A stretch of 64,000 nucleotides of DNA from Caballeronia catudaia (GTDB taxonomy: Bacteria; Pseudomonadota; Gammaproteobacteria; Burkholderiales; Burkholderiaceae): contig NZ_FCOF02000016.1 in assembly GCF_001544755.2 (NCBI RefSeq), forward strand, positions 1 to 64,000, written 5' to 3'. Both the position numbers and the translations under genes were made by a program. Position 1 is the stretch's first letter, and each line of letters begins with the position of its first letter. Below are positions 1 through 64,000 of the stretch, in pieces. Below the pieces are notes generated by a model. The model did not search any database. It saw nothing but the letters and a program-made list of their open reading frames with translations, and was not told the DNA's origin.

Positions 1-73
1 TTGCCTTCGCTTTCCATGCTTCAAATCTCCCGTTACAGCCAAGATCCGAAGTCTCCTACATTTCCGGGGCGGT

Positions 74-787
74 TCAAGTCTCGTATACGTTGTACCAGGG
101 CGCACCGGAGTCCAGACGATTGCTGCCGCGCTCGTCCTTCCAGTACCCGCTCGCGAACATGCCGTAGAAGAGCGTCATCAGCGAAGCGGAGCCGTCGACC
201 ATCGCGGCGTCCACGACCTGACCCTTCCCCGAGCGCTTGCTCTCGAGAATCGCCGATACCACGCCGAGCGCGAGATACAGCGAGCCGCCGCCGAAATCGC
301 CCGCCAGATTGAGGGGAATCACGGGCGGACCGCCGGCCACGCCGACCGAGTGCAGCACGCCGCTCAGCGAGATGTAGTTGATGTCGTGGCCCGGCGCCTG
401 CGCGAGCGGGCCATGCTGCCCCCAGCCGGTCATGCGGCCGTAGACGAGCGCAGGGTTCGCCGCGAGGCAAGCGTCAGGTCCAAGTCGCAGCTTCTCCGCG
501 ACGCCCGGGCGGAAGCCCTCGACCAGCGCGTCGGCCTGGCCGGCGAGCTTGAGGATCGCCTCGGCCGCTTCCTTTTTCTTCAGATCGAGTGCCGCGCTGC
601 GTCGGCCGCGATTCAGCAGGTTGAAGCGGGGATCGCCGGGCTGACCGCCGTCGTAGCCGGGCGGCCGGTCGATACGAATGACATCGGCGCCAAGATCCGA
701 CAGCAGCATGCAGCAGAACGGCACAGGCCCCACACCTCCGAGTTCCACGATCCTGATACCTGCAAGCGGCCCTTTTGCGTTGTGCAT
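74..787 (-). pseudogene. alpha-methylacyl-CoA racemase / CaiB-BaiF family, 3'-truncated
   Basis: The product matches the N-terminal two thirds of alpha-methylacyl-CoA racemases (class III CoA-transferase fold), which epimerise 2-methylacyl-CoA esters. The opening GIRIVELGGVGPVPFCCMLL and the GHDINY segment with the family's catalytic Asp are both present. Translation stops after APWYNVYET, where intact relatives continue for more than 100 residues; about 237 residues remain against a usual 360-390. The chosen ATG (MHNAKG) has GGAG nine bases upstream, while an upstream ATG at 802 has no such site. Just past the break the minus strand shows GGGAGA and an ATG at 17, so another gene may start there and leave the window. 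The truncation looks like a deletion junction. The neighbouring etf genes fit acyl-CoA metabolism. Confidence 0.75.
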
Positions 788-909
788 CGCGAATGTCTCC
801 ATGGAAGCGCCCGTTCAAGCTTACGCGTGTCAGGCAGGCAGTCCAATTTCGATTTATCGAACCGGCATTTCGCTGCAGTCGAAACCGTGAACTAGGCGAT
901 CCGGCGGCC

Positions 910-924
910 TTCCGAAGTACGGAA
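910..924 (+). promoter_or_regulatory. operator-like site 1, TTCCG-N5-CGGAA
   Basis: TTCCGAAGTACGGAA is a palindrome with 5-bp arms between the truncated racemase gene and etfB. Its right part, CGAAGTACGGAA, recurs with at most one change at three more intergenic positions in the first 5.2 kb. It lies about 120 bp upstream of the etfB start and upstream of the divergent racemase gene. The binding protein is unknown; the form would suit an IclR- or LysR-type regulator. Confidence 0.5.
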
Positions 925-1041
925 CCATCGTTCGAGCGGTGTTGACGCCACGCCGATCGAACCGCCACTGTGAACACCATGCCAATGCAATGGCCGCTCA
1001 CCCGGCCTTCGGGTCAATGTTGAATGGAAAGGAGATGCAAA

Positions 1042-1789
1042 GTGAAGGTATTGGTCCCCGTCAAGCGTGTCGTGGACGCGAACGTGAAGGTCGGCGTCAA
1101 ATCGGATCAGTCGGGCGTCGACATCGCGAGCGTGAAGATGTCGATGAACCCGTTCGATGAAATCCGTGGAAGAAGCGGTCCGGCTGAAGGAAGCGGGCGT
1201 CGCAACCGAAGTGATCGCCGTGTCGGTTGGCGTCGCGCAAGCGCAGGAAACGCTGCGCACGGCGCTGGCGATCGGCGCGGATCGCGCGATCCTCGTGCAG
1301 TCGATCGACGGCGTCGAGCCGCTGGGCGTCGCAAAGGTGCTCAAAGCGCTGGTCGACAAGGAGCAGCCGCAGTTGGTGATCCTCGGCAAGCAGGCCATCG
1401 ACGACGACTCGAACCAGACGGGGCAGATGCTGGCTGCGCTGGCCGGCTTCCCGCAAGCGACGTTCGCATCGAAGATATCAATCGCCGATGGCCTTGCAAC
1501 AGTCTCGCGCGAAGTGGACGGCGGCACGGAAACGCTTTCGCTGACGCTGCCGGCCGTCGTCACGACCGACCTGCGCCTGAACGAGCCGCGGTACGTTACG
1601 CTGCCGAACATCATGAAGGCGAAGAAGAAGCCGCTGGAAACCGTGAAGCCCGAAGACCTCGGCGTAGATGTCGCGCCGCGGATCAAGACACTGAAAGTGG
1701 CCGAACCGGCGAGGCGGGCGGCCGGCGTGAAGGTGCCGGATGTGAAGACACTGGTCGAAAAGCTGAAGACCGAAGCCAAGCTACTGTGA
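1042..1789 (+). pseudogene. etfB: electron transfer flavoprotein beta subunit, frameshifted
   Basis: ETF beta pairs with alpha to carry electrons from acyl-CoA dehydrogenases to ETF-quinone oxidoreductase. A GTG at 1042 preceded by GGAGA opens the typical N-terminus ([20 protein letters not shown]), which runs to NPFDEI at 1162-1164. The next codon, expected to be GCN, is reduced to one C, and the rest of the protein ([19 protein letters not shown] to the stop) follows in another frame. Restoring two bases gives exactly 249 codons plus stop, the usual length of the family. The gene is therefore either recently broken or carries a sequencing error. An in-frame ATG at 1157 could give only a product lacking about 40 N-terminal residues. 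etfA follows 16 bp downstream. Confidence 0.85.
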
Positions 1790-1805
1790 GAGGGAGCAGA
1801 AAGAC

Positions 1806-2738
1806 ATGACGATTCTCGTAATCGCGGAACACGACAACGCGTCACTCAAGGCCGCGACGCTGAATACGGTTGCGGCAGCAGCGAAGATCGGCGGTGACAT
1901 TCACGTGCTCGTCGCGGGCCACGACGCCCAAGGCGCGGCGGATGCGGCGGCGAAAATCGCCGGCGTTTCCAGGGTGCTGCTGGCCGACGCGCCACAGCTC
2001 GAAGCGGGATTGGCGGAAAACGTCGAGGCGACCGTGCTGAACGTCGCGAAGGATTATTCGCACGTCCTTGCGCCGGCCACCGCGTATGGCAAGAACGTCG
2101 CGCCGCGCATCGCGGCGATGCTGGACGTCGCACAGATCTCCGACATCACGAAAGTCGACAGTGCCGATACTTTCGAGCGTCCGATCTACGCGGGCAACGC
2201 CATAGCAACGGTTCAGTCGAGCGATCCGATCAAGGTCATCACGGTGCGCGCGACGGGCTTCGATCCGGTCGCTGCTGAAGGCGGCAGCGCATCGGTCGAG
2301 AAAATCGACGCAGCGGCGGACGCGGGCAAGTCGCAGTTCGTCAGCCGTCAAGTGACGAAGCTGGATCGCCCGGAACTCACGAGCGCGAGCATCATCGTGT
2401 CGGGAGGTCGCGGCCTGGGCAGCGGCGAAAATTACACGAAGGTGCTGGAGCCGCTGGCGGACAAGCTGGGCGCAGCGCTGGGCGCATCGCGCGCAGCGGT
2501 CGATGCGGGCTACGTGCCGAACGATTATCAGGTCGGCCAGACCGGCAAGATCGTCGCACCGCAGCTCTATATCGCGGTCGGCATCTCCGGCGCGATCCAG
2601 CATCTGGCGGGCATGAAGGATTCGAAGGTGATCGTCGCGATCAACAAGGATGCGGAAGCGCCGATCTTCAGCGTAGCCGATTACGGCGTCGTCGGCGATC
2701 TCTTCGCGCTCGTGCCGGAACTCGCAAGCGAACTATAG
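1806..2738 (+). CDS. etfA: electron transfer flavoprotein alpha subunit
   Basis: At 310 residues the protein has the usual EtfA length. The N-terminal half is an alpha/beta nucleotide-binding-like domain. The C-terminal half carries the FAD-binding signature, from [12 protein letters not shown] through [20 protein letters not shown] and [11 protein letters not shown] to NKDAEAPIF. It receives electrons from acyl-CoA dehydrogenases as a heterodimer with EtfB. GGGAG lies just upstream of the ATG. The frame is intact, so only the beta partner is damaged here; if the etfB frameshift is real, this subunit may depend on another EtfB in the genome. Confidence 0.95.
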
Positions 2739-2778
2739 ACCCACCCGCGCAAGCGCGGACGGCCGTCGGGCAACCGTG

Positions 2779-2818
2779 CGTGACGTGTGCGTGATGTGTA
2801 CGTGATGTGTACGTGACG
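2779..2818. repeat. 11-bp tandem repeat, about 3.6 copies
   Basis: The unit CGTGATGTGTA, with T/C and A/G variants, repeats at 2779, 2790, 2801 and partially at 2812. It sits 41 bp after the etfA stop, at the 5' edge of a decayed hydrolase gene. The period is close to one helical turn, but replication slippage is the simpler reading. Confidence 0.6.
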
Positions 2819-2824
2819 CAATTG

Positions 2825-3098
2825 CCGGTGCTCGTGGGCGGTGACAGCGCGGGCGCGAATCATCACTTCGCGATTGGTCAGAAGCTGATTCTCTGGTGCG
2901 ACGGTCACCGCGGAACACGATGTACTGCGCGACGAGGGTGAAGCGTATGCGCGGCGCCTCGAACAGGCAGGCGTGCCGGTTCATCATCTTCGTGCACAGG
3001 GGCAGATGCATGGTTTTCTGATGATGATCGGCGTGCTTCCCGGCAGCCGCAGCGCGCTCGGTTTCATCTGTGAACGGCTCCGCCGCCTCATCGCGTGA
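2825..3098 (+). pseudogene. alpha/beta hydrolase fold-3 (HSL-type esterase) remnant
   Basis: Two pieces of one esterase survive in different frames. The first (2825 onward) encodes PVLVGGDSAGAN, containing the GDSAG nucleophile elbow. The second (2904-3098) encodes VTAEHDVLRDEGEAYARRLE, then VPVHHLRAQGQMHGF and a C-terminal helix ending at TGA. The catalytic Asp (AEHDVLRDEGE) and His (MHGF) contexts are typical of hormone-sensitive-lipase-like esterases. The N-terminal half and the stretch between the two pieces are gone, so this is a relic. Confidence 0.75.
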
Positions 3099-3172
3099 CC
3101 GCTGCGTCGATGCGCGTGCTGCTGTCTGACTAACGCGTTTCGAACTGACCCGAGCACATGCGTCGGCGACGG

Positions 3173-3409
3173 CTAGGCGATGCGCATCGTCGCGTGACGC
3201 GGCAGCGGCGGGAATACATGCCACGCGCCGTCCTCGTGCTGGAAGAAGCAGATCGCGACATCGCCCTTCGCCGCCCGGGCATCGATCCTCACGCATCGTC
3301 TGCATGCCGTACGCCGCAGAAAGTGAATGCGAAAAGGGATCGCGCCGTTCGGTGTCAGCCAACTCTCGATTGCGTCGCGCAAGGTCTTTCTCGTCACGTT
3401 CATCAACAT
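3173..3409 (-). CDS. small protein of unknown function, 78 aa
   Basis: The ATG at 3409 is preceded by GGGAGA at good spacing. The product starts MLMNVTRKTLRDAIESWL and ends AWHVFPPLPRHATMRIA; an alternative start is the next Met. It is basic and soluble-looking with no signal peptide or membrane segment, and its middle holds three cysteines. I do not recognise a family. The ribosome-binding site and the sensible amino-acid mix are the only support. It points away from the enoyl-CoA hydratase gene, and two operator-like sites lie in the gap between them. Confidence 0.45.
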   Translation of the reverse strand: MLMNVTRKTLRDAIESWLTPNGAIPFRIHFLRRTACRRCVRIDARAAKGDVAICFFQHEDGAWHVFPPLPRHATMRIA

Positions 3410-3501
3410 CTCCCGCTTTCAGCCACCCGCTGCAAATGCGTTTGTCATTGCATTCATCGTGCGACCCGCCGCAACCGAGTGTGAACGGCACCGATCAACG
3501 C

Positions 3502-3516
3502 GTTCCGTACTTTGAC
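3502..3516 (-). promoter_or_regulatory. operator-like site 2 (CAAAGTACGGAA, minus strand)
   Basis: The minus strand reads GTCAAAGTACGGAAC. The identical 15-mer occurs on the plus strand at 3670-3684, so the two form an inverted pair about 170 bp apart in the gap before the enoyl-CoA hydratase gene. It shares AAGTACGGAA with site 1 at 910-924. Confidence 0.5.
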
Positions 3517-3669
3517 TGCACGACTCGCCAGGTGAATGAGCATCACGAACGTTCATCTCACGAACGTATGTTTGAATTGGGAAAGCGACGGAGCTAATGG
3601 ACACGGCGGCAGCATCTGCGGTGTTCCAAGGGGCTGTCCCCGGTTTCAGCAGACCGATTTCGTACGATC

Positions 3670-3684
3670 GTCAAAGTACGGAAC
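3670..3684 (+). promoter_or_regulatory. operator-like site 3 (CAAAGTACGGAA)
   Basis: GTCAAAGTACGGAAC lies about 85 bp upstream of the enoyl-CoA hydratase start. It is an exact copy of site 2 in the opposite orientation, in non-coding DNA, so it is a fair candidate operator for the hydratase promoter. Confidence 0.5.
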
Positions 3685-3767
3685 GGCGGCGCCACACACA
3701 TTGCACGCTTCGATGTCGGCGAGTTCAATATACGTCGCCATCGTTCAACTCAACTCTGGATTCACAC

Positions 3768-4577
3768 ATGCGATACGAAGACTTTCAGTTCCTTCTGTTC
3801 GAGCGCCAGGCTGACGGCGTATTGCTCATCACACTGAACCGTCCGGAGGTCATGAACGCGACCAACAACAGAATGCACTGGGAACTCACGCAGGTTTGGG
3901 GCGTGGCCAACGACGATCCAACGGTCAAGGCGATCGTCGTAACGGGTGCGGGCGATCGAGCCTTTTCTGCGGGCGGAGATCTATCCGTGGTCGAAGAGAT
4001 GTCGACCAGTCACGAAGCGACCATGCGCGTGATGAAAGAAGCCTCCGACCTCGTCTACAACATGCTGGCCTGCGATAAGCCCATCATCTCCGCCATCAAC
4101 GGAACAGCCGTGGGCGCGGGGCTTGTCGTCGCACTGCTCGCGGACGTCAGCGTGATGGCGGAAGACGCACGCCTGACCGACGGCCACGCGCGTCTGGGCG
4201 TGTCGGCGGGCGACCACGGCGCCATCGTATGGCCGCTGCTCTGCGGCATGGCCAAGGCCAAGTACTACTTGATGACGGCGGAGTTCGTCGACGGCAAAGA
4301 GGCCGAACGTATCGGCCTCGTCACCTTTTGTACGGCGCGTGCCGACGTGCTGACAAAATCGCTCGCCATCGCAGCAAATCTGGCGCGCGGTAGCCAGACC
4401 GCGATCCGCGCGACCAAGAAGTCGCTCAACAACTGGATGCACATGGCGGGACCCCTTTTCGACAACTCGCTCGCCATGGAGATGCTGTGCTTCCTCGGCG
4501 CGGACGTGAAAGAAGGCGTGGCAGCAATGCGCGGCAAGCGACAGCCGGACTTTCCTTCAGCCCGATTACCCCAGTAG
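3768..4577 (+). CDS. enoyl-CoA hydratase/isomerase family protein
   Basis: This crotonase-fold protein of 269 residues starts [14 protein letters not shown]. The first oxyanion-hole segment ([13 protein letters not shown]) and the second ([17 protein letters not shown]) are clear. The loop that usually carries a catalytic Glu reads [16 protein letters not shown], a variant seen in some family members, so hydratase against isomerase or another crotonase reaction cannot be decided. The start at 3768 was chosen because homology begins there; further upstream in-frame codons read through the operator-like site and look non-coding. The gene lies between etfBA and a porin and has its own likely promoter region. 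Confidence 0.85.
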
Positions 4578-4616
4578 GCAGCGGCACGGCGATGCGCGGT
4601 GTCATACCGCGCTCGC

Positions 4617-4790
4617 TCAACTTCCCGCAGGGCGAAAGGTGAGCGCGTTCTTAAGCGAGGTGACACCAGCTACCCTCTGCGCGACCCCGGTGGCGCGGTC
4701 GATTTGTGACGAATCCGGCACCGTACCCTGCAGCGTCACTGCACCCTCTTTCGCCCGCACGGTAACGTTGGCGACATGTCCAGATGCTGC
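4617..4790 (-). pseudogene. BON-domain protein, C-terminal remnant
   Basis: The minus strand encodes VANVTVRAKEGAVTLQG, then VPDSSQIDRATGVAQRVAGV and a short tail ending FRPAGS. This is the second half of a BON domain, a periplasmic phospholipid-binding fold of the OsmY type. The signal peptide and first half are absent, and no ribosome-binding site precedes the only available Met (4814). It is read as a truncated relic. Confidence 0.65.
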
Positions 4791-5297
4791 TCTGCTTCCG
4801 GGAAGAAGAGCCATCGGATGGTGAGCGAGCAGTGCTTGATCATAGACTCGCCGCCCCGGGGGTCAACGGACTGCCGCTTTCTGTTCCGTCCTTGGGAATA
4901 CGCCAGACGTGTATGTTCGTTATCCCGATCAGGCAGGCGCGAGCCGCCGCTCGCGGCCTCGCCATCCAACTGCCGCGAAGCAGCGTGGCTTCGAGGGCGT
5001 ATCCACCCGCTTCTCTTCACGTATTGAAACGGCCAGATTCAAGTTGTCGCTGCGGTTTCGCGCCGAATTTCTCTTCACAGAGTTCGAAATAAACTTCGGC
5101 ATCTCGAAGTACGGAATGTTTTGCGGGCCCGCGTTGACGGGCGGTGGCCGCGAGCTCCATTGTGTGAAAAAAAAGAGACGTGACGTGTGCCTTCGACGAG
5201 AACAGCACACACGCGCAACTTCTGGATTCCTAATCAATTCGAAAAGCGTCACGAGTTTGGAACACAATCCTTACCGACAAAACATGGAGACTGGTCG
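4791..5297. other. intergenic stretch upstream of the porin gene
   Basis: About 500 bp with no convincing gene in either direction. It contains operator-like site 4 (5102-5116) and the porin ribosome-binding site (GGAG at 5286-5289). Nothing else was recognised. Confidence 0.5.
5102..5116 (+). promoter_or_regulatory. operator-like site 4 (CGAAGTACGGAA)
   Basis: TCTCGAAGTACGGAA shares its last 12 bases with site 1 and all but one of them with sites 2 and 3. It lies about 180 bp upstream of the porin start in non-coding DNA, which ties porin expression to the acyl-CoA genes upstream. Confidence 0.5.
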
Positions 5298-6452
5298 ATG
5301 AAGAAGCGAATTTTAATGGTTGCGGCACTCAGTTCCTGCGCGGGCATGGCCCACGCGCAAAGCAGCGTGACGTTATACGGCCTGCTCGATGCGGGCTTCA
5401 ACTACATCAACAACGACGGCGGAAAGTCCAACTTCACGATGACGACCGGCGTGCTCCAGGGCAACCGCTGGGGCTTGAAGGGCGTCGAAGATCTGGGAGG
5501 CGGACTGAAAGCCATCTTCCAGTTGGAGAACGGCTTCTCGCTCGCCACAGGCTCGCTCCAGCAGGGCGGGCGCGAGTTCGGCCGTCAGGCGTGGGTCGGC
5601 GCGAGTCACGACAGGTTCGGCAGCCTCACCTTCGGACGGCAGTACGACTCCGTCGTCGACTACGTGCAGGCGCTGAGCGGCATTCCCTATACCGGCCTCG
5701 CGCACCCGTTCGACAACGACAATTTCGACAACGACTTTCGCATCAGCAACTCGGTGAAGTACGCGAGTCCCGATTTTCACGGCCTCAAGTTCGGCGGCCT
5801 GTACGGCTTCAGCAACAGTGCCAATACCGGCGCCGAGAACTCGGGTTTCGCGAGCAATCGTGTCTGGAGCCTCGGGGCGTCTTATGCCGCTTCGTCGGTC
5901 AATCTCGCCGTGGGCTACCTGCACCTGAATTCGCCTAACAGCAACACGGTAGGCGCGATTTCCGGCGACTACATCAACGTAACCCGCACCTCCGCCCTGG
6001 GGACCAGCGGGCTGCCATCGGCCGTGACCAAGGAAGACGTGATAGCTGCAGGCGGCGCGTATTCGTTCAATGGCGGCAGGGTGGCATTCGTCTACAGTCA
6101 CTCGAAATTCGATTCGGCGACCGACCGGCTTTCCTTCGATAACTACGAAGTCAATGCCAACTACTTTCTCACACCGGCCCTCTCGCTCGCCGGCATCTAT
6201 AGTTTCACGGACGGCAAGCTGCATTCGACCGATGCGAACCCGAAGTATCACCAGTTCCAATTGATCGCCGACTACTTCCTCAGCAAGCGCACCGATGTAT
6301 ACCTGCTCGGCGCGTGGCAGCGCGCGGCCGGTGACGCGCCCGTCGCATCGCTCGCTCCGGACACCTTCGGCACGGGCGGGACGGCCGCGCCGGATGCATC
6401 GACGACCAAGAACCAGGTGCTCGTGCGCATCGCGATGCGGCACAAGTTCTGA
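5298..6452 (+). CDS. outer-membrane porin, Burkholderia OmpC-like general porin
   Basis: The 384-residue precursor has a cleavable signal peptide (MKKRILMVAALSSCAGMAHA, cleavage before QSS). The mature start SSVTLYGLLDAGFNYI and the segments NRWGLKGVEDLGGGLKAIFQ and GREFGRQAWVGASHDRFGS are hallmarks of betaproteobacterial trimeric porins. The C-terminus RIAMRHKF ends in Phe, as required for recognition by the BAM assembly machine. It forms diffusion pores for small anionic or neutral solutes in the outer membrane. The start is set by GGAG eight bases upstream and by the signal peptide. Operator-like site 4 in its leader suggests co-regulation with the etf/enoyl-CoA hydratase genes. Confidence 0.93.
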   Translation: MKKRILMVAALSSCAGMAHAQSSVTLYGLLDAGFNYINNDGGKSNFTMTTGVLQGNRWGLKGVEDLGGGLKAIFQLENGFSLATGSLQQGGREFGRQAWVGASHDRFGSLTFGRQYDSVVDYVQALSGIPYTGLAHPFDNDNFDNDFRISNSVKYASPDFHGLKFGGLYGFSNSANTGAENSGFASNRVWSLGASYAASSVNLAVGYLHLNSPNSNTVGAISGDYINVTRTSALGTSGLPSAVTKEDVIAAGGAYSFNGGRVAFVYSHSKFDSATDRLSFDNYEVNANYFLTPALSLAGIYSFTDGKLHSTDANPKYHQFQLIADYFLSKRTDVYLLGAWQRAAGDAPVASLAPDTFGTGGTAAPDASTTKNQVLVRIAMRHKF

Positions 6453-6509
6453 GTGCGCTGGAATGCGCCGGCGCACGTGCGCATTTTTGGCTAGCGGCCC
6501 TGGCGGGCT

Positions 6510-6541
6510 AATGCCGTTCAGTTAAGCGACTGAACGGCATT
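6510..6541. terminator. 12-bp stem hairpin at the IS end / after the porin gene
   Basis: AATGCCGTTCAG (6510-6521) pairs perfectly with CTGAACGGCATT (6530-6541) around an 8-base loop, followed by TTGTTTT. It can stop transcription after the porin gene. The right arm with its loop is probably also the terminal repeat of the IS fragment that follows, so terminator and IS end may be the same element. Confidence 0.55.
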
Positions 6542-6990
6542 TGTTTTGGTGCGGGAAGTGGTTGTAAACGTTGCGCCGAGCCGTTAACTTTTCGGGGCGA
6601 TGCTTGCCAATCACCTCACCTACGTGATCGAAGCTCAGGAGCCGGCCGATCTGCGACGGCTGGCCGAGCATCTGCCCTACGAGTGGATCACGCGTGCGGT
6701 CCAGACAACCGGCACGGCAAGCATCCGGCGCCGTCGCCTGCCGGCTGAACAGGTGGTGTGGCTGGTGATCGCGCTGGCGATGTACCGGCACTGGTCGATC
6801 AGCGAAGTACTCGACAGTCTCGATCTGGCCTTGCCCAACGAGGCTGCGCCGTTTGTGAGCAAGAGCGCCGTGGTGCAGGCGCGCCAACGCGTCGGCGAGG
6901 CGCCGATGGCCTGGTTGTTCGAGCAGACAGCGCGGGCGTGGACGACTCAGGACGCGGCTCATCATGCGTTCAAGGGATTAAGTCTGTGGC
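6522..6990 (+). mobile_element. IS4-family insertion sequence, left-end fragment
   Basis: From a presumed terminal repeat (TTAAGCGACTGAACGGCATT) the element carries a transposase start at 6600. The 130 N-terminal residues (MLANHLTYVIEAQEPADLRR through RHWSISEVLDSLDL to AHHAFKGLSLW) match IS4-type transposases of Burkholderiales, which continue directly into their catalytic domain at this point. Here the reading breaks off at about 6990 into an unrelated hydrolase. No DDE catalytic residues and no right end are present, so the fragment cannot move by itself. Confidence 0.75.
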
Positions 6991-7690
6991 ATTCCTGTGA
7001 TTCTGCTGCATGGCGCGGGACAGACACGCCACTCATGGAGCCGGACGGGCATGATGCTCGGCGAGGCAGGCTTCTTCGCCGTCTCATTCGATGCCCGCGA
7101 TCACGGAGACTCCGGTTGGCCGTCGGACGCAAACTACAGCCAGGTCGCCATGGTGCGCGATCTGGAAAGCATCGCGTCGTCTTTGGGCATGCTGCGTCCC
7201 GTGCTCGTCGGCGCTGCGACGAGCGGTGCGACCAGCCTGCTCGCGGTCGGAGAAGGCTATGTGGACGCGCGTGCCCTCATCCTCGTCAACATTGCGCCGC
7301 AAACGGAACCGGCGGGCGTGGCGCGTATCCAGTCATCGCTGCGGCGCTGGTCCAGTCGTTTCGAACCGCGCGACGATGCCATCCACTCGCCGACCGCGTT
7401 TTTTCTGCGGCCGAAGGACGAGCATAGCCATCGCCGGCCCTGGGATCCACATTTCGTCGCAGGGCCACGCGACATGGGACGCCGCCGTCAACGGCTGTGC
7501 GCATCCGCGCGCAAGCTCACGTTGCCTACATTGCTCATGCGTGGTGAACATTCCGACGTGGTGAGCGAAACGGGCGTCGCGGAGTTTATGAGGTTTTGCG
7601 CACATGCCGAGATGTGAGCTTGCGGGACGCGGGCCACGCTGGCGCGTGGGAAGGCAAGACACATATGGTGAAGAGGCGATGCGATACATC
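6987..7690 (+). pseudogene. alpha/beta hydrolase, 5'-truncated by the IS fragment and frameshifted
   Basis: The reading frame opens inside the protein at IPVILLHGAGQTRHSW, the oxyanion-hole strand that normally follows 20-30 N-terminal residues. It continues through FFAVSFDARDHGDSGW, a nucleophile region (LVGAATSGATSLL, where the expected Ser of GxSxG is Thr or lost) and LPTLLMRGEHSDVVSE with the acid residue. It stops after CAHAEM. A shift into the next frame at about 7610 restores DVSLRDAGHAGAWEG with the catalytic His. Loss of the N-terminus at the IS junction plus this frameshift make it non-functional. A GTG at 6997 could at best give a stub. Confidence 0.75.
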
Positions 7691-8007
7691 GTCAGGATTG
7701 CACAAGCTGAACGGCCGCGCACCCGGCGTCTCTAGGACTGCGCTTGACGGCGCCTTTCTTGCCTGGCCAGTTTGGATTGCGTCGCGAGCCGGAGATATGA
7801 CCGTGCATGTGGCCTGCTCTGCGGCTCCCTCGTGATGCCACCGACAGAACCACGCACAACCGTCACCACGACGAACGTCTTACGCGCACGCAAATGCGAA
7901 TAAGCCGGCGCTTCGACCATCGAAGCTCCGGCGCGATGCACACTCCCCTCCGCTCGGCGAGCGTGCACCATTCATCGCGCGTGCATTTCACATATCGCTC
8001 GCCGCCG
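7691..8007. other. intergenic stretch, nothing recognised
   Basis: About 320 bp between the broken hydrolase and the 3' end of the MFS gene. No gene, repeat or hairpin of note was seen. Confidence 0.4.
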
Positions 8008-9330
8008 TCATGTGCTTTCTGCCTGCACATACTCGACTTCGCATGGCGCGGCCTTCGGAATCAGCGTCACGACCACTGCGGCGATCACGGCGGGCATCGC
8101 GAACGCATAGAAGTTCCAGTGATGATCGAGGTTCGAGCCGAGCACCCATCCGCCGATCATCGGTCCGAGAATCGATCCGATGCGCCCGAGACCTTGCGCG
8201 GCGCCGATCGCGGAGCCACGGCACGATGCCGGAAAGTATGCGCCGATATAACCGTAGCCGAGCGTCACCGAGCCGATCGAACCGAGGCCCGCGCCGAACA
8301 CCGCGAGCGTGAGCCACACGTAATCCGGCTTCTGGCTCAGCACGAGCATCGAGACCGCACCGATGAGAAAGAACGGCACGAGTACGCGCTTCGGGCCCAG
8401 CCGGTCCGCGAGCCAGGAACCTGTCAGGTTTCCCAGTACGGCGCCGCACTGCATCACCAGCAGAAACTGCAGCGACGATCCGAGCGCATAACCCGACTTG
8501 CGCATTAACTGCGGCAACCACGCGTTGAGGCCATAGACGACGAGTTGCCCGCAGAAGCACATCAGCGCGAACAGAAGCAGCGCCGACCGGAATTCGGGCG
8601 ATGTCAGCAACCTGTACCCCCGCGCGCCCGCAGCCGCGACGCGTGTTCGACGATGCTCCTCTTCATCGCGCGCAACTTCATCGAGATCGATTGCGTAGCG
8701 TGCCGCGAGCGTACGCGCTTCATCGGTGCGGCCGCGGTCCAGCAAATAGCTCACGGATTCAGGAAGGAAGAACCACATGACCGGCAAGATCAGCACATAC
8801 AACGCGCCGTAGCCGTACAGCAGACGCCAGCCGTGACTTTGCAGCGTCGCGATGGCGAGCAGCGCGCATAACATGCCGCCGACCGGATAGCCCGTGAGCG
8901 CGATCGCGCTGTAGAGCTGGCGACGGCTGCGCGGTGCGTATTCGATAGTGAGCGCCACCGACGACGGCACCACGCCGCCGAGCCCGATCCCGGTGACGAA
9001 ACGCGCGATGCCGAGCGCCTGCGGCGAATGCGCAATCGCGCAGAGCAGCGAGCCGAGCGAGAACCACAACACGCCTGCCATGATGAGCTTGCGACGCCCG
9101 ATGCGATCCGAAAGCGGACCCGCGCCGAGCAGGCCCACCATCAGTCCGGCGAGGGTCCAGCTGCCGATCATTCCCGCGCTCGCGGGATTCAGGTTCCAGC
9201 CGGGTTCTTCCAGAAGGCGCGGGATGGTCGCGCCGTAGACGATGAGATCGTAGCCGTCGACCGCGATCGTCAGAAAACACAGCACGACCACGAATAGACT
9301 GCTTCGTGTCGGGGATGAAGAAGGGTTCAC
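8008..9330 (-). CDS. MFS transporter, aromatic acid:H+ symporter (AAHS) type
   Basis: This 440-residue, 12-helix carrier resembles PcaK/BenK/MhpT-type aromatic-acid importers. Helix 1 reads FLTIAVDGYDLIVYGATIP with the DGYD motif of AAHS members. The loop 2-3 signature is GPLSDRIGRRKLIMAG, and ESVSYLLDRGR follows helix 6. It would import an aromatic or related organic acid with protons. The start is GTG at 9330, with AGGAG five bases upstream. A long nested palindrome lies 139-175 bp upstream. It reads the same way as the LysR and CoA transferase genes upstream, so import, activation to a CoA ester and control may form one unit. The substrate is unknown. Confidence 0.88.
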   Translation of the reverse strand: MNPSSSPTRSSLFVVVLCFLTIAVDGYDLIVYGATIPRLLEEPGWNLNPASAGMIGSWTLAGLMVGLLGAGPLSDRIGRRKLIMAGVLWFSLGSLLCAIAHSPQALGIARFVTGIGLGGVVPSSVALTIEYAPRSRRQLYSAIALTGYPVGGMLCALLAIATLQSHGWRLLYGYGALYVLILPVMWFFLPESVSYLLDRGRTDEARTLAARYAIDLDEVARDEEEHRRTRVAAAGARGYRLLTSPEFRSALLLFALMCFCGQLVVYGLNAWLPQLMRKSGYALGSSLQFLLVMQCGAVLGNLTGSWLADRLGPKRVLVPFFLIGAVSMLVLSQKPDYVWLTLAVFGAGLGSIGSVTLGYGYIGAYFPASCRGSAIGAAQGLGRIGSILGPMIGGWVLGSNLDHHWNFYAFAMPAVIAAVVVTLIPKAAPCEVEYVQAEST

Positions 9331-9468
9331 ATCGTCTCCTGTCTGTTTATTTGGATGCCTGATGGCGGACGCTTCGAATGAGCCGCTTCAATATAGGCAG
9401 GCGAAATCAGCCAACCTAGTGATGGTTTTCGAATCGCCTCTTCGATATTCCCGAATTCCGCCACGGCC

Positions 9469-9505
9469 TGTCGATTCGAATGATTCGAATCGACAATTCG
9501 AATCA
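9469..9505. promoter_or_regulatory. two overlapping perfect inverted repeats built on TTCGAA
   Basis: TGTCGATTCGAA (9469-9480), a 3-base spacer and TTCGAATCGACA (9484-9495) form a perfect 12-bp inverted repeat. Overlapping it, TGATTCGAAT (9481-9490) and ATTCGAATCA (9496-9505) form a second. The element is non-coding, between the LysR gene and the MFS gene, 139-175 bp upstream of the MFS start. It is a strong operator candidate for the MFS promoter. Confidence 0.6.
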
Positions 9506-9649
9506 TTGCAATTGCTCGACTGAGATTGCGTGTCCAAGGTGGTTGTTCGATGCGATCGCGCACGCGATCAGGAGAGGCGATGACAGTCGGCGTTCACACA
9601 GTGATGCAGCTCGCACGCGCCGCGCAGGGCACGTTCGAAGACTGCGCGC

Positions 9650-10576
9650 TCACTCGCCGGCCGAAGCCGTGAGTTGCGCGATGAGCGCCCTCGTCGCGGG
9701 CGTCAGCGACACGCCGCGCTTCGTGCCGATGCACAGTTGCCGCTTCGCCCACGGTTCGTCCAGCGCCACTATCGTCAGCGCGGCGAGTTCTTCCTTCGGC
9801 AGCATGCTCTCCGGCTGGATCGTGACGCCGAGCCCGGCCTTGACGAGACTGCGCGCCGCTTCGATGGTCGTCACCGTGTACTTCAGGCGCAGGTCGCGGC
9901 CGAGCGCGGCGGCCGCTTGGCGCAACTGGGTCATCATCGACGTGGTCGGCGAGATGCCGATCAGGTCTTCGTCGAGCAGATCGTGCGTGGTCACGCTGGC
10001 GCGCTCGCCGAGCGGATGTTTCCGCGGCACGATCGCGGCGAGGCGGTCCGTACGGTATTCGACGATATCGAGCCCCTCGTGGTGAACGTCGTTCGTCGCA
10101 TAGAACATCGCGAGATCGGCCTTGCCCGACAGCACGGCGCCGACGACGTTGACGTTGGCATCCTCGTGCAGATCGATATCCACGAGCGGAAAGTCGCGCC
10201 TGAAGTCGGCTATCTCTCTCGCCAGAAAATGAACGATGATCGTGCTCGTCGAACTGATGCCGACCTGCCCGCGGACACCTTCGGTGAATTCGGCGATCTC
10301 CCGGCGCATGACATCGAAATTGGCGAACATAAGACGCACGTGACGCGCGAGTACTTCACCCGCCGGGCTGGGCGTCATGCCACCCGGCATGCGCTCGAAC
10401 AGCGCGATGCCCGCGACTTCCTCGAGCTCCTGGATGCGCCGCGTTGCGGCGGGCGGGGTAATGTTCTCGCGCTGAGCGGCGCGCCGCATCTGCTGCTCCT
10501 CGACGACCGAGAGAAACAGGCGCAGCGTGAACAAATCGACGCGTCGGGTCAGTGTGTGGACGCTCAGTCCGGTCAT
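9650..10576 (-). CDS. LysR-family transcriptional regulator
   Basis: The 308-residue protein has the LysR winged-helix domain at residues 14-75 (LFTLRLFLSVVEEQQMRRAA, PPAATRRIQELEEVAG, LFERMPGGMTPSPAGEVL). A periplasmic-binding-protein-like effector domain follows from about residue 100. Such regulators usually activate a linked operon on binding a pathway metabolite. It lies between the CoA transferase gene (73 bp upstream, same strand) and the MFS gene (downstream), so it probably controls their use of an organic acid. Confidence 0.9.
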   Translation of the reverse strand: MTGLSVHTLTRRVDLFTLRLFLSVVEEQQMRRAAQRENITPPAATRRIQELEEVAGIALFERMPGGMTPSPAGEVLARHVRLMFANFDVMRREIAEFTEGVRGQVGISSTSTIIVHFLAREIADFRRDFPLVDIDLHEDANVNVVGAVLSGKADLAMFYATNDVHHEGLDIVEYRTDRLAAIVPRKHPLGERASVTTHDLLDEDLIGISPTTSMMTQLRQAAAALGRDLRLKYTVTTIEAARSLVKAGLGVTIQPESMLPKEELAALTIVALDEPWAKRQLCIGTKRGVSLTPATRALIAQLTASAGE

Positions 10577-10648
10577 GGGGGCTCCCTGAATAGCTCAGAG
10601 CCTATGCCCGCCCTAATCGGTCGTCAATCGGCATGGAGCCGGACATGT

Positions 10649-11902
10649 TCAGATCGCATGCTGTTCGCGCAGCGCTCCGATCTGCGCTTCGCTCATGCCG
10701 AGCCAGTCGCGCAAGACGTCCTGGCTGTGCTCGCCGAGCAGCGGCGGCAAGTTGCTTTCCGGCTCGGGCACGTCGGACATCTTGATCGGATTGCCCGTGA
10801 CGTGAATGGTGCCCCACACGGGATCGTCGAGTTGCATCAGCATGTTGCGGGCGGCGACGTGCGGGCAGGCAAAAAGATCGGGTACGTCGTTCACTGTCGA
10901 GCATGGCACGCCGCCCGCGCGAAGCAGGCCCAGGGCTTCGTCGCGGCGCTTGCCGTCGAGCCATGCGTCGATATGCGCATTCAGCGCGTTCATGTTCTGT
11001 CGCCGGGATGTGCCACTTTCGAAGCAGGCCTCGCCGACGAGTTCGGGCCGGCCGATGACCTCGCAGAAACGCTTCCAGATGTGCTCACCGATCACCGCTA
11101 TGACGATATAGCCGTCCGCCACCCGATACGTGCCGAAGGGTGCGGTGACCGCGTGTACGCCCGGCGGCGCGACCTGTTTCGTCGCCGAATACATGGTGAC
11201 CGAGATTTCGTTAAGGACGAGCGATGCGTCGACCATCGAGATATCGATCTTCTTGCCGCGGCCGCTGCGTGCCCGATGAAGCAGCGCCAGCATGATGCCC
11301 TGCAGCGCGAGATTGCCACATTGAATATCCGCGAGCGAAAAGCCGAGATAGACCGGACGATCGCCACTGCGTTCAGGGCGATACATGAGGCCGCTCATCG
11401 CCTGGCCGACGATATCGAATGCCGGCAAGTCGCCGTATGGGCTCGGTTGGTTATCGGCGTGCCCGAAACCGGAGATGGCAGCGTAGATGAGCCGTGGATT
11501 GATGCGACTGAGTTCCGCATAACCGAGGCCGAGGCGGTCCATCACGTTCGGCCGCAGGTTTTCCAGCACCACGTCCGCCTCGGCCGCAAGCGACTTGAAC
11601 ACCTGCTTGCCTTCGGGATGCTTGAGATCGAGCGTTACGCTCTTCTTGTTGCGGTTCGCGCGCAGGAACGACAAGCCGCTCGGCCTGCCGTCGACGCCGG
11701 GCTTCGTCGGGCTGGTGCTGCGTGCAAAGTCTCCGCCGTCGGGCGTTTCGATCTTGACGACTTCGGCGCCAGCATCGGCGAGCCACATCGACGCGAACGG
11801 CGCGGCGATGAAGTTTTCGACGGTCAGAACGCGAATGCCCGACAGCGGACGATCCGCTGCTGTCGCTTGCGCGGCGCGCTCGGATTGAACGGCTGCTTCC
11901 AT
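10649..11902 (-). CDS. CaiB/BaiF-family (class III) CoA transferase
   Basis: The 417-residue protein has the Frc/CaiB fold. It contains VLTVENFIAAPFASMWLADA and AEVVKIETPDGGDFAR at the N-terminus, then VTLDLKHPEGKQVF and LENLRPNVMDRLGL. The LPAFDIVGQAMSG segment holds the Asp that forms the aspartyl-CoA anhydride. These enzymes move CoA between carboxylic acids. GGAGACAGAT precedes the ATG. It is the first gene of a minus-strand set with LysR and an aromatic-acid-type importer, and diverges from an SDR gene, so it probably activates the imported acid. Confidence 0.92.
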   Translation of the reverse strand: MEAAVQSERAAQATAADRPLSGIRVLTVENFIAAPFASMWLADAGAEVVKIETPDGGDFARSTSPTKPGVDGRPSGLSFLRANRNKKSVTLDLKHPEGKQVFKSLAAEADVVLENLRPNVMDRLGLGYAELSRINPRLIYAAISGFGHADNQPSPYGDLPAFDIVGQAMSGLMYRPERSGDRPVYLGFSLADIQCGNLALQGIMLALLHRARSGRGKKIDISMVDASLVLNEISVTMYSATKQVAPPGVHAVTAPFGTYRVADGYIVIAVIGEHIWKRFCEVIGRPELVGEACFESGTSRRQNMNALNAHIDAWLDGKRRDEALGLLRAGGVPCSTVNDVPDLFACPHVAARNMLMQLDDPVWGTIHVTGNPIKMSDVPEPESNLPPLLGEHSQDVLRDWLGMSEAQIGALREQHAI

Positions 11903-12146
11903 ATCTGTCTCCTTGCTCTGTCTGTGCTCTTCGACCTGCCTCGAATGCTATCCCCAGCGATCTGTCGTGACGATTGACGGTTCGTGAAAGCGGCGTTGCA
12001 AAGATACGAATGCATTCACTAGGGTCTGTTCACGAAACATCAAGCACACGTTCGAAAAACGGCAATCGCTTTGGATGAGACGCGCGACTAGGATTGATTT
12101 CGGGCTCGCGCGAGCCGACTTGTTAAACCATCGAAGGCGCACAGCA

Positions 12147-12947
12147 ATGAGCAATCTGGAAGGAAAGGTGGCCGTCGTCACCGGCGGCACCGGCGGCATC
12201 GGCAAGGGCGTCGCGTTGCAGCTCGCGGCAGCCGGAGTCACCGTGGTGATCAGCGGGCGCAGCGTTGCAAAAGCCGACGCCGTGCTCGCGGAATTGCGGC
12301 AAACCGGCGCCACCGCTGATTTCATCGCAGGCGACGTGCGATCCAAAGCCGATATGACGGCACTCGCTGAAGAGACCGCGCGCAGATACGGCGGCATCGA
12401 CATCGTCGTCGCGAATGCGGGCGGAAACGACGACGAGGCCCGCTCGCCGCAAGTGCGCGGCCCATTCGCCGAAATCGATCTGGCGCGCGTGGCAGCCGTC
12501 GTCGCTGAGAACACGAGCGCGAAGCTTCTACCGGTTCAGGCGGCACTGCCCTTCATGCGCCCTCGCGGGGGCGGCAGCGTCATCTTCCTGACCTCCGAAG
12601 GCGGCCGCGTGCCGACACCGGGGCAAACCGCCGTGTCGACGTTCGCGGGCGGATTGATCCGCGCAAGCAAGGTGATTGCCAGAGAACTCGCTCGCGACCG
12701 GATACGCGTCAACTGCGTTTGCGTCACGGTCGTGCGCGACAGTCCGTCCTGGGAGGCCGTGTTCGGCGAGGCAAGCAAGGTATCGGATCATCACCGCAAA
12801 CAATACGAAAAGATCGTCGCCGGTTGTCCGCTGGGTGTCGCGGCGCCAACGGATATCGGCCGCGTCGTGGCGTTCCTCGCTTCCGACGAATCGGCTTATC
12901 TCACGGGCGCAACGCTCAGTCCGACCGGCGGCCTCACGATCCATTGA
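12147..12947 (+). CDS. SDR-family protein lacking the catalytic Tyr and Lys
   Basis: The 266-residue protein has a classical SDR layout. It shows the NAD(P) motif TGGTGGIGKG, the NAG motif (VVANAGG), the active-site Ser at residue 150 in LTSEGG, and RIRVNCV with a C-terminal TGATLSPTGG. Thirteen residues after Ser150 the expected Tyr is Val163, and the expected Lys is Ala167 (GQTAVSTFAGG). The YxxxK pair is therefore absent although the fold and cofactor motif remain. It may be a non-catalytic or differently acting SDR. The ATG at 12147 is where homology starts; the ribosome-binding site is weak. It diverges from the CoA transferase gene. Confidence 0.85.
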   Translation: MSNLEGKVAVVTGGTGGIGKGVALQLAAAGVTVVISGRSVAKADAVLAELRQTGATADFIAGDVRSKADMTALAEETARRYGGIDIVVANAGGNDDEARSPQVRGPFAEIDLARVAAVVAENTSAKLLPVQAALPFMRPRGGGSVIFLTSEGGRVPTPGQTAVSTFAGGLIRASKVIARELARDRIRVNCVCVTVVRDSPSWEAVFGEASKVSDHHRKQYEKIVAGCPLGVAAPTDIGRVVAFLASDESAYLTGATLSPTGGLTIH

Positions 12948-13230
12948 TCCGCTCGCAAGAGCTTGAAACCCGTCTCGTTCAAAGGCGGCGCCGCCGTGGC
13001 CTGCGGCACCGGCACGGCGTATGGCGCCCTTTAGCGCCTGAATATCAGCGTACGCGATTCGCTCGCAGTCTACGGCCTGGGTCCTGTAGGACTAAACGTC
13101 GCCTCACGTTCGTCATACTCTGGCGCGGGGAACCCGTGACCTGCGTTGTCTCACGCGCAGCCCTCGAAGCGTACTTTTGGCAGTGCTGCGCCGATAAGAG
13201 AGCGAAGCCGCCGGATCAGTTGTAACGAGT

Positions 13231-14472
13231 TCATGATCTGTCACCGTCGAGACGTACATGTCGGAACGCGGTGAGCAACGCCAAGTCGTAGATGATCTTG
13301 AGCACGCCGCATGCAATCAGCGGTGCTTCGAGCCAACCTAGTCCGATCAAGCCGCCGGCAATAGTCGGGGCAATGGCTGCGGCAAGACTACGCGGAACCG
13401 CTGTCAAACTCGCGGCGGCAGCTCGTTCCGCTGGCGTCACGACGGACATGACATAAGCACTGCGCGTGGGTACGTCGAGTTGCGACAGCGCGCTGCGTAG
13501 TAGCAGCATTAGCAGTGCTAGCGGCAACGAGGGCATGAAAGCTGCCGCGATAAGACACAGGCTCGACGGGATATGGGTGAAGACCATCGTATTCAACAGG
13601 CCAATCTTGCGCGCTAGAGGTGCGGCCGCGAGTTGCGAGCCAGCGCTCAGTAATCCCGTGCAGAAGAAGAACTCCCCGGCCGCGCCGATCGATAGTTCGA
13701 ATCTCGCAATGAGCCACAGCGTTAGCAGCGCATTGACTACCAATCCGCCAGCAAACGCATCCAGACTAAACAGCATTGCGAGGCGCATAACGATCCAGCG
13801 CGAGGGTCCTAGCGAGGTGCGAACGGTGGTTGCAAGTCGTTGACGTGACGGCATGTACAGGTAAAGGATCAGGATCGCAAGGCCCGACAGCGCGTAGATC
13901 ATGAACATGGCCCGCATCGCTGAAAGCGCTAATACTTCGAAATGCGCAGCGATCAAATCGGGGACTCCCGCAAGCAACGCCCCCAGCGCGCCGGATAGCG
14001 CACCGACGAGGCTGTAGCGTGCAAACAATGCTGTACGTGCCTGCGCTTGCGACGCTTCGGCAAGACATGCATGTTCGATCGGTAGAAACAGACTGACATC
14101 GCCCGCGCTGGGATTCATCGTTCCGACGAATGCCACGACGAGCAGAGGCCAAAGCGTCGAGAAGCTGAAAAAGCCGATTCCTGTTGCTCCCATCATCGCG
14201 GCGGCAATCAACAGCAACGACCGGCTCGAATAACGATTGCCTATCATGCCGACGACAATCGTCGCGATCGCGGAACCGAGTAGCGTCGACGTGCTGACGA
14301 GCCCCACCGAGAGCGTCGACATACCAAGCGCGAGGAGGTATGCAGGAAGCAGCACCGCAATGAATCCATCGCAAAAGCCCCGCAGACTTCGCGCCGCGAG
14401 CAGTCGCCATACGCCGGGAGCGACGCCCGCAAGTGCGAATCTCGATGAGAAGCGAATGATGGCTGGAATCAT
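13231..14472 (-). CDS. MFS transporter of the chromate-resistance cluster
   Basis: The 413-residue protein is strongly hydrophobic, with about 12 helices and short loops. The opening LLAARSLRGFCDGFIAVLLP and loop 2-3 GMIGNRYSSRSLLLIAAAMM resemble MFS carriers often encoded next to chrB/chrA genes in Burkholderiales. It follows the superoxide dismutase gene by 39 bp on the same strand. A role in efflux linked to chromate or oxidative stress is inferred from position only; the substrate is unknown. Confidence 0.8.
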   Translation of the reverse strand: MIPAIIRFSSRFALAGVAPGVWRLLAARSLRGFCDGFIAVLLPAYLLALGMSTLSVGLVSTSTLLGSAIATIVVGMIGNRYSSRSLLLIAAAMMGATGIGFFSFSTLWPLLVVAFVGTMNPSAGDVSLFLPIEHACLAEASQAQARTALFARYSLVGALSGALGALLAGVPDLIAAHFEVLALSAMRAMFMIYALSGLAILILYLYMPSRQRLATTVRTSLGPSRWIVMRLAMLFSLDAFAGGLVVNALLTLWLIARFELSIGAAGEFFFCTGLLSAGSQLAAAPLARKIGLLNTMVFTHIPSSLCLIAAAFMPSLPLALLMLLLRSALSQLDVPTRSAYVMSVVTPAERAAAASLTAVPRSLAAAIAPTIAGGLIGLGWLEAPLIACGVLKIIYDLALLTAFRHVRLDGDRS

Positions 14473-14511
14473 CGCAACAACTCCGGCGCGAGCGTGCGCC
14501 GGACAGCACGC

Positions 14512-15243
14512 TTATGCGTTGCGCGCAGGCATGGCCGCGTGGAGCCTCATGGACGCGTTGTCCCAATTCACGATATTGAAAAGTTGATTAACGTACTCGT
14601 TGCGTCGGTTCTGATACGTCAAGTAGTACGCGTGCTCGAAGACATCGAGCACAAGAATCGGTTGTATGCCCCAAGCCGTGAGCTTGTGATGGTTCTCGCA
14701 TTGGAGGATCATGAGCTTGTCCATCGCCGGGTGATAACCCACTACGCCCCAGCCCGAGGCCTCTGTTGCGATGGTGGCAGCGGCAAGCTGCGCTTTGAAC
14801 TTCGCATATGAGCCAAAGTTCTTGTCGATTGCCTTCGCCAATTCGCTCTTTGGTTCTCCGCCTTTGCCCGAAATGCTCGTCCAGTACACGGTATGCAAGA
14901 TGTGGCTCGAAAGCTGGAATGCGAGTTCCTTCTCGTAATGCTTCACGAGCGTGAAGTCATTTGTGTCGCGTGCCTTGGCCAGTGCATCTTCTGCCTTATT
15001 CGCCGCCGTCACCGCGGGCTTGTGGTGAAAGTTGTAATGCAGTTCGACTGTGCGTGCGTCAATGACCGGTTCGAGCGCATCGTAGGCATACGGTAGCGGG
15101 GCGGCAGCATATTTGCCGTCGGCGTCGGTCAGTTTGTCGACATAGCCAGCGCTTTCGGCCGCGTCCGCTGAATGCGTTTTGGCCATGAGCAGACCTGCGC
15201 CGGCAGCAGCGGTGTTATGAAGAAAGGTGCGCCGAGTTGCCAT
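14512..15243 (-). CDS. chrC: Fe/Mn superoxide dismutase with Tat-type signal (ChrC-like)
   Basis: The 243-residue protein is a Fe/Mn-type SOD. Metal-ligand contexts are visible at ELHYNFHHKPAV (first His), LSSHILHTVYW (second His) and LVLDVFEHAYYL (Asp and third His). The N-terminus MATRRTFLHNTAAAGAGLLM is a twin-arginine signal, so the folded metalloenzyme should reach the periplasm. SOD genes of this kind (chrC) accompany chrBA, where superoxide from chromate reduction must be removed. It lies 34 bp after chrA on the same strand. The Fe or Mn preference cannot be told. Confidence 0.88.
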   Translation of the reverse strand: MATRRTFLHNTAAAGAGLLMAKTHSADAAESAGYVDKLTDADGKYAAAPLPYAYDALEPVIDARTVELHYNFHHKPAVTAANKAEDALAKARDTNDFTLVKHYEKELAFQLSSHILHTVYWTSISGKGGEPKSELAKAIDKNFGSYAKFKAQLAAATIATEASGWGVVGYHPAMDKLMILQCENHHKLTAWGIQPILVLDVFEHAYYLTYQNRRNEYVNQLFNIVNWDNASMRLHAAMPARNA

Positions 15244-15277
15244 GATGTCCTCCTAGCTCCGATGCGCGCACCTCCGC

Positions 15278-16462
15278 TCAGTGCGCGTACAGGTGGTGAA
15301 GCGGAAAGACCGCCAGACCGATGAGCGCAGCGGCCGATACGATGACAGGCTCTTGCAGCTTCCTGAAACGCCACAGCAGCAGAACTGTCGCAACGGCGAG
15401 CAGCGCGGTCGGCCAGTCGACGATCGACCGTTTCGCGATCACGATCACCGAGCCCGCGATGGCGCCAACCGCAGCCGCGGTGATGCCATCGACGAACGCT
15501 TTCACGGCAGGACGCCTTCCGTACTTCTTGAAGTACGGCGCCGGGAGCACGGTGAAAAGATAGCAAGGCAGGAACGTGCCGAGCGCGGCGACACAGGCAC
15601 CGGGAAGACCCGCCACAAGATAGCCAATGAATCCAACGGTAATGACGACCGGCCCAGGCGTGATCATCGCGACGGCCACGGCATCGACAAATTGCTTTTC
15701 GTTCAGCCAGTGGTGCTCGGTGACCACGCCGCCGTACAGGAACGGAACGATTGCGAGTCCCGATCCAAAGACGAACGCGCCCGCCTTCGCGAAGAACAGG
15801 CCGATCTGACTGAGCAAGGAAAGATCTATGCCACTCAGCGCACTGCTTAGCGCGGGTGCCTGGGCTGAAACCAGCGCATTCGCACCGCCTTTGCCGAGCC
15901 ACGCGGGCGGCGACCGCCGAAACATGTTCACTAGTCCGCCTGCAATGAACAGCCAGGCGATCTCGGACTCGGTAACAACGGTCACGACGATGAGCACCAG
16001 AAAGATGCCCCACAGGGTCTTGTCCCCGCCGAGCGTCTTATTGGTCAGCTTGTACGCGCTCATCGCGATGATCCCGACGACGGCTGCGCCGACGCCGTAG
16101 AAAACCGCCTGCATCCAGGGCAAGCCGCCGAAATGCATGTACGCCCAGCCGAGCGCCACGACCATGAGAAAGGACGGCAGCACGAAAGCAACGCCGACCG
16201 TCGTCGCGCCGATGACGCGGTAATGCACATACCCAAGGTAGATCGACAGTTGTGCGGCCAACGGTCCCGGCATCATCTGCGCGAGCGCGAGGCCTTCACG
16301 ATAGTCGTCGTCGCTGATCCACCCGCGCCTTTCAACCAAATCCCGGTGCATGAAACCGACGAGCGCAACGGGACCGCCGAAACCGAACGTGCCAAGCTTC
16401 AGCATATACAGCAACAGTTGACCAAGCGAATAGGAAGGCGTGGCGGTCGCCGTCGTGCTCAT
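15278..16462 (-). CDS. chrA: chromate transporter ChrA
   Basis: The 394-residue long-chain ChrA has two homologous halves. The first holds GTFGFGGPVALVGFMHRD, ERRGWISDDDYREGLALAQ and PGPLAAQLSIYLGY. The second repeats the pattern with KAGAFVFGSGLAIVPFLYGG, NEKQFVDAVAVAMITPGPV and ITVGFIGYLVAG. It exports chromate across the inner membrane. Its ATG overlaps the chrB stop (ATGA), so the two are translationally coupled. Confidence 0.95.
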   Translation of the reverse strand: MSTTATATPSYSLGQLLLYMLKLGTFGFGGPVALVGFMHRDLVERRGWISDDDYREGLALAQMMPGPLAAQLSIYLGYVHYRVIGATTVGVAFVLPSFLMVVALGWAYMHFGGLPWMQAVFYGVGAAVVGIIAMSAYKLTNKTLGGDKTLWGIFLVLIVVTVVTESEIAWLFIAGGLVNMFRRSPPAWLGKGGANALVSAQAPALSSALSGIDLSLLSQIGLFFAKAGAFVFGSGLAIVPFLYGGVVTEHHWLNEKQFVDAVAVAMITPGPVVITVGFIGYLVAGLPGACVAALGTFLPCYLFTVLPAPYFKKYGRRPAVKAFVDGITAAAVGAIAGSVIVIAKRSIVDWPTALLAVATVLLLWRFRKLQEPVIVSAAALIGLAVFPLHHLYAH

Positions 16463-17439
16463 GATCGACCTCCTTGGTCCGCGCTTTTCGCGACCGCCGC
16501 AAAATGTGTATACATGGAATCGAGCACGCGGCCTATCTCGTCGAGTAATGCGTCGTCGTCGGCAGTGCGTTCACGAGCGCCCGCCATGATGGCCTCGAAG
16601 CCGATCGCCTCGGGCACGGGAGCGCCGCCAACATCGAGGGCGTGGACCATCGCGGCGAGACGCAGCAACGCGGGGTCGCTCTCAAGCTCGAAGCTCGCCA
16701 TCAAGACCTCGAACGTGACGCGTTCACCTACGTGCGTGAACGCTGCGCCATCGAAGTCAAAACCGAGAGCATTCGGCGGGCAAGCGTCGGGCGATGTAAG
16801 CCAGATGAACCGACTGTCGGGATCAATGAAGCGGCGGATAAGCCATGCGCTCGCCACGCGATCGACCCAGATACGCTGCCGTGTCGCCCATGTGCGGCCT
16901 CGGTAATCCTTCAGCGCAAGCGTTCGGATCTCCCGTTCAGCCGGGTGCGGCTCGCCCGGGGACATCACGGTATCGACGTGCGCCACGAATTCCTGCCAAG
17001 CCACTTCCGCGCGGGTTGCAGCCTCAGTGGGAAAAAAGTCGATCGCAACGATGCTTTCGTAATCCTTGCGCAAGCGCCGCATCAGTCGCCGCAGTTCCGT
17101 TTCGGCCTGCCCGAAGACAATTTTGCGCGCGTCACTTAGGGCGCCGATCAGGGCGTCGTAGTCGTCGGATCGGTCGAACAGGTCGCGAAACTCGGCTTCC
17201 TGCTCTTGATCCAGACTGGGCGCTCGCAGCAGATGCGCCGTGCCGCCGCTCTCGCCGATGGCCGTCGCAAGCTCACGGAGCGCCGTTTCCCGCTCAGCCG
17301 TGAACGGGAGCAAATAAATGCCGTCGCGCAGGACCGCGCAACCCTTTGCTTTGAGCGCACGCCAGAACCGCATGCGCGCGGTGGCGTTCTCCGTAGGCAG
17401 CGTCAGAATCAACAGAGACCAAGTGGAAAGAGCGTTCAT
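16459..17439 (-). CDS. chrB: chromate resistance protein ChrB
   Basis: The 326-residue protein has the ChrB N-terminal domain (MNALSTWSLLILTLPTENAT, RMRFWRALKAKGCAVLRDG) followed by the C-terminal ChrB domain from about residue 180 (RTWATRQRIWVDRVASAWLI, RRFIDPDSRF, LGFDFDGAAFTHVGE, FEVLMASFEL). ChrB acts as a chromate-sensing regulator of chr operons. It is the first gene of the set chrB-chrA-SOD-MFS. No ribosome-binding site precedes the ATG; a -10-like element ends seven bases upstream, so the message may be leaderless. Confidence 0.93.
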   Translation of the reverse strand: MNALSTWSLLILTLPTENATARMRFWRALKAKGCAVLRDGIYLLPFTAERETALRELATAIGESGGTAHLLRAPSLDQEQEAEFRDLFDRSDDYDALIGALSDARKIVFGQAETELRRLMRRLRKDYESIVAIDFFPTEAATRAEVAWQEFVAHVDTVMSPGEPHPAEREIRTLALKDYRGRTWATRQRIWVDRVASAWLIRRFIDPDSRFIWLTSPDACPPNALGFDFDGAAFTHVGERVTFEVLMASFELESDPALLRLAAMVHALDVGGAPVPEAIGFEAIMAGARERTADDDALLDEIGRVLDSMYTHFAAVAKSADQGGRS

Positions 17440-17475
17440 GTAACGTATGCTACTTCTTCGTCTTGATCTCTACAA
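17440..17475 (-). promoter_or_regulatory. candidate chrB promoter / operator
   Basis: On the minus strand, TTGTAG (17470-17475) and TAGCAT (17447-17452) are separated by 17 bases, and the -10-like box ends seven bases before the chrB ATG. The imperfect inverted repeat GTAGCATACGTTAC (17440-17453) covers the box and abuts the ATG. No Shine-Dalgarno sequence fits in between. It is a plausible ChrB-controlled, leaderless promoter. Confidence 0.4.
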
Positions 17476-17493
17476 GAAACTCTTGGCACCTGC

Positions 17494-17856
17494 AACCTCG
17501 CCAACATCCTGCGTGCGGCTCTTGACGGGGCGGTCATAACTGTCGAAAGTTCGGTGCTGAATGTATTGCCGGTGAACATGATCGGCATGGCCTTAGGCGT
17601 GCATGTGCGATGCGGCATCGAGGACGTGCTGTGGAACCAGACCCGCACCGGCAAGATGAGCTCCGTCGAACAGATCAGGCAACTGGTGCGCATCGCCGGA
17701 GAGTTGGGCCGTCCGATTGCCACGGCGCAGCAGGCACGCGAGATCATGAAGATCGGCGTCTTTTACGAAACCGCGGACGAAACGCTTCAAGCCAATGGAT
17801 TCGCGCCGAACCGCAACGGTGGAAATCAGGGATTTCTAAGAACGCAAGCGAAGTAA
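17494..17856 (+). pseudogene. beta-keto acid cleavage enzyme (BKACE, DUF849), C-terminal fragment
   Basis: The plus strand encodes HVRCGIEDVLWNQ, then SVEQIRQLVRIAGELGRPIA, AREIMKIGVFYETAD and ANGFAPNRNGGNQGF. This is the C-terminal third of a 3-keto-5-aminohexanoate cleavage-type enzyme, including the HVRxGxED motif. The zinc-binding N-terminal part (HIHxRD) is missing, and the sequence upstream runs into the chrB promoter. It is a relic unrelated to the chr genes. A complete member of the family lies at 39124-40017. Confidence 0.75.
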
Positions 17857-17865
17857 CACCGGGGC

Positions 17866-17888
17866 GCCACGCGTTTCCGACGCGTGGC
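17866..17888. terminator. 9-bp hairpin without a T-run
   Basis: GCCACGCGT (17866-17874) and ACGCGTGGC (17880-17888) form a perfect stem around a 5-base loop, 10 bp after the BKACE fragment's stop. It is a possible terminator of the former gene. No poly-T follows. Confidence 0.4.
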
Positions 17889-18066
17889 TGCCTATTTACA
17901 GCGGGCATTCAACACGATGGGCGTCTGTCTTCGGACCCGGAGCAGCCCCTCCACCACAATGGCTCCCGGGTGTCGGTTTAAGGAGAATACCGGTCGGTGC
18001 CATGAAACTACGGTGAGCCGACAATGGGCAGCTGTTGACTGTACTCGCGCGAATGACTAGCCAGCC

Positions 18067-19488
18067 TCACGCCTTGTGGTCCCGGAGAAATCTGAAGAAC
18101 TGCACGCCTTCCTCCAGGCGCCGCTTCATCATTTCCCAACTGACCAGCATCTCGCGGACGATTTCCCAGATTTTCGTCGGTCTGAAATAAAAGCGCTTGT
18201 AGAACTCCTCGACGCCAAGAAAAATCTCTTCGCGCGACAAGTGCGGATAGCCGATAGTCGATTGCTGGGTGCCCGCGGAACTTACAAGCGTGATGACCTT
18301 GCTTTCTTCCAGCCAGCCGTTCTCGACCGCCTGCTTATGAAGGACCGTTCCCGGATAAGGCGCAGCGAGCGACACCTGGATCGTGTGCGGATTTATCTCT
18401 TTCGCGTACTGGATGGTCTTCTGTATCGTCTCGTGCGTTTCCCCGGGAAGCCCGAGAATGAACGTGCCGTGAATCTTGATGCCCAGCTTGCGGCAATCGT
18501 CACTGAAGCGGCGTGCCATATCGGTTCGCAGCCCCTTTTTGACATTGACGAGAATCTGGTCGTCGCCCGATTCATAGCCGACGAGCAAAAGCCGCAGACC
18601 GTTCTCCTTCATCACCTTGAGTGTCGAATACGGGACGTTCGCTTTAGCGTTGCATGACCATGTCACGCCGAGCTTGCCCAGGCCGCGAGCGATCTCCTCG
18701 GCCCTCGGCCTGAGATCGGTGAAGGTATCGTCATCGAACATGATCTCCTTCACTTCCGGCATGTTGTCCCTGATCCATTTCACTTCTTCAAGGACGTGCT
18801 CGACCGAGCGGGTGCGATAGCGGTGCCCCCCGACCGTATGCGGCCAGAGGCAGAAGGTGCACCGCGACTTGCAGCCTCGGCCCGTGTAGATCGAGACATA
18901 CGGATGCTTGAGGTAGCCGCTGAAGTAGTTCTCGCTCTTGAGGTCACGCTTGTAGACGGGCGCAACGAACGGCAACTGGTCCATGTCTTCGAGAATCGGC
19001 CGGGCGTCGTTGTGCGTGATTCCGCCGTCAGGCAAACGATAGCTCAGACCCAGAATCGATTCGAACGGAACTCCCTGCGCGATGTCGCGACAGGTGAAGT
19101 CGAATTCTTCACGGCACACGAAATCGATCGCATCGCTTGCGGCAAGCGAACCGTGAGGATCGACGGCCACCTTCGCTCCGACCATCCCGATCAGGATGCT
19201 TGGCTTGCGTCGCTTCAAATGCTCCGCGAACTGCGCATCGCTCGAAAACGATGGCGAGCTCGTATGAATGATGACCAGGTCGTATTCCTGAGCAATGTCG
19301 AGCGTCTCATCCAAGGACAGGCCATCTGCGGGCGCGTCCACGACGCGGCTGTCCTCGACCAGCGCGGCAGGCTGCGCAAGCCACGTTGGATACCAGAAGG
19401 ATCGAATCTCGCGTCTCGTCTGAAAACGTGAGCCCGCTCCGCCATCGAAGCCGTCGAACGAAGGTGCCTGTAGAAACAGCGTTTTCAT
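18067..19488 (-). CDS. hpnJ: hopanoid biosynthesis radical SAM protein HpnJ
   Basis: The 473-residue protein has an N-terminal cobalamin-binding-like domain (MKTLFLQAPSFDGFDGGAGS, IIHTSSPSFSSDAQFAEHLK, GMVGAKVAVDPHGS). A radical SAM domain follows with the [4Fe-4S] motif CKSRCTFC (C206, C210, C213). HpnJ is required for the cyclitol-ether head group of bacteriohopanetetrol, probably by ring contraction of the N-acetylglucosamine-derived moiety. The ATG at 19488 has GAGGG upstream; an in-frame codon at 19596 would add 36 residues that do not look like the family. It shares the strand with hpnI and hpnL but is separated from them by about 1.1 kb holding one opposite-strand gene. Confidence 0.9.
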   Translation of the reverse strand: MKTLFLQAPSFDGFDGGAGSRFQTRREIRSFWYPTWLAQPAALVEDSRVVDAPADGLSLDETLDIAQEYDLVIIHTSSPSFSSDAQFAEHLKRRKPSILIGMVGAKVAVDPHGSLAASDAIDFVCREEFDFTCRDIAQGVPFESILGLSYRLPDGGITHNDARPILEDMDQLPFVAPVYKRDLKSENYFSGYLKHPYVSIYTGRGCKSRCTFCLWPHTVGGHRYRTRSVEHVLEEVKWIRDNMPEVKEIMFDDDTFTDLRPRAEEIARGLGKLGVTWSCNAKANVPYSTLKVMKENGLRLLLVGYESGDDQILVNVKKGLRTDMARRFSDDCRKLGIKIHGTFILGLPGETHETIQKTIQYAKEINPHTIQVSLAAPYPGTVLHKQAVENGWLEESKVITLVSSAGTQQSTIGYPHLSREEIFLGVEEFYKRFYFRPTKIWEIVREMLVSWEMMKRRLEEGVQFFRFLRDHKA

Positions 19489-19576
19489 AGATGCCCTCAA
19501 AGATAACGCTTGCAGGGATAAGTGGGCGGCAGGATTCGCCGGCCGTCGGCGATGTTCGCGGATTGACTCAAGCTTT

Positions 19577-19657
19577 AAAAAAACTATGCTGGTCACTCTG
19601 GACAGCCCGTACGGGCGCCACCCTCTCCGGTGGGAACCCCCAACCGCAGGAGGGCTG
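19577..19657. other. palindrome-rich leader region upstream of hpnJ
   Basis: CAGCCC (19603-19608) can pair with GGGCTG (19652-19657), enclosing CCACC (19618-19622) paired with GGTGG (19629-19633). GCCCGTACGGGC (19605-19616) is a perfect 12-bp palindrome that competes with the outer stem. On the minus strand, towards hpnJ, this block is followed after about 20 bases by a run of seven T. It may be an RNA leader or attenuator of hpnJ, or a plus-strand RNA. I recognise no known riboswitch class. Confidence 0.35.
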
Positions 19658-20019
19658 CTAAAGAATACTACGACTCCCGACCTTTGAATTGCAAACCTCA
19701 GTCCCTTTGCCTTCGGTCGATTTTTACATCGAGGTTACTGCTTTGACCGCGTGTGATATCGGTGACCTGTGTCGCGAGACGCAGTGCGACGGGACCTCTG
19801 TTGTACGCACGGTGAAGCCTACAATGAGCTTCCGCTCGATGGTATGAGAACGTTTACACGCGTCGAGAAATTCGACTGCATACGCGGTTTGCCGCATACT
19901 GGCAGCCGCGCCGGACGGCACCAACGTGCGCAGCGGCCCGCCAGTAACGGGCTGTGGTTGGATCGACGTGGATGCGCATGTTCGCGCCGCCCAGTGCTCG
20001 AAAGCGGGAGGCGATCGCG

Positions 20020-20361
20020 ATGACCCAAAGCGGAGACGATACGGACGGCGTGCCCGTCGGCAATGGTCAGCGCATCAGCCCAGCCGAATTTTTGCTAATG
20101 GCGGGCTTTCTTGCATATCGCGCCCCGCTGGCGTCGGCCGATGCCAGAGCGGCGGCCCGACGCGTATTGGTCGCCGTTCTCGAAGTAGCAGCCGCGCGCG
20201 GATTCGCTGATTCAGATGTTCTCCAGGCAATGATGGCGAACGCCGAAAAGTCTTCGCGCATATTGATGCTGGCGGAGCAAGCCGCGACTGCTGTCGGCAA
20301 TACGGCCGCTTACCTGCACGTGATTCGCAGCGCTGGCGTAATGATGGAATCGGACTCGTAA
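20020..20361 (+). CDS. small protein of unknown function, 113 aa
   Basis: GGGAGG lies eight bases before the ATG. The product starts MTQSGDDTDGVPVGNGQRIS and continues as an alanine-rich helical protein (SPAEFLLMAGFLAYRAPL, RRVLVAVLEVAAARGFADSD, AEQAATAVGNTAAYLHVIR). There is no clear signal peptide or membrane span, and no family was recognised. It is transcribed opposite to the flanking hopanoid genes, alone, with about 300 bp of empty DNA after it. The ribosome-binding site and coherent composition support a real gene. Confidence 0.6.
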   Translation: MTQSGDDTDGVPVGNGQRISPAEFLLMAGFLAYRAPLASADARAAARRVLVAVLEVAAARGFADSDVLQAMMANAEKSSRILMLAEQAATAVGNTAAYLHVIRSAGVMMESDS

Positions 20362-20674
20362 AAGCAGTTGGGAACCAACGGTCGCCTGATCGGGCATGCC
20401 CTGCGGCAGCACCGGCGCGCGGCAGCCCTGAATAAACAGTTCGACAGCGAACCCGTCAAAGAGAGGTCCATCCATTCTGGAAGCGCCCAGTTGAATGCAA
20501 CGCTACAAATTAGGAGATCATTCGAACAGCTTGCGTCGAAACTGCGGGCCGCAGCTGTTCTGGCGGGATCGTCTTCAAAGCCGCATCGATGATGCAGGAT
20601 CGCGCCGCCGTTCTTCTGGCTGAACAAATTTGATTGCAGTTACCAAAAACTGTCGCTTCGTTTCAGCGAAGCTT
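20362..20674. other. intergenic stretch, nothing recognised
   Basis: About 310 bp between the 113-aa gene and the 3' end of hpnL. Short open frames here have no ribosome-binding site or family resemblance. Confidence 0.4.
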
Positions 20675-21685
20675 TCACTCCCCAGTCGCATGACCCGCCT
20701 TCACAGCCGCTGAGCGAGGCAGGCCAAACGAACGTTCAGCCACGTGCCAGTAGACGAGCCCCGGCACAAAGAACAGCAGATCCCGCACGCGCCGCGCGCC
20801 TGCCAGTGCGAGGCAGGTGGGTGCATCGAGACCCAGCATGCCGCCGATCAGAACGAAGCCGCCTTCTTGCACGCCGATGCTGCCCGGCACGACAAAGGCC
20901 ACACTGCTTACGAGCTGGATCAGTGCCTCGAGCACGAACGCGGTCGCGAAGTTCACGTTGGAGCCGAGCACACGCAAGGCAACCCAGATCTCGAGCGCCA
21001 GACCGAGGCATTGAAGCGTCTGCCAGATGACGAGATATCGAACCACGACGCCGGTCTGCCGCCAGATGAGCTTGATCGACTGATCGATGCGCGCCGACTT
21101 GCCAACGAGCGCGTACACCTTACCACTCGTGACTCGGTTGAGTGTTCGCGCGGCACGTTCGAACGGCCGCGCATGTTGCACGAGCGCGAACAGCAAGAGC
21201 ACCGGCATGAGGCCCGCCAGACCCCACGCCAGCCTTCCCGCAAGGCGCACGGAGTCCGACGAGGCCAGCTCCGCCACGTACCCGAGCGCGATGAGTGCGA
21301 AGACCACCTGGCTGATCAACGTGAGCTGCATGTCCACGACGAGGCTCGCCACGGCCGTTGCCGGGCGCACGCCGACCCGGCCGAGCAGCCGGAATGAAAC
21401 GATCTCCCCGCCAATGCGCGCCACGGGCAGCAGTCCGTTGATCGACTCACGAATCCAGACAAGCTTGAGCATGGTCGCAAGCGAGGGGCGCTCCGCATCG
21501 CGTATCAGCATGCGCCAGTCCCATGCGTTCGGCAGCATCGCCAGGATATGAACGAAGGTCGCCAGCACCAAGCCCACTCCGGCGGATTGCAGCAGATGCA
21601 GAATCGCTACAGGATCATCGCGCCAGATGAGCCACGCTGCGATCGCCGAGCCAAGCAAGGCGGCAACAGATCCGAGATATTTCAT
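20675..21685 (-). CDS. hpnL: hopanoid-associated membrane protein HpnL (flippase-like, UPF0104)
   Basis: The 336-residue integral membrane protein belongs to the lysylphosphatidylglycerol-synthase N-terminal / UPF0104 superfamily. Typical motifs are KLVWIRESINGLLPVARIGG, EIVSFRLLGRVGVRPATAVA and VVPGSIGVQEGGFVLIGGML. In HpnL this group is thought to move or sort hopanoids. It begins 46 bp after the hpnI stop on the same strand, so hpnI-hpnL is a likely operon. Confidence 0.85.
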   Translation of the reverse strand: MKYLGSVAALLGSAIAAWLIWRDDPVAILHLLQSAGVGLVLATFVHILAMLPNAWDWRMLIRDAERPSLATMLKLVWIRESINGLLPVARIGGEIVSFRLLGRVGVRPATAVASLVVDMQLTLISQVVFALIALGYVAELASSDSVRLAGRLAWGLAGLMPVLLLFALVQHARPFERAARTLNRVTSGKVYALVGKSARIDQSIKLIWRQTGVVVRYLVIWQTLQCLGLALEIWVALRVLGSNVNFATAFVLEALIQLVSSVAFVVPGSIGVQEGGFVLIGGMLGLDAPTCLALAGARRVRDLLFFVPGLVYWHVAERSFGLPRSAAVKAGHATGE

Positions 21686-21731
21686 CCGGGCACGGCCTGT
21701 CCAGAAAGAGCAGTCATCGTCGACTCGTTGG

Positions 21732-22916
21732 TCATTTCAGGCTTGGATCACGTTGGACGCACGGCGACAACATACCGTCCTCGTCGACATCGAAGCGTTG
21801 TCCACGCCATAACACGCGGGACGAGAAGAAGCTCGCGACGTAGATTACGAACTGAAGGACATCCCAGAGCGGAAGCCAAGGAAATCCGCTGCAACGCTCA
21901 CCCGTCGCGCAATCCGTCTGCCAAACCAATATCGCGCGGACGATGAGCGTCAATACGATCAGCCCACAGGCCAGCGGATTGCCCCATGAAAACAGTAGGG
22001 CGAGCAAGGCGAGCGGGAACGGATGCATCAGGATAGCACCGAGATGCCCCGTCGGATCCGCAGCGCGAATCGTGCGGCTCCAGCGCAACTCGTGGGCGAT
22101 CAACTGAGAAAACGTGGCTTCGACGCAAGCGTGACCCACCGTGAACGGCGGAATGGCGACCGATAACCCGTTGCCGCGCACCGCTTCGCCGATCGCATAG
22201 TCCTCAGCGAGATGATGTGCGAACTGTGCGAGCCCGCCTATGCGCATCAGTGTCGTCTTTGTCATGGCAATCGTCTGGCCGAAGCATGGTCGCGCGCGTC
22301 CGATGGACAGTCCGGTCACTACGCCGGGCAGAAAATGATAATTGGTCATCGCGGAACTAACCCGAGGCCAGAAGCCGGGCGCGCACAATCCGCGATAAGC
22401 GCTCGTGACCAACCCGACGCCAGGTTGCTGAAGCGCGCCTACGACGTCACGGAGGAAGCTTGGGCCGACGCGTACATCGCTGTCGGCAAAGCAAAGCACA
22501 TCGTGCTCCGCGCGATCCAGAATGTTTATAAGATTGGCAATCTTCCGGTTGGGCCCATTCATCCTGCCGTCCGCCACGACGGTTATGCTTTTCTCGGGAA
22601 ACCGCGTGCGCAGAAAATCGACAGCGCGGAGCGCCCCATCCGAGTGGTCATGGACGCCGAAGACATATTGAACCAGTCCCGGATAGTCCTGCTCTACGAA
22701 ACTTGTCAGGTTCTCCAATAACTCCCATTCCTCGCCGTGCAACGGCTTGGCGACGGTAACTGCTGGGAAGGAAACGGGCGCGAAGATCGGACGCGAAAAG
22801 AACCGGCGCATAAGGATACTGGCCGATACGGTGTACACGATGCCGAGTCCGGCACCCAGTGCAGATATCCCGGCAGCGAAGGCGAAAAACAGATGGACAA
22901 CATGCGGCTGAGCCAT
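21732..22916 (-). CDS. hpnI: hopanoid biosynthesis glycosyltransferase HpnI
   Basis: This GT2-family membrane glycosyltransferase has about 394 residues. It has an N-terminal membrane helix, FPAVTVAKPLHGEEWELLEN, a DSDVRV motif for metal and nucleotide-sugar binding, and HELRWSRTIR, the (Q/x)RW-type motif of processive-like GT2 enzymes. C-terminal membrane helices follow. HpnI adds N-acetylglucosamine to bacteriohopanetetrol, the step before deacetylation by HpnK and conversion by HpnJ. HpnK is not in the window. The ATG at 22916 has GGAGG only three bases upstream; a TTG at 22931 is an alternative start. Confidence 0.87.
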   Translation of the reverse strand: MAQPHVVHLFFAFAAGISALGAGLGIVYTVSASILMRRFFSRPIFAPVSFPAVTVAKPLHGEEWELLENLTSFVEQDYPGLVQYVFGVHDHSDGALRAVDFLRTRFPEKSITVVADGRMNGPNRKIANLINILDRAEHDVLCFADSDVRVGPSFLRDVVGALQQPGVGLVTSAYRGLCAPGFWPRVSSAMTNYHFLPGVVTGLSIGRARPCFGQTIAMTKTTLMRIGGLAQFAHHLAEDYAIGEAVRGNGLSVAIPPFTVGHACVEATFSQLIAHELRWSRTIRAADPTGHLGAILMHPFPLALLALLFSWGNPLACGLIVLTLIVRAILVWQTDCATGERCSGFPWLPLWDVLQFVIYVASFFSSRVLWRGQRFDVDEDGMLSPCVQRDPSLK

Positions 22917-23488
22917 ACGCCTCCGAACCAAAGCGCCCCTGGGACATCGGAGACTGCCTGACCGATGCTTAAGATAGCCTTAGCGTCGAGGCCCCTAGTC
23001 CTCGTTTTCGATTCTTGCCGGGTGCGATGGCACAAATTGGATTGCTGGAAGGCAGCAGTCCGATGCGGGAGTGCCGTTGCACATCAGGCTTGTCCGTTAT
23101 CGCGATGTAATTGAGCTTCATTGTCGCCACAAGCGACTCGGCATACCGTGCTCCGAGGTGAACGAACAGGCGTGGTCAGCGCCTCCAGGCCACGTTCCCG
23201 TGCAAAGCTGCCGGTGCGATGGTCGATGTATGCCGAGCAATTGTGCGACAGCCATTCGATGGGCGCACTGACTTGCGTTGCGCCAAAGCGCTGCTCGAGA
23301 GCGTCACGTCGCAGCGGTTTCGTTCGCCGACCCTTAGGCGACGCTCGCACTTTCGTCGTCTTAATGTCGTCTATCGGAAGGCACGCCCCCCAATCGCACG
23401 ACGTGTGACTGCGGCAGTTCTCTGCGGACAGGGGCCGGGGATAGGCCGCGGTGCAGCCTCCACCCGCTCTGAAAGTGCAAACGACGCT
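22917..23488. other. intergenic stretch upstream of hpnI
   Basis: About 570 bp. A weak 5-bp hairpin followed by TTTT (22987-23008) is present. No gene or remnant was recognised on either strand. The hpnI promoter should lie in the left part. Confidence 0.4.
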
Positions 23489-24184
23489 TCACCCAGCGCT
23501 CCACGGCGTCTTGCAGCGCGTGTACTCAAGTTGATAAAGCGTGGAGAAAGGCGTAGCTGCCTCGAGTCCGAGCAGAGCAACGAGTCCGGCATTAAAAGCG
23601 TCCACCGCTGAACGGACGTGATCAGCGCGGCATCCCTCAATCAAGACGATCCATGTCGGCACCTGGGTGCCGTCAGAACGTGCCCGCTTCTCCGCTGTCT
23701 CCACCCTGCTGACTGCCTCATCGGCCAGGCAAAGGTGGACTCCCGTGATGCCGGCCATGTCGACAAGCAGTGGCAGGACGCGCTGACGCAGACTTTTCAC
23801 GACTTCCGTGCGCGACGTCGAAGGCACGTCGAAACGCACCGTCACAAGATAGGCGCCCTGTCCGACACCGTCTGAATATGCTACATGGCAGATCGAGCGG
23901 GCCACGCTACGAAACGAAGGGACGACCTGCTTCGTCCAAGGCGTCGGTGAATTCAGCCGGAGGAGATAGTCTTGCGCTCCGAGCACCTCAACGGTGTCGG
24001 CTTCATAGAGATTGAAGTACTCGGGACCCGAGTCCAGCGCAATGTAACGCCGCCCGCGCCTGAACCCAGGAATTCCGGCGCGCTCGGGCATGTGCTCCCG
24101 GTTGTGCCACTCGTAGAATTCATCCTTCGCTTCCGGCAGCAGATCATGCCAAATCGCGACGACACCTGTTCCAGCAAGGCTCAT
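23489..24184 (-). CDS. DUF4286-like protein (ferredoxin-like dimeric barrel)
   Basis: The 231-residue protein appears to have two ferredoxin-like (Dabb-type) repeats. The first contains AIWHDLLPEAKDEFYEWHNR and EHMPERAGIPGFRRGRRY; the HNxEHMPER motif is shared with small catabolic-cluster proteins annotated DUF4286. The second half starts around QGAYLVTVRFDVPS. AAAGGAAAAGAT precedes the ATG. It is the last gene of a minus-strand set with the FAH-like and hydratase-like enzymes and IclR, so a role in the same degradation route is likely, but no reaction is known. Confidence 0.75.
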   Translation of the reverse strand: MSLAGTGVVAIWHDLLPEAKDEFYEWHNREHMPERAGIPGFRRGRRYIALDSGPEYFNLYEADTVEVLGAQDYLLRLNSPTPWTKQVVPSFRSVARSICHVAYSDGVGQGAYLVTVRFDVPSTSRTEVVKSLRQRVLPLLVDMAGITGVHLCLADEAVSRVETAEKRARSDGTQVPTWIVLIEGCRADHVRSAVDAFNAGLVALLGLEAATPFSTLYQLEYTRCKTPWSAG

Positions 24185-24211
24185 ATCTTTTCCTTTTGCA
24201 GGGGAGTTGTC

Positions 24212-25105
24212 TTATCGTGCCGACGGATACTCGCCACGGCTCCACGCCGCGCCAAGTGATTCCGAATACTGCACAATCTTCTGTGTTTGCTCGCCGAGTC
24301 CGCTACCGCCCAAGCTCATCGTATCGCCCGCTTTCAGAAAGACAGGCGGCTTTTGACCGAGGCCCACGCCGGGTGGAGTGCCGGTGATGATGACGTCGCC
24401 AGCCATGAGTGGCATGAAACGGCTGAGATACGACACAATATGCGCGACGTTGAAGATCATCGTGCGTGTGTTGCCAGTCTGGCGACGTGTGCCGTTGACG
24501 TCGAGCCACAGGTCGAGTACTTGCGGGTCGGGGATTTCATCACGCGTCACGAGCCATGGGCCGAGCGGCGCAAAGGATAAGCCGCTCTTGCCCTTGGTCC
24601 ACTGGCCTTCACGTTCGAGCTGATATGCGCGTTCAGAAACGTCATTGGCGAGGCAGTAACCCGCTACATGATCCAGCGCGCTTGCTTCGTCGATCTGCCA
24701 GGCGGGTGTGCCGATCACGACGCCTAGTTCCACCTCCCAATCCAGTTTTTGCGCGTCTGTCGGCAAGATAACCGGATCGTTCGGGCCGCTGATCGAGCCC
24801 GTATGTTTGTTGAACACGACGGGTTCACGCGGGATCGGCGTATCGGTTTCGGCGGCATGATCGGAATAATTCAGACCGATGCAGACAAGGTTGCGGACGT
24901 TTCCAACACAAGCGCCAAGCCGGGTGTTCGCCTCCACGACAGGAAGGCTGTTGAAGTCGAGTCGGCGCAGGTTTGCCAGGGCGGCCGGTGAAACAGTCGT
25001 TCCATCGATATCCCCGACGACGCCGCTGAGGTCGCGGATTGCTCCGCTCGAGTCAAGGACACCGGGACGCTCTTTGCCAGGATTGCCAAAACGGACAAGA
25101 CGCAT
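24212..25105 (-). CDS. fumarylacetoacetate hydrolase (FAH) family protein
   Basis: The 297-residue protein has a short N-terminal domain (MRLVRFGNPGKERPGVLD) and an FAH catalytic domain. The catalytic domain contains VCIGLNYSDHAAETDTPIP, EPVVFNKHTGSISGPNDPV, the metal ligands in WEVELGVVIG and ANDVSER, and ITGTPPGVGLGQKPP. It resembles 2,4-diketo-3-deoxy-fuconate hydrolases and 2-hydroxyhepta-2,4-diene-1,7-dioate isomerases, which cleave C-C bonds in 2,4-diketo acids. AGGAG lies upstream of the ATG. Pairing with the hydratase-like gene 10 bp upstream suggests consecutive steps on a 2-keto acid. Confidence 0.88.
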   Translation of the reverse strand: MRLVRFGNPGKERPGVLDSSGAIRDLSGVVGDIDGTTVSPAALANLRRLDFNSLPVVEANTRLGACVGNVRNLVCIGLNYSDHAAETDTPIPREPVVFNKHTGSISGPNDPVILPTDAQKLDWEVELGVVIGTPAWQIDEASALDHVAGYCLANDVSERAYQLEREGQWTKGKSGLSFAPLGPWLVTRDEIPDPQVLDLWLDVNGTRRQTGNTRTMIFNVAHIVSYLSRFMPLMAGDVIITGTPPGVGLGQKPPVFLKAGDTMSLGGSGLGEQTQKIVQYSESLGAAWSRGEYPSAR

Positions 25106-25115
25106 TTAAGGACTC

Positions 25116-25928
25116 CTATTCAGAGAAGAGAAAACGAATCGGCAAGATGCCAAGATCACCAAATCCAATGTCCAACGGCCGGCCGAGCGGCAACTCGAGC
25201 ACGCCCCCGTAAGAGCCCGTTATCACTGCTCGACCGGCTTGCAGTCCCAGACCCCGCTCGCGCAGGAAATTGGCTAGCCACACAATGGGCAAGAGGACAT
25301 TGCCATCCGGGTGCCGGCCTTCAAGACGAACCGGAGCTTCACCGGCGGTAGTCAGACTGATGGTGAATTCGGCTGGAAGATGGTCCGGCGTCGCGCCATC
25401 AGGAAACTCCACGCGCGGCCCGATGACAAGCCCGGCGTTGAACAAACCATCCGCCAGCAATTCTGGAAACGTTAGGGACGCCGGTTGCGAGTAACGACTG
25501 CCGAGCAACTCGAGCGCGAGGTGCACGTCACCTAAAGCATCGAGCACCTCGGCTTCGCTGTATGCGTACCTTCGAGGCGGCAAGTCGCGCTTTATAAAAC
25601 AGGCGAGTTCGGGCTCTGCCTTCACGGTAGACTGCGCCGAGCGGGCGCTGATGCTGCACTCAACGCTGCGGTATATCAGATCGGCGTAGATCGGCGCGGC
25701 GATGACCTTACCCGCCGTCGGCAGCGCGCATTTCCAAGCGCCGGTTTCGCGCCCAAGGGCATCACTCACCTTTCGCTGAATTGCGAAGCCCTCGTCAACC
25801 GTTGAAGGCCGCAGTTCGACGGGCAGGCGCTCAACCTGCGTGTTTTGACAACGCGCTGCAACGAGGATGCTTGCTGCCTTTTCATGCCACAAGGCCACTC
25901 GCTGAGAAGCATCAACTGGATTCGGCAT
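25116..25928 (-). CDS. 2-keto-4-pentenoate hydratase-like protein (MhpD/DmpE family)
   Basis: The 270-residue protein matches the hydratase/decarboxylase family of meta-cleavage pathways. Visible motifs are VDEGFAIQRKVSDALG, GAWKCALPTAGKVI, KAEPELACFI with the metal-binding Glu pair, DVHLALELLGSRY and AGRAVITGSYGGVLEL. The enzyme would hydrate a 2-keto-4-enoate to a 4-hydroxy-2-keto acid. The ATG at 25928 lies one base after the IclR stop (TGAGATG), so the two are coupled; longer in-frame starts would extend into the IclR gene. The FAH-like gene follows. Confidence 0.85.
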   Translation of the reverse strand: MPNPVDASQRVALWHEKAASILVAARCQNTQVERLPVELRPSTVDEGFAIQRKVSDALGRETGAWKCALPTAGKVIAAPIYADLIYRSVECSISARSAQSTVKAEPELACFIKRDLPPRRYAYSEAEVLDALGDVHLALELLGSRYSQPASLTFPELLADGLFNAGLVIGPRVEFPDGATPDHLPAEFTISLTTAGEAPVRLEGRHPDGNVLLPIVWLANFLRERGLGLQAGRAVITGSYGGVLELPLGRPLDIGFGDLGILPIRFLFSE

Positions 25929-25929
25929 C

Positions 25930-26736
25930 TCAGGCCGCCGCGTTGACTTGCCCATCGACGCTCTGTCGCGGCCAGACGGCTCCCAACTTCGCGGATGCCT
26001 CGCGCAGTAGCGCGTAAAAGGCGTCGTAGCGCTGCGGCGGTATGCGTAAGACCGGCCCGGCAATGCTCATCGTTCCGACTACCGCCCCATCAGTCAGCGA
26101 GCGCACGGTCACGGCCATCGCGACCACACCGGGCTCCGCCTCCTCGACGACCAGACCATAGCCGCGCTGCCTCGTCAGTTCGAGTTCCGGTATCAATCGG
26201 TCGACGCTATTGATCGCCTTCGATGTCCCCGCGCCGTTTGGCTTGCCGAGTCCTCCACGCAATGCGTGCCCGATGGCTTCGTCGTTTGACATTGCCGCCA
26301 ACCACGCCTTCCCGACTGATGTCGCATGCAATGCGATGGGACTATGCATGGACGGCGAATACATGAGACCGGGCGCCGCGCCCTGGGACGCTGCGAGCCA
26401 CGCGAGTGTCCCTTCATTGATCACCGTCAGCCGAACTAGCTCGTGGCACTGCGCTGCGACTTCGTCGAGGATCGGCTGCACCAAGCCTGGTAGCCCTAGA
26501 CCATGCAGGTACCGCTGACCGAGCAAAGAAAGCTTCAAGGTCAAACGGTACTGGGACGTCTGTTCATCTTGTTCGGCCCAGCCCTGCTCGCACAGTTGTG
26601 CAAGCACTCGATGGGCGGGTCCTTTCTCCAGCTCGAGTTCAGTGGCGATATCGGACATACGCATCCAGCGCGCCTCCCGTGCGAGCAACTCAATCGCCTG
26701 AAGCGAACGGTCAACTGCTCCCTTGACAACTCTCAT
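25930..26736 (-). CDS. IclR-family transcriptional regulator
   Basis: The 268-residue protein has the IclR winged-helix domain (residues 1-65: VVKGAVDRSLQAIELLAREA, MSDIATELELEKGPAHRVLA) and an effector domain (LVRLTVINEGTLAWLAASQG, HATSVGKAWLAAM, LTRQRGYGLVVEEAEPGVVA, VGTMSIAGPVLRI). It diverges from the MHS transporter gene and is coupled to the hydratase gene, so it most likely controls both directions from the 86-bp gap between 26736 and 26823. No good ribosome-binding site precedes its ATG. Confidence 0.92.
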   Translation of the reverse strand: MRVVKGAVDRSLQAIELLAREARWMRMSDIATELELEKGPAHRVLAQLCEQGWAEQDEQTSQYRLTLKLSLLGQRYLHGLGLPGLVQPILDEVAAQCHELVRLTVINEGTLAWLAASQGAAPGLMYSPSMHSPIALHATSVGKAWLAAMSNDEAIGHALRGGLGKPNGAGTSKAINSVDRLIPELELTRQRGYGLVVEEAEPGVVAMAVTVRSLTDGAVVGTMSIAGPVLRIPPQRYDAFYALLREASAKLGAVWPRQSVDGQVNAAA

Positions 26737-26743
26737 AATGTCG

Positions 26744-26773
26744 GTAACATGATTCTTACTGGAACGGTGTTAC
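26744..26773. promoter_or_regulatory. GTAACA-N18-TGTTAC inverted repeat in the iclR/MHS divergent gap
   Basis: GTAACA (26744-26749) and TGTTAC (26768-26773) flank 18 bases in the short region between the divergent iclR and transporter starts. Its position suits an IclR-type operator repressing both promoters. Confidence 0.45.
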
Positions 26774-26822
26774 AACAATAAAGAATGAGCGCCGAAAAGT
26801 CAATCCAAGACGGAGACAAGTC

Positions 26823-28256
26823 ATGAATGGAAGCACCTCGGTTGAGTCCCATCGCCAGCGCCAGTCGAAGATAGCTGCGGCCAGCGGCTGGATCGGCTCA
26901 GCACTTGAGTACTACGACTTCTTCATTTACGCGACCGCAGCGTCATTGCTTTTTCCGCAGCTCTTCTTCCCCTCTGGTAACCCTACGGTTGCCATCATCG
27001 CATCACTGGCGACCTTCGGCGTCGGCTATGTCGCCCGACCGATAGGCGCGATGGTGCTCGGCCACGTCGGCGACCGGCACGGTCGGAAGACAGTGCTCAT
27101 TTTCTGCATGTTTTTAATGGGTGTCTCCACGATGGGCGTGGGACTGTTGCCGACGTATCACCAGGTCGGCATCTGGGCTCCGTTGCTGCTCGTCGTCCTC
27201 CGACTCATTCAGGGCTTTGCCGTTGCGGGAGAGGTCTCCGGCGCCAGTTCCATGATTCTTGAGCATGCACCGTTCGGCCGGCGTGGCTACTTCGCGAGCT
27301 TTACCCTGCAAGGGGTGCAAGCCGGGCAACTCCTGGCGGCAGCGGTCTTCTTGCCGTTGGCGCATTTCTTACCGAAAGATCAGTTCGCTTCCTGGGGATG
27401 GCGCATTCCGTTCCTCCTCAGCTTTGTCGTCATCATCATGGGGTACATCATTCGCCGCCAGGTTGACGAAACTCCCGCTTTTCGCGAGGAGCAGGCTCAC
27501 GGCGAGGTGCCTTCCTCACCGGTTGTCGAGGTTCTCGGACAAAGTTGGGACGATGTCTTGCGCGTCGTGTGCATGGCGCTCGTTGCGGTCATCGCGCTTC
27601 TTGCTACGGTGTTCGGCGCCGCGTATGCAGTCCAGCCGGCATACGGTATCGGCTTTCCCGTTGGCGTCTTTCTTTGGATTCCCGTTCTTGGAAACATCTG
27701 CTCGGTCATACTGATTCCCTTCGTCGGTAATCTGTCTGACAAGATCGGCCGCAGGCCGCCAGTTCTTGCCGGCGTGCTCAGCGCCGGGCTGCTCTCGTTC
27801 GGCTATCTGTACGCCATCAGCATCCATAACCTCTGGCTCACGATAATTCTTTCGGTGCTGATGTGGGGCATCGCTTACCAAGGCTTCAACGGGGTGTTTC
27901 CGAGCCTTTTCCCAGAACTATTCCGCACGCGCGTGCGCGTGACGGGGATGGCCATCGGACAAAACGTTGGGACAACGCTTGCGGCACTGACGCCCACACT
28001 CTTTGTCGCCGTCGCGCCCCCCGGCACCGCCAACATTCCGCTGAAGATTGGCTTTCTAACGTTCGGCATCTGTCTCGTCGCCGCGTTCGCTGCATTCACT
28101 ACGCGTGAGACGTATCGGATCCGCCTTGACGATCTTGGCGACCGCGATGCGGTGCCCGTACCCAAAGCCGAGTACGAGCGCATGCGCGGCGAAGCGATGG
28201 CCGGACGAATCGATCCAGTCGATGCGCGGGACCTCGCAAATCAGGCGCGCTCGTAA
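26823..28256 (+). CDS. MFS transporter, metabolite:H+ symporter (MHS) family
   Basis: The 477-residue, 12-helix protein has ALEYYDFFIYATAASLLFPQ, the typical first helix of MHS carriers (shikimate, alpha-ketoglutarate, proline/betaine). It also has GHVGDRHGRKTVLIFCMFLM, RLIQGFAVAGEVSGASSM and GWRIPFLLSF. A hydrophilic C-terminal tail follows. It would import an organic acid or polyol-like solute with protons. GGAGA precedes the ATG. It is the first gene of a plus-strand operon continuing through cupin, shikimate-dehydrogenase-like, Gfo and MetX-like genes. The presence of a shikimate-dehydrogenase-like enzyme makes a hydroxylated carboxylic acid the best guess. Confidence 0.88.
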   Translation: MNGSTSVESHRQRQSKIAAASGWIGSALEYYDFFIYATAASLLFPQLFFPSGNPTVAIIASLATFGVGYVARPIGAMVLGHVGDRHGRKTVLIFCMFLMGVSTMGVGLLPTYHQVGIWAPLLLVVLRLIQGFAVAGEVSGASSMILEHAPFGRRGYFASFTLQGVQAGQLLAAAVFLPLAHFLPKDQFASWGWRIPFLLSFVVIIMGYIIRRQVDETPAFREEQAHGEVPSSPVVEVLGQSWDDVLRVVCMALVAVIALLATVFGAAYAVQPAYGIGFPVGVFLWIPVLGNICSVILIPFVGNLSDKIGRRPPVLAGVLSAGLLSFGYLYAISIHNLWLTIILSVLMWGIAYQGFNGVFPSLFPELFRTRVRVTGMAIGQNVGTTLAALTPTLFVAVAPPGTANIPLKIGFLTFGICLVAAFAAFTTRETYRIRLDDLGDRDAVPVPKAEYERMRGEAMAGRIDPVDARDLANQARS

Positions 28257-28376
28257 CTGTTTGGGCCGGCTCCGCTGGTTGCTACCAATGTGTCGGTGGA
28301 ACTTGGCTTGAGCAGGAGATAAACGATTTGACCGCGGCGCTTGCGAATAGATTGACGCCGCACAAAGGAAATGGAC

Positions 28377-28829
28377 ATGCACAACGAAGACACCCCCCGT
28401 TACGACGGCCCGCGCGAGCTTGCGCAATCTCTAAGCGCGTTTGCGCGAATCAGTGCGGCCGAAGCGCCCTGGAATCAGGAGGGCCTGCGCGCCGATTCTG
28501 AGTACCGCGACCTCGGACTCGCCACGGTAACCAACGGTCGCATCGGGGCAAAGCACATTCGTGCGCTCAAGCCGTTCACCGATCCTACTGGCTGGCACTG
28601 GCACGACATGACCGGGCACTACCTGTATGTGCTGCGCGGATCCGTGACCTTCCGTTTCGCCGGAGTTGAGGGCGACGTGAGGCTAAACGCTGGTGACGGC
28701 CTGTCGCAGCCCGCCGGTGTGCCGCATAACGTGATGTGGCGCTCCGACGATCTCGAAGTCATCGAGATCAACGAGCCCGCTGTCTACGGGACTTGGGATC
28801 TGGACGTACCGCCGGCACCCTGGAAATGA
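28377..28829 (+). CDS. cupin-domain protein
   Basis: The 150-residue single-domain cupin has metal-ligand motifs in TGWHWHDMTGHYLYVLRGSV (HxH, then the following His/Tyr) and QPAGVPHNVMWR (last His). The start was set at the second ATG because AGGA lies seven bases upstream; the ATG at 28371 overlaps that site. Cupins of this size in catabolic clusters can be isomerases, dioxygenases or lyases. The function is unknown beyond probable metal binding. Confidence 0.8.
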   Translation: MHNEDTPRYDGPRELAQSLSAFARISAAEAPWNQEGLRADSEYRDLGLATVTNGRIGAKHIRALKPFTDPTGWHWHDMTGHYLYVLRGSVTFRFAGVEGDVRLNAGDGLSQPAGVPHNVMWRSDDLEVIEINEPAVYGTWDLDVPPAPWK

Positions 28830-28895
28830 CCGATCACCTTTCCGAGCAGTCAAGGTAGGACTGCGCCATCATCCAACATCGAACACCACGCAGCA

Positions 28896-29732
28896 ATGGA
28901 TCCATATATCACTGGAAAAACGCGACTCTATGGGTTAGTGGGCGATCCACTGACGGCAGCTAAGTCGCCACAATTGTTGAACCAGCTCTTTGCTGAACAG
29001 CGCGTGGACGCAGCGTGCGTGCCGTTCTGGGTGAAGGCGGAAAACCTGTCCGCCTTTGTCACCGGTGCACGAGCGATGGGCAATCTCTCCGGCATGCTCG
29101 TCACCATGCCTCATAAGCAACGGATGCTGGAATTTGTCGACGAACTACATCCGACTGCTCGTCAGGTCGGCGCGCTCAACGTCATCCGTTGCGAGGCAGA
29201 TGGACGCTGGGTCGGCGCGATATTCGATGGCGTCGGTTGCGTTCTCGGGATGCAGTGGGAAGGCAACCATCCGGCGAATAAGTCGGTGCTTCTCGTCGGC
29301 GCCGGAGGCGCAGGGAGCGCCATCGCATTTGCTGTCGCGTCCGCAGGCGCTAGCAAGCTCACCATATCCGATGCCAACGAGCTTCGGGCTGGCGACCTTG
29401 CCACATCTGTTGCTGCTGAGACCAGCTGCGACGCACGTTCGGGGCCGCCCGACCCGCGAGGCTTCGACGTCGTCATCAATGCCACGCCGCTCGGCATGAA
29501 AGTCGACGATGCCATGCCGATCGATCCTGAGCGGCTCGCGCCTGGCGCCATCGTCGTCGACATCATCAATGCGTCCGAGCCGACGCCGCTTCGACGTGCC
29601 GCGCAAGCGCGCGGGTGTCGTACCCAGGACGGGGGACCGATGCATCAAGGGCAGGCTGTCTACGCACTAAAGTTCTTAGGATTCGATTACCTCCCCGATG
29701 GACGATCAGCGCAGGACCACGGCCCGCGATGA
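28896..29732 (+). CDS. shikimate/quinate dehydrogenase-like protein
   Basis: The 278-residue protein has the AroE fold: an N-terminal substrate domain with the catalytic Lys in MPHKQRM (K74) and Asp in FDGVG (D111), then a Rossmann domain with LLVGAGGAGSAI. The C-terminal GQAVYALKFL is the conserved Gln region. The substrate-side SxS motif of true AroE is changed to AAKSP, and TDG to FDG, so the substrate is probably not plain shikimate. It would oxidise a cyclic or shikimate-like hydroxy acid imported by the upstream MHS carrier. Its place in a catabolic operon argues against a biosynthetic aroE. Confidence 0.82.
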   Translation: MDPYITGKTRLYGLVGDPLTAAKSPQLLNQLFAEQRVDAACVPFWVKAENLSAFVTGARAMGNLSGMLVTMPHKQRMLEFVDELHPTARQVGALNVIRCEADGRWVGAIFDGVGCVLGMQWEGNHPANKSVLLVGAGGAGSAIAFAVASAGASKLTISDANELRAGDLATSVAAETSCDARSGPPDPRGFDVVINATPLGMKVDDAMPIDPERLAPGAIVVDIINASEPTPLRRAAQARGCRTQDGGPMHQGQAVYALKFLGFDYLPDGRSAQDHGPR

Positions 29733-29758
29733 CCTGGTAATTTCAAAGGAGAATATGC

Positions 29759-30778
29759 ATGAGAGTTGCTTTGCTGGAGGTCAGCCATTGGCATGTCCCG
29801 CTCTATCTGGATGCGCTGGAAGCGCCTGGAATTGAGGTGGTTGCCGTGTCGGATGCGGAGCATGTCGAGGGCGAGGCAATCGCCGCACGATTCGGAAGCA
29901 AGCTGTACTCGTCGGCCTATGAATTGCTCGAGCGCGAGGAAGTCGATTTCGCATTCGTGTTCGGGCGGCATTCCGAGATGCCGGCGCTCGCCGAGGCGGT
30001 GATCGCCCGCAACATTCCCTTTGCACTGGAAAAACCGTGCGGCGTCAACATGTCACAGGTCACCCGGCTTCGCAAACTGACAGAAGAAGCCAACCTTTAT
30101 TGCGCAGTGCCATTGATCTTCCGAATGAGCGAGTTGCTCAGTTCGCTAGAAGATGCCGAAGGGCGCATACCGTCGGACTTCAACTACATGTCCTTCCGTT
30201 TCATTGTGGGTCCGCCGAGTCGGTACGAAGCGGCCGGCGCCGGCTGGGCGCTCGATCCCGTGTACTCCGGAGGAGGATCGACAATCAACGTGGCGACTCA
30301 CTTCATCGACCTGTTCAGATTGCTCACTGGCAAAGAGATCGCCCGAGTCTCTGCCACAATGAATTCAAGAACGCATCGAGGGGCCGTTGAGGACTATTCG
30401 CTGCTGACCATGCAAACCGACGACGGCGTGATCGGCCTGGTGGAAACGGGATATAGCTTCCCCAGCACCCCCGACGAGCAGCGCGAATTCTCGTTCACTC
30501 TTGCATCCGATCGTATATACGCGAAGTCCGCCCCCGACCGAATCGAGATTCGTGAAAGGAACAACCTTTCTGCCGGCACGCGAAGCCGCCGCCTCCAGCT
30601 CGAGACCGACATTTACTACCCGTTGTTCGTGAAGCAAGTGCTCACGGAATGCCGTACTGGCGCAAAGCCAATCGCGTCATTGCGTGACGCGGAGCTCATG
30701 ATGCAAGTCATGGACGCGGCCTACGCATCAGCTCGCCAAGGGGGTGCGCTTCAAACTCTTGAGCCGATGACCAAGTGA
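29759..30778 (+). CDS. Gfo/Idh/MocA-family oxidoreductase
   Basis: The 339-residue protein has the two-domain layout of the family: an N-terminal Rossmann-like part (MRVALLEVSHWHVPLYLDAL, IEVVAVSDAEHVEGEA) and the ALEKPCGV segment, which is the EKP motif with its catalytic Lys. A C-terminal beta-sheet domain follows, with GGGSTINVATHFIDLFRLL. The usual GxGxxG at the first strand is replaced by EVSHWHV, so cofactor binding may differ. AGGAG precedes the ATG seven bases upstream. It probably oxidises a sugar-like or cyclitol-like hydroxyl. Its stop overlaps the next start (GTGA). Confidence 0.85.
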   Translation: MRVALLEVSHWHVPLYLDALEAPGIEVVAVSDAEHVEGEAIAARFGSKLYSSAYELLEREEVDFAFVFGRHSEMPALAEAVIARNIPFALEKPCGVNMSQVTRLRKLTEEANLYCAVPLIFRMSELLSSLEDAEGRIPSDFNYMSFRFIVGPPSRYEAAGAGWALDPVYSGGGSTINVATHFIDLFRLLTGKEIARVSATMNSRTHRGAVEDYSLLTMQTDDGVIGLVETGYSFPSTPDEQREFSFTLASDRIYAKSAPDRIEIRERNNLSAGTRSRRLQLETDIYYPLFVKQVLTECRTGAKPIASLRDAELMMQVMDAAYASARQGGALQTLEPMTK

Positions 30779-31830
30779 CGTATCTGTCAGACCGCACGCT
30801 GATGCTGCAAACAAGACATTGCAATGCGGCCGCCTATCCTGCACCACAGGAAGCGGACTGGGTCGCGCGAGATTTCCGTTTCAGCACCGGCGAAGTGATG
30901 TCGGAGGTGCGGCTGCACTACCGAACCATCGGCGACCCGTCCGGTGAGCCTGTTTTGGTCTTGCACGGCACGACGGGCACGGGCGCCAGCATGCTGATAC
31001 CTGATTTCGCTGACGAGTTATTCGGCCCCGGGCAACCGCTAGATGCCAACAAGTATTTCATCATCCTTCCGGACGCGCTAGGAGCCGGTGGATCGTCCAA
31101 GCCGTCCGACGGACTGCGCACGCGATTCCCGGCTTATAACTATGACGACATGGTGCTCGCGCAGCACCGGCTTCTCACTGAGCACCTGAACATCCGGCAC
31201 CTGCGCCTGTTGATCGGCAACTCGATGGGCGGCATGCACGCATGGATCTGGGGGGTGCGCTATCCGGATTTCATGGACGCGCTCGTGCCAATGGCGTCGC
31301 AACCGACTGAGATGTCCGGCCGCAACTGGATGCTGCGCCGCATGCTCATTGAGATGGTCCGAAACGATCCAGAGTACCGGGGCGGCGATTACACCAGCCA
31401 ACCCAGATCGCTGCGCCTTTCCAACGTCTTTTTTGCGCTGGCTACCAACGGTGGCACCCTCGCCTGCCAAAAGGCGGCGCCGACGATCGAACTGGCCGAC
31501 AAGTACGTCGACGACAAGTTGGCGCAGCCGTTCACATTGGATGCCAACGACTTCATATACCAGTGGAGCGCCTCACGCGGTTATAACCCTGCACCCGGTT
31601 TGCGGAACGTGAAGGCTGCGGTCCTCGCCATCAATGCCGCCGACGATGAGCGCTATCCGCCGGAGACCGGCTTGATGGAGCGCGCGATGCAGCTTGTGCG
31701 CAACGGCCGGCTGCTTCTGATCCCTGCCAGCGAGGATACGTGCGGCCACGGGACGAACGCACTGGCTCGCTTCTACAAGCGCGAGCTGCATGAACTGCTG
31801 CGAACGGCCCCACGCAGGGTCGGGGAGTAA
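30775..31830 (+). CDS. MetX/homoserine acetyltransferase-like alpha/beta hydrolase
   Basis: The 351-residue protein has the MetX-type fold. It contains RLHYRTIGDPSGEPVLVLHG, YFIILPDALGAGGSSKPSDG, the nucleophile elbow GNSMGGMHAWIWG with Ser, and a late His in EDTCGHGTN. The family includes acyltransferases and hydrolases; the context suggests hydrolysis or acyl transfer on a pathway intermediate, not methionine synthesis. The GTG start overlaps the previous stop by four bases, so the genes are coupled. It is the last gene of the operon. Confidence 0.82.
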   Translation: MTYLSDRTLMLQTRHCNAAAYPAPQEADWVARDFRFSTGEVMSEVRLHYRTIGDPSGEPVLVLHGTTGTGASMLIPDFADELFGPGQPLDANKYFIILPDALGAGGSSKPSDGLRTRFPAYNYDDMVLAQHRLLTEHLNIRHLRLLIGNSMGGMHAWIWGVRYPDFMDALVPMASQPTEMSGRNWMLRRMLIEMVRNDPEYRGGDYTSQPRSLRLSNVFFALATNGGTLACQKAAPTIELADKYVDDKLAQPFTLDANDFIYQWSASRGYNPAPGLRNVKAAVLAINAADDERYPPETGLMERAMQLVRNGRLLLIPASEDTCGHGTNALARFYKRELHELLRTAPRRVGE

Positions 31831-32292
31831 CGCCTCTACGGGCGTACCGCTAACGTCCTCCGATTCGAGCCGTCGCTTCGCTGTCGCCTTGAACGTCCGC
31901 TGCGTTAAGGACACGGTCGCACTGGGCTGCCCGCCGTTACGGCATTGATAACGTTTGAACATCAATGCTTCCGAAAATCGCACTTCTCGTTTGAGCCGTC
32001 CTGAGCAAATATTCATGCTCAAGACGTTCATAAACGCACGACCAAGAACGCATCGGCGACAGGCGCGAACCGCTGAACCGCGTTTCGCCGCATCCCACGG
32101 CGAGCCCGATCACGGGCGCCGCCACCGGTCGCCGACGCGCGTCTCGCATGATCCACCTCGCTACTTGAAACCTGCCGCCGCTTTCGAGCGTGTCCACGGC
32201 AGCGGTGCATCTCGCGTCTGCAGCAGCGAGCGGAATGAATACCGGATACCTGCTTCATTCGTCATTGCCATGAAATTTAGGAGACACTTCAC
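31831..32292. other. intergenic stretch with palindromic operator, upstream of the citrate-lyase-like genes
   Basis: About 460 bp without a convincing gene. It holds the perfect palindrome at 31942-31968 and GGAG just before the ATG at 32293. Nothing else was recognised. Confidence 0.5.
31942..31968. promoter_or_regulatory. operator-like palindrome GCATTGAT-N11-ATCAATGC
   Basis: The arms GCATTGAT (31942-31949) and ATCAATGC (31961-31968) are perfect inverted repeats around 11 bases. A close copy, CGATTGAT-N11-ATCAATCG, is at 36372-36398 before the symporter gene. The pair implies one regulator for the citrate-lyase-like genes and the symporter. T-N11-A spacing is typical of LysR-type sites, but no regulator gene is adjacent. 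Confidence 0.65.
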
Positions 32293-33591
32293 ATGCAAAT
32301 CACCGGAATGTTGCACGGCGCGCGCCTGTTGCAATTCGTTGGCTTTCCGTCCAGCGAAGTGCTGGGTCCAGGCGCCAGCGAAGAAGAGATCAAGTCGCTC
32401 ATTGACCGACACGGTCAGATATTCATCAAGCCGGTGTTCAAGGGCGGCGTGGGCAAGAAAGGCAAAGCCGGCCTGCTCGGCCGCGCGACGGACCTCAAGA
32501 CCGCGCTCGCGGAAAAAGAGCGCTTGTTCTTTGCCGAGCACGTGGTAGGTCATGTCAGGGCCAAGGCGAACGGCGTGACATTCGAAGCGGGTGTGCCCGC
32601 CAAGCACGAAGTCTACTTTTCCATCACCGATTCCACGCGCTTTCGCGCGCCGACGATGACACTGTCGCACATGGGCGGCATGGATATCGAGGAGGTCGAC
32701 CCGAAGCACGTCGCAATGGTGCCATTCGATGCGCTGACGGGATTGAAGGCGTTCGTCGTCGCCAATGCGCTGAGCGAAATCGGCGCCCCGCGTGAAATCA
32801 TCTCGCCACTCGTGCAGCAGTTGCCGAAGCTCTGGGAGCTATTCCACGACTTCGGCATGACGACGCTCGAACTCAACCCGATCCGCATGCGCGAGGACAA
32901 AAAGGGACGCCTCACGCCCGTAGCGTGCGACTTCAAGTGCGGATTCGACCGCGACGATCCGCGCTTCTCGCGGCTCGGTCTCCCGGCCCATCTGTTCGCC
33001 GCCGACTACTCGGACTTCGAGCAGGAGATCAATCAGCTGCGCACGCACCAAGGCCAAAGCGATGTCTATGTTATCAACGACAAGGGAACCATCCTTGCGC
33101 CCACCTTCGGCGGCGGCGCGAACTCACTCGTCACGGAAATGCTCGGCGATGCGGCCATCATCTCGTCGGACTTTGGCGGCAATCCTCCATACGAAAAGAT
33201 GAAGGAAGTGGCGCGCATCTGCTTCAGACACTGGCTGAAGCAATCGAACGTGCTGTTCATCATCGGCGGTAAGTCGAACAACACCGACATCTACGAAACA
33301 CTGCGCGCGATGGCCGATGCGCTGCGCGAGCACTTCAGCGAGCACGGACCGACACCGCTCTATGTCGTGCTCGGGCGCGGCGGCCCGAACCTCGTGCGAG
33401 GTATGTCTGCACTGCGCGACACCTGCGATGCGCTCGGCCTGCCCTATCGCTTGTTCGGCTTCGACTCCGACATCAGCGAAGTGATCCAGTACGCGCGCCG
33501 CGCCGATACATGGATGCAATCGGGTGGACGCGCGCAAGTCGCGGCGCGCATCGGCGCGCGCGAAGCTCATTCGCAGACGGCATCGGCTTGA
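32293..33591 (+). CDS. ATP-citrate-lyase-like ATP-grasp/citrate-binding subunit
   Basis: The 432-residue protein aligns, from memory, with the N-terminal part of ATP-citrate lyase. Matching segments are QIFIKPVFKGGVGKKGKAGL (ATP-grasp), SHMGGMDIEEVDPKH, TTLELNPIRM (Mg ligands), LAPTFGGGANSLVTEMLGDA, then the citrate-binding domain with IIGGKSNNTDIYE and VLGRGGPNLVRGM. At the citrate-contacting positions of human ACLY (N346, F347, T348, R379) it has N329, N330, T331 and R362: three of four kept, Phe changed to Asn. It should activate a tri- or dicarboxylate with ATP and CoA together with the next gene's product. GGAG precedes the ATG. Plain succinyl-CoA synthetase beta is less likely because of the citrate-binding domain. 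Confidence 0.8.
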   Translation: MQITGMLHGARLLQFVGFPSSEVLGPGASEEEIKSLIDRHGQIFIKPVFKGGVGKKGKAGLLGRATDLKTALAEKERLFFAEHVVGHVRAKANGVTFEAGVPAKHEVYFSITDSTRFRAPTMTLSHMGGMDIEEVDPKHVAMVPFDALTGLKAFVVANALSEIGAPREIISPLVQQLPKLWELFHDFGMTTLELNPIRMREDKKGRLTPVACDFKCGFDRDDPRFSRLGLPAHLFAADYSDFEQEINQLRTHQGQSDVYVINDKGTILAPTFGGGANSLVTEMLGDAAIISSDFGGNPPYEKMKEVARICFRHWLKQSNVLFIIGGKSNNTDIYETLRAMADALREHFSEHGPTPLYVVLGRGGPNLVRGMSALRDTCDALGLPYRLFGFDSDISEVIQYARRADTWMQSGGRAQVAARIGAREAHSQTASA

Positions 33592-33602
33592 GGAGATCGA
33601 AC

Positions 33603-36302
33603 ATGCACAAGCAAGGCAACAGTCATTTCAAATACTTCGTCGGGATTCAGTCGCTGGCAGATATCGCCACGCGCGAAGATCGCGTCTGCGTGCTCAACAT
33701 TCTCGGCGGTGAGTCGTCGGACGTGACGCCGGTGAGTCACGCTTTCTCGGGCGGGAACGTCGTGTTCGGCACCGCGCCCGGCAAAGGCGGGCAAGTGCTG
33801 GCCACGGCCGCGGGCGACATCCCGGTCTTCAACAACGTGCGAGAGGGTCTGGAAGCCGGCCACCGGTTCAACTGCGGCGTCGTGTACTTGCCGCCTTCCG
33901 CCGCGCGCGACGGCGTGGCCGAGCTGATCCGCGTGAATCCGGATCTGCGCAAGATCTTCATCATCACGGAGAAGATCGCCGTGCACGATGCGCGGGAGAT
34001 CCGCGCGATGGGTCAGCAGGCCGGCATCGACATCTTCGGTGCCAACGGGCTGGGCGTCGCCGACTCCTGGCAGCGCGTGCGCATCGGCGGTGCGCTCGGC
34101 GGTGACGATCCCGGCGCGACGCTGCGCCAGGGATCGATCGCCATCTTCTCGAACTCCGGCGGCTTCAGCACCACGATCGCGCAATATCTGCGCATGAGCG
34201 GCTGGGGTACGTCGACAGTCATTTCGAGTGGCAAGGATGTCTATATCCACTATGCCGCACCGGAATTCGCCTTCGCGCTTGCCAACGACGCGCGCAGCAA
34301 GGCCGCCGTGCTCTACTGCGAGCCCGGCGGATATTACGAGGCAGACGCGGAATTCACCAAGCCCGTGGTCGCGTGCGTGGTTGGCCGCTGGAAAAGCCGT
34401 CTCACGCGCGCAGTGGGACATGCGGGCGCGATGGCGGGCGGCTCCGACGATGCGCTCGCGAAGGAACGCTGGTTCAAGGAGAAATTCGGCGTCGAACGGC
34501 TCTTCACGCCAGACGATCCGTGCTGCTCGGCGAAGGGCGCCGTCGTGACGAACATCGCCCATATTCCTGCCGCGCTCACGGCTGTAATGCGCGCAAACGC
34601 AACAATGCCTGATTTCGAGCCCGAAGGCAGCCTCGCGCTCAAGCCGTGGTTCGGCTCGGATCAGAGGCTCGATCTGCCCGCCGAGCTCGCGCTTGCAGTC
34701 GTGAAAGCGGTAGCACCGTACGACGAGCAAGTTGCGCGGGTGAATGACCAGATCGGCGCGATCCCGCCGCGGCAGCCGTTGAAAGACGCGTCGGGCGCCT
34801 CGCAGATGGATGCGAAGACACAGGTCAGCAGCCTGCACGGCGTATCGATGCTCGAAGCGGCGACGCACTCCTTCGAAGCCAACGTGTGCCTCGCACTATT
34901 GCACGAGTTCGGCGGCGCAAACGACGAGAAACTGATCGACGTCGCGGTCGGCGCGGCGGTGAACCTGTACGGCACGCCTGAACTGGCAGCGGCGCAAGCG
35001 GCGCGTGAAGCGGGCAATGCGCCCAACGCGGTGCTCGCCGCCGCCGCTGCGATCGTGGGGCCGAATCGCCAGCGTGCGGCACGCGAGGCGGCCAGGCTGA
35101 TGATCGACCGGTTCGCCGCAGCAAAACTCGTGGACGCGTTCGATCCGGATTTCGGCATCGACGCGATCGACACCGAAGGCAGCGCGGCGCTCTTCTCCGA
35201 CGAACCCGACCCGAAGGCGCAAGCCATGCTCGCGGGGCTGGCCGCACGCGGCGTGAGTTCGGCATTCCTTCGATGGCTTGCGAGCGGCCCGGGCCATCCG
35301 CGCGCGGACGCCGTGCTCGCGGCGATCACGACGACACTGGCCTGGGGCCCGCTCATGCGCAAGCGGATCTCGCGTCTGACGGCGCAGAGCCTGCCCTGGT
35401 GGATGACGCTGTTCGGCACGCTGATCGGCGCCTCGGCGGACGCGTCGCGCCACCATCCCGACAGCTTCTGCGATTTTTCCACCGAGGCATTGCTTGGCGA
35501 ACGCTCGCTGACAGAGATCGCATTTGCGGCGCTGCTCGGCCTGAAACCGTCGAGCGACGACCTGTTCGCCTTCAGCACGCTGACCGGGCTGCTGCTCACG
35601 AACGGACCCGGCGCGATCTCGGCGCAGGGCGCGAAGGGCGCGGTATCCGCCGATGGCCCCGAAGGTCCGGAGCGCGTGCAGTTGAACAAGGCGCTGATTG
35701 GATTTCTCACCCACTCGGGTTACACGCACGGCGGCAATGGATATGAAGGTATCGCGTTTCTCAACGACGCGTTTCGTGACAGCGGCCTCAGCGATCCAAC
35801 CGACCCGCATCACGGCGTCGATCTCGAAGCGCTCGCGCAGCGTTCCGTTGAACGCTACGCGCAATACAAGGCGCGGCAGAAGCAGATGGGCAGCCTCGAC
35901 ATCGCGAAGCTGCCGGGCGTGAATCACCCGGTGTTCAAGGACAAGCCTGTGAATCACGATCCGCGCGAGGTGTATATTGCGGGGCTGTATGAGGCGCGCG
36001 ACGAGTACAACGCGTTTCATGCCTACTATCGGGCGTTGGTGCAGGCATTGTTCGACGCGGGCGTGTCGCGTACCGTCTACTGCGTCAATGTCGATGCCGT
36101 GATCGCCGCGCTGCTGTTGAAGATGCTGTGGCAGCCGCTCCAACGCGGGGAATTCAGCGAGGCCGACCTCGAAAACGCGGCTTTCACGATCTTTCTGTAT
36201 CCGCGCATGCTCGGGTGCGCCGCCGAAATTGACGATCATCTCAACCGCGGCCGCAACATGGACACGCGCACGCCCGCTTCACAATGTCGTTTCGTGGCCT
36301 GA
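33603..36302 (+). CDS. ATP-citrate-lyase-like CoA-ligase/citryl-CoA-lyase-like subunit
   Basis: The 899-residue protein begins with a CoA-binding and ligase region like succinyl-CoA synthetase alpha (FIITEKIAVHDAREIRAMGQ, IAIFSNSGGFSTTIAQYLRM). The phosphohistidine motif GHAGAMAGG has H273. A linker leads to a C-terminal citrate-synthase-like domain (about residues 575-899). Compared with human ACLY from memory, the lyase residues are partly kept: the GHR His matches H775 (GVNHPVF) and the NVDG Asp matches D831 (NVDAVIA), but the His of ADHGP is Asn667 (LTNGPGAIS). The ligase half thus looks active while the lyase half may be altered in substrate or activity. The start has GAGGAG overlapping the previous stop, so the two genes are coupled. 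Confidence 0.78.
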   Translation: MHKQGNSHFKYFVGIQSLADIATREDRVCVLNILGGESSDVTPVSHAFSGGNVVFGTAPGKGGQVLATAAGDIPVFNNVREGLEAGHRFNCGVVYLPPSAARDGVAELIRVNPDLRKIFIITEKIAVHDAREIRAMGQQAGIDIFGANGLGVADSWQRVRIGGALGGDDPGATLRQGSIAIFSNSGGFSTTIAQYLRMSGWGTSTVISSGKDVYIHYAAPEFAFALANDARSKAAVLYCEPGGYYEADAEFTKPVVACVVGRWKSRLTRAVGHAGAMAGGSDDALAKERWFKEKFGVERLFTPDDPCCSAKGAVVTNIAHIPAALTAVMRANATMPDFEPEGSLALKPWFGSDQRLDLPAELALAVVKAVAPYDEQVARVNDQIGAIPPRQPLKDASGASQMDAKTQVSSLHGVSMLEAATHSFEANVCLALLHEFGGANDEKLIDVAVGAAVNLYGTPELAAAQAAREAGNAPNAVLAAAAAIVGPNRQRAAREAARLMIDRFAAAKLVDAFDPDFGIDAIDTEGSAALFSDEPDPKAQAMLAGLAARGVSSAFLRWLASGPGHPRADAVLAAITTTLAWGPLMRKRISRLTAQSLPWWMTLFGTLIGASADASRHHPDSFCDFSTEALLGERSLTEIAFAALLGLKPSSDDLFAFSTLTGLLLTNGPGAISAQGAKGAVSADGPEGPERVQLNKALIGFLTHSGYTHGGNGYEGIAFLNDAFRDSGLSDPTDPHHGVDLEALAQRSVERYAQYKARQKQMGSLDIAKLPGVNHPVFKDKPVNHDPREVYIAGLYEARDEYNAFHAYYRALVQALFDAGVSRTVYCVNVDAVIAALLLKMLWQPLQRGEFSEADLENAAFTIFLYPRMLGCAAEIDDHLNRGRNMDTRTPASQCRFVA

Positions 36303-36371
36303 CCGCCAGAGCTTAAAGGCTCCGCCGGGCACTCGTGCATAAGCAGCGCCCTGCGGAGCCGACGGCAGTGT

Positions 36372-36398
36372 CGATTGATAATCAGGAAACATCAATCG
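36372..36398. promoter_or_regulatory. operator-like palindrome CGATTGAT-N11-ATCAATCG
   Basis: Perfect 8-bp arms (36372-36379 and 36391-36398) around 11 bases, about 100 bp before the symporter start. The inner ATTGATAA and ACATCAAT are identical to the site at 31942-31968. It is the second copy of the shared operator. Confidence 0.65.
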
Positions 36399-36497
36399 TT
36401 GAGAACATTGCACTTATCGTTTTATTGGTCCAAGGCCAGTATTGCCGAAAGACAAAAGCGGACCCACCGCATGTTTCGGGATTTCAGGAGACAGTTG

Positions 36498-37802
36498 ATG
36501 CACCCCTCGCCCTCTACACTTTCGCCGGGACAATCAAAGGCTGCTGCGGTTTTCCGCGTAACGGCCGGAAATTTTCTGGAGCAGTTCGACTTTTTTCTGT
36601 TCGGCTTCTACGCGACGCAAATCGCCGGCGTCTTCTTTCCGGCATCGAGCGAGTTTGCTTCGCTGATGATGACATTCGCGGTCTTCGGCGCCGGCTTCTT
36701 GATGCGCCCGCTGGGCGCGATCGTGCTTGGCGCCTACATCGACGACGTCGGCCGTCGCAAAGGCCTCATCGTCACGCTTTCCATCATGGCGAGCGGCACG
36801 ATCCTGATCGCGTTCGTACCAGGGTACGCGACGATCGGTCTTCTGGCGCCTGCGCTCGTACTGGTAGGTCGGCTGCTGCAGGGATTCTCGGCGGGCGCTG
36901 AGTTGGGTGGCGTGTCGGTTTATCTCGCCGAGATGGCCACGCCCGGCCGCAAGGGCTTCTTCACGAGTTGGCAGTCCGCGAGCCAGCAGGTGGCGATTGT
37001 CGTGGCTGCGGCTCTCGGCTTCGCGTTGAACCAGTCGCTGAACGCCGCGGCTATAGCGGCATGGGGATGGCGAGTCCCCTTCTTCGTCGGCTGCATGATC
37101 GTGCCGTTCATCTTCATGCTGCGTCGCAACCTCGAGGAGACGCAGGAGTTCAAGGCGCGCGCGCGTCAGCATCGGCCGAGCATGAACGAAGTGTTCCGCA
37201 CGCTGATTAAGAACTGGGGCGTTGTGATCGCGGGCATGATGCTGGTGGCAATGACCACCTCCAGCTTCTATCTCATCACGGTCTATGCGCCGACTTTCGG
37301 CAAGACGGTCCTGCACCTGAGCACCGCGGATAGTTTGCTCGTGACCCTGTGCGTTGCTGTATCGAACTTCGTGTGGCTCCCAATTGGTGGCGCGCTCTCA
37401 GACAAGATCGGCCGCAGGCCGCTCCTGGTCGGCATGACACTGCTCGCCATCGCGACGGCATACCCCGCGCTGTCGGTGCTCGCTCACGCGCCGAGCTTCC
37501 TCAACATGCTGCTTGTCCTGCTTTGGCTCTCGTTCATGTACGGCATTTATAACGGCGCAATGGTGGTCGCGCTCACGGAAGTCATGCCGGTTCAGGTACG
37601 CGTCGCGGGCTTCTCGCTCGCCTATAGTCTTGCCACGGCGGTGTTCGGCGGCTTCACGCCAGCAATCTCGACGGCGCTCATTCATATGACTGGTGACAAG
37701 GCCGCACCGGGCTACTGGATGAGTTTCGCCGCAGTGTGTGCGCTTTTGGCGACGTTCGCACTCTATCGCCGGCGCGCAGCCGCGCTGACTCCGGTGCATT
37801 AA
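36498..37802 (+). CDS. citrate/tricarballylate-type proton symporter (MHS family MFS)
   Basis: The 434-residue, 12-helix carrier resembles CitA/TcuC tricarboxylate:H+ symporters. Visible segments are [20 protein letters not shown] in helix 1, [60 protein letters not shown] and [20 protein letters not shown]. The ATG at 36498 is set by AGGAG seven bases upstream and by the family start. It would import citrate or a similar tricarboxylate, which fits the ATP-citrate-lyase-like genes upstream and the shared palindrome. Confidence 0.85.
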
Positions 37803-37850
37803 ATCTCGTTGCCCAAGCGTCTATCACCCGCAATCCGACACGACTCAGGC

Positions 37851-37967
37851 CATGAGAAATTTGCTTCTGAACCGAAGGAAGCGAAGGCGCTGCTCGACTA
37901 TCTCGCTTCGCCCGATGTACAAGCCGAAGTGAGATCGACCGGGCTCGATTCCGTATCGGCGCATTAA
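37851..37967 (+). pseudogene. ABC substrate-binding protein (ModA-like), C-terminal remnant
   Basis: The plus strand encodes EPKEAKALLDYLASPDVQAE and RSTGLDSV up to TAA at 37965. This is the C-terminal helix pair of ModA-like extracellular solute-binding proteins. Nothing of the rest of the protein precedes it, so it is a relic left after the symporter gene. Confidence 0.6.
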
Positions 37968-38033
37968 GACGGAAGCCATGAGAAGGCGTGTCTCAGCCAG
38001 CCTTCCCGTCACACCGGTGTGTCTGTCGCGGGG

Positions 38034-38315
38034 TCATTTGCAACGTCCGGGCGGCCTAGCTCGGCCGCCGTGAGCATGTGTGCGGGACGCGCACGATCGC
38101 ACGCGCCCTCCCACGTCGAAACGAAGAGCACTGCGCAGGCGTTGCTGATCACGCTCGTCAGCGCGCGCGCCTCGGACGTGCAAGACGGACGGGTGCACCG
38201 GCGCCAACAGCATTCTCACGCGAACTTCATCTGGCCCGGGCGTGGGCTCGGGCGAATCCCGCCAGTGGACTACCTCCGACGGCTCGCCGTTGCGCTCAAT
38301 GATCAGGGCCTTCAT
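38034..38315 (-). pseudogene. MDR-family quinone oxidoreductase, N-terminal fragment
   Basis: With GGAG before the ATG, the first 43 residues (MKALIIERNGEPSEVVHWRD, PEPTPGPDEVRVRMLLAPVH, PS) are a good medium-chain dehydrogenase N-terminus. After HPS the family reads DLHxVRG, but here VLHVRGARADERDQQ follows and resemblance ends. No Rossmann domain remains. It is the stub of a gene cut by deletion, downstream of the tautomerase gene on the same strand. Confidence 0.65.
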
Positions 38316-38402
38316 GTGCTTTCTCCTTCGCTTGAGTCACTGTGTAAATCCTGGTCCGAGGGGCGCGACGTGGTGCGCAGGCAGCGGACTCCCGCATGGT
38401 CA

Positions 38403-38435
38403 GACTGCGGTGAAAGCGCGGCTTTCACCGCAGTC
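38403..38435. terminator. 15-bp perfect hairpin
   Basis: GACTGCGGTGAAAGC (38403-38417) and GCTTTCACCGCAGTC (38421-38435) form a perfect stem with a 3-base GCG loop, downstream of the tautomerase gene. No T-run follows, so terminator function is likely but not certain. Confidence 0.5.
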
Positions 38436-38477
38436 GGTTGCGTTCGACATCGGGCTAGTTCAACCATCCATGAGCCA

Positions 38478-38909
38478 TCAACCTTCGCTCGGCTCATAGG
38501 GCGACGCGCGGTTTTCGAGCTTCCATTTCTTCTCAGCTTCCGTATCGGGCCGCGGTGGTCGAATGCCGTCGATCAGCCACAGTTCTCGCGGCGTTTCACC
38601 GACGTGCAGCTCGTAGTGATAGCCCCGCTCCTGGACAAATGGCGCGATTGCAGCGTTCGCCTTGCGCAACCACGACTCCGTCCACACAGGGTCCTTGGCG
38701 ATGTGTCTGGCGAATTGATCCAATCGGATTCTGACAAAATCATCCCGCGACACACCTCCCATGAAGAAGGAGTCTTTCGGCTGTTCGTGAAACAGCACGC
38801 CGACATAGAAGCGGGGGATGATGTAAATGTCGGCGATTCGATTCGCCATCTCCAGCTTGTCTTCTGCGGTGTAGGCACCGACGGGATGGTATATATTCCA
38901 CAAAGGCAT
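38478..38909 (-). CDS. tautomerase-superfamily protein (cis-CaaD-like)
   Basis: The 143-residue protein starts MPLWNIYHPVGAY. Pro2 would be the catalytic base after Met removal, as in the tautomerase superfamily. The segments IYIIPRFYVGVLFHE and VRIRLDQFARHI match the longer cis-3-chloroacrylic-acid-dehalogenase-like branch. The start at 38909 was chosen because it puts Pro at position 2 and has GGAGACAAAA upstream; an ATG at 38921 would bury the Pro. The substrate is unknown. The enzyme may isomerise an enol or keto acid in the adjacent degradation cluster. Confidence 0.82.
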   Translation of the reverse strand: MPLWNIYHPVGAYTAEDKLEMANRIADIYIIPRFYVGVLFHEQPKDSFFMGGVSRDDFVRIRLDQFARHIAKDPVWTESWLRKANAAIAPFVQERGYHYELHVGETPRELWLIDGIRPPRPDTEAEKKWKLENRASPYEPSEG

Positions 38910-39123
38910 TTTTGTCTCCATGCATCAATAGATGCCGCACGCTTCATGTCGTAACGTCGACGTCTCTTGCAAGAAAGTCGAATCAGACATGAGCGAGGCG
39001 GCGGTAAAGGTAACCCAAGGACAGGCTACCGTTCAAAACGACTTCTTCCGCACTTCAATATTCTGCGGGTGTCGGTCCCGCCCCTCATAGCCCTGCTTTC
39101 AAAGGAGTCCTTACTTGAAACCA

Positions 39124-40017
39124 TCAAGACACGGATCGGTGAAGAGAAAGCCCGAGCAGGCTACGAGCCTCGTCCGGCGTTGCCACGTCGGCGCCGATGC
39201 TCTTGATGATACTGACCGCACGTCGGACTAACGCTGCGTTACCTGGCGCCAGTTCCCCTTTTGCAAGATAAAGATTGTCCTCGAGTCCGACGCGCACATG
39301 ACCGCCGAGAATCACGCTCTGCGCCACCATCGGAAATTGGGCGCGCGAGATGCCGAAAGCCGACCAGCGGGCGTTCACGGGCAGATATCGTTTCATCTGA
39401 AGAAGGCTTTCGGTATCAGCGGAGGCGCCCCACGGCACGCCGAGGCATAACTGGAACAATGGCGCCTGCAGAATGCCCTGCGTTTCAATCAGGTGGCGCG
39501 CCAGACGCACATGCCCCAGATCGAATACCTCGATTTCCGGCTTCACGCCTGCTTCCTCGATCAAGGTCGCCATCTTGATCAGATGGTCCGGCACGTTCAC
39601 GAATGCGCGCCTGCCGAAGTTCATGGTCGCGACGTCGAGCGTGCAGATGTCGGGACGCAAATCGAGCACATGCCGCACGCGCGCCTCGGGCGTCATCATC
39701 GTACTGAGCTCACTTCCGCGGTTCGGATCTTCGTCGCTGGGGACGAAACGTGCACCGGGGCCGGTCGTCAGATTGATCAGAATCGGGCACCCGCTATCGC
39801 GGATACGCGAAACGACTTCCCTGTAAAGCGACAACTCGGCGCTTGGCGCGCCAGTCTTCGGGTCCCGAACGTGAATGTGCGCGATGCTCGCGCCGGCTTC
39901 GCATGCAGCCATCGCCTCATTCGCGATTTGCTCGGGCGTAACCGGCACTGCGGGATTCAGCCGCGGTGTATCGTCGCTTCCAGTGAGTGCACAACTGATA
40001 ATCGTCTTGCGTGTCAT
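39124..40017 (-). CDS. beta-keto acid cleavage enzyme (BKACE, DUF849)
   Basis: The 297-residue TIM-barrel enzyme has the zinc motif IAHIHVRDPKTG, the substrate-pocket segments LINLTTGPGARF and LCLGVPWGAS, and GGHVRVGLEDNLYL near the C-terminus. BKACEs condense a beta-keto acid with acetyl-CoA and release acetoacetate plus a new acyl-CoA. It is complete, unlike the fragment at 17494-17856. It lies 57 bp after the aldehyde dehydrogenase gene on the same strand, so the two likely share a transcript. Confidence 0.9.
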   Translation of the reverse strand: MTRKTIISCALTGSDDTPRLNPAVPVTPEQIANEAMAACEAGASIAHIHVRDPKTGAPSAELSLYREVVSRIRDSGCPILINLTTGPGARFVPSDEDPNRGSELSTMMTPEARVRHVLDLRPDICTLDVATMNFGRRAFVNVPDHLIKMATLIEEAGVKPEIEVFDLGHVRLARHLIETQGILQAPLFQLCLGVPWGASADTESLLQMKRYLPVNARWSAFGISRAQFPMVAQSVILGGHVRVGLEDNLYLAKGELAPGNAALVRRAVSIIKSIGADVATPDEARSLLGLSLHRSVS

Positions 40018-40074
40018 AGTGTTCGTTCAGAGAAAAATATGATTGATGCGCCACAATCGCGCGCCGCGCTGCGT

Positions 40075-41481
40075 TCAGGCGGCCCGCGCGGGGCCGAACG
40101 GTGCCGCTCCGACGGGGGCAACCCTGATCAGCTTCTTGTTCACGAATTCATCGAAGCCCAGTTGAGACAGCTCCCTGCCAAAACCCGAACGCTTGACGCC
40201 ACCGAAGGGCAGTTCCGCCGCCGTGCCGAACGGCTGATTGATGAACACCATGCCGCTGTCGATCTGCGCGGCCACGCGCTCACCGCGGTCGGTATCCGCG
40301 GTGAACACCGACGCGCCGAGACCGTATGGCGTGCCGTTCGCGAGCGTAATCGCGGCAGCTTCGTCTTCTACGTCGTAGAACGCGGCGACCGGGCCGAAGA
40401 GCTCTTCGGCGAAAACGGGATTCTGCGGAGAGATGCCGGTCAGAACCGTTGGTTGCAGGTAGAAGCCCGGGCGCTCGACGCGCTTTCCGCCACACACGAT
40501 GCGCGCGCCGTGCGAAACCGCCCGATCGATCTGCTCGAGCAGCAAGCTCAATGCGCGCTCGGACGAAAGCGGAGCGACGGCGGTCGCCGGATCGGCCGGA
40601 TCGCCCGTCTCGAGCGCTGCCATCCGCTTCGCGAAGCCTTCCAGGAAAGCGTCGGCGCGCGTCTTGCCGACCACGATGATGCGCTTGGATCCAACGCAGC
40701 ATTGACCCGCATTGAGCATGCGGCCGGCGACTGCGCTTTGAATCGCCCACTCGAGCGGCGCATCTTCGAGCACGATTAACGGATCGCTTCCGCCCAGTTC
40801 GAGCACGACCTTCTTCAGATTGCGGCCCGCACGCTCGGCGACGGCGGCACCGGCACGCTCGCTCCCCGTCAGCGTCACGCCCTGGACGCGCGTGTCGTCG
40901 ATGACGCGGCCGGCCTGTTCGATCGAAATGAACAGATTCGTATAGACGCCTGCGGGCGCGCCTGCTTCCTCGAATAACCTGGCGAAGGCCAACGCCGATT
41001 GCGGCACGCTCTCCGCATGCTTGAGCAGCAGGACGTTGCCCACCATCAATTGCGGACCGGCTACGCGCGCAATCTGGTAGTACGGAAAATTCCACGGCTC
41101 GATGCCGAAAAGTACACCGATTGGCTCCATGTGCACGGCCGCGCCAGGCGCCTCCGCGAGCGGGCGTGGTCGCAGATGGGCCTCCGCGTGGTTTGCGAAG
41201 TAGTCCAGAATGCTCGCCGACGACTCCACCTCTTTCCGTGCTTCGGCGCTGCGTTTGCCCATTTCGAGCGTGAGATAGCCCGCATATTCATCGGCCTTCT
41301 CGCGCAACAGCGCTGCGGCACGCGATACGATGCGCGCCCGCTCGCTAACCGGACGATGACGCCAATCGGTTTCGAAGGCGTTCTGCGCAGCGGCGAGCTT
41401 CGCTTCGAGCGACCGGTCGGACATGTCGTCATAGGTAGCGAGCAGTTCGCCGGTGGCAGGATTGATGGTCGTGTACGGCAT
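40075..41481 (-). CDS. NAD(P)-dependent aldehyde (succinate-semialdehyde type) dehydrogenase
   Basis: The 468-residue ALDH has TLEMGKRSAEARKEVE, GIEPWNFPYYQIARVAGPQL, LELGGSDPLIVLEDAP with the general-base Glu and NAGQCCVGSKRIIV with the nucleophilic Cys. A C-terminal GVKRSGFGRELSQLGFDEFV follows. It resembles succinate-semialdehyde dehydrogenases of the GabD/Sad type, but the substrate could be another small semialdehyde. GGAG precedes the ATG. It diverges from the DUF1330 gene; two 19-bp operator-like repeats lie in the gap. Confidence 0.9.
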   Translation of the reverse strand: MPYTTINPATGELLATYDDMSDRSLEAKLAAAQNAFETDWRHRPVSERARIVSRAAALLREKADEYAGYLTLEMGKRSAEARKEVESSASILDYFANHAEAHLRPRPLAEAPGAAVHMEPIGVLFGIEPWNFPYYQIARVAGPQLMVGNVLLLKHAESVPQSALAFARLFEEAGAPAGVYTNLFISIEQAGRVIDDTRVQGVTLTGSERAGAAVAERAGRNLKKVVLELGGSDPLIVLEDAPLEWAIQSAVAGRMLNAGQCCVGSKRIIVVGKTRADAFLEGFAKRMAALETGDPADPATAVAPLSSERALSLLLEQIDRAVSHGARIVCGGKRVERPGFYLQPTVLTGISPQNPVFAEELFGPVAAFYDVEDEAAAITLANGTPYGLGASVFTADTDRGERVAAQIDSGMVFINQPFGTAAELPFGGVKRSGFGRELSQLGFDEFVNKKLIRVAPVGAAPFGPARAA

Positions 41482-41526
41482 GAAGTTCTCCGCTGAAGGT
41501 TGGGTATCGAGTCATCGCATTGCCGC

Positions 41527-41545
41527 ATGTTAACACCGTTATCAC
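41527..41545. promoter_or_regulatory. operator-like repeat a (ATGTTAACACCGTTATCAC)
   Basis: Lies 46 bp before the aldehyde dehydrogenase ATG. It matches repeat b at 41594 at 16 of 19 positions and repeat c at 41972 at most positions. It is a candidate site for the TetR regulator at 45679. Confidence 0.55.
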
Positions 41546-41593
41546 CCATCCTGACGAGCTTTTCGAGGTCGGGAAAAACCCGCATTGAGATTC

Positions 41594-41612
41594 ATGTTAA
41601 CGTCGTTATCAT
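41594..41612. promoter_or_regulatory. operator-like repeat b (ATGTTAACGTCGTTATCAT)
   Basis: Second copy, in the same orientation as repeat a and 67 bp from it, ending 32 bp before the DUF1330 start. Together a and b cover both divergent promoters. Confidence 0.55.
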
Positions 41613-41643
41613 ACTCTCATGGCTTTCAACTGGAGTGAGCGAA

Positions 41644-41940
41644 ATGGCAAAGGGATATTGGGTGGCAGCGTATCGGGCGGTCCATGACGCAAGCAAGCTC
41701 GCGGCGTACGGCGTCCTCGCGACGCAGGTGGTGAAAGAGGCCGGTGGAAAATTTCTGGTGCGGGGCGGCGAAGTCGTTGCGTTCCAGGCGGGTCTCAAGG
41801 AACGGACCGTCGTAGTCGAATTCCCGAGCTTCGAACAGGCACTCGCCACGTTTCAAAGTAAGCCCTATCAGCAAGCGTTGAACGTACTGGGAGACGGAGC
41901 CGAAAGAGACGCGCGCGTCGTCGCGGGCCTCGATGACTGA
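41644..41940 (+). CDS. DUF1330-family protein
   Basis: The 98-residue protein starts MAKGYWVAAYRAVHDASKLA and contains AGGKFLVRGGEVVAFQAGLK, VVVEFPSFEQALATFQSKPY and a final helix. This is the DUF1330 pattern, a dimeric ferredoxin-like fold. GGAG lies eight bases upstream of the chosen ATG. Members often sit in catabolic operons with unknown roles. It is the first gene of the plus-strand set leading into the enoyl-CoA hydratase and CoA transferase. Confidence 0.85.
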   Translation: MAKGYWVAAYRAVHDASKLAAYGVLATQVVKEAGGKFLVRGGEVVAFQAGLKERTVVVEFPSFEQALATFQSKPYQQALNVLGDGAERDARVVAGLDD

Positions 41941-41971
41941 AATAGAACGCCGGCGCCAAATATTTACCTAA

Positions 41972-41990
41972 ATGTTCACACCGATAACAT
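41972..41990. promoter_or_regulatory. operator-like repeat c (ATGTTCACACCGATAACAT)
   Basis: Third copy of the 19-bp element, 41 bp before the enoyl-CoA hydratase ATG. This one is a clean inverted repeat, ATGTT-N9-AACAT. Confidence 0.55.
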
Positions 41991-42031
41991 ATTTCTCCGT
42001 ATCGATCTGAACGCTACGAGATGGAGCAAGC

Positions 42032-42808
42032 ATGGAAGAAGCAATCGTTCTGACCGAACTCAAGGGTGACGTGACAGTTCTCACGATGAACCGTCGCCCG
42101 CATAACCTGATGGGTCCGACACTGTATCGCGCGCTACTCGACGAATTCCACGAGGCAGTGAGACGCGGCTCACGCGCGATCCTGCTGCGCAGCGGTCTTC
42201 GGCACTTCTCGGCCGGCGCGGAAGTCGCACTTTTCCCGGATCGCATTGCCAGGCAAGGAAAGGCGCTGATGGATCCGCTCGAGGTGCTTCGCGGCTTCGA
42301 GACCCTACCGATCCCGATCGTCGTCGCGGTGAACGGCACATGCCTCGGCGGAGGTTTCGAAGTGGCGCTCGCCTGTGACTTCAGCGTAGTCGCCGAATCG
42401 GCCAAGATCGGCTCCGTCGAAGTCGCGCTTGGTTTGCATCCGCTGCTCGGCGGCATCCAGCGTCAGGTGATGCGGGCCGGCCCAGCGCGTGCAAAAGAAC
42501 TGGCGCTGCTCGGCCGTCGCTACGACGCGGCGACGCTCGAGCGCTGGGGCCTGATCAATCTCGTCGTGCCCGACGACAAACTCGATGAAGTGGCGCTGTC
42601 GATTGCGCAAGAACTGGCGGCCGGTCCGACCATCGCGCATACCGCCACCAAACGGCTCGTGCAGGTCGCGCTCAACGAGGGGGTCGCTGCCGCCGACGAG
42701 GCGATGTTCGAACTGCAAAAGCCGATCTGGGCGTCTCAGGATCTCAAGCGTGGACTGGAGGCCTTCGATAAGGCTGGCCCGGGTACAGCCGTTTTCGAAG
42801 GAGATTGA
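42032..42808 (+). CDS. enoyl-CoA hydratase/isomerase family protein
   Basis: The 258-residue crotonase-fold protein has the two oxyanion segments, SGLRHFSAGAEVALF and VNGTCLGGGFEVALACDFSV. It continues with KIGSVEVALGLHPLLGGIQR, where the Glu of VEVALG is a candidate catalytic acid/base. A C-terminal helical region starts about residue 190. It adds water to, or isomerises, an enoyl-CoA. GGAG precedes the ATG. Its stop is one base from the start of the CoA transferase gene, so they are co-translated and probably act in sequence. Confidence 0.9.
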   Translation: MEEAIVLTELKGDVTVLTMNRRPHNLMGPTLYRALLDEFHEAVRRGSRAILLRSGLRHFSAGAEVALFPDRIARQGKALMDPLEVLRGFETLPIPIVVAVNGTCLGGGFEVALACDFSVVAESAKIGSVEVALGLHPLLGGIQRQVMRAGPARAKELALLGRRYDAATLERWGLINLVVPDDKLDEVALSIAQELAAGPTIAHTATKRLVQVALNEGVAAADEAMFELQKPIWASQDLKRGLEAFDKAGPGTAVFEGD

Positions 42809-42809
42809 C

Positions 42810-44096
42810 ATGGCCGGACCACTCGAAGGACTGAAGGTCGTCGATTTTTCCCGAGTGCTGGCCGGCCCGCTCTGCGCGCGGACGCTAGCCGATCTCGGCG
42901 CCGATGTGATCAAGATCGAGCCGCCGCGGCCCGATGTGTCGCGTGCCGCGTTTCCGAATCGCGACGGCATGTCGGGCTATTACGCGCAACAAAATAGCGG
43001 CAAGCGCAACGTCAGCATCGATCTGAACGCGCCGCGCGCACGCGAACTCGTGCTGCGCCTGTGCGACGAGGCAGACATCATCGTCGAGAATTTTCGGGCC
43101 GGCACGCTCAAGGGATTCGGACTCGACTACGAGACGCTATCGCGGCGCAATCCAAAACTGGTCTACGTGTCGATTACAGGTTATGGCCAGCGCGGCCCGT
43201 GGGCGTCGCGGATGGCGTACGCGCCGACCGTGCAGGCCGAAACAGGTTTCACGCACAACACGCTGCGCCATTTCGACAGCGCGGGCGACGGCCGCAGATG
43301 GACCGATCCCCTGTCGCACGCGGACGTCTATGCGGGTCTGCAAGCGACGATCGCCGTGCTCGCGGCGGTGCGCAAGCGTGAAGCAACTGGACGCGGCCAA
43401 TACATCGACGTCGCGATGGCGGCTGTGATGCTGTCGATCAACGAACGCGCTCACCTCGATCTCGCGGGTGTCGATACGGGCGCGGAGCCGGGCATCCTCG
43501 GCGCCGCCGACGGCCCGCACTTCGTCGGACCCGGCGGCGAAGCGTTCGTGGCGGCGCAGAGCATCGTCGGAAGCAATACGTTTCCGAACTACTTACGCGC
43601 GATGCGACGCATGGACCTCGCGCGCGATCCACGCTTCAGCACGGCCGAGCGCCGCCTGCAGAACTACAAGGCACTGCACGCGGTGATCCAGACTTGGATG
43701 CACTCGTTTCGCGATCTCAAGACGCTCGATGCGCAACTCGACGAGGCCAAGATCGCGATGGGCCAGATCCGTACGATGAAGGAGTTGGCCGAGACCGATT
43801 GGGCCAGGCAATGGGGCGCGGTGCATGAGATTTCGGATCGTCGCGGCGGCTCGTATCGGATACACGGCTATCCGTGGCACTTTTCCGATGACGAGCTTGG
43901 CGCGCGCAGCGCACCCGCGTTTCGTGGTGAGCACAACGAGCAGGTGTTCCGCGAAGCCGGTCTGGCCGATATCGAAATTCGCAATGCGATCGACACGGGC
44001 ATTCTGGTCGGTGGCCCGCCGCCGTCCGCGAACAAGATCGACACTGCCGTTCTTGCGGAAGCACGTGTACCGCTGAACGTGACGGACGATCTTTGA
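42810..44096 (+). CDS. CaiB/BaiF-family CoA transferase with non-canonical active site
   Basis: The 428-residue protein has the class III CoA-transferase layout. It contains GLKVVDFSRVLAGPLCARTL, ADVIKIEPPRPDVSR, NVSIDLNAPRAREL, VENFRAGTLKGFGLDYE and TGRGQYIDVAMAAVMLSINE. Where relatives have GYDLxxQAMSG with the catalytic Asp, this one reads AYAPTVQAETG, placing Ala138 at the Asp position. The Asp may be elsewhere, or the enzyme may work differently. It begins one base after the hydratase stop and is followed by an MFS gene, consistent with uptake, CoA activation and hydration of a short unsaturated acid. Confidence 0.85.
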   Translation: MAGPLEGLKVVDFSRVLAGPLCARTLADLGADVIKIEPPRPDVSRAAFPNRDGMSGYYAQQNSGKRNVSIDLNAPRARELVLRLCDEADIIVENFRAGTLKGFGLDYETLSRRNPKLVYVSITGYGQRGPWASRMAYAPTVQAETGFTHNTLRHFDSAGDGRRWTDPLSHADVYAGLQATIAVLAAVRKREATGRGQYIDVAMAAVMLSINERAHLDLAGVDTGAEPGILGAADGPHFVGPGGEAFVAAQSIVGSNTFPNYLRAMRRMDLARDPRFSTAERRLQNYKALHAVIQTWMHSFRDLKTLDAQLDEAKIAMGQIRTMKELAETDWARQWGAVHEISDRRGGSYRIHGYPWHFSDDELGARSAPAFRGEHNEQVFREAGLADIEIRNAIDTGILVGGPPPSANKIDTAVLAEARVPLNVTDDL

Positions 44097-44150
44097 TCGC
44101 CGCGGTACGCCTCGTACTACCCGTACCAACACAACGCGCAGGAGGACCGA

Positions 44151-45512
44151 ATGGAAGTGCTGAAGCAAACGTGCATAGACGGATCATCATCAGATGACGA
44201 CGCCCTTCTTCGGAAGGCCTACGCTTCGGCGCAATGGAGAATACTGCCGATACTCTTTGCCTTATGGATGCTGGCGTGGGTCAGTCGTTCGAACGTTGCT
44301 TTCGCGAAGTTGCAAATGGTCGTGGATCTGCAATTCAGCGAAACAGTTTATGGATTGGGTGCCGGCCTCTTCTTCGTCGGCTACGTGTTGTTCGGCGTAC
44401 CCACCTCGATGCTGCAAAAAAAGTTCGGCGCGCGCGCGGTGCTTGCCGGTATCGCCGGCGCCTGGGGGCTGACGAGTGTCGCGATGACGTTCGTCAATAG
44501 CGCGCCGACGTTCTACGCGCTCAGGTTCCTGCTCGGCGTGTTCGAGGCCGGTTTCTACCCGGGCGTCGTGTTGTACTTCAATGCCTGGTTCGCGGGAAAA
44601 AGGCGCACGCGCAACTTCAGTGTCTTCCATTCAGGATCGCTCTTTTCCACGGTGACGATCGGCTTGACCGGAGGGTTCGTGCTCGAGCACATGAACGGAC
44701 TGGCCAGTTTTGAAGGCTGGCGATGGATGTTCTTTGCTCAGGCCATCCCTACGGTCGTGTTGGCGTGCGTCGCGTTCATGATGCTTCCGGATGTGCCTCG
44801 CAGCGCGAAGTGGCTCTCGGCGCGACAGCGCATGCTGGTCGAGGATGATCTCCGCATGAACGCCGAGACGACCAACGATAGCGGCGCGGATGAACGTCCT
44901 CTGTTGCTCAACCCTGCCGTCTGGATTCTGAGCGCCGCCTACTTCTGCCTCCTTGCCGCCACGGCAGCACTGTTTTTCTTCTCTCCGACGATACTTCGTG
45001 AGGCGGGATTCGGCGGATACAAAGAAATTGGCCGTGCAGTCGCCGGTGCCTGCATTCTAGGGGCGTTGGGCAATGTGCTCATCTGTAGCATCGGGGGCGA
45101 TGTGCATCGTCGGCGGATCTTCTGTGCGCTGGCGTCGGTCCTCACTGCGGTGAGTCTCTCAGCGCTCGTTTACGTATGGCACAGCAGTGCCACTGCGACG
45201 TTTTTCCTGCTCGCTCTGGGCTTCGCGGGAACGGGAGCGGGCATAGCGCTGTTCTGGCAAATGTCTGTCGGCTTCCTCAGCGGCAAATCGTTGGTCGTCG
45301 GCGTTCCGTTTATCAGTTCCGTCGCCAACGTCGCCGGCTTCGTTACGCCTTTTCTGATCGGATATGTCCGGGACACAACGGGGACTTATGCAAGTGGCTT
45401 CATCATGATTGCCTGTGTGCAGGCGCTCGGCGTTGTCGTGCTTCTTTTCGGCGTGCAGCGCATTGTCAAGAGACGATCGCCCGACGATGCATCGGTTGGA
45501 CGCACAGCGTGA
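44151..45512 (+). CDS. MFS transporter, anion:cation symporter (ACS) family
   Basis: The 453-residue, 12-helix carrier matches the ACS group that imports phthalate, tartrate, glucarate and similar organic anions. Helix 1 runs ILFALWMLAWVSRSNVAFAK, then FFVGYVLFGVPTSMLQKKFG, ALRFLLGVFEAGFYPGVVLY and FNAWFAGKRRTRN. GGAGG precedes the ATG. It is the likely importer for the acid handled by the CoA transferase upstream. Confidence 0.88.
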   Translation: MEVLKQTCIDGSSSDDDALLRKAYASAQWRILPILFALWMLAWVSRSNVAFAKLQMVVDLQFSETVYGLGAGLFFVGYVLFGVPTSMLQKKFGARAVLAGIAGAWGLTSVAMTFVNSAPTFYALRFLLGVFEAGFYPGVVLYFNAWFAGKRRTRNFSVFHSGSLFSTVTIGLTGGFVLEHMNGLASFEGWRWMFFAQAIPTVVLACVAFMMLPDVPRSAKWLSARQRMLVEDDLRMNAETTNDSGADERPLLLNPAVWILSAAYFCLLAATAALFFFSPTILREAGFGGYKEIGRAVAGACILGALGNVLICSIGGDVHRRRIFCALASVLTAVSLSALVYVWHSSATATFFLLALGFAGTGAGIALFWQMSVGFLSGKSLVVGVPFISSVANVAGFVTPFLIGYVRDTTGTYASGFIMIACVQALGVVVLLFGVQRIVKRRSPDDASVGRTA

Positions 45513-45561
45513 TGAGTCGACGCCAATGTGGGCGCGTTTGATACCCGCCACGCCATTTAAG

Positions 45562-45600
45562 CCGCTAGAATGCGTGTAGCGACACACGCTTTTCTAGCGG
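45562..45600. terminator. long two-part hairpin after the MFS gene
   Basis: CCGCTAGAA (45562-45570) pairs with TTCTAGCGG (45592-45600), and inside it GCGTGT (45572-45577) pairs with ACACGC (45584-45589). It lies 50 bp after the MFS stop and before the TetR gene. It is a plausible bidirectional terminator, though no T-run follows. Confidence 0.55.
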
Positions 45601-45678
45601 TTGATCCGCCATATCGCGGGCAACTTCGCCCAGAATTCACAATCGATTCCTCGTTTTTCTCCCACGAATAAAAGTCAC

Positions 45679-46395
45679 GTGAGTCCCAAGTCATCTATCG
45701 CAAAGAGTGCGGATTACCACCACGGCAATCTGCGCAACGCGCTCATCGAAGCGGGACGCAGCGCGCTCATGGATGTATCGGCACAAGACCTGAGCCTGCG
45801 TTACCTCGCGCGCATGGTGGGCGTATCGGAAGCCGCGCCCTCGCGGCATTTTGCGGGCATCGACGAACTGCTGGCCACGATCGCGGCGAGTGGTTATCGT
45901 GACCTCGCAGCGCTGCGCGTTGCGATTCGCGACAGCGAGGATACGGCGCTTTCCAAAGCGTACCGGATGATGCGCGTGTACGTTGAGTTCGCGCAGCGCC
46001 ACAATGGGCTGTTCGGTCTGATGATCGGGCCTCGCATCGCGGCGCATCAGGCGTATCCGGAACTCACTGACGAAAGTAACCGGTCTTTCGGGTTGTTTTC
46101 CGACACGATCGAGGCGCTGGCCATCGAGAGTGGCTGGTCCCAAGCCGATCTCAAACTCGTGACCCATGCCGCGTGGAGCATGGAACACGGTCTCGCCACG
46201 CTGATCCTGTCGAACCGCGCGCCGCGGGCGGACACCAAAGTCGCCATACCGAAGTTGATCGACTTCGTCCTGGTGACCTTGCTGAGCGCGATCACGGCCG
46301 GTCCGGATCATCTTCAGCGCGTGATCCAGCAATGCGCGCGCGCCGAGGAGCCAGTGGTTGCGCGCACGGCCCGCAAGCGCGCCAAGGCGTCCTAG
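45679..46395 (+). CDS. TetR-family transcriptional regulator
   Basis: The 238-residue protein has a TetR DNA-binding domain (SADYHHGNLRNALIEAGRSA, LSLRYLARMVGVSEAAPSRH) and a helical ligand domain of the WHG type (AYRMMRVYVEFAQRHNGLFG, HAAWSMEHGLATLIL). The start is taken as GTG at 45679; a TTG at 45601 lies in the hairpin and is unlikely. No strong ribosome-binding site is visible. It closes the 38.5-46.4 kb catabolic cluster and is the best candidate to bind the three 19-bp repeats. Confidence 0.88.
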   Translation: MSPKSSIAKSADYHHGNLRNALIEAGRSALMDVSAQDLSLRYLARMVGVSEAAPSRHFAGIDELLATIAASGYRDLAALRVAIRDSEDTALSKAYRMMRVYVEFAQRHNGLFGLMIGPRIAAHQAYPELTDESNRSFGLFSDTIEALAIESGWSQADLKLVTHAAWSMEHGLATLILSNRAPRADTKVAIPKLIDFVLVTLLSAITAGPDHLQRVIQQCARAEEPVVARTARKRAKAS

Positions 46396-46519
46396 TCACG
46401 GCCGCGTGCTTCGGCACGAGGGTTCGAAATGGTTTCTCTTTCGCGCTCTTACGCGCCAGGTGTTGGCAGCCTCATCCTCCTGGCGCACGACGCGTTTCGA
46501 TTTCTGCGACAACGCGAAG

Positions 46520-46760
46520 TACGTGAGACCACCCGACAGCATGCCCGCAACGCGTTCCTGCCGTCGCGAGCCCAGCGCTTGAAATCGGCCGTCATCGTTC
46601 CGGAATCCGCGAAGGTCGCGACCACGAGCGTCACCGCGCCGTCGTAAGTCAGCACGGACGATAGCGGATGATCGGCGCCGATCATCACGAGCGCGACGAC
46701 CGCGAGGATCACGGGACCGTCGCTGCGGGCGTCAATCAGCTCGGCGTCATGTCCGGGATT
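46520..46760 (-). pseudogene. NCS1-type (cytosine/purine) permease remnant
   Basis: The minus strand encodes DGPVILAVVALVMIGADHPL and then YDGAVTLVVATFADSGTMTA followed by DFKRWARDGRNAL. The pattern TxxADFxRWxR with preceding hydrophobic helices recalls CodB-like permeases. Both ends are missing and the flanking sequence is non-coding, so this is a fragment of an old gene. Confidence 0.5.
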
Positions 46761-46932
46761 GAGCAGCGGTTTTGAACTGCTCACCGAGCATCGGAAAGCG
46801 TATCCATGACAATAATTTGAATGTATTGGTCCGTCGGCCTTACGATGTTCCCATCGCCAGCAGTCTTCGCCAGCCGTGCCGAAAAGGCTAGACAGCGAAC
46901 CCGACAGAACGGCGGATAAGACAGGAGCCGAC

Positions 46933-47199
46933 ATGGATGACCTTATGATTGCCTTTGGCGCGCTTTGGGTTCTGTTCTGCGTGTACGCTGTGCTGGCGCA
47001 TCACTTCAGATCACCTGAGTACGACGCTATTTCGGCTGGCGAAATACCGCGATGGACCGACGCAATCGCCACCATGCCGAGTCTCGCTGTCTCTGCTTCC
47101 GGATCGTCTCATCCTCGCGAGCCGAGGGGAAGCTCGCGGCGGCGCTTGCAGCGTTGCGCGAAGAGGTCGCTGGGAAACGCTCGCTCGTCGCGCAAGTAA
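46933..47199 (+). CDS. small possible membrane protein, 88 aa
   Basis: AGGAG precedes the ATG. The product MDDLMIAFGALWVLFCVYAV has one N-terminal membrane helix, then LAHHFRSPEYDAISAGEIPR and a Ser/Arg-rich tail that may be out of the original frame. No family was recognised. It could be a short intact gene or the start of a larger broken one. Confidence 0.35.
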   Translation: MDDLMIAFGALWVLFCVYAVLAHHFRSPEYDAISAGEIPRWTDAIATMPSLAVSASGSSHPREPRGSSRRRLQRCAKRSLGNARSSRK

Positions 47200-47228
47200 T
47201 GCAATGCGCCGGTCACGCCGTCGAGCCT

Positions 47229-47534
47229 TCAGGCGCCCGCGACTCCGGCATCGGCACGCGCGCCGGACAGAACCCCCGTCTGCCCGTAGAACTCCTGCAT
47301 CGCGAACGCTTCACGCTCCTGCCGAGCGCGCACGCCGCGATCCAGCATCGAGCCGATCCAGATGCCGGCGAACGCGAGCGGCACGGAAATCAACGCCGGA
47401 TTGTCGAGCGCCACGAGCGCGTGAGCCTGATGCAACACATCGACCCACACCGCTTTCGAGAACAGCGTCAGCAGCACGGCGCTGACCAATCCGAGACCGC
47501 CGCCCACGACCGCCCCGCGCGCTTGCGCCGGCAT
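47229..47534 (-). pseudogene. cation:acetate symporter (ActP/SSS family), C-terminal remnant
   Basis: The minus strand encodes VVGGGLGLVSAVLLTLFSKA, VWVDVLHQAHALVALDNPAL, ISVPLAFAGIWIGSMLDRGV and a charged tail ending AGVAGA. The LDNPALxSxPLAF pattern is typical of the last helices of ActP-like sodium:solute symporters. The ten or so preceding helices are absent. Residual hydrophobic frames continue to about 47700 but could not be assigned. Confidence 0.55.
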
Positions 47535-47894
47535 AGAGGGGACGCGCGAGCAGATGCGGCGCGAGCGCCACGAAAAGAACGAAGCCGTAATAGGTGAGAA
47601 TCATGAGCGCGGTCGTGTCGATCGGCTCGAATTCGGTCACGTTCATCAATACGCAGACGAACGCGATCAGGCATCGCTCCGGTCCACGCAAATCACCGCG
47701 CACGAATGCCGCACAGACCTTGGAGCCTGCACGTGGCGTGGGTGCGGGCATGGTCAAGCAGATAGCTTTACGTACGAGCGCCACCATTCCCGCGATGGCA
47801 AACTGCCGAATCCCGCGCGCAATCCCCAGACGTCCGCGGAACGCAGCCTGACGCCCAAACCGACTCGCCTCATCGCCCGAGTCCTCCACATCCC

Positions 47895-49229
47895 GTGAAC
47901 TCACGCCTCCTCAGCCTCACAAAAATCCCTTTCTTCCTGCCGCTCGCCGGCGCGACCCTGATGCTCGGCATCGCGATGTCGTTCACCGCGCCGTATCTCT
48001 CCCTTTTCAGCGTCGAACAGGCCGACATGAGCCCATTGCGGCTCGGCGTCTTTATGACGGCGATCGCCGCGAGCGGCGTCGTGGCAAGCACGTTCGCCGG
48101 CAAATGGTCCGACCGGCATGGCCATCACCGCGAACTCTTGCTCGCTGCGCTCATCGCTTCGGCGCTCGGGTTTCTGCTGCTTTGCCTGTTGCGCAGCTAT
48201 GCGGCGCTGGTCACCACCGGCATCGTGTTTCTCGGCGCGGGCGGCTCCGCCATGTCGCTGGTGTTCTCGTTCGCGCGCGCCGCCTTGCCCGTCGATGACG
48301 AAGCCGAGCGCGCCCTCGCGCTCTCGACGCTGAGAACCGTCCTTTCGATGGCCTGGGTCTTCGGACCCTCGGTCGGCGCGTTAGTCCTCGCCGCCGCTGG
48401 CTTCTACGGACTCTTCCTGTTCGCGGCCGCGTGCTTCGTCGCGTGCGGCGGCATCGTCTGGAAGATGCACGATTCGCCCAAGGGCGACCCGCACAGCGCG
48501 CCCGCGCACTATGCGGGCGATCCGTCGTCGCTGCTCGAAGTCACCGCGCCCGACACCGAGGAACTCGTGCCGCCGCACGCCGGCATGCAGCACAGCCGCG
48601 CGGAAATCTGGCGCGCCACCGTCGCGATGGCGCTCGTCGGGCTCGCCGCGAGCGCCACCATGATCGTCCTGCCGCTTTACGTCGTGCACGGCATGCATGG
48701 CACGCGCATCGACGTGTCGGTCATGCTCGGGCTCGGCGCATTCCTCGAAATCCCGATGATGCTGGCGCTCGGCGCACGCGGCTCGCGCCTCGACAAGCAG
48801 CGATGGCTCGCCTCCAGCGCCGCTGTGCACATGGTTTATTTCATTGCGGTCGCGTCGTCGCAGAGCATCCCGTTCCTGATCCCGATGCAGGCGTTCAATG
48901 CGTTCGTCGTTTCGGTCATCTCGTGTCTCGGCATGATCTATATGCAGGATCTGATGCCGCGAAGCCCGAGCTCGGCGACGGCGCTGTTTTTCAACGCGTC
49001 GCGGGTCGGATCGATTCTCTCCGGCGTACTGTCCGGCGCGCTCGTGGCAGCGCTTGGCTATCGGGGCACGTTTCTCGTCTGTGGCGGCATCGCGCTGGGC
49101 GCGGCGGTGCTGTTCGCCAATCCGCCGTTCGCGCTCATCGCGCGTCGATCGCTGGACTGGTGGAACACACGTCGCGGGACCGCCCGCCGAGGTGGCAAAC
49201 TAGACGCACATTCCGTCGATCGGAAATAA
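47895..49229 (+). CDS. MFS transporter, sugar-efflux (SetA) like
   Basis: The 444-residue, 12-helix protein has FFLPLAGATLMLGIAMSFTA, FAGKWSDRHGHHRELLLAAL in loop 2-3, and GIVFLGAGGSAMSLVFSFAR. A central hydrophilic loop separates the halves (about residues 195-235). The layout resembles SetA-type sugar efflux carriers. The start is GTG at 47895 without a clear ribosome-binding site. A LysR gene begins 10 bp after its stop on the same strand. Confidence 0.82.
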   Translation: MNSRLLSLTKIPFFLPLAGATLMLGIAMSFTAPYLSLFSVEQADMSPLRLGVFMTAIAASGVVASTFAGKWSDRHGHHRELLLAALIASALGFLLLCLLRSYAALVTTGIVFLGAGGSAMSLVFSFARAALPVDDEAERALALSTLRTVLSMAWVFGPSVGALVLAAAGFYGLFLFAAACFVACGGIVWKMHDSPKGDPHSAPAHYAGDPSSLLEVTAPDTEELVPPHAGMQHSRAEIWRATVAMALVGLAASATMIVLPLYVVHGMHGTRIDVSVMLGLGAFLEIPMMLALGARGSRLDKQRWLASSAAVHMVYFIAVASSQSIPFLIPMQAFNAFVVSVISCLGMIYMQDLMPRSPSSATALFFNASRVGSILSGVLSGALVAALGYRGTFLVCGGIALGAAVLFANPPFALIARRSLDWWNTRRGTARRGGKLDAHSVDRK

Positions 49230-49239
49230 CGAACGCCAC

Positions 49240-50160
49240 ATGCCCCAGCGCCTGCCACCGCTCAACGCCCTCCGCCTCTTCGAAGCCGCCGCGCGCCATC
49301 GCAGTTTCAAGCTCGCCGCCGCCGAGCTCAACGTCACGCCCGGCGCCGTGAGCCACGGCATCGGCGCGCTCGAAAACATGCTCGGCGTCGAGCTGTTCGT
49401 GCGCGAGCCGCGCGGCCTGTCGCTGAGCGCCGCCGGTGAACACTACCTTCCGTACATCGCCGAAGCGTTCTCGCTCATCGCCATCGGCACGCGATCGCTG
49501 CCCGACCAACGCACGCGCCGCTCGATCTCCATCACCTGCGCGCCGACGCTCGCCGCCCGCTGGCTCGTCCCGCGCCTCGCCGATTTCCGCGCCCGCTGGC
49601 CGAACATCGACGTGAGTGTCGACACCTCGCGCCGTCAGGCGGGCTTTCCCGTCGATGGCTTCGATTTCGGCCTGCGCCTGTCGCGCGGCCCGGTGGACGG
49701 CGCGTCGTGGCAGCGGCTTTTCGGCGAGCGGCTCGTGCCGGTGTGCAGCCCCGCCTATCGCGCGATGCTGACCGGCGCAGACGGCAGCGCCGATCTCACG
49801 CGCGCGACGCTCATCCACGTCGACACCGCGAGCCAGGACTGGCAGGCGTGGATGGACGGCGCGGGCATCGACGGCCTCGATCTCCACGGCGGCCTGCGTT
49901 TCGATACCGTCCAGCTCGCCTTCGATGCCGCCGCGGCCGGGCTCGGCGTCGTCATCGGGCGGCGGCCGCTCGTCGATCGCGAGCTGACCGCGGGCACGCT
50001 CGTCGAAGCGTCCGCGATGCGTGTCGAAACGCAAACCGCCTACTGGCTCTGCGAAACGCCGCAAGCGAGCGCCCGAGCGGATCTCGTCGCGTTCCGAAAC
50101 TGGCTGATCGAACAGGCGGCGGGTTTCGTCGAGAGCGACGAGGAACGCCGTCACGGTTGA
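49240..50160 (+). CDS. LysR-family regulator, GcvA type
   Basis: The 306-residue protein starts MPQRLPPLNALRLFEAAARH, then RSFKLAAAELNVTPGAVSHG. This is the GcvA/AmpR-like branch of LysR regulators; an effector-binding domain follows (ISITCAPTLAARWLVPRLAD). It sits between two MFS genes on the same strand and may control either. Its ATG is 10 bp after the upstream MFS stop. Confidence 0.9.
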   Translation: MPQRLPPLNALRLFEAAARHRSFKLAAAELNVTPGAVSHGIGALENMLGVELFVREPRGLSLSAAGEHYLPYIAEAFSLIAIGTRSLPDQRTRRSISITCAPTLAARWLVPRLADFRARWPNIDVSVDTSRRQAGFPVDGFDFGLRLSRGPVDGASWQRLFGERLVPVCSPAYRAMLTGADGSADLTRATLIHVDTASQDWQAWMDGAGIDGLDLHGGLRFDTVQLAFDAAAAGLGVVIGRRPLVDRELTAGTLVEASAMRVETQTAYWLCETPQASARADLVAFRNWLIEQAAGFVESDEERRHG

Positions 50161-50245
50161 ACTGCGCTCAACCGTCCGCGAAAACTTTTCGTTTGCCAGC
50201 ACGGACGTTCGCCTGCGACGATGACCGCAAGGAGGAACACGCGCC

Positions 50246-51496
50246 ATGTCGACCCTTTCCCCAACGACGAATCCGAGCCGCGCGACGGCGTGGGCGCTCA
50301 TCGCCGCCGCCGCGCTGATCCTGAGCGCCGCGATGGGCGTGCGACAGACGTTCGGGCTTTTCATCGGGCCGTTTTCCTTCGATCGCGGATTGCCCGTCAC
50401 CCTGATCGCCTTCGCGATCGCACTGCACAACCTGGTGTGGGGCTTCGCGCAGCCGTTCGCGGGCGCCGCGGCCGACCGCTACGGCGCGGCGCCCGTCGTG
50501 GCGACCGGCGCGGCCACGTTCGCGGCCGGACTCGCGCTCGCCGCCGCCGCGACCTCGGGATGGATGCTCGTGCTCGGTCTCGGCTTGCTCGTCGGCATCG
50601 GCATCAGTTGCACGAGCTTCGGTGTCGTGCTGGCGACGGTCGGGCGCGTCGCGTCGCCGCAAACCCGCAGTGTCGCGATGGGCCTCGCGAGCGCGGGCGG
50701 CTCGCTCGGCCAGGTGCTGATGGTGCCGTTCGCGCAGGAAATTCGCGTGCATGCAGGCGTGCCGGCGTCGCTTTATGCGCTTGCCTTCATGCTGCTGCTC
50801 GCCGCGCCGCTTGGCATCGTGCTCGATCGCGCGAGCCGCCGGCGGGGTGTGGCGACGTCATCGCACGAAACGCAACCCGCGACCATGCCGCTGCGCGAAA
50901 CGCTGCGCTTTGCGACGCGTCACCGCGGCTATCGGCTGCTGACGCTCGGCTTTTTCTCGTGCGGCTTCCAGCTCGCGTTCATCGCCACGCATTTGCCGGG
51001 CTATCTGATGCTGTGCCACATGCCGGTCGGGCTCGGCGCAACGGCGCTCGCGCTCATCGGCCTCTTCAACATGATCGGCAGTTGGGGATGCGGCTGGCTC
51101 GGCGGACGCTGGCGGCAGCAGCATGTGCTCGCGTGGCTCTATCTGATTCGCGGCGGCGCGATCGCCCTCTTCGTACTCCTGCCGACGACGAGCGTCTCCG
51201 TCGTCGTCTTCGCCGCCGTGATGGGCCTGACCTGGCTCGGCACGGTCCCGCTGACCAATGGCCTCATAGCGAAGGTGTTCGGCACGCGGCATCTCGGCAC
51301 GCTGTTCGGCGTCGTGTTCCTGAGCCATCAGCTCGGCTCGTTCCTCGGCGCGTGGCTCGGCGGTTATGTGTTCGACACGACCGGCTCGTACTCGCCGATC
51401 TGGGGCGCGACGGCCATCGCGGGGCTCGTCGCGGCGCTGCTGCACTTTCCTATCGACGATAAACCGGTCACCGAGGAATCGCTCGCGGTGGCGTGA
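50246..51496 (+). CDS. MFS transporter, monocarboxylate/oxalate-formate-like
   Basis: The 416-residue, 12-helix carrier has MGVRQTFGLFIGPFSFDRGL, VWGFAQPFAGAAADRYGAAP and the late segments GTVPLTNGLIAKVFGTRHLG and GAWLGGYVFDTTGSYSPIW. These are common in bacterial MCT/OFA-like MFS proteins. AAGGAGG lies ten bases before the ATG. The substrate is unknown, probably a small organic acid. It converges on the next MFS gene, leaving 94 bp with no clear terminator. Confidence 0.85.
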   Translation: MSTLSPTTNPSRATAWALIAAAALILSAAMGVRQTFGLFIGPFSFDRGLPVTLIAFAIALHNLVWGFAQPFAGAAADRYGAAPVVATGAATFAAGLALAAAATSGWMLVLGLGLLVGIGISCTSFGVVLATVGRVASPQTRSVAMGLASAGGSLGQVLMVPFAQEIRVHAGVPASLYALAFMLLLAAPLGIVLDRASRRRGVATSSHETQPATMPLRETLRFATRHRGYRLLTLGFFSCGFQLAFIATHLPGYLMLCHMPVGLGATALALIGLFNMIGSWGCGWLGGRWRQQHVLAWLYLIRGGAIALFVLLPTTSVSVVVFAAVMGLTWLGTVPLTNGLIAKVFGTRHLGTLFGVVFLSHQLGSFLGAWLGGYVFDTTGSYSPIWGATAIAGLVAALLHFPIDDKPVTEESLAVA

Positions 51497-51590
51497 CACG
51501 CCGGATCAGCGCCTCATCAGCCAGCTCCGCAGCAGACCCGCTACCGTAGGTTGCATGCCTCAAGCAAACCTTAAACCGCGCATGATGTCG

Positions 51591-52823
51591 TTATCGCGTG
51601 CGCGCCCAGTGCGCGAGACCCGCACACGCGATCAGCAGGCTGCCCGTCACGAAGAACACGGCGTGCAGCCCGAACCACACGCCGATCTGCCCGCCGATCA
51701 CCGGCCCGATGACCTGCCCGCTGAACTGCGCCGATTGCAGATAGCCGAGCATCTGCCCGCTGCCATTTTCATCGACGGCGCCGCGCGCGAGCTTCGCGAT
51801 CGAAGGCAGCAGCCCGGCGAGCGTCATGCCCATCAGCACGCGCAGCGCGGCAAGCTGCCACCACTGATGCACGAACGCTTGGGGAATCATCGCGATGCCC
51901 GTGAGCACCAGACATCCGACGATCACATTCCAGCTTCCGATGCGATCGGCGAGCGCCCCGAGCCGCGCCGCCGTCAGCATGCTGCCGAGCGCGGCGCTGG
52001 CCATCACGACGCCCGCGATGCGCGCCACGCGATCCGCAGACACGCCCAGTCCGCCGATATAAACGGTGATGACCGGCTCGATCGACATATTGGCGAGCAG
52101 CACCATCATCGCGGTCGCGAGCAGCGCGGCGACAACCCCATAGTTCGTGCGATGCGCCCGTGCCGACACCGCATTCATCGCGCGCTGGTTCGCATCGCCG
52201 CGATGAAAGTCCTCCTTCACGAGAACGATGGTGAAAAGCGCGGCCACCGCGATCATCGCCGCGCCCGCGAAGAACGTCCCGCGAATGCCGATCAGCCCCG
52301 GCAGCAATCCGCCAATGAGCGGACCGGCGAGATTGCCCGCGAGCGCGCCCGTCGAGAGAATGCCGAGCGCCCACCCTGCCCGTTCGCGCGGCGCCTGCGT
52401 GCCGATCATCACCGTCGACGCCGACGCGTAACCGCCGAGCAGCCCCGCGAGCAAACGCAGCGCGACCAGTTGCTGCACCGACTGCGCGACGCCGATCAGC
52501 GACATCACGACGGCCATGCCCAGCGCGGCGCGCACGAGCATCGGCTTGCGGCCGTACCGGTCCGCGAGACGCCCCCAGAGCGGCGCGGTGACGGCGGTGC
52601 CGAGAAACGTCGCGCTGAACGCGACGCCCGACCATTCGATCACCGCCGCCTGCGACTCGACGCCGAGCTGCCGCACGTACAGCGGCAGGAACGGCAACAG
52701 CATGCTGAGGCTCACGAGCGTCGTGAAGGAGCCGAACACGCACACGGCGAGATTGCGCCGCCAGTAGTGCTCGTTGCGTTCGGCGTAGCCGCGCGGCATC
52801 GCCGTCTGGATGACATGACTCAT
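51591..52823 (-). CDS. MFS multidrug-efflux-like transporter (MdtG type)
   Basis: The 410-residue, 12-helix protein has FGSFTTLVSLSMLLPFLPLY, APLWGRLADRYGRKPMLVRA and LLAGLLGGYASASTVMIGTQ with RERAGWALG following. These match DHA1 drug:proton antiporters near MdtG. The ATG at 52823 overlaps the stop of the upstream YbfB-like gene by four bases; longer in-frame starts would run into that gene. Drug export is inferred from family only. Confidence 0.85.
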   Translation of the reverse strand: MSHVIQTAMPRGYAERNEHYWRRNLAVCVFGSFTTLVSLSMLLPFLPLYVRQLGVESQAAVIEWSGVAFSATFLGTAVTAPLWGRLADRYGRKPMLVRAALGMAVVMSLIGVAQSVQQLVALRLLAGLLGGYASASTVMIGTQAPRERAGWALGILSTGALAGNLAGPLIGGLLPGLIGIRGTFFAGAAMIAVAALFTIVLVKEDFHRGDANQRAMNAVSARAHRTNYGVVAALLATAMMVLLANMSIEPVITVYIGGLGVSADRVARIAGVVMASAALGSMLTAARLGALADRIGSWNVIVGCLVLTGIAMIPQAFVHQWWQLAALRVLMGMTLAGLLPSIAKLARGAVDENGSGQMLGYLQSAQFSGQVIGPVIGGQIGVWFGLHAVFFVTGSLLIACAGLAHWARTR

Positions 52824-54022
52824 TTCGACCTCAATGCGACGAACAGATCCACGGCGAGCGCGACTGCGAGCGCGACTGCGCCGATGGCGAACAGCAGGCG
52901 ATAGTCCCCGCCGCTGTTCGAAAACAGAAACGACAAGCCATACGCGGCGAGCGCCTGCAGCACGGCGAATCCGGTCGTCGCGGTGCTCCACGCGCCCTTC
53001 TGCGCGGCCGGATGATGCGCGAGCAGTTCGTTCACGCGTCCGAGCACGAGCGGCACGATGCCCGGCGTGAATGCGCCGACCAGCACGCTCGACACCATCA
53101 GCAAACCCGTGTTCGATGACACCGCCGGCAGCGCCACGGCCGCCAGTTGAAGCAGATACGCGACCCGCAACGCAGGCCCGAAACCCGCGCGATCCGCGAG
53201 ATGACCGGCGAGCAACGGACCGGCAATCGCGCCGAGCCCGTACAGCACCCAGAATTCAGCGCCTGCATCGACGCCCTTGCCGAGGCCGCGCGCGACGAAA
53301 TCGACGAGAAAGATCATGTGCGGCACGAGACCGACCGCATTCAGCGCGTATTCGGCGAAAAGCGCGCGCAACGCGGGCGGCGCAGGCGCTTTCACGTGCG
53401 TGTGCGCATTCGCTTGCGCAGGACGCGGCCCATCCTGCGGCGGCCAGCCGTTCCACGCGACGAGCGTCAGCAGCAGCGACACCGCCGCGAGGCCGAGCCA
53501 TGTCTCGGTAAGCCCTTGCCGCAGCAGCAGCGGCACTATCGTGCCCGACGCGGCGATGCCGAGCCCGATGCCCGTGAAGATCGCACCGCTCGCGAAACCG
53601 CGGCGTGACGGCGCGACATGCGCGATGATCGTCGGCGCGGCGAGCACCATCAGCGCGCCGCCCGAAATGCCCGACAGAAAGCGCCACGCGAAGAACCACA
53701 GAAACGAAACCGGAAAGGCGCACGCGACGAACGCAGTCGTCGCGAGGACCATCATCGCCCGCAGAACGCTGGCGGCGCGTGCGTGCCGCGCGAGCAGGCC
53801 CGCCGCGAGCGCGCCCGCGAGATAACCGCCGAGATTGGCCGCGCCGAGATAAGCCGCCGTCGACGCAGGAAACCAGTGCGCGCCGATGATCGCCGGCAAT
53901 AGCGGCGTATAGGCAAAGCGAGCCAGCCCGATGCCGACGAGACTCGCGCTCGCGCCCGCGAGCACCCCGCGCCAGATTGGGAACGTTCCGCCTTCCGATC
54001 GATTCAAGACTGCGTATCGCAT
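52820..54022 (-). CDS. YbfB/YjiJ-family MFS transporter
   Basis: The 400-residue, 12-helix protein has LVGIGLARFAYTPLLPAIIG, the typical first helix of YbfB/YjiJ carriers, then YLGAANLGGYLAGALAAGLL and SGISGGALMVLAAPTIIAHV. The ATG at 54022 is set by GGAGG seven bases upstream; an in-frame start at 54124 would cross the palindrome and promoter region. It is co-translated with the MdtG-like gene. A LysR gene upstream on the same strand is the likely regulator. The substrate is unknown. Confidence 0.87.
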   Translation of the reverse strand: MRYAVLNRSEGGTFPIWRGVLAGASASLVGIGLARFAYTPLLPAIIGAHWFPASTAAYLGAANLGGYLAGALAAGLLARHARAASVLRAMMVLATTAFVACAFPVSFLWFFAWRFLSGISGGALMVLAAPTIIAHVAPSRRGFASGAIFTGIGLGIAASGTIVPLLLRQGLTETWLGLAAVSLLLTLVAWNGWPPQDGPRPAQANAHTHVKAPAPPALRALFAEYALNAVGLVPHMIFLVDFVARGLGKGVDAGAEFWVLYGLGAIAGPLLAGHLADRAGFGPALRVAYLLQLAAVALPAVSSNTGLLMVSSVLVGAFTPGIVPLVLGRVNELLAHHPAAQKGAWSTATTGFAVLQALAAYGLSFLFSNSGGDYRLLFAIGAVALAVALAVDLFVALRSK

Positions 54023-54081
54023 ACTGCCTCCGCTGCTGCATCGGGCGCGATGTACGCGCCCGTCCATGAAGGGCAGTCTAT

Positions 54082-54093
54082 ATTCGATCGAAT
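54082..54093. promoter_or_regulatory. ATTCGATCGAAT palindrome upstream of the YbfB-like gene
   Basis: A perfect 12-bp palindrome 60 bp upstream of the YbfB-like start, in the 109-bp gap after the LysR gene. It is a possible operator for the two-transporter operon. Confidence 0.4.
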
Positions 54094-54131
54094 CAAGAGA
54101 GAATCGACGCGAACCGGAAGTCAATCTTCCG

Positions 54132-55055
54132 CTAGGCGGCCGAATCGAGTTGAAGTTGTCTGAATTGCCGCCGCAGGCGCGGCGTGGCGAAATCGACGAA
54201 TGCGCGCACTTTCGGCACCGAAAGACGTCCGTGCGGCGTCAGCAGATGCACCGGCAACGGCGCATGCTCGCTGTCCGTCAGCACGATTTGGAGCGACTTG
54301 TCCTTCACTTCCTTCGCGACATGATAGGAAAAGAGCCGCGTGAGGCCGTGGCCATCGACGGCCGACGCCACCGCCGCCCGCACCGTATTCACGATGAAGC
54401 GCGGCGCGAATTGCACGACTTGCGGAATCGTCGAGCCGCCCGATGTCGGAAAGCTCCATGAATCGAGGCCGAAATGCGTCATCGAAATGATGCGATGCTG
54501 CGCGAGATCGGCAGGCTTGCCGATGCGCGGATGCTTCGCGAGATAGCGCGGCGACGCCGCCACGACGCGACGCACTTCGCCCACGGGAATCGCGATCAGC
54601 GTCGAGTCCGACAGATGCGCGATGCGCAGCGCGACATCGATGCCTTCGTCGATCAGGCTCACGGGCCGGTCGAGCAGTTGCAGGCGCACGGAGACCGCGG
54701 GAAAGCGCGCGCGAAAATCGTCGAGCAGCGGGCGCAGCAGGTCTTCGCCGGCGGCGACGGGCGCGGTGATCGTCAGAAGGCCGCGCGGCGCGGCGCGCTC
54801 GTGCGCGATCAGCAAGTCGGCTTCTTCGAGATCGGTGAGGATGCGGCGGCACGCGGCGGCGTAGCGCTCGCCCGCTTCGGAAAGCCGGATCGTGCGCGTC
54901 GTGCGATGAAGCAAGGCCGTGCCGGTATGTTCTTCGAGAAAGGCGATCGCGCGGCTCACGGCGGCGGGCGAGCGGCCGAGCCGCCGCCCCGCGCCCGCCA
55001 GGCTGCCTTCGTCCAGCGTGGCGATGAACACCTTCATCGCGTCGATTCGGTCCAT
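54132..55055 (-). CDS. LysR-family transcriptional regulator
   Basis: The 307-residue protein has MDRIDAMKVFIATLDEGSLA and GAGRRLGRSPAAVSRAIAFL as the winged-helix domain of the YhcS/DsdC-like LysR branch. An effector domain follows (GLLTITAPVAAGEDLLRPLL). It lies upstream of the two MFS efflux genes on the same strand with a palindrome between, so it probably controls them. Confidence 0.9.
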   Translation of the reverse strand: MDRIDAMKVFIATLDEGSLAGAGRRLGRSPAAVSRAIAFLEEHTGTALLHRTTRTIRLSEAGERYAAACRRILTDLEEADLLIAHERAAPRGLLTITAPVAAGEDLLRPLLDDFRARFPAVSVRLQLLDRPVSLIDEGIDVALRIAHLSDSTLIAIPVGEVRRVVAASPRYLAKHPRIGKPADLAQHRIISMTHFGLDSWSFPTSGGSTIPQVVQFAPRFIVNTVRAAVASAVDGHGLTRLFSYHVAKEVKDKSLQIVLTDSEHAPLPVHLLTPHGRLSVPKVRAFVDFATPRLRRQFRQLQLDSAA

Positions 55056-55146
55056 GTCGGCTCGGGCTTCGCCAAGGTCGATGAAGCGCCCAGTCTACCG
55101 GACGGAATCGCCGGACCGAATCGCCGGAGCGCGGCGATGAAACGCG

Positions 55147-55563
55147 TCAGACCACCGAGATCGTCACGTCGATGTTGCTCTTCAGCGCCTTCGAGTACGG
55201 GCAGGTCTGATGCGCCAGATTCGCGATCTCTTCGGCCACCGCGCGCTCGATCCCCGGCAGGCTCACGTTCAGCCGTGCACGCAGCAGATACGCTTCGCCC
55301 GCCATGCCGAGATCCACTTCCGCATCGACGGCGGTGTCGGCGGGCAGCCGCGTCTGCAGCTTCGCGGCGGCCTTGCTCATCGCGCCGATGAAACACGCGG
55401 ACCAGCCTGCCGCGAGCATCTGCTCGGGATTGGTGCCCGCGCCCGCCGATCCGGGCGGCGACAGCTTGACGTCGAGACGGCCATCGGTGCTCTTCGCGTG
55501 GCCTTCGCGGCCTCCGACGACGCGGGTTTTGCCGGTGTACAGGACGGTGTCGATCTGGGTCAT
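55147..55563 (-). CDS. ohr: organic hydroperoxide resistance protein, Ohr/OsmC family
   Basis: The 138-residue protein has the Ohr pattern: VLYTGKTRVVGGREGHAKST, GTNPEQMLAAGWSACFIGAM with the peroxidatic Cys, and ANLAHQTCPYSKALKSNIDV with the resolving Cys. Ohr reduces organic hydroperoxides using dihydrolipoamide. No ohrR repressor is adjacent. It shares the strand with the two secreted proteins and the thioredoxin-like protein upstream, a neighbourhood concerned with redox stress. Confidence 0.92.
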   Translation of the reverse strand: MTQIDTVLYTGKTRVVGGREGHAKSTDGRLDVKLSPPGSAGAGTNPEQMLAAGWSACFIGAMSKAAAKLQTRLPADTAVDAEVDLGMAGEAYLLRARLNVSLPGIERAVAEEIANLAHQTCPYSKALKSNIDVTISVV

Positions 55564-55614
55564 GATGAATTCCTCGTGGTTCGTTCGAAAGGTGGATTGA
55601 CTTAATGGATTGAC

Positions 55615-55887
55615 TCAGTGATGCGCGAAAAGCTTGACGACGTCGTTCGTCGCTACACTGCGCGCGCCCGATTGCGAGACGGTGTCGCCCATGCCGCCGT
55701 ACGCTTGCATCGGCATGGCGGCGCTTTCGCTGGCGATGGTCTGCGCGCTCACGCCGCGCTGCGAGGCGGGCGCACCCGCGAGCGGGTCGTAGTGCGGCGC
55801 GGGGCCGTAGCCGCTGCTGGCGAATGCGGAGCCGGCTGCGACGGCGCTGACGGCGATGACTGCGGCGGTGACGAATTGCTTGATCAT
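55615..55887 (-). CDS. small secreted protein, 90 aa
   Basis: A signal peptide (MIKQFVTAAVIAVSAVAAGS then AFA) precedes a mature part SSGYGPAPHYDPLAGAPASQ that is rich in Gly, Ala, Ser and Pro with two Met/Gln patches. No known domain was recognised. It is probably periplasmic. It lies between ohr and the DUF4148 gene on one strand and is probably transcribed with the latter. Confidence 0.7.
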   Translation of the reverse strand: MIKQFVTAAVIAVSAVAAGSAFASSGYGPAPHYDPLAGAPASQRGVSAQTIASESAAMPMQAYGGMGDTVSQSGARSVATNDVVKLFAHH

Positions 55888-55924
55888 GATCGGTCTCTGT
55901 GTCGTGGGTCGATGAGGGTTCGAA

Positions 55925-56146
55925 TCAGCTGCCTTGATAGAGGCTGCGCAAAGCGGCGATCTGGCCGTCGCGTTGCGCCTGCACCAGTTCTTGCCTGACT
56001 TCGGCGCGGGTCTTGCCGGCAGACGCGTGGTTCGCGACGGCCTGCTGCGTTTGCACGTCCACCGGGTTGTGGTTGGTCATGGCGGCATGAGCGACGCCGG
56101 TCATGGCGCTGGCGACGAGAGCGAAAGCAACGATCGTGGATTTCAT
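55925..56146 (-). CDS. DUF4148-family secreted protein, 73 aa
   Basis: A signal peptide (MKSTIVAFALVASAMTGVAH, cleavage after AHA) precedes GKTRAEVRQELVQAQRDGQI, the core motif of DUF4148, a small Burkholderiales family. CAAGGAGAAACACC sets the start at 56146. Repeat A of the GATACA element lies 153-199 bp upstream, so this gene is a candidate target of the response regulator nearby. Confidence 0.82.
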   Translation of the reverse strand: MKSTIVAFALVASAMTGVAHAAMTNHNPVDVQTQQAVANHASAGKTRAEVRQELVQAQRDGQIAALRSLYQGS

Positions 56147-56298
56147 GGTGTTTCTCCTTGGGCGGATCAATCAGTCTGTCGAATGGGTTTCTGCACTGCG
56201 GCCTTCGCGGTGTTCGCTTTGCGTTTCACTCGCCGGCCGTCGTTGTGTGTATTTGAAGGCTTGCAGGTATCTGGCATGTGTCCTGAAACCGGGTGCTG

Positions 56299-56345
56299 TG
56301 CAATGTTTTGTATCGCGTGCGTTCCAGATACATTGCGATACGAAA
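56299..56345. promoter_or_regulatory. GATACA regulatory repeat, copy A
   Basis: Contains TGTATC (56309-56314), GATACA (56327-56332) and GATACG (56337-56342). The last two are direct repeats 10 bp apart, and the first is inverted to them. About three quarters of the 47 bases match copy B at 56983-57030. It lies between the thioredoxin-like gene's stop and the DUF4148 start. Ten-base direct repeats suit an OmpR-family response regulator such as the one at 57214. Confidence 0.6.
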
Positions 56346-56352
56346 GCCCGGC

Positions 56353-56880
56353 TCAGCGCTCGGCCAGCAGCTTTTCGATGGCCGCTTCGGTCTGCGCGTA
56401 ATCGCCCTCGCCGACGTGCGAATAGACCACGCGCCCGTGCTTGTCGATGAGATAGAACGCCGGCCAGTACTGATTGCCGTATGCCGCCCACGTCGCGTAG
56501 CGGTTGTCCTGCGCGACCGGATACGTGATCCCGAAACGCTCGACGGCGCGCTTCACGTTGTTCGTGTCCTGCTCGAACGGAAACTCGGGCGTATGCACGC
56601 CGACCACGACGAGCCCTTTGTCACTGTATTTCCGATGCCACGACTTCACGGCCGGCAGCGTGTTGATGCAGTTGCCGCACGCGAAGGTCCAGAAGTCGAC
56701 GAGCACGACCTTGCCGCGCAACTGCGCGAGCGTGAGCGGCGCGCTGTTGATCCACGTATCGATGCCGGCGAATTCCGGCGCGGCGTGCGTGTTGATGTCG
56801 GCGCTGGCGCTTGCGGGCGCGACGGCGGCGCACGCGGCCAGTCCGGCGCATGCGGCGGCTTTCCTGATTGCAGCAAACAT
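56353..56880 (-). CDS. secreted thioredoxin-like (TlpA/DipZ C-terminal-like) protein
   Basis: The 175-residue protein has a signal peptide (cleavage near ASASA at about residue 27) and a thioredoxin fold: LAQLRGKVVLVDFWTFACGN, then C71, giving the redox pair CGNC (C68-C71), followed by VVVGVHTPEFPFEQD. The PEF/FEQ region is like the thioredoxin domain of DipZ. It should act in the periplasm in disulfide reduction or peroxide-linked redox chemistry. It is divergent from the two-component genes, with copy B of the GATACA element in the shared promoter region. Confidence 0.87.
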   Translation of the reverse strand: MFAAIRKAAACAGLAACAAVAPASASADINTHAAPEFAGIDTWINSAPLTLAQLRGKVVLVDFWTFACGNCINTLPAVKSWHRKYSDKGLVVVGVHTPEFPFEQDTNNVKRAVERFGITYPVAQDNRYATWAAYGNQYWPAFYLIDKHGRVVYSHVGEGDYAQTEAAIEKLLAER

Positions 56881-56982
56881 GATGAAGTCCTCTCGATGCG
56901 GTGAAAAAAGCCGACGTTCTCATCGGCATGACCGCATTGGACTGCTTGCGCGTATCGCGCTTGTGTCGGCGAAAGGGCATTG

Positions 56983-57030
56983 CGCAATGTTATGTATCGT
57001 GCGGCATGCGAGATACACTGCGATACAAAA
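56983..57030. promoter_or_regulatory. GATACA regulatory repeat, copy B
   Basis: Contains TGTATC (56993-56998), GATACA (57012-57017) and GATACA (57022-57027), the same order and 10-bp spacing of the two direct repeats as in copy A. It lies in the gap between the divergent thioredoxin-like gene and the response-regulator gene, so the regulator may control itself and the thioredoxin-like protein. Confidence 0.6.
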
Positions 57031-57083
57031 CCCCCGCCGAACCGCGCTATAACGCAGTCATCGGTTATCAGCGGGAGCAGGAC

Positions 57084-57227
57084 ATGAAGCGCATGCTGGC
57101 AGTGCTCGCCTTCCTCGCAGGCGGGATAGCGACGGAATTGGCTCATCCGGTTCAGTGTCTGCTGGTCAGCGCGAGCCGGGTGCAACTCAAGCGTCAACGA
57201 CAACGATCCATCGATGGAAACCACTGA
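57084..57227 (+). CDS. possible small secreted/membrane peptide, 47 aa
   Basis: GGGAG lies six bases before the ATG. The product MKRMLAVLAFLAGGIATELA has a hydrophobic N-terminus like a signal peptide, followed by a basic tail. It overlaps the response-regulator start by 14 bp, which could couple translation. It may also be a chance frame; no family was recognised. Confidence 0.3.
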   Translation: MKRMLAVLAFLAGGIATELAHPVQCLLVSASRVQLKRQRQRSIDGNH

Positions 57228-57957
57228 TCACGTATTGATCGTCGACGACGATCGCGGCATTCGCGAGCTCCTCGCGGAATACCTCGAAAAGAACGGCATG
57301 CGCGTGTCGCTCGCGGCGAACGGCCGGCAGATGCGCGCCGTGCTCGAACAGCAGGGCGCGCCCGATCTCGTCGTGCTCGATCTGATGCTGCCTGGCGAAG
57401 ACGGCCTCGTGCTGTGCCGCGAACTGCGCTCGGGCAAGTTCCGCGATGTGCCCGTGCTGATGCTCACCGCGCGCAACGAGGAAGCGGACCGCATTCTCGG
57501 CCTCGAAATGGGCGCCGACGATTACCTGCCGAAGCCCTTCGCCGTGCGCGAGCTGCTCGCGCGCATCAAGTCGGTGTTACGCCGCACGCGCATGCTGCCG
57601 CCGGGCATGGAGGTGAGCGAGTCGTCGCAGATGCTCGGCTTCGGCGACTGGCGACTCGACACCACCGCGCGCCACCTGCTCGACGCCGAAGGCACGATGG
57701 TCGCGCTCTCGGGCGCGGAATATCGACTCTTGCGCGTGTTTCTCGACAATGCCCAGCGCGTGCTCACGCGCGATCAGTTGCTCAACCTGACGCAGGGCCG
57801 CCAGGCCGATGCGTTCGACCGCTCCATCGACCTGCTCGTGTCGCGACTGCGTCAACGTCTGCGCGATACGGCGCGCGAGCCGCGCTACATCAAGACGCTC
57901 CGCAGCGAAGGCTATGTGTTCTCGGCCGAGGTCAAACCCATCGAGTCGTCCCAATGA
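57214..57957 (+). CDS. OmpR-family response regulator
   Basis: The 247-residue protein has a receiver domain (HVLIVDDDRGIRELLAEYLE, phospho-acceptor D56 in VVLDLMLPGEDG, VLMLTARNEEADRILGLEMG with K in LPKPF). A winged-helix DNA-binding domain follows (VALSGAEYRLLRVFLDNAQR, SIDLLVSRLRQRLRD, YIKTLRSEGYVFS). It overlaps the kinase gene by four bases (ATGA). The GATACA repeats nearby are its probable sites. The signal is unknown; the target genes suggest redox or envelope stress. Confidence 0.95.
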   Translation: METTDHVLIVDDDRGIRELLAEYLEKNGMRVSLAANGRQMRAVLEQQGAPDLVVLDLMLPGEDGLVLCRELRSGKFRDVPVLMLTARNEEADRILGLEMGADDYLPKPFAVRELLARIKSVLRRTRMLPPGMEVSESSQMLGFGDWRLDTTARHLLDAEGTMVALSGAEYRLLRVFLDNAQRVLTRDQLLNLTQGRQADAFDRSIDLLVSRLRQRLRDTAREPRYIKTLRSEGYVFSAEVKPIESSQ

Positions 57958-59285
57958 GCACGGTTTCATCGACTCCGTTGCTGCACTGGCCGCGCACCTT
58001 GTTCGCGCGGCTCGCGCTGATCCTCGTCGTCGGATTGGCGCTGGCGCAGACTTTCTCGTTTCTGCTGACGATGCGCGAACGCGACGACTCGATGACCAAC
58101 GTCATGGTGGGTTACGTCGAGCGCGAGGTCGCGAGTTCGGTCGCGCTGCTCGATCATCTGCCGCCGGACGAACGCGCCGCGTGGCTGCCGCGGCTCGCGC
58201 GGCGCAGCTACGAGTTCATTCTCGGACCGGGCGACACGAACGGCGCGCCGCCCGACGCCGCGCTCTCGGAACGCTTCGCGCGTTCGATCAGCGATGGCAT
58301 CGGCAAACGCTATCCGGTGACCGTCAATGCGGTGCCCGGCCACAAGGAACGCTTTCAGGTGCATCTGAAGTTGTCGGACGGCTCGCCGCTCACAATCGAC
58401 ATGCGTCCGATGGTCGGCACGCCGCTGTCCACCTGGCTGCCGCTGGTTCTCGTGCTGCAACTGATCGTGCTGGGCGCATGCTGCTGGCTCGCGGTGCGCC
58501 TCGCCACCGGCCCGCTCAAGCAACTCGCGAGCGCCGCGGACACGCTCGGTCCCGATCTCAAGGCCGAGCGCCTGCCGGAATCCGGTCCGGAGGAAGTCGC
58601 GCGCGCCGCGAAGGCGTTCAACGCGATGCAGGATCGCGTCTCGCTGTACATGACCCAGCGCATGCAGATTCTCGCGGCGATCACGCACGATCTGCAGACG
58701 CCGATCACGCGGATGCGCCTGCGCGTCGACACGATGGACGACGAAAAGGCCGGCGCGAAGCTCCAGCAGGACCTGAAGGAGATGGAATCGCTCGTGAAGG
58801 AAGGCGTCACCTATGCGCGCACGCTGCACGGCACGAACGAAGCACCGCGGCGCATCGATGCGGACGCGCTCTTCGAAAGCATGGTCGACGATTATCTGGA
58901 TGCCGGCCAAAGCGTGACGCTGAGCGGCAGCATCGGCGGCGCGCTGATGGCGCCGCCGCAGGCGCTCAAACGCGTGGTGGGCAATCTCGTCGATAACGCG
59001 ATCAAGTATTCCGGTGCGGCGGAAGTCGAGGTCGCTTCTCGCGCCGATGGCCGCGCCGTGATCGCCGTGCTCGATCGCGGGCCGGGCATCCCGGCCGAAT
59101 CGCTGGAGGCGGTGTTCGAGCCGTTCGTCCGGCTCGAAGGCTCGCGCAACCGGCAAACCGGCGGCACGGGCCTGGGTCTCGCGATCGCGCGACAGCTCAC
59201 GCTCGCGATGGACGCGTCTCTCACGCTGCATCGGCGCGAAGGCGGCGGGCTGGAAGCGCGGCTCGTGCTGAAGAAAGCCGCTTAA
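57954..59285 (+). CDS. EnvZ-type sensor histidine kinase
   Basis: The 443-residue inner-membrane kinase has a first helix (LFARLALILVVGLALAQTFS), a periplasmic sensor of about 140 residues, and a second helix (STWLPLVLVLQLIVLGACCW). A HAMP domain, the H box AAITHDLQTPITRMRLRVD with H245, the N box (GNLVDNAIKY) and the G boxes (DRGPGIPAE, GGTGLGLAIA) follow. It phosphorylates the upstream response regulator. The start overlaps that gene's stop. Confidence 0.95.
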   Translation: MSTVSSTPLLHWPRTLFARLALILVVGLALAQTFSFLLTMRERDDSMTNVMVGYVEREVASSVALLDHLPPDERAAWLPRLARRSYEFILGPGDTNGAPPDAALSERFARSISDGIGKRYPVTVNAVPGHKERFQVHLKLSDGSPLTIDMRPMVGTPLSTWLPLVLVLQLIVLGACCWLAVRLATGPLKQLASAADTLGPDLKAERLPESGPEEVARAAKAFNAMQDRVSLYMTQRMQILAAITHDLQTPITRMRLRVDTMDDEKAGAKLQQDLKEMESLVKEGVTYARTLHGTNEAPRRIDADALFESMVDDYLDAGQSVTLSGSIGGALMAPPQALKRVVGNLVDNAIKYSGAAEVEVASRADGRAVIAVLDRGPGIPAESLEAVFEPFVRLEGSRNRQTGGTGLGLAIARQLTLAMDASLTLHRREGGGLEARLVLKKAA

Positions 59286-59302
59286 ATACGATGTCCGATA
59301 TC

Positions 59303-59337
59303 TGTACGCAACGTGCACCGGTGCAGACCGGCGTACA
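59303..59337. promoter_or_regulatory. nested palindrome TGTACGC..TGCACCGGTGCA..GCGTACA
   Basis: A perfect 12-bp palindrome (TGCACCGGTGCA, 59314-59325) is flanked by a second inverted pair, TGTACGC (59303-59309) and GCGTACA (59331-59337). It lies in the 309-bp gap after the kinase gene and before the pectinase gene, with no T-run. It could be an operator of the pectinase gene or a terminator of the two-component operon. No gene was seen in this gap. Confidence 0.45.
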
Positions 59338-59594
59338 CGTAAGTCCCGCTTGACGTTCGACCGTCAACTCCGCTAACGTTTGCAGCACGACGCGCGGACC
59401 ACGCGCGCATGAGAATATCGCTGGAGACGCCATGCCCCGCCGCAATCAAGTCATACGACATCGTTTATTTGAGCGTTGCCTCGCGCAATCGCCGCACTGA
59501 GTCTTCCCTTTTCCTCCGCTTCGAACTCAGGCCGGACGTTCTCACGTCCGCGCGCTCGCACGCATCCATAAATCCGTATCAGGGAGACATTTCG

Positions 59595-61598
59595 ATGAAG
59601 CAACCGAAACACGCATCCGCTGTGCGCTCGGCCGCGCGCCGCACCTTCGTGAAATTCGCGGGCATTTCGGCGGGCGCACCGCTCATCGGCGCGATGGGAA
59701 CGCTCGGCGTGCTGGCCGGCTGCGGCGGCCACGACTCCGGCTCCGGCACGCCGCCGCCGCCCGCCGCGCAAGATCCGATCTGGGGTCCGTCCGGTTCCGC
59801 GACGCAGATCGTCAACGCGCTGCAAAGCGTATCGACATCGATGTTCCCGAGCCGCCAGTTTCCCGTCACCGATTACGGCGCAAAGCCCTGCGCAGTCGTC
59901 GCGGTGGCGAACCCGTACACCGATCCGGCTAAGTCGCCGCTATCCACCGGCGCGGACCAGACCAATGCGCCCGCCTCGTTCGATTCTCGCCCGGCGTTTC
60001 TCGCGGCCATCGCGGCGTGCAACGCAGCGGGCGGCGGTCACGTCGTCGTGCCGGCGGGAACGTGGTACTGCGCGGGCCCGATCGTGCTGCTGTCGAACGT
60101 CGACTTTCATCTGAGCGCGAACTGCACGATCTACTTCAGCCCGAATCCCGCCGACTACGCGAAGGACGGCCCCATCGATTGCGGCGCGAACGGCAAGCTC
60201 TTCTACAGCCGCTGGCAGGCGAACGATTGCCTGAACTACGGCCCGCCGGTTTATGCGCGCAACCAGAAGAACATCGCGGTCACGGGCGAAGGCGACACCT
60301 CCGTGCTCAACGGCCAGGCGATGACGCCCTTCGCCGGCAGCGGCAACACGGCGACGTGCTGGTGGACATGGAAAGGCAATAACGGCGTGTATGGCTGCGT
60401 GAACGCATCGACGCCGTCGCAGGCATCGCTCAATCCGAACAACGTCGATCTGAAAACGGCCGTGCCCGGCATCGCCGATGCGCTCTACGCGAAGCTCACC
60501 GATCCCGCCACGCCGTGGCAGCAGGATCAGAACTATCTGCCCGCGCTATCCGAGGCGGGCGTCGCGATCGAGAAACGCGTGTTCGGCATCGGTCATTACC
60601 TGCGGCCCTGCATGGTTGAGTTCATCGGCTGCACCAACGTGCTGATGCAAAGCTATCGCACGAACAACACCCCGTTCTGGCAGCATCATCCGACCGATTG
60701 CCAGAACGTCGTGATGCGCGGCGTGACCGTCGACAGCATCGGCCCGAACAACGACGGCTTCGATCCCGACGCATGCGACACGGTGCTGTGCGAGAACGTC
60801 ACGTTCAATACCGGCGACGACTGCATCGCGATCAAGTCGGGCAAGGATCTCGACACGCAGTACGGCCCGGCGCAGAACCACGTCATTCAGAATTGCACGA
60901 TGAACAGCGGCCACGGCGGCATCACGCTCGGCAGCGAAATGGGTGGCGGCGTGCAGAAAATCTATGCGCGCAACCTGCAGATGCTCAACAAGTTCTGGGC
61001 GACGAATTCGCTGAACATCGCGATTCGCATCAAGACGAACATGAACCGCGGCGGCTTCGTGAAGGATTTCTACGTGGACAACGTGACGCTGCCCAATGGC
61101 GTGAGCCTCACGCCTTCGGGCTATGGCAGCAGCCTGCTCGCGGGCAGTCCGATCAACGCGACGGTGCCGCTCGGCGTGGCGACGGCGAGCGCGGCGAATC
61201 CATCGGCGGCGCAGGGCGGCATCATCACCTTCGATTGTGATTACCAGCCGTCGAAGGACGCGATCCGCACGCGGCCCGCGCTCGTGCAGAACGTGAATAT
61301 CTCGAACGTGAAGGCGAGCAATGTGACGCTGAACAGCGCGACGGGATCATGTTTTCAGGCGATCGTCGCGCAGGGGCCGGTCGCGTTCGACTACAACGGC
61401 CCCGCCCCCACGCCCGCGATTCCCGCGATCACCGGCGTCACGATCACCGATTGCGATTTCGGCACGCCGGTCGCGGCCGGCCCCGCGTCGGCCACCGCGC
61501 CCGGTCCGATCTACGCCTACAACGTGCACGACATCACGTTGAAGAACACGTTGATCGCCGGCGTTGCGATGAACACGACAGTCAGCGACGCGCGCTGA
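59595..61598 (+). CDS. glycoside hydrolase family 28 (polygalacturonase-like), Tat-type lipoprotein signal
   Basis: The 667-residue protein has a twin-arginine signal (ARRTFVKFAGISAG) running into a lipobox (LAGC), so export folded and lipid anchoring are predicted. A Gly/Pro linker precedes a right-handed beta-helix with the GH28 motifs in order: NNDG (residues 385-388), GDD with D408-D409, GHGG with H440, and RIK (R478-K480). These form the inverting galacturonosidase site. GGGAG precedes the ATG. GH28 members hydrolyse pectin galacturonans or related chains. The protein is longer than secreted polygalacturonases because of N-terminal inserts. It may use oligogalacturonides at the cell envelope. 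Confidence 0.88.
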   Translation: MKQPKHASAVRSAARRTFVKFAGISAGAPLIGAMGTLGVLAGCGGHDSGSGTPPPPAAQDPIWGPSGSATQIVNALQSVSTSMFPSRQFPVTDYGAKPCAVVAVANPYTDPAKSPLSTGADQTNAPASFDSRPAFLAAIAACNAAGGGHVVVPAGTWYCAGPIVLLSNVDFHLSANCTIYFSPNPADYAKDGPIDCGANGKLFYSRWQANDCLNYGPPVYARNQKNIAVTGEGDTSVLNGQAMTPFAGSGNTATCWWTWKGNNGVYGCVNASTPSQASLNPNNVDLKTAVPGIADALYAKLTDPATPWQQDQNYLPALSEAGVAIEKRVFGIGHYLRPCMVEFIGCTNVLMQSYRTNNTPFWQHHPTDCQNVVMRGVTVDSIGPNNDGFDPDACDTVLCENVTFNTGDDCIAIKSGKDLDTQYGPAQNHVIQNCTMNSGHGGITLGSEMGGGVQKIYARNLQMLNKFWATNSLNIAIRIKTNMNRGGFVKDFYVDNVTLPNGVSLTPSGYGSSLLAGSPINATVPLGVATASAANPSAAQGGIITFDCDYQPSKDAIRTRPALVQNVNISNVKASNVTLNSATGSCFQAIVAQGPVAFDYNGPAPTPAIPAITGVTITDCDFGTPVAAGPASATAPGPIYAYNVHDITLKNTLIAGVAMNTTVSDAR

Positions 61599-61613
61599 TT
61601 CGTCGTGTATGCG

Positions 61614-62930
61614 TCAGCCGTTCTCGGGCCGCGTCGGCTGCGGCCTGGCGCCGGTCACGTGGCGCAGCGTTCTGACCTGATCGGCCGTCACCGCCGGCGC
61701 GCGATTGCCCCAGCTCGAACGCACGAAGGTCAGCACATCGGCGATATCGCGGTCGGTCAGGCGGTTCGCGAAGCCGGGCATGCCGTAGTGCGTCGGCGCG
61801 GCCTTCGTCCACGGCATCTGGCCGCCCTTCAGCACCAGCGTGATGAGTGAGCTCGGATCGTCCGAATTCACCACCGTATTCAGGCCCAGCCGTGGGAACG
61901 TGCCGCCGTAACCCGCGCCGCTCGTGCGATGGCACGCCGCGCAGTTGTCGACATACGTCAGCGCGCCATTACCCGTGTCGGTGCCGGCGCGCAGCCTGAG
62001 CGCGGCGGCATCGTCGGGCTTCAGCGCCGGTTCCGCTGCGCGCACGGGAGACAGCGTCTTCAGATAAAGCGCGATCGATCCGAGGTCCGCGTCGCTCATG
62101 TGCTGCGTGCTGTCCTGAACCACGTCCCTCATGCCGCCGAACGCGGCCGAATGCGCGGTGCGTCCGCTTTTCAGGAAGGCCGCGATGTCCGCCTCGCTCC
62201 ATGCGCCAAGGCCGTCCTTCGTGTCGCCGCGCAGGCTTTTCGCGAGATAGCCGTCGACCGTGCCGCCCGACAGATACAGCGGGTTCGCGTCGGTAAGCGC
62301 CTTTTCCTGCAAGCCGATGCCGCGCGGCGTATGGCACGCGCCGCAATGCCCGAGCCCTTCGACGAGATAGCGCCCGCGCGCGGCGGAGTGATCGGCGAGC
62401 GGCATGTCGTCCGCGACGGGCGCCGGCGCGAACATCATGCGCCAGAAGCGCAGCGGCCAGCGCATCGAGAGCGGCCACGGAATATCGGTCGCGCGGTTGG
62501 GCTGCGAAACCGGCTGCACGCCGTTCATGAAATACGCGTAGAGCGCCTTCACATCGGACGGTCTGACCTTCGCATACGACGCGTAGGGCATCGCGGGATA
62601 GAGCGTGGAGCCGTCCCTGGCGATGCCCTGGCGCAGCGCGCGGTCGAAGTCCTCGAGCGTGTAAGCGCCGACGCCCGTGTCCTTGTCCGGCGTGATATTG
62701 CCCGAATAGATCGTGCCGACCGGCGACGCAATGCCGAGCCCGCCCGCGAACGGCTTGCCGCCCTTCGCCGTGTGGCACGCGGCGCAATCGCCGACGCTTG
62801 CGAGATAGCGCCCGCGTTCGATCAGTTGCACATCCACGCTGCCCGATGCAATGGCGTCATGCGTGACCGCCGAACCCGCGACGATCAGCGCCGACATGAA
62901 CGCGGTCGTGAGTTGCCTGAATGTCATCAC
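61614..62930 (-). CDS. triheme cytochrome c subunit of a membrane dehydrogenase
   Basis: The 438-residue protein has a signal peptide (cleavage near DAIASG) and three CxxCH heme sites: CAACH (C49-H53), CGACH (about residue 196) and CAACH (about residue 335). This is the layout of the cytochrome subunits of gluconate 2-dehydrogenase and alcohol/sorbitol dehydrogenases, which pass electrons from the GMC flavoprotein to ubiquinone. It begins 8 bp after the GMC gene's stop on the same strand. Confidence 0.92.
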   Translation of the reverse strand: MMTFRQLTTAFMSALIVAGSAVTHDAIASGSVDVQLIERGRYLASVGDCAACHTAKGGKPFAGGLGIASPVGTIYSGNITPDKDTGVGAYTLEDFDRALRQGIARDGSTLYPAMPYASYAKVRPSDVKALYAYFMNGVQPVSQPNRATDIPWPLSMRWPLRFWRMMFAPAPVADDMPLADHSAARGRYLVEGLGHCGACHTPRGIGLQEKALTDANPLYLSGGTVDGYLAKSLRGDTKDGLGAWSEADIAAFLKSGRTAHSAAFGGMRDVVQDSTQHMSDADLGSIALYLKTLSPVRAAEPALKPDDAAALRLRAGTDTGNGALTYVDNCAACHRTSGAGYGGTFPRLGLNTVVNSDDPSSLITLVLKGGQMPWTKAAPTHYGMPGFANRLTDRDIADVLTFVRSSWGNRAPAVTADQVRTLRHVTGARPQPTRPENG

Positions 62931-62937
62931 CGTCTCC

Positions 62938-64000
62938 TCAAGCCTGCACCAGCGGAGCCGGCTGCTTCAGATACTGTTCGCGGATCGCCTTCGCCGTGTG
63001 GAAGGCGAGCGCGGCCACGACGCCCGTCGGGTTGTAGCCCATGTTCTGCGGAAACGCGGACGCGCCCGTCACGAACACGTTATGCACGTCCCAGCTCTGC
63101 AGATACTTGTTGACGACGCTCGTTTGCGGCGATGAACCCATGACCGCGCCGCCCGTCGTGTGCGTCGACTGATAGGCGCGCGTGTCGTAGTGGTCGCCCT
63201 TTTTGCGGATCGCCTTGAAGTACGCTTCGGGCTTCATCGCCTTCGCGACGCTTTCCATGCGATCGCCCATGTAGCCGAGCATCGCGTATTCGTTGTCGTG
63301 CCAGTCGAAGGTCATGCGCAACAGCGGCAGTCCATGCGCGTCGCGATACGTCGGGTCGAGATCGAGACAGGCGTCGCGATACGGCATGACCGAACCGGAA
63401 ATGCCGATGGTCATATAGCGCTGATAGGCGTCGACCACGCCGTCTTTCCACTTGCTGCCCCAGGCGGGCGTGCCGGGCACCGTGGGCGTCATGTTGATCG
63501 GGCGCCCGCCGTACATCACCTGGCGAATGCTCGCACCGCCGAGGAAACCGAGCGGGCCGTGATCGAACTGGCCGCCGTTCAGATCGTCCAGCGCGACGCC
63601 GCCCGCGCCCGTGCCGATGAACGGATTGAGCTGCGTGCCCTTCGGCAGCAGCACGTTGATGCCGCCGTTCATCTGATACGCATAGTTGCGCCCGACGACG
63701 CCCTCTCCCGTCTTCGGGTCATACGGCTTGCCGATGCCCGACAGCAGCAGGAGACGCACGTTGTGCATCTGGAACGCCGCGACGATCACGATATCGGCGG
63801 GCTGGATGACTTCGCGGCCTTGCGCGTCGATATAGCTGACGCCCGTGGCGCGCTTTCTGTCGGAATCGAGCAGCACCTTGGTCACGTAGGCATTCGTGCG
63901 CAGCTCGAAGTTGGGCTTTTTCAGCAGCACCGGCAGGATGGTGGTCTGCGGCGACGCCTTCGAATACATGTAGCAGCCGAAGTCTTCGCAGAAACCGCAG
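62938..64000 (-). CDS. GMC-family flavoprotein dehydrogenase subunit (gluconate 2-dehydrogenase type), N-terminus outside the window
   Basis: The C-terminal 353 residues are present and the frame stays open to the window edge, opening CGFCEDFGCYM. The segments ATGVSYIDAQGREVIQPADI (FAD-domain strand), GAVMGSSPQTSVVNKYLQSW and DVHNVFVTGASAFPQNMGYN, with the catalytic-His region near THTTGG, are typical of periplasmic GMC dehydrogenases (gluconate, sorbitol, fructose). The N-terminal FAD GxGxxG lies beyond position 64000. Together with the cytochrome, and probably a small third subunit outside the window, it oxidises a sugar or sugar acid in the periplasm. Confidence 0.9.
   Translation of the reverse strand, partial: CGFCEDFGCYMYSKASPQTTILPVLLKKPNFELRTNAYVTKVLLDSDRKRATGVSYIDAQGREVIQPADIVIVAAFQMHNVRLLLLSGIGKPYDPKTGEGVVGRNYAYQMNGGINVLLPKGTQLNPFIGTGAGGVALDDLNGGQFDHGPLGFLGGASIRQVMYGGRPINMTPTVPGTPAWGSKWKDGVVDAYQRYMTIGISGSVMPYRDACLDLDPTYRDAHGLPLLRMTFDWHDNEYAMLGYMGDRMESVAKAMKPEAYFKAIRKKGDHYDTRAYQSTHTTGGAVMGSSPQTSVVNKYLQSWDVHNVFVTGASAFPQNMGYNPTGVVAALAFHTAKAIREQYLKQPAPLVQA

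What the first reader, a model, noticed from the sequence alone, without database searches (positions are those of the whole stretch)
32293..37802. Two-subunit ATP-citrate-lyase-like enzyme with an altered lyase site, beside a tricarboxylate symporter
Seen: a 432-aa ATP-grasp/citrate-binding protein and an 899-aa CoA-ligase plus citrate-synthase-like protein, translationally coupled, followed by a CitA/TcuC-like symporter. Established: ATP-citrate lyase is known mainly from eukaryotes and reverse-TCA bacteria; aerobic Burkholderia-type heterotrophs use citrate synthase. Aligned from memory to human ACLY, citrate contacts N, T and R are kept (N329, T331, R362) but F347 is N330. The phosphohistidine is kept (H273). 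In the lyase domain the ADHGP His is Asn667, while the second His (H775) and the Asp (D831) are kept. Inference: the pair may activate and cleave a different tri- or dicarboxylate (tricarballylate, methylcitrate, citramalate or similar), or act as a ligase only. That would be an undescribed route for using imported acids.
Basis: partly seen in the sequence, partly recalled or inferred. Interest (0 to 1): 0.8.

Follow-up and report, generated by a model that had tools for sequence, protein, structure and literature searches.

The report
Citrate-splitting enzyme wired to acid importer
A soil-type bacterium carries a little-studied two-part enzyme, so far described in microbes that build their bodies from carbon dioxide, next to and apparently switched on together with a pump for citrate-like acids, so it probably splits imported citrate for food rather than fixing carbon.

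Summary
But the pair is not an orphan: it belongs to "type II ATP citrate lyase", a family proposed for CO2-fixing magnetotactic cocci and tubeworm symbionts. The probable Magnetococcus marinus MC-1 pair is 69% and 57% identical, and published type II primers encode two signature peptides of this family. The "altered" lyase residue (Asn667) is invariant in 83 aligned rows, including reverse-TCA organisms. Citrate-site Asn330 is also the residue of citryl-CoA synthetase. These are family traits, not evidence for another acid.

The setting looks new. The window falls in a large clade outside the CO2-fixing group; 18 of 18 Burkholderiaceae holders lack a reverse-TCA-type oxidoreductase over cut-off. 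The pair often sits beside tricarboxylate importers, though not in every locus. A palindromic LysR-type box, ATTGAT-N11-ATCAAT, precedes the pair and tcuC in six holder genomes, and otherwise only a second tcuC in the window's genome. Best reading: a LysR-controlled, catabolic, ATP-dependent citrate cleavage unit. Substrate, direction and regulator are inferred; no structure model could be run.

The parts
31944..31966 (.). palindrome ATTGAT-N11-ATCAAT (LysR-type T-N11-A box), 349 nt before the small subunit
   Evidence: 2 exact matches in window, 0 in 100 shuffles; within 600 nt upstream of the small subunit in 26 of 76 related loci
32293..33591 (+). small subunit (ACLA-like/CcsA-like): ATP-grasp plus citrate-binding domain, 432 aa
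   Evidence: 69% identical to the probable MC-1 small subunit
33277..33285 (+). citrate-site residues N329 N330 T331
   Evidence: alignment with CcsA and human ACLY; invariant in 97 of 97 rows
33603..36302 (+). large subunit, 899 aa: CoA-ligase part + middle part + citryl-CoA-lyase-like domain
   Evidence: 57% identical to the probable MC-1 large subunit
34419..34421 (+). H273, phospho-histidine of the GHAGA motif
   Evidence: invariant 83/83; motif seen in succinyl-CoA synthetase alignments
34740..35282 (+). middle region (residues about 380-560), perhaps a degenerate second citrate-synthase-like copy
   Evidence: weak profile match to the citryl-CoA lyase family (probability 64%)
35280..36299 (+). 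citryl-CoA-lyase-like domain (residues 560-899)
   Evidence: hhalign probability 96.9% to citryl-CoA lyase relatives; NCBIfam citryl-CoA lyase model 28.1 bits, far under its cut-off of 212
35601..35603 (+). N667, in place of the ADHG His
   Evidence: register; 83/83
35727..35729 (+). H709 of HGGNG, aligned with the HGG His of citryl-CoA lyase; the Chlorobium-type ACL subunit has F there
   Evidence: 83/83
35925..35927 (+). H775, the GHP His
   Evidence: 83/83
36093..36095 (+). D831, the catalytic-type Asp
   Evidence: 83/83
36374..36396 (.). second ATTGAT-N11-ATCAAT box, 124 nt before tcuC
36498..37802 (+). TcuC tricarballylate/citrate-type proton symporter (ORF can be opened at 36375)
   Evidence: NF011656, 752.7 bits, cut-off 445
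37809..37964 (+). C-terminal remnant of the SBP_bac_11 protein that follows tcuC in relatives
   Evidence: 65% identity, residues 209-260 of 260
38015..38176 (-). C-terminal remnant of the DctA gene that faces tcuC in relatives
   Evidence: 63% identity, residues 381-434

Best explanation
The pair is a heterotroph-clade type II ATP citrate lyase. The small subunit takes ATP and citrate, phosphate passes through H273 of the large subunit to citrate, CoA displaces it to give citryl-CoA, and the large subunit (lyase domain with H709, H775, D831 and arginines, and N667 where other enzymes have His) helps split it to acetyl-CoA and oxaloacetate. A LysR-type regulator, probably the one that accompanies TcuC in relatives and in a second module of this genome, binds ATTGAT-N11-ATCAAT and turns on the pair and the symporter together when citrate or a related tricarboxylate is present. 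Shown here: family membership, conserved residues, gene order, shared box. Inferred: reaction, direction, regulator, inducer.
For: Family: 39 of 398 Pseudomonadota genomes (the window's own among them) match the lyase domain, all at E 3.4e-150 or lower with nothing weaker up to 0.001. The full pair is 69%/57% identical in G328, a genome with 11 magnetochrome matches and one 4,719,581-base contig, most likely MC-1 (size recalled), where two putative type II ACL genes and citrate cleavage are reported (PMC6783814, passages). Published type II primers (PMC3522073) encode VAKEEWF and NGFEAIA; G328 has AKEEWF and NGFEAIA, the window AKERWF and NGYEGIA, at the same alignment columns. Reaction: E123, H273, N667, H709, H775, R788, D831 and R868 are 83/83; citrate residues 97/97. 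Role: TcuC in 33, DctA in 21, TctA in 10, TctC in 7 and TcuA plus TcuB in 6 of 80 loci, each 0 of 20 in the MC-1-side loci. Box: 54 sites in 80 loci: 26 before the pair, 17 before tcuC, 3 before LysR genes, 8 within about 80 nt after the large subunit. Six holder genomes have 3,2,2,2,2,2 exact sites, each before the pair or a tcuC; six non-holders have 1,1,0,0,0,0.
Against: I saw no report of a purified type II ACL. N667 is a real departure from citrate synthase, citryl-CoA lyase and conventional ACL. 36 of 80 loci show none of TcuC, TctA, TctC or DctA in the sequence fetched, some on short contigs; the Aminobacter pUSP3 locus lists no tricarboxylate importer among its 29 features. TcuB is not enriched in holder genomes (4 of 13 against 5 of 20). 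The own genome also has a normal citrate synthase, so the pair could run the other way. The box is confined to the Paraburkholderia/Caballeronia part of the tree, apart from one-mismatch sites in two Microvirga loci, and one of the two non-holder sites (G009) precedes a LysR-family gene only 29% identical to the module's. The identification of G328 as MC-1 is an inference.
Confidence: 0.7

Rival explanations
1. The pair activates and splits a different tri- or dicarboxylate (tricarballylate-derived, aconitate-derived, methylcitrate, citramalate).
For: N667 and N330 differ from human or conventional ACL. Neighbours include TcuA with TcuB in 6 of 80 loci and a 4-oxalomesaconate-tautomerase/PrpF-type isomerase in 4 of 80, both handling citrate relatives.
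Against: Both residues are shared with citrate-handling relatives: N330 with CcsA, N667 with the probable MC-1 protein and other genomes carrying a reverse-TCA-type oxidoreductase. TcuB occurs in 4 of 13 holder and 5 of 20 non-holder genomes of the genus, so tricarballylate oxidation is neither required nor enriched. TcuA and PrpF-type products lead to cis-aconitate and so to citrate (TcuA recalled; PrpF-type aconitate isomerase: PMC11495376, passages).
Confidence: 0.15
2. The pair runs in the synthetic direction, making citrate and ATP from acetyl-CoA and oxaloacetate.
For: [quoted passage not shown]
Against: A normal citrate synthase is present and the gene is often beside importers of tri- or dicarboxylates.
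Confidence: 0.08
3. Ligase only: the lyase domain is structural or allosteric and citryl-CoA is cleaved elsewhere or not at all.
For: N667 replaces a usual active-site His. For human ACLY an allosteric role of this domain has been argued (PMC10115795, passages).
Against: H709, H775, R788, D831 and R868 are invariant in 83 of 83 rows. In the human model the ligase part itself cleaves, and E123, which I take as the counterpart of human E599 (mapping partly recalled), is invariant.
Confidence: 0.07

Closest known systems
Type II ATP citrate lyase (Magnetococcus marinus MC-1 Mmc1_3638/3639; Riftia/Tevnia and Lamellibrachia symbionts)
   Same: Two adjacent genes of similar length, 69% and 57% identity to the probable MC-1 pair, same signature peptides (with substitutions) and same lyase residues including N667 and H709.
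   Different: There in genomes with KorA-type genes (16 of 16 tested on that side); here in Burkholderiaceae without one over cut-off (0 of 18), often beside importers and with a LysR-type box. On the other side of a fully supported branch.
Citryl-CoA synthetase CcsAB plus citryl-CoA lyase Ccl (Hydrogenobacter)
   Same: Closest solved structures by sequence for both ligase parts (6hxq); same NNT citrate motif; lyase domain aligns with Ccl relatives.
   Different: Ligase and lyase are fused with about 200 extra residues between them; ADHG His is Asn.
Conventional (type I) ATP citrate lyase (AclAB, human ACLY)
   Same: Same overall chemistry expected; ATP-grasp, citrate-binding and CoA-ligase parts.
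   Different: Large subunit 899 against 617 residues (6hxj_B); N667 for the ADHG His; H709 where the Chlorobium-type subunit has F; no PF00285 match.
Salmonella tcuRABC tricarballylate operon
   Same: TcuC symporter; in L047, L048, L068 and L123 a LysR gene, tcuA, tcuB and tcuC precede the pair.
   Different: No citrate-cleaving pair in the Salmonella operon (recalled).
trans-Aconitate tar operon (Bacillus velezensis, PMC11495376)
   Same: Regulator, PrpF-type isomerase and MFS importer as one inducible unit.
   Different: No ATP citrate lyase pair in the genes described; seen through abstract and passages only.

Membership tests
Type II ATP citrate lyase | Homologous, adjacent small and large subunit genes as in MC-1 | tested here: met
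   MC-1 identity of G328 inferred
Type II ATP citrate lyase | Peptides encoded by the published type II primers (VAKEEWF, NGFEAIA) | tested here: met
   met at peptide level with substitutions (AKERWF, NGYEGIA); the primers themselves have 6 or more mismatches to the window gene and 4-5 to G328
Type II ATP citrate lyase | Reverse-TCA genome context (KorA-type oxidoreductase) | tested here: not met
   0 of 18 Burkholderiaceae holders over the TIGR03710 cut-off (16 have weak matches under it), 16 of 16 tested genomes on the MC-1 side over it; a trait of the hosts, not of the protein
Type II ATP citrate lyase | ATP- and CoA-dependent citrate cleavage | not testable with these tools
   needs enzyme assay
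Conventional (type I) ATP citrate lyase | ADHG(P) His in the citrate-synthase-like domain | tested here: not met
   N667 in 83 of 83 rows
Conventional (type I) ATP citrate lyase | Citrate-site N, T, R | tested here: met
   N329, T331, R362, 97 of 97
Citryl-CoA synthetase + separate citryl-CoA lyase | Lyase as a separate gene | tested here: not met
   lyase domain is residues 560-899 of the large subunit
Citrate synthase (PF00285) | Match over the Pfam cut-off | tested here: not met
   no PF00285 match in the large subunit and none at this locus in the genome search; one distant relative, in G344, gives a weak match under cut-off
TcuC tricarballylate/citrate symporter | NCBIfam NF011656 over cut-off | tested here: met
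   752.7 against 445 bits; the model is a subfamily, substrate not tested

The most novel reading that the evidence does not exclude
A catabolic branch of type II ATP citrate lyase, widespread in heterotrophs and in part of them under dedicated LysR control with its own importer, uses an Asn-for-His lyase site with new chemistry or a new substrate (a citrate relative from plant roots), opening an ATP-paid shortcut from imported tricarboxylates to acetyl-CoA plus a C4 acid that bypasses both TCA decarboxylations.
Probability: 0.3. Interest if true: 0.7.

Novelty: new variant of a known kind. Interest (0 to 1): 0.55.

Why it matters
ATP citrate lyase genes are treated as a marker of reverse-TCA autotrophy (PMC9560492 says so in a passage). 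A large clade of type II genes outside the autotrophs, in the window's relatives co-regulated with a tricarboxylate symporter, means that finding such genes does not by itself show CO2 fixation. It also offers culturable hosts in which the type II enzyme, with its Asn-for-His lyase site and extra middle region, can be assayed and deleted, which bears on the open argument over whether the lyase domain of ATP citrate lyase is catalytic or allosteric (PMC10115795, passages).

Tried and rejected
Different-substrate reading: lowered, because both 'altered' residues are shared with citrate-handling relatives.

Tricarballylate as the obligate substrate: the gene order tcuR-A-B-C-pair suggested it, but TcuB is over cut-off in 4 of 13 holder genomes against 5 of 20 non-holders. 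I searched 33 of the 41 same-genus genomes and left out eight, mostly small ones; G108 and G124, which keep only fragments of the gene, were counted as non-holders.

A profile search of the lyase domain against PDB sequences found nothing useful; the register was obtained instead through citryl-CoA lyase relatives. The middle region as a second lyase copy: only weak support (64% to citryl-CoA lyase relatives, 35% to the lyase domain).

Structure prediction was asked for 12 times and the machine was always full, so no fold search was run.

In-print checks: searches of an open-access library; I saw the listings, passages of PMC2864759, PMC10115795, PMC9560492, PMC3522073, PMC6315080, PMC6783814, PMC6593406, PMC5459899 and PMC11495376, and one whole section of PMC5459899. 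Nothing there described a catabolic type II ACL in heterotrophs; searches returned listings without a relevant paper. Hugler and Sievert 2011 is not held and was not seen.
Full report
OBSERVATION. The window carries a 432-aa ORF at 32293-33591 and an 899-aa protein at 33603-36302, both on the + strand, followed by a symporter ORF ending at 37802. They look like real genes: Pfam finds ATP-grasp_2 and Citrate_bind in the first and CoA_binding plus Succ_CoA_lig in the second, and NCBIfam names the third TcuC, 752.7 bits against a cut-off of 445. The closest solved structures by sequence of the two enzyme parts are citryl-CoA synthetase subunits, 6hxq. The two genes are 11 nt apart. In 77 of 80 related loci both subunits passed my length cut, and the gap was 1-71 nt in 76 of these 77.

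RESIDUES. Counting along the printed alignment with human ACLY, N329, N330, T331 and R362 stand for N346, F347, T348 and R379. The same call shows that CcsA also has N-N-T, so N330 is not evidence of a new substrate. The lyase domain has no sequence match of use in the PDB. A profile-profile comparison with citryl-CoA lyase relatives taken from related genomes (only one of them over NCBI's cut-off) gives 96.9% probability and puts N667 on the ADHG His, H709 on the HGG His, H775 on the GHP His, D831 on the Asp of N-I-D, R788 on DPR and R868 on the later Arg. A PDB search with one of those proteins shows that solved citryl-CoA lyase (6hxp) has HGG while an ATP-citrate lyase alpha subunit (6hxn) has FGG at that place. 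So the large subunit lost one His and has another that this conventional ACL lacks.

FAMILY. A search of 398 Pseudomonadota genomes with the lyase domain found 39 with a match (the window's own included), the weakest at 3.4e-150, and nothing between that and 0.001. Twenty stretches were fetched, called here the MC-1 side: 20 of 20 have the large subunit (one cut by a contig end) and 19 the small one, at 54-58% and 63-69% identity to the window. Three genomes of one family (two of them among the twenty) were tested for magnetochrome domains and have 9-11 matches each, against none in 14 control genomes; the others were not tested for this. One of the three, G328, is a single contig of 4,719,581 bases, the size I recall for Magnetococcus marinus MC-1. 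PMC6783814 (passages) says that MC-1 has citrate cleavage activity, no conventional ACL or citryl-CoA enzymes, and two genes, Mmc1_3638 and 3639, for a postulated type II ACL. PMC3522073 (passages) prints primers for the type II large subunit; they encode VAKEEWF and NGFEAIA. G328 has AKEEWF and NGFEAIA at the columns where the window has AKERWF and NGYEGIA. At the DNA level the primers have 4-5 mismatches to G328 and 6 or more to the window gene, so the link is at the peptide level. The key residues (E123, H273, N667, H709, H775, R788, D831, R868) are the same in 83 of 83 rows, 79 of them distinct. I therefore file the pair as type II ATP citrate lyase. PMC5459899 (section 17 read) describes planctomycete enzymes as intermediate between citryl-CoA synthetase plus lyase and type II ACL, which fits.

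TWO SIDES. A quick maximum-likelihood tree of 79 large subunits separates the 20 MC-1-side rows from 59 others, including the window, on a branch with support 100; the root is by midpoint only. TIGR03710 (KorA-type) is over cut-off in 16 of 16 MC-1-side genomes tested and in 0 of 18 Burkholderiaceae with the pair, of which 16 have weak matches under the cut-off. Full-length large subunits were found in 18 of 299 sampled Burkholderiaceae and 13 of 41 of the window's genus. The named relatives include Paraburkholderia, Caballeronia, Variovorax, Microvirga, Methylobacterium and Thauera (454 relatives among a capped list of candidates, the best 80 kept). Nineteen plasmid records hold at least 80% of the protein, so it can travel on plasmids.

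NEIGHBOURS. In the 80 loci I find TcuC in 33, DctA in 21, TctA in 10, TctC in 7, TcuA with TcuB in 6, malic enzyme in 7, a PrpF-type isomerase in 4 and an acyl-CoA thioesterase in 6; 44 have at least one of TcuC, TctA, TctC or DctA and 36 have none, some of them on short contigs. None of these was found in the 20 MC-1-side loci at the same thresholds. TcuC directly follows the pair on the same strand in 29 loci. Names were checked on examples: TcuA 783 bits (cut-off 369), TcuB 708 (524), DctA 548 (513) in NCBIfam; TctA and TctC in Pfam. Two unrelated kinds of tricarboxylate importer beside the same pair in different genera argue for a tricarboxylate substrate. Plasmid annotations agree in part: TctA/TctB-type carrier and two-component system in Microvirga, TcuA/TcuB, 4-oxalomesaconate tautomerase and tripartite carrier in Gemmobacter, MFS and DctA in Paraburkholderia and Caballeronia; but Aminobacter pUSP3 shows no such importer and Polymorphobacter only a 2-hydroxycarboxylate transporter about 6 kb away. 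Against a special link to tricarballylate: TcuB is in 4 of 13 holders and 5 of 20 non-holders.

OPERATOR. Reading the two intergenic stretches showed the same palindrome, ATTGAT-N11-ATCAAT, at 31944 and 36374. These are the only exact matches in the window, against none in 100 shuffles, and a scan allowing two mismatches found no others. Of 76 loci with enough upstream sequence, 26 have it 319-383 nt before the small subunit (25 exact, one with a mismatch), all from Paraburkholderia, Caballeronia or Burkholderia-named records. Across 1,544,178 bases of the 80 loci there are 54 sites with at most one mismatch, in 30 loci: 26 before the pair, 17 before tcuC, 3 before LysR genes, and 8 that the script left unassigned and that lie within about 80 nt after the large subunit; tcuC follows in four of those eight, two run off the contig and two (L052, L068) have no tcuC there. 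The MC-1-side loci have none in 349,202 bases. Genome-wide, six holders have 3, 2, 2, 2, 2 and 2 exact sites; in the five other than the window's genome the ten sites precede the small subunit or tcuC. Six non-holders have 1, 1, 0, 0, 0, 0; the backwards control pattern has none. The third site in the window's genome and the single site in non-holder G238 both precede a TcuC gene in a tcuC - binding protein - dctA - LysR module. The single site in non-holder G009 lies just before a LysR-family gene only 29% identical to the module's. The LysR gene of the module (89% identical to the one beside the pair in relatives) is the likely regulator; this is inference.

MECHANISM. Citrate enters through TcuC. 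ATP, H273 and CoA give citryl-CoA, and cleavage gives acetyl-CoA and oxaloacetate. Whether cleavage is done in the lyase domain or in the ligase part is disputed even for human ACLY (PMC10115795, passages), so N667 does not by itself argue against cleavage. Malic enzyme and pyruvate dehydrogenase genes beside the pair in some loci (L118) fit growth on citrate or C4 acids. None of the chemistry was tested. Structure prediction could not be run.

VERDICT. A widespread, functionally constrained enzyme; family already named but, as far as I saw, poorly characterised; its catabolic, co-regulated setting was not described in the open-access papers that my searches turned up.

Noticed in passing
window 37809-37964 (+) and 38015-38176 (-): C-terminal remnants of the SBP_bac_11 and DctA genes that follow tcuC in relatives: the window's copy of the module seems to have lost most of both, and the LysR gene, by deletion.
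   Followed up: partly
L210 (G000:C76:151000-163000): A second tcuC module (tcuC 90% identical, binding protein, dctA, LysR) in the same genome, with the third and last exact copy of the box before its tcuC.
   Followed up: yes
L193 (G000:C122), about 8389-9743: A broken second pair in the same genome: an interrupted small subunit and only the first 25 residues of the large one were found.
   Followed up: partly
L194 (G000:C106): tcuA and tcuB of this genome lie here without a tcuC match in the 16 kb fetched.
   Followed up: partly
window 34740-35282: About 200 residues between ligase and lyase parts, with a weak match to citryl-CoA lyase relatives: perhaps a dead second lyase copy.
   Followed up: partly
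L118 3633-21514: Pair followed by malic enzyme and pyruvate dehydrogenase E1, E2 and E3 genes, with TctA/TctC upstream: looks like a citrate-use cluster.
   Followed up: no
L095 3669 and L106 3918: One-mismatch relatives of the box between a LysR gene and a PrpF-type isomerase gene in Microvirga, with the pair about 5 kb further on.
   Followed up: no
window 25116-31830: Catabolic-looking genes upstream (IclR regulator, MFS, cupin-like, shikimate-dehydrogenase-like, MetX-like hydrolase). Whether they recur beside the pair elsewhere was not tested.
   Followed up: no
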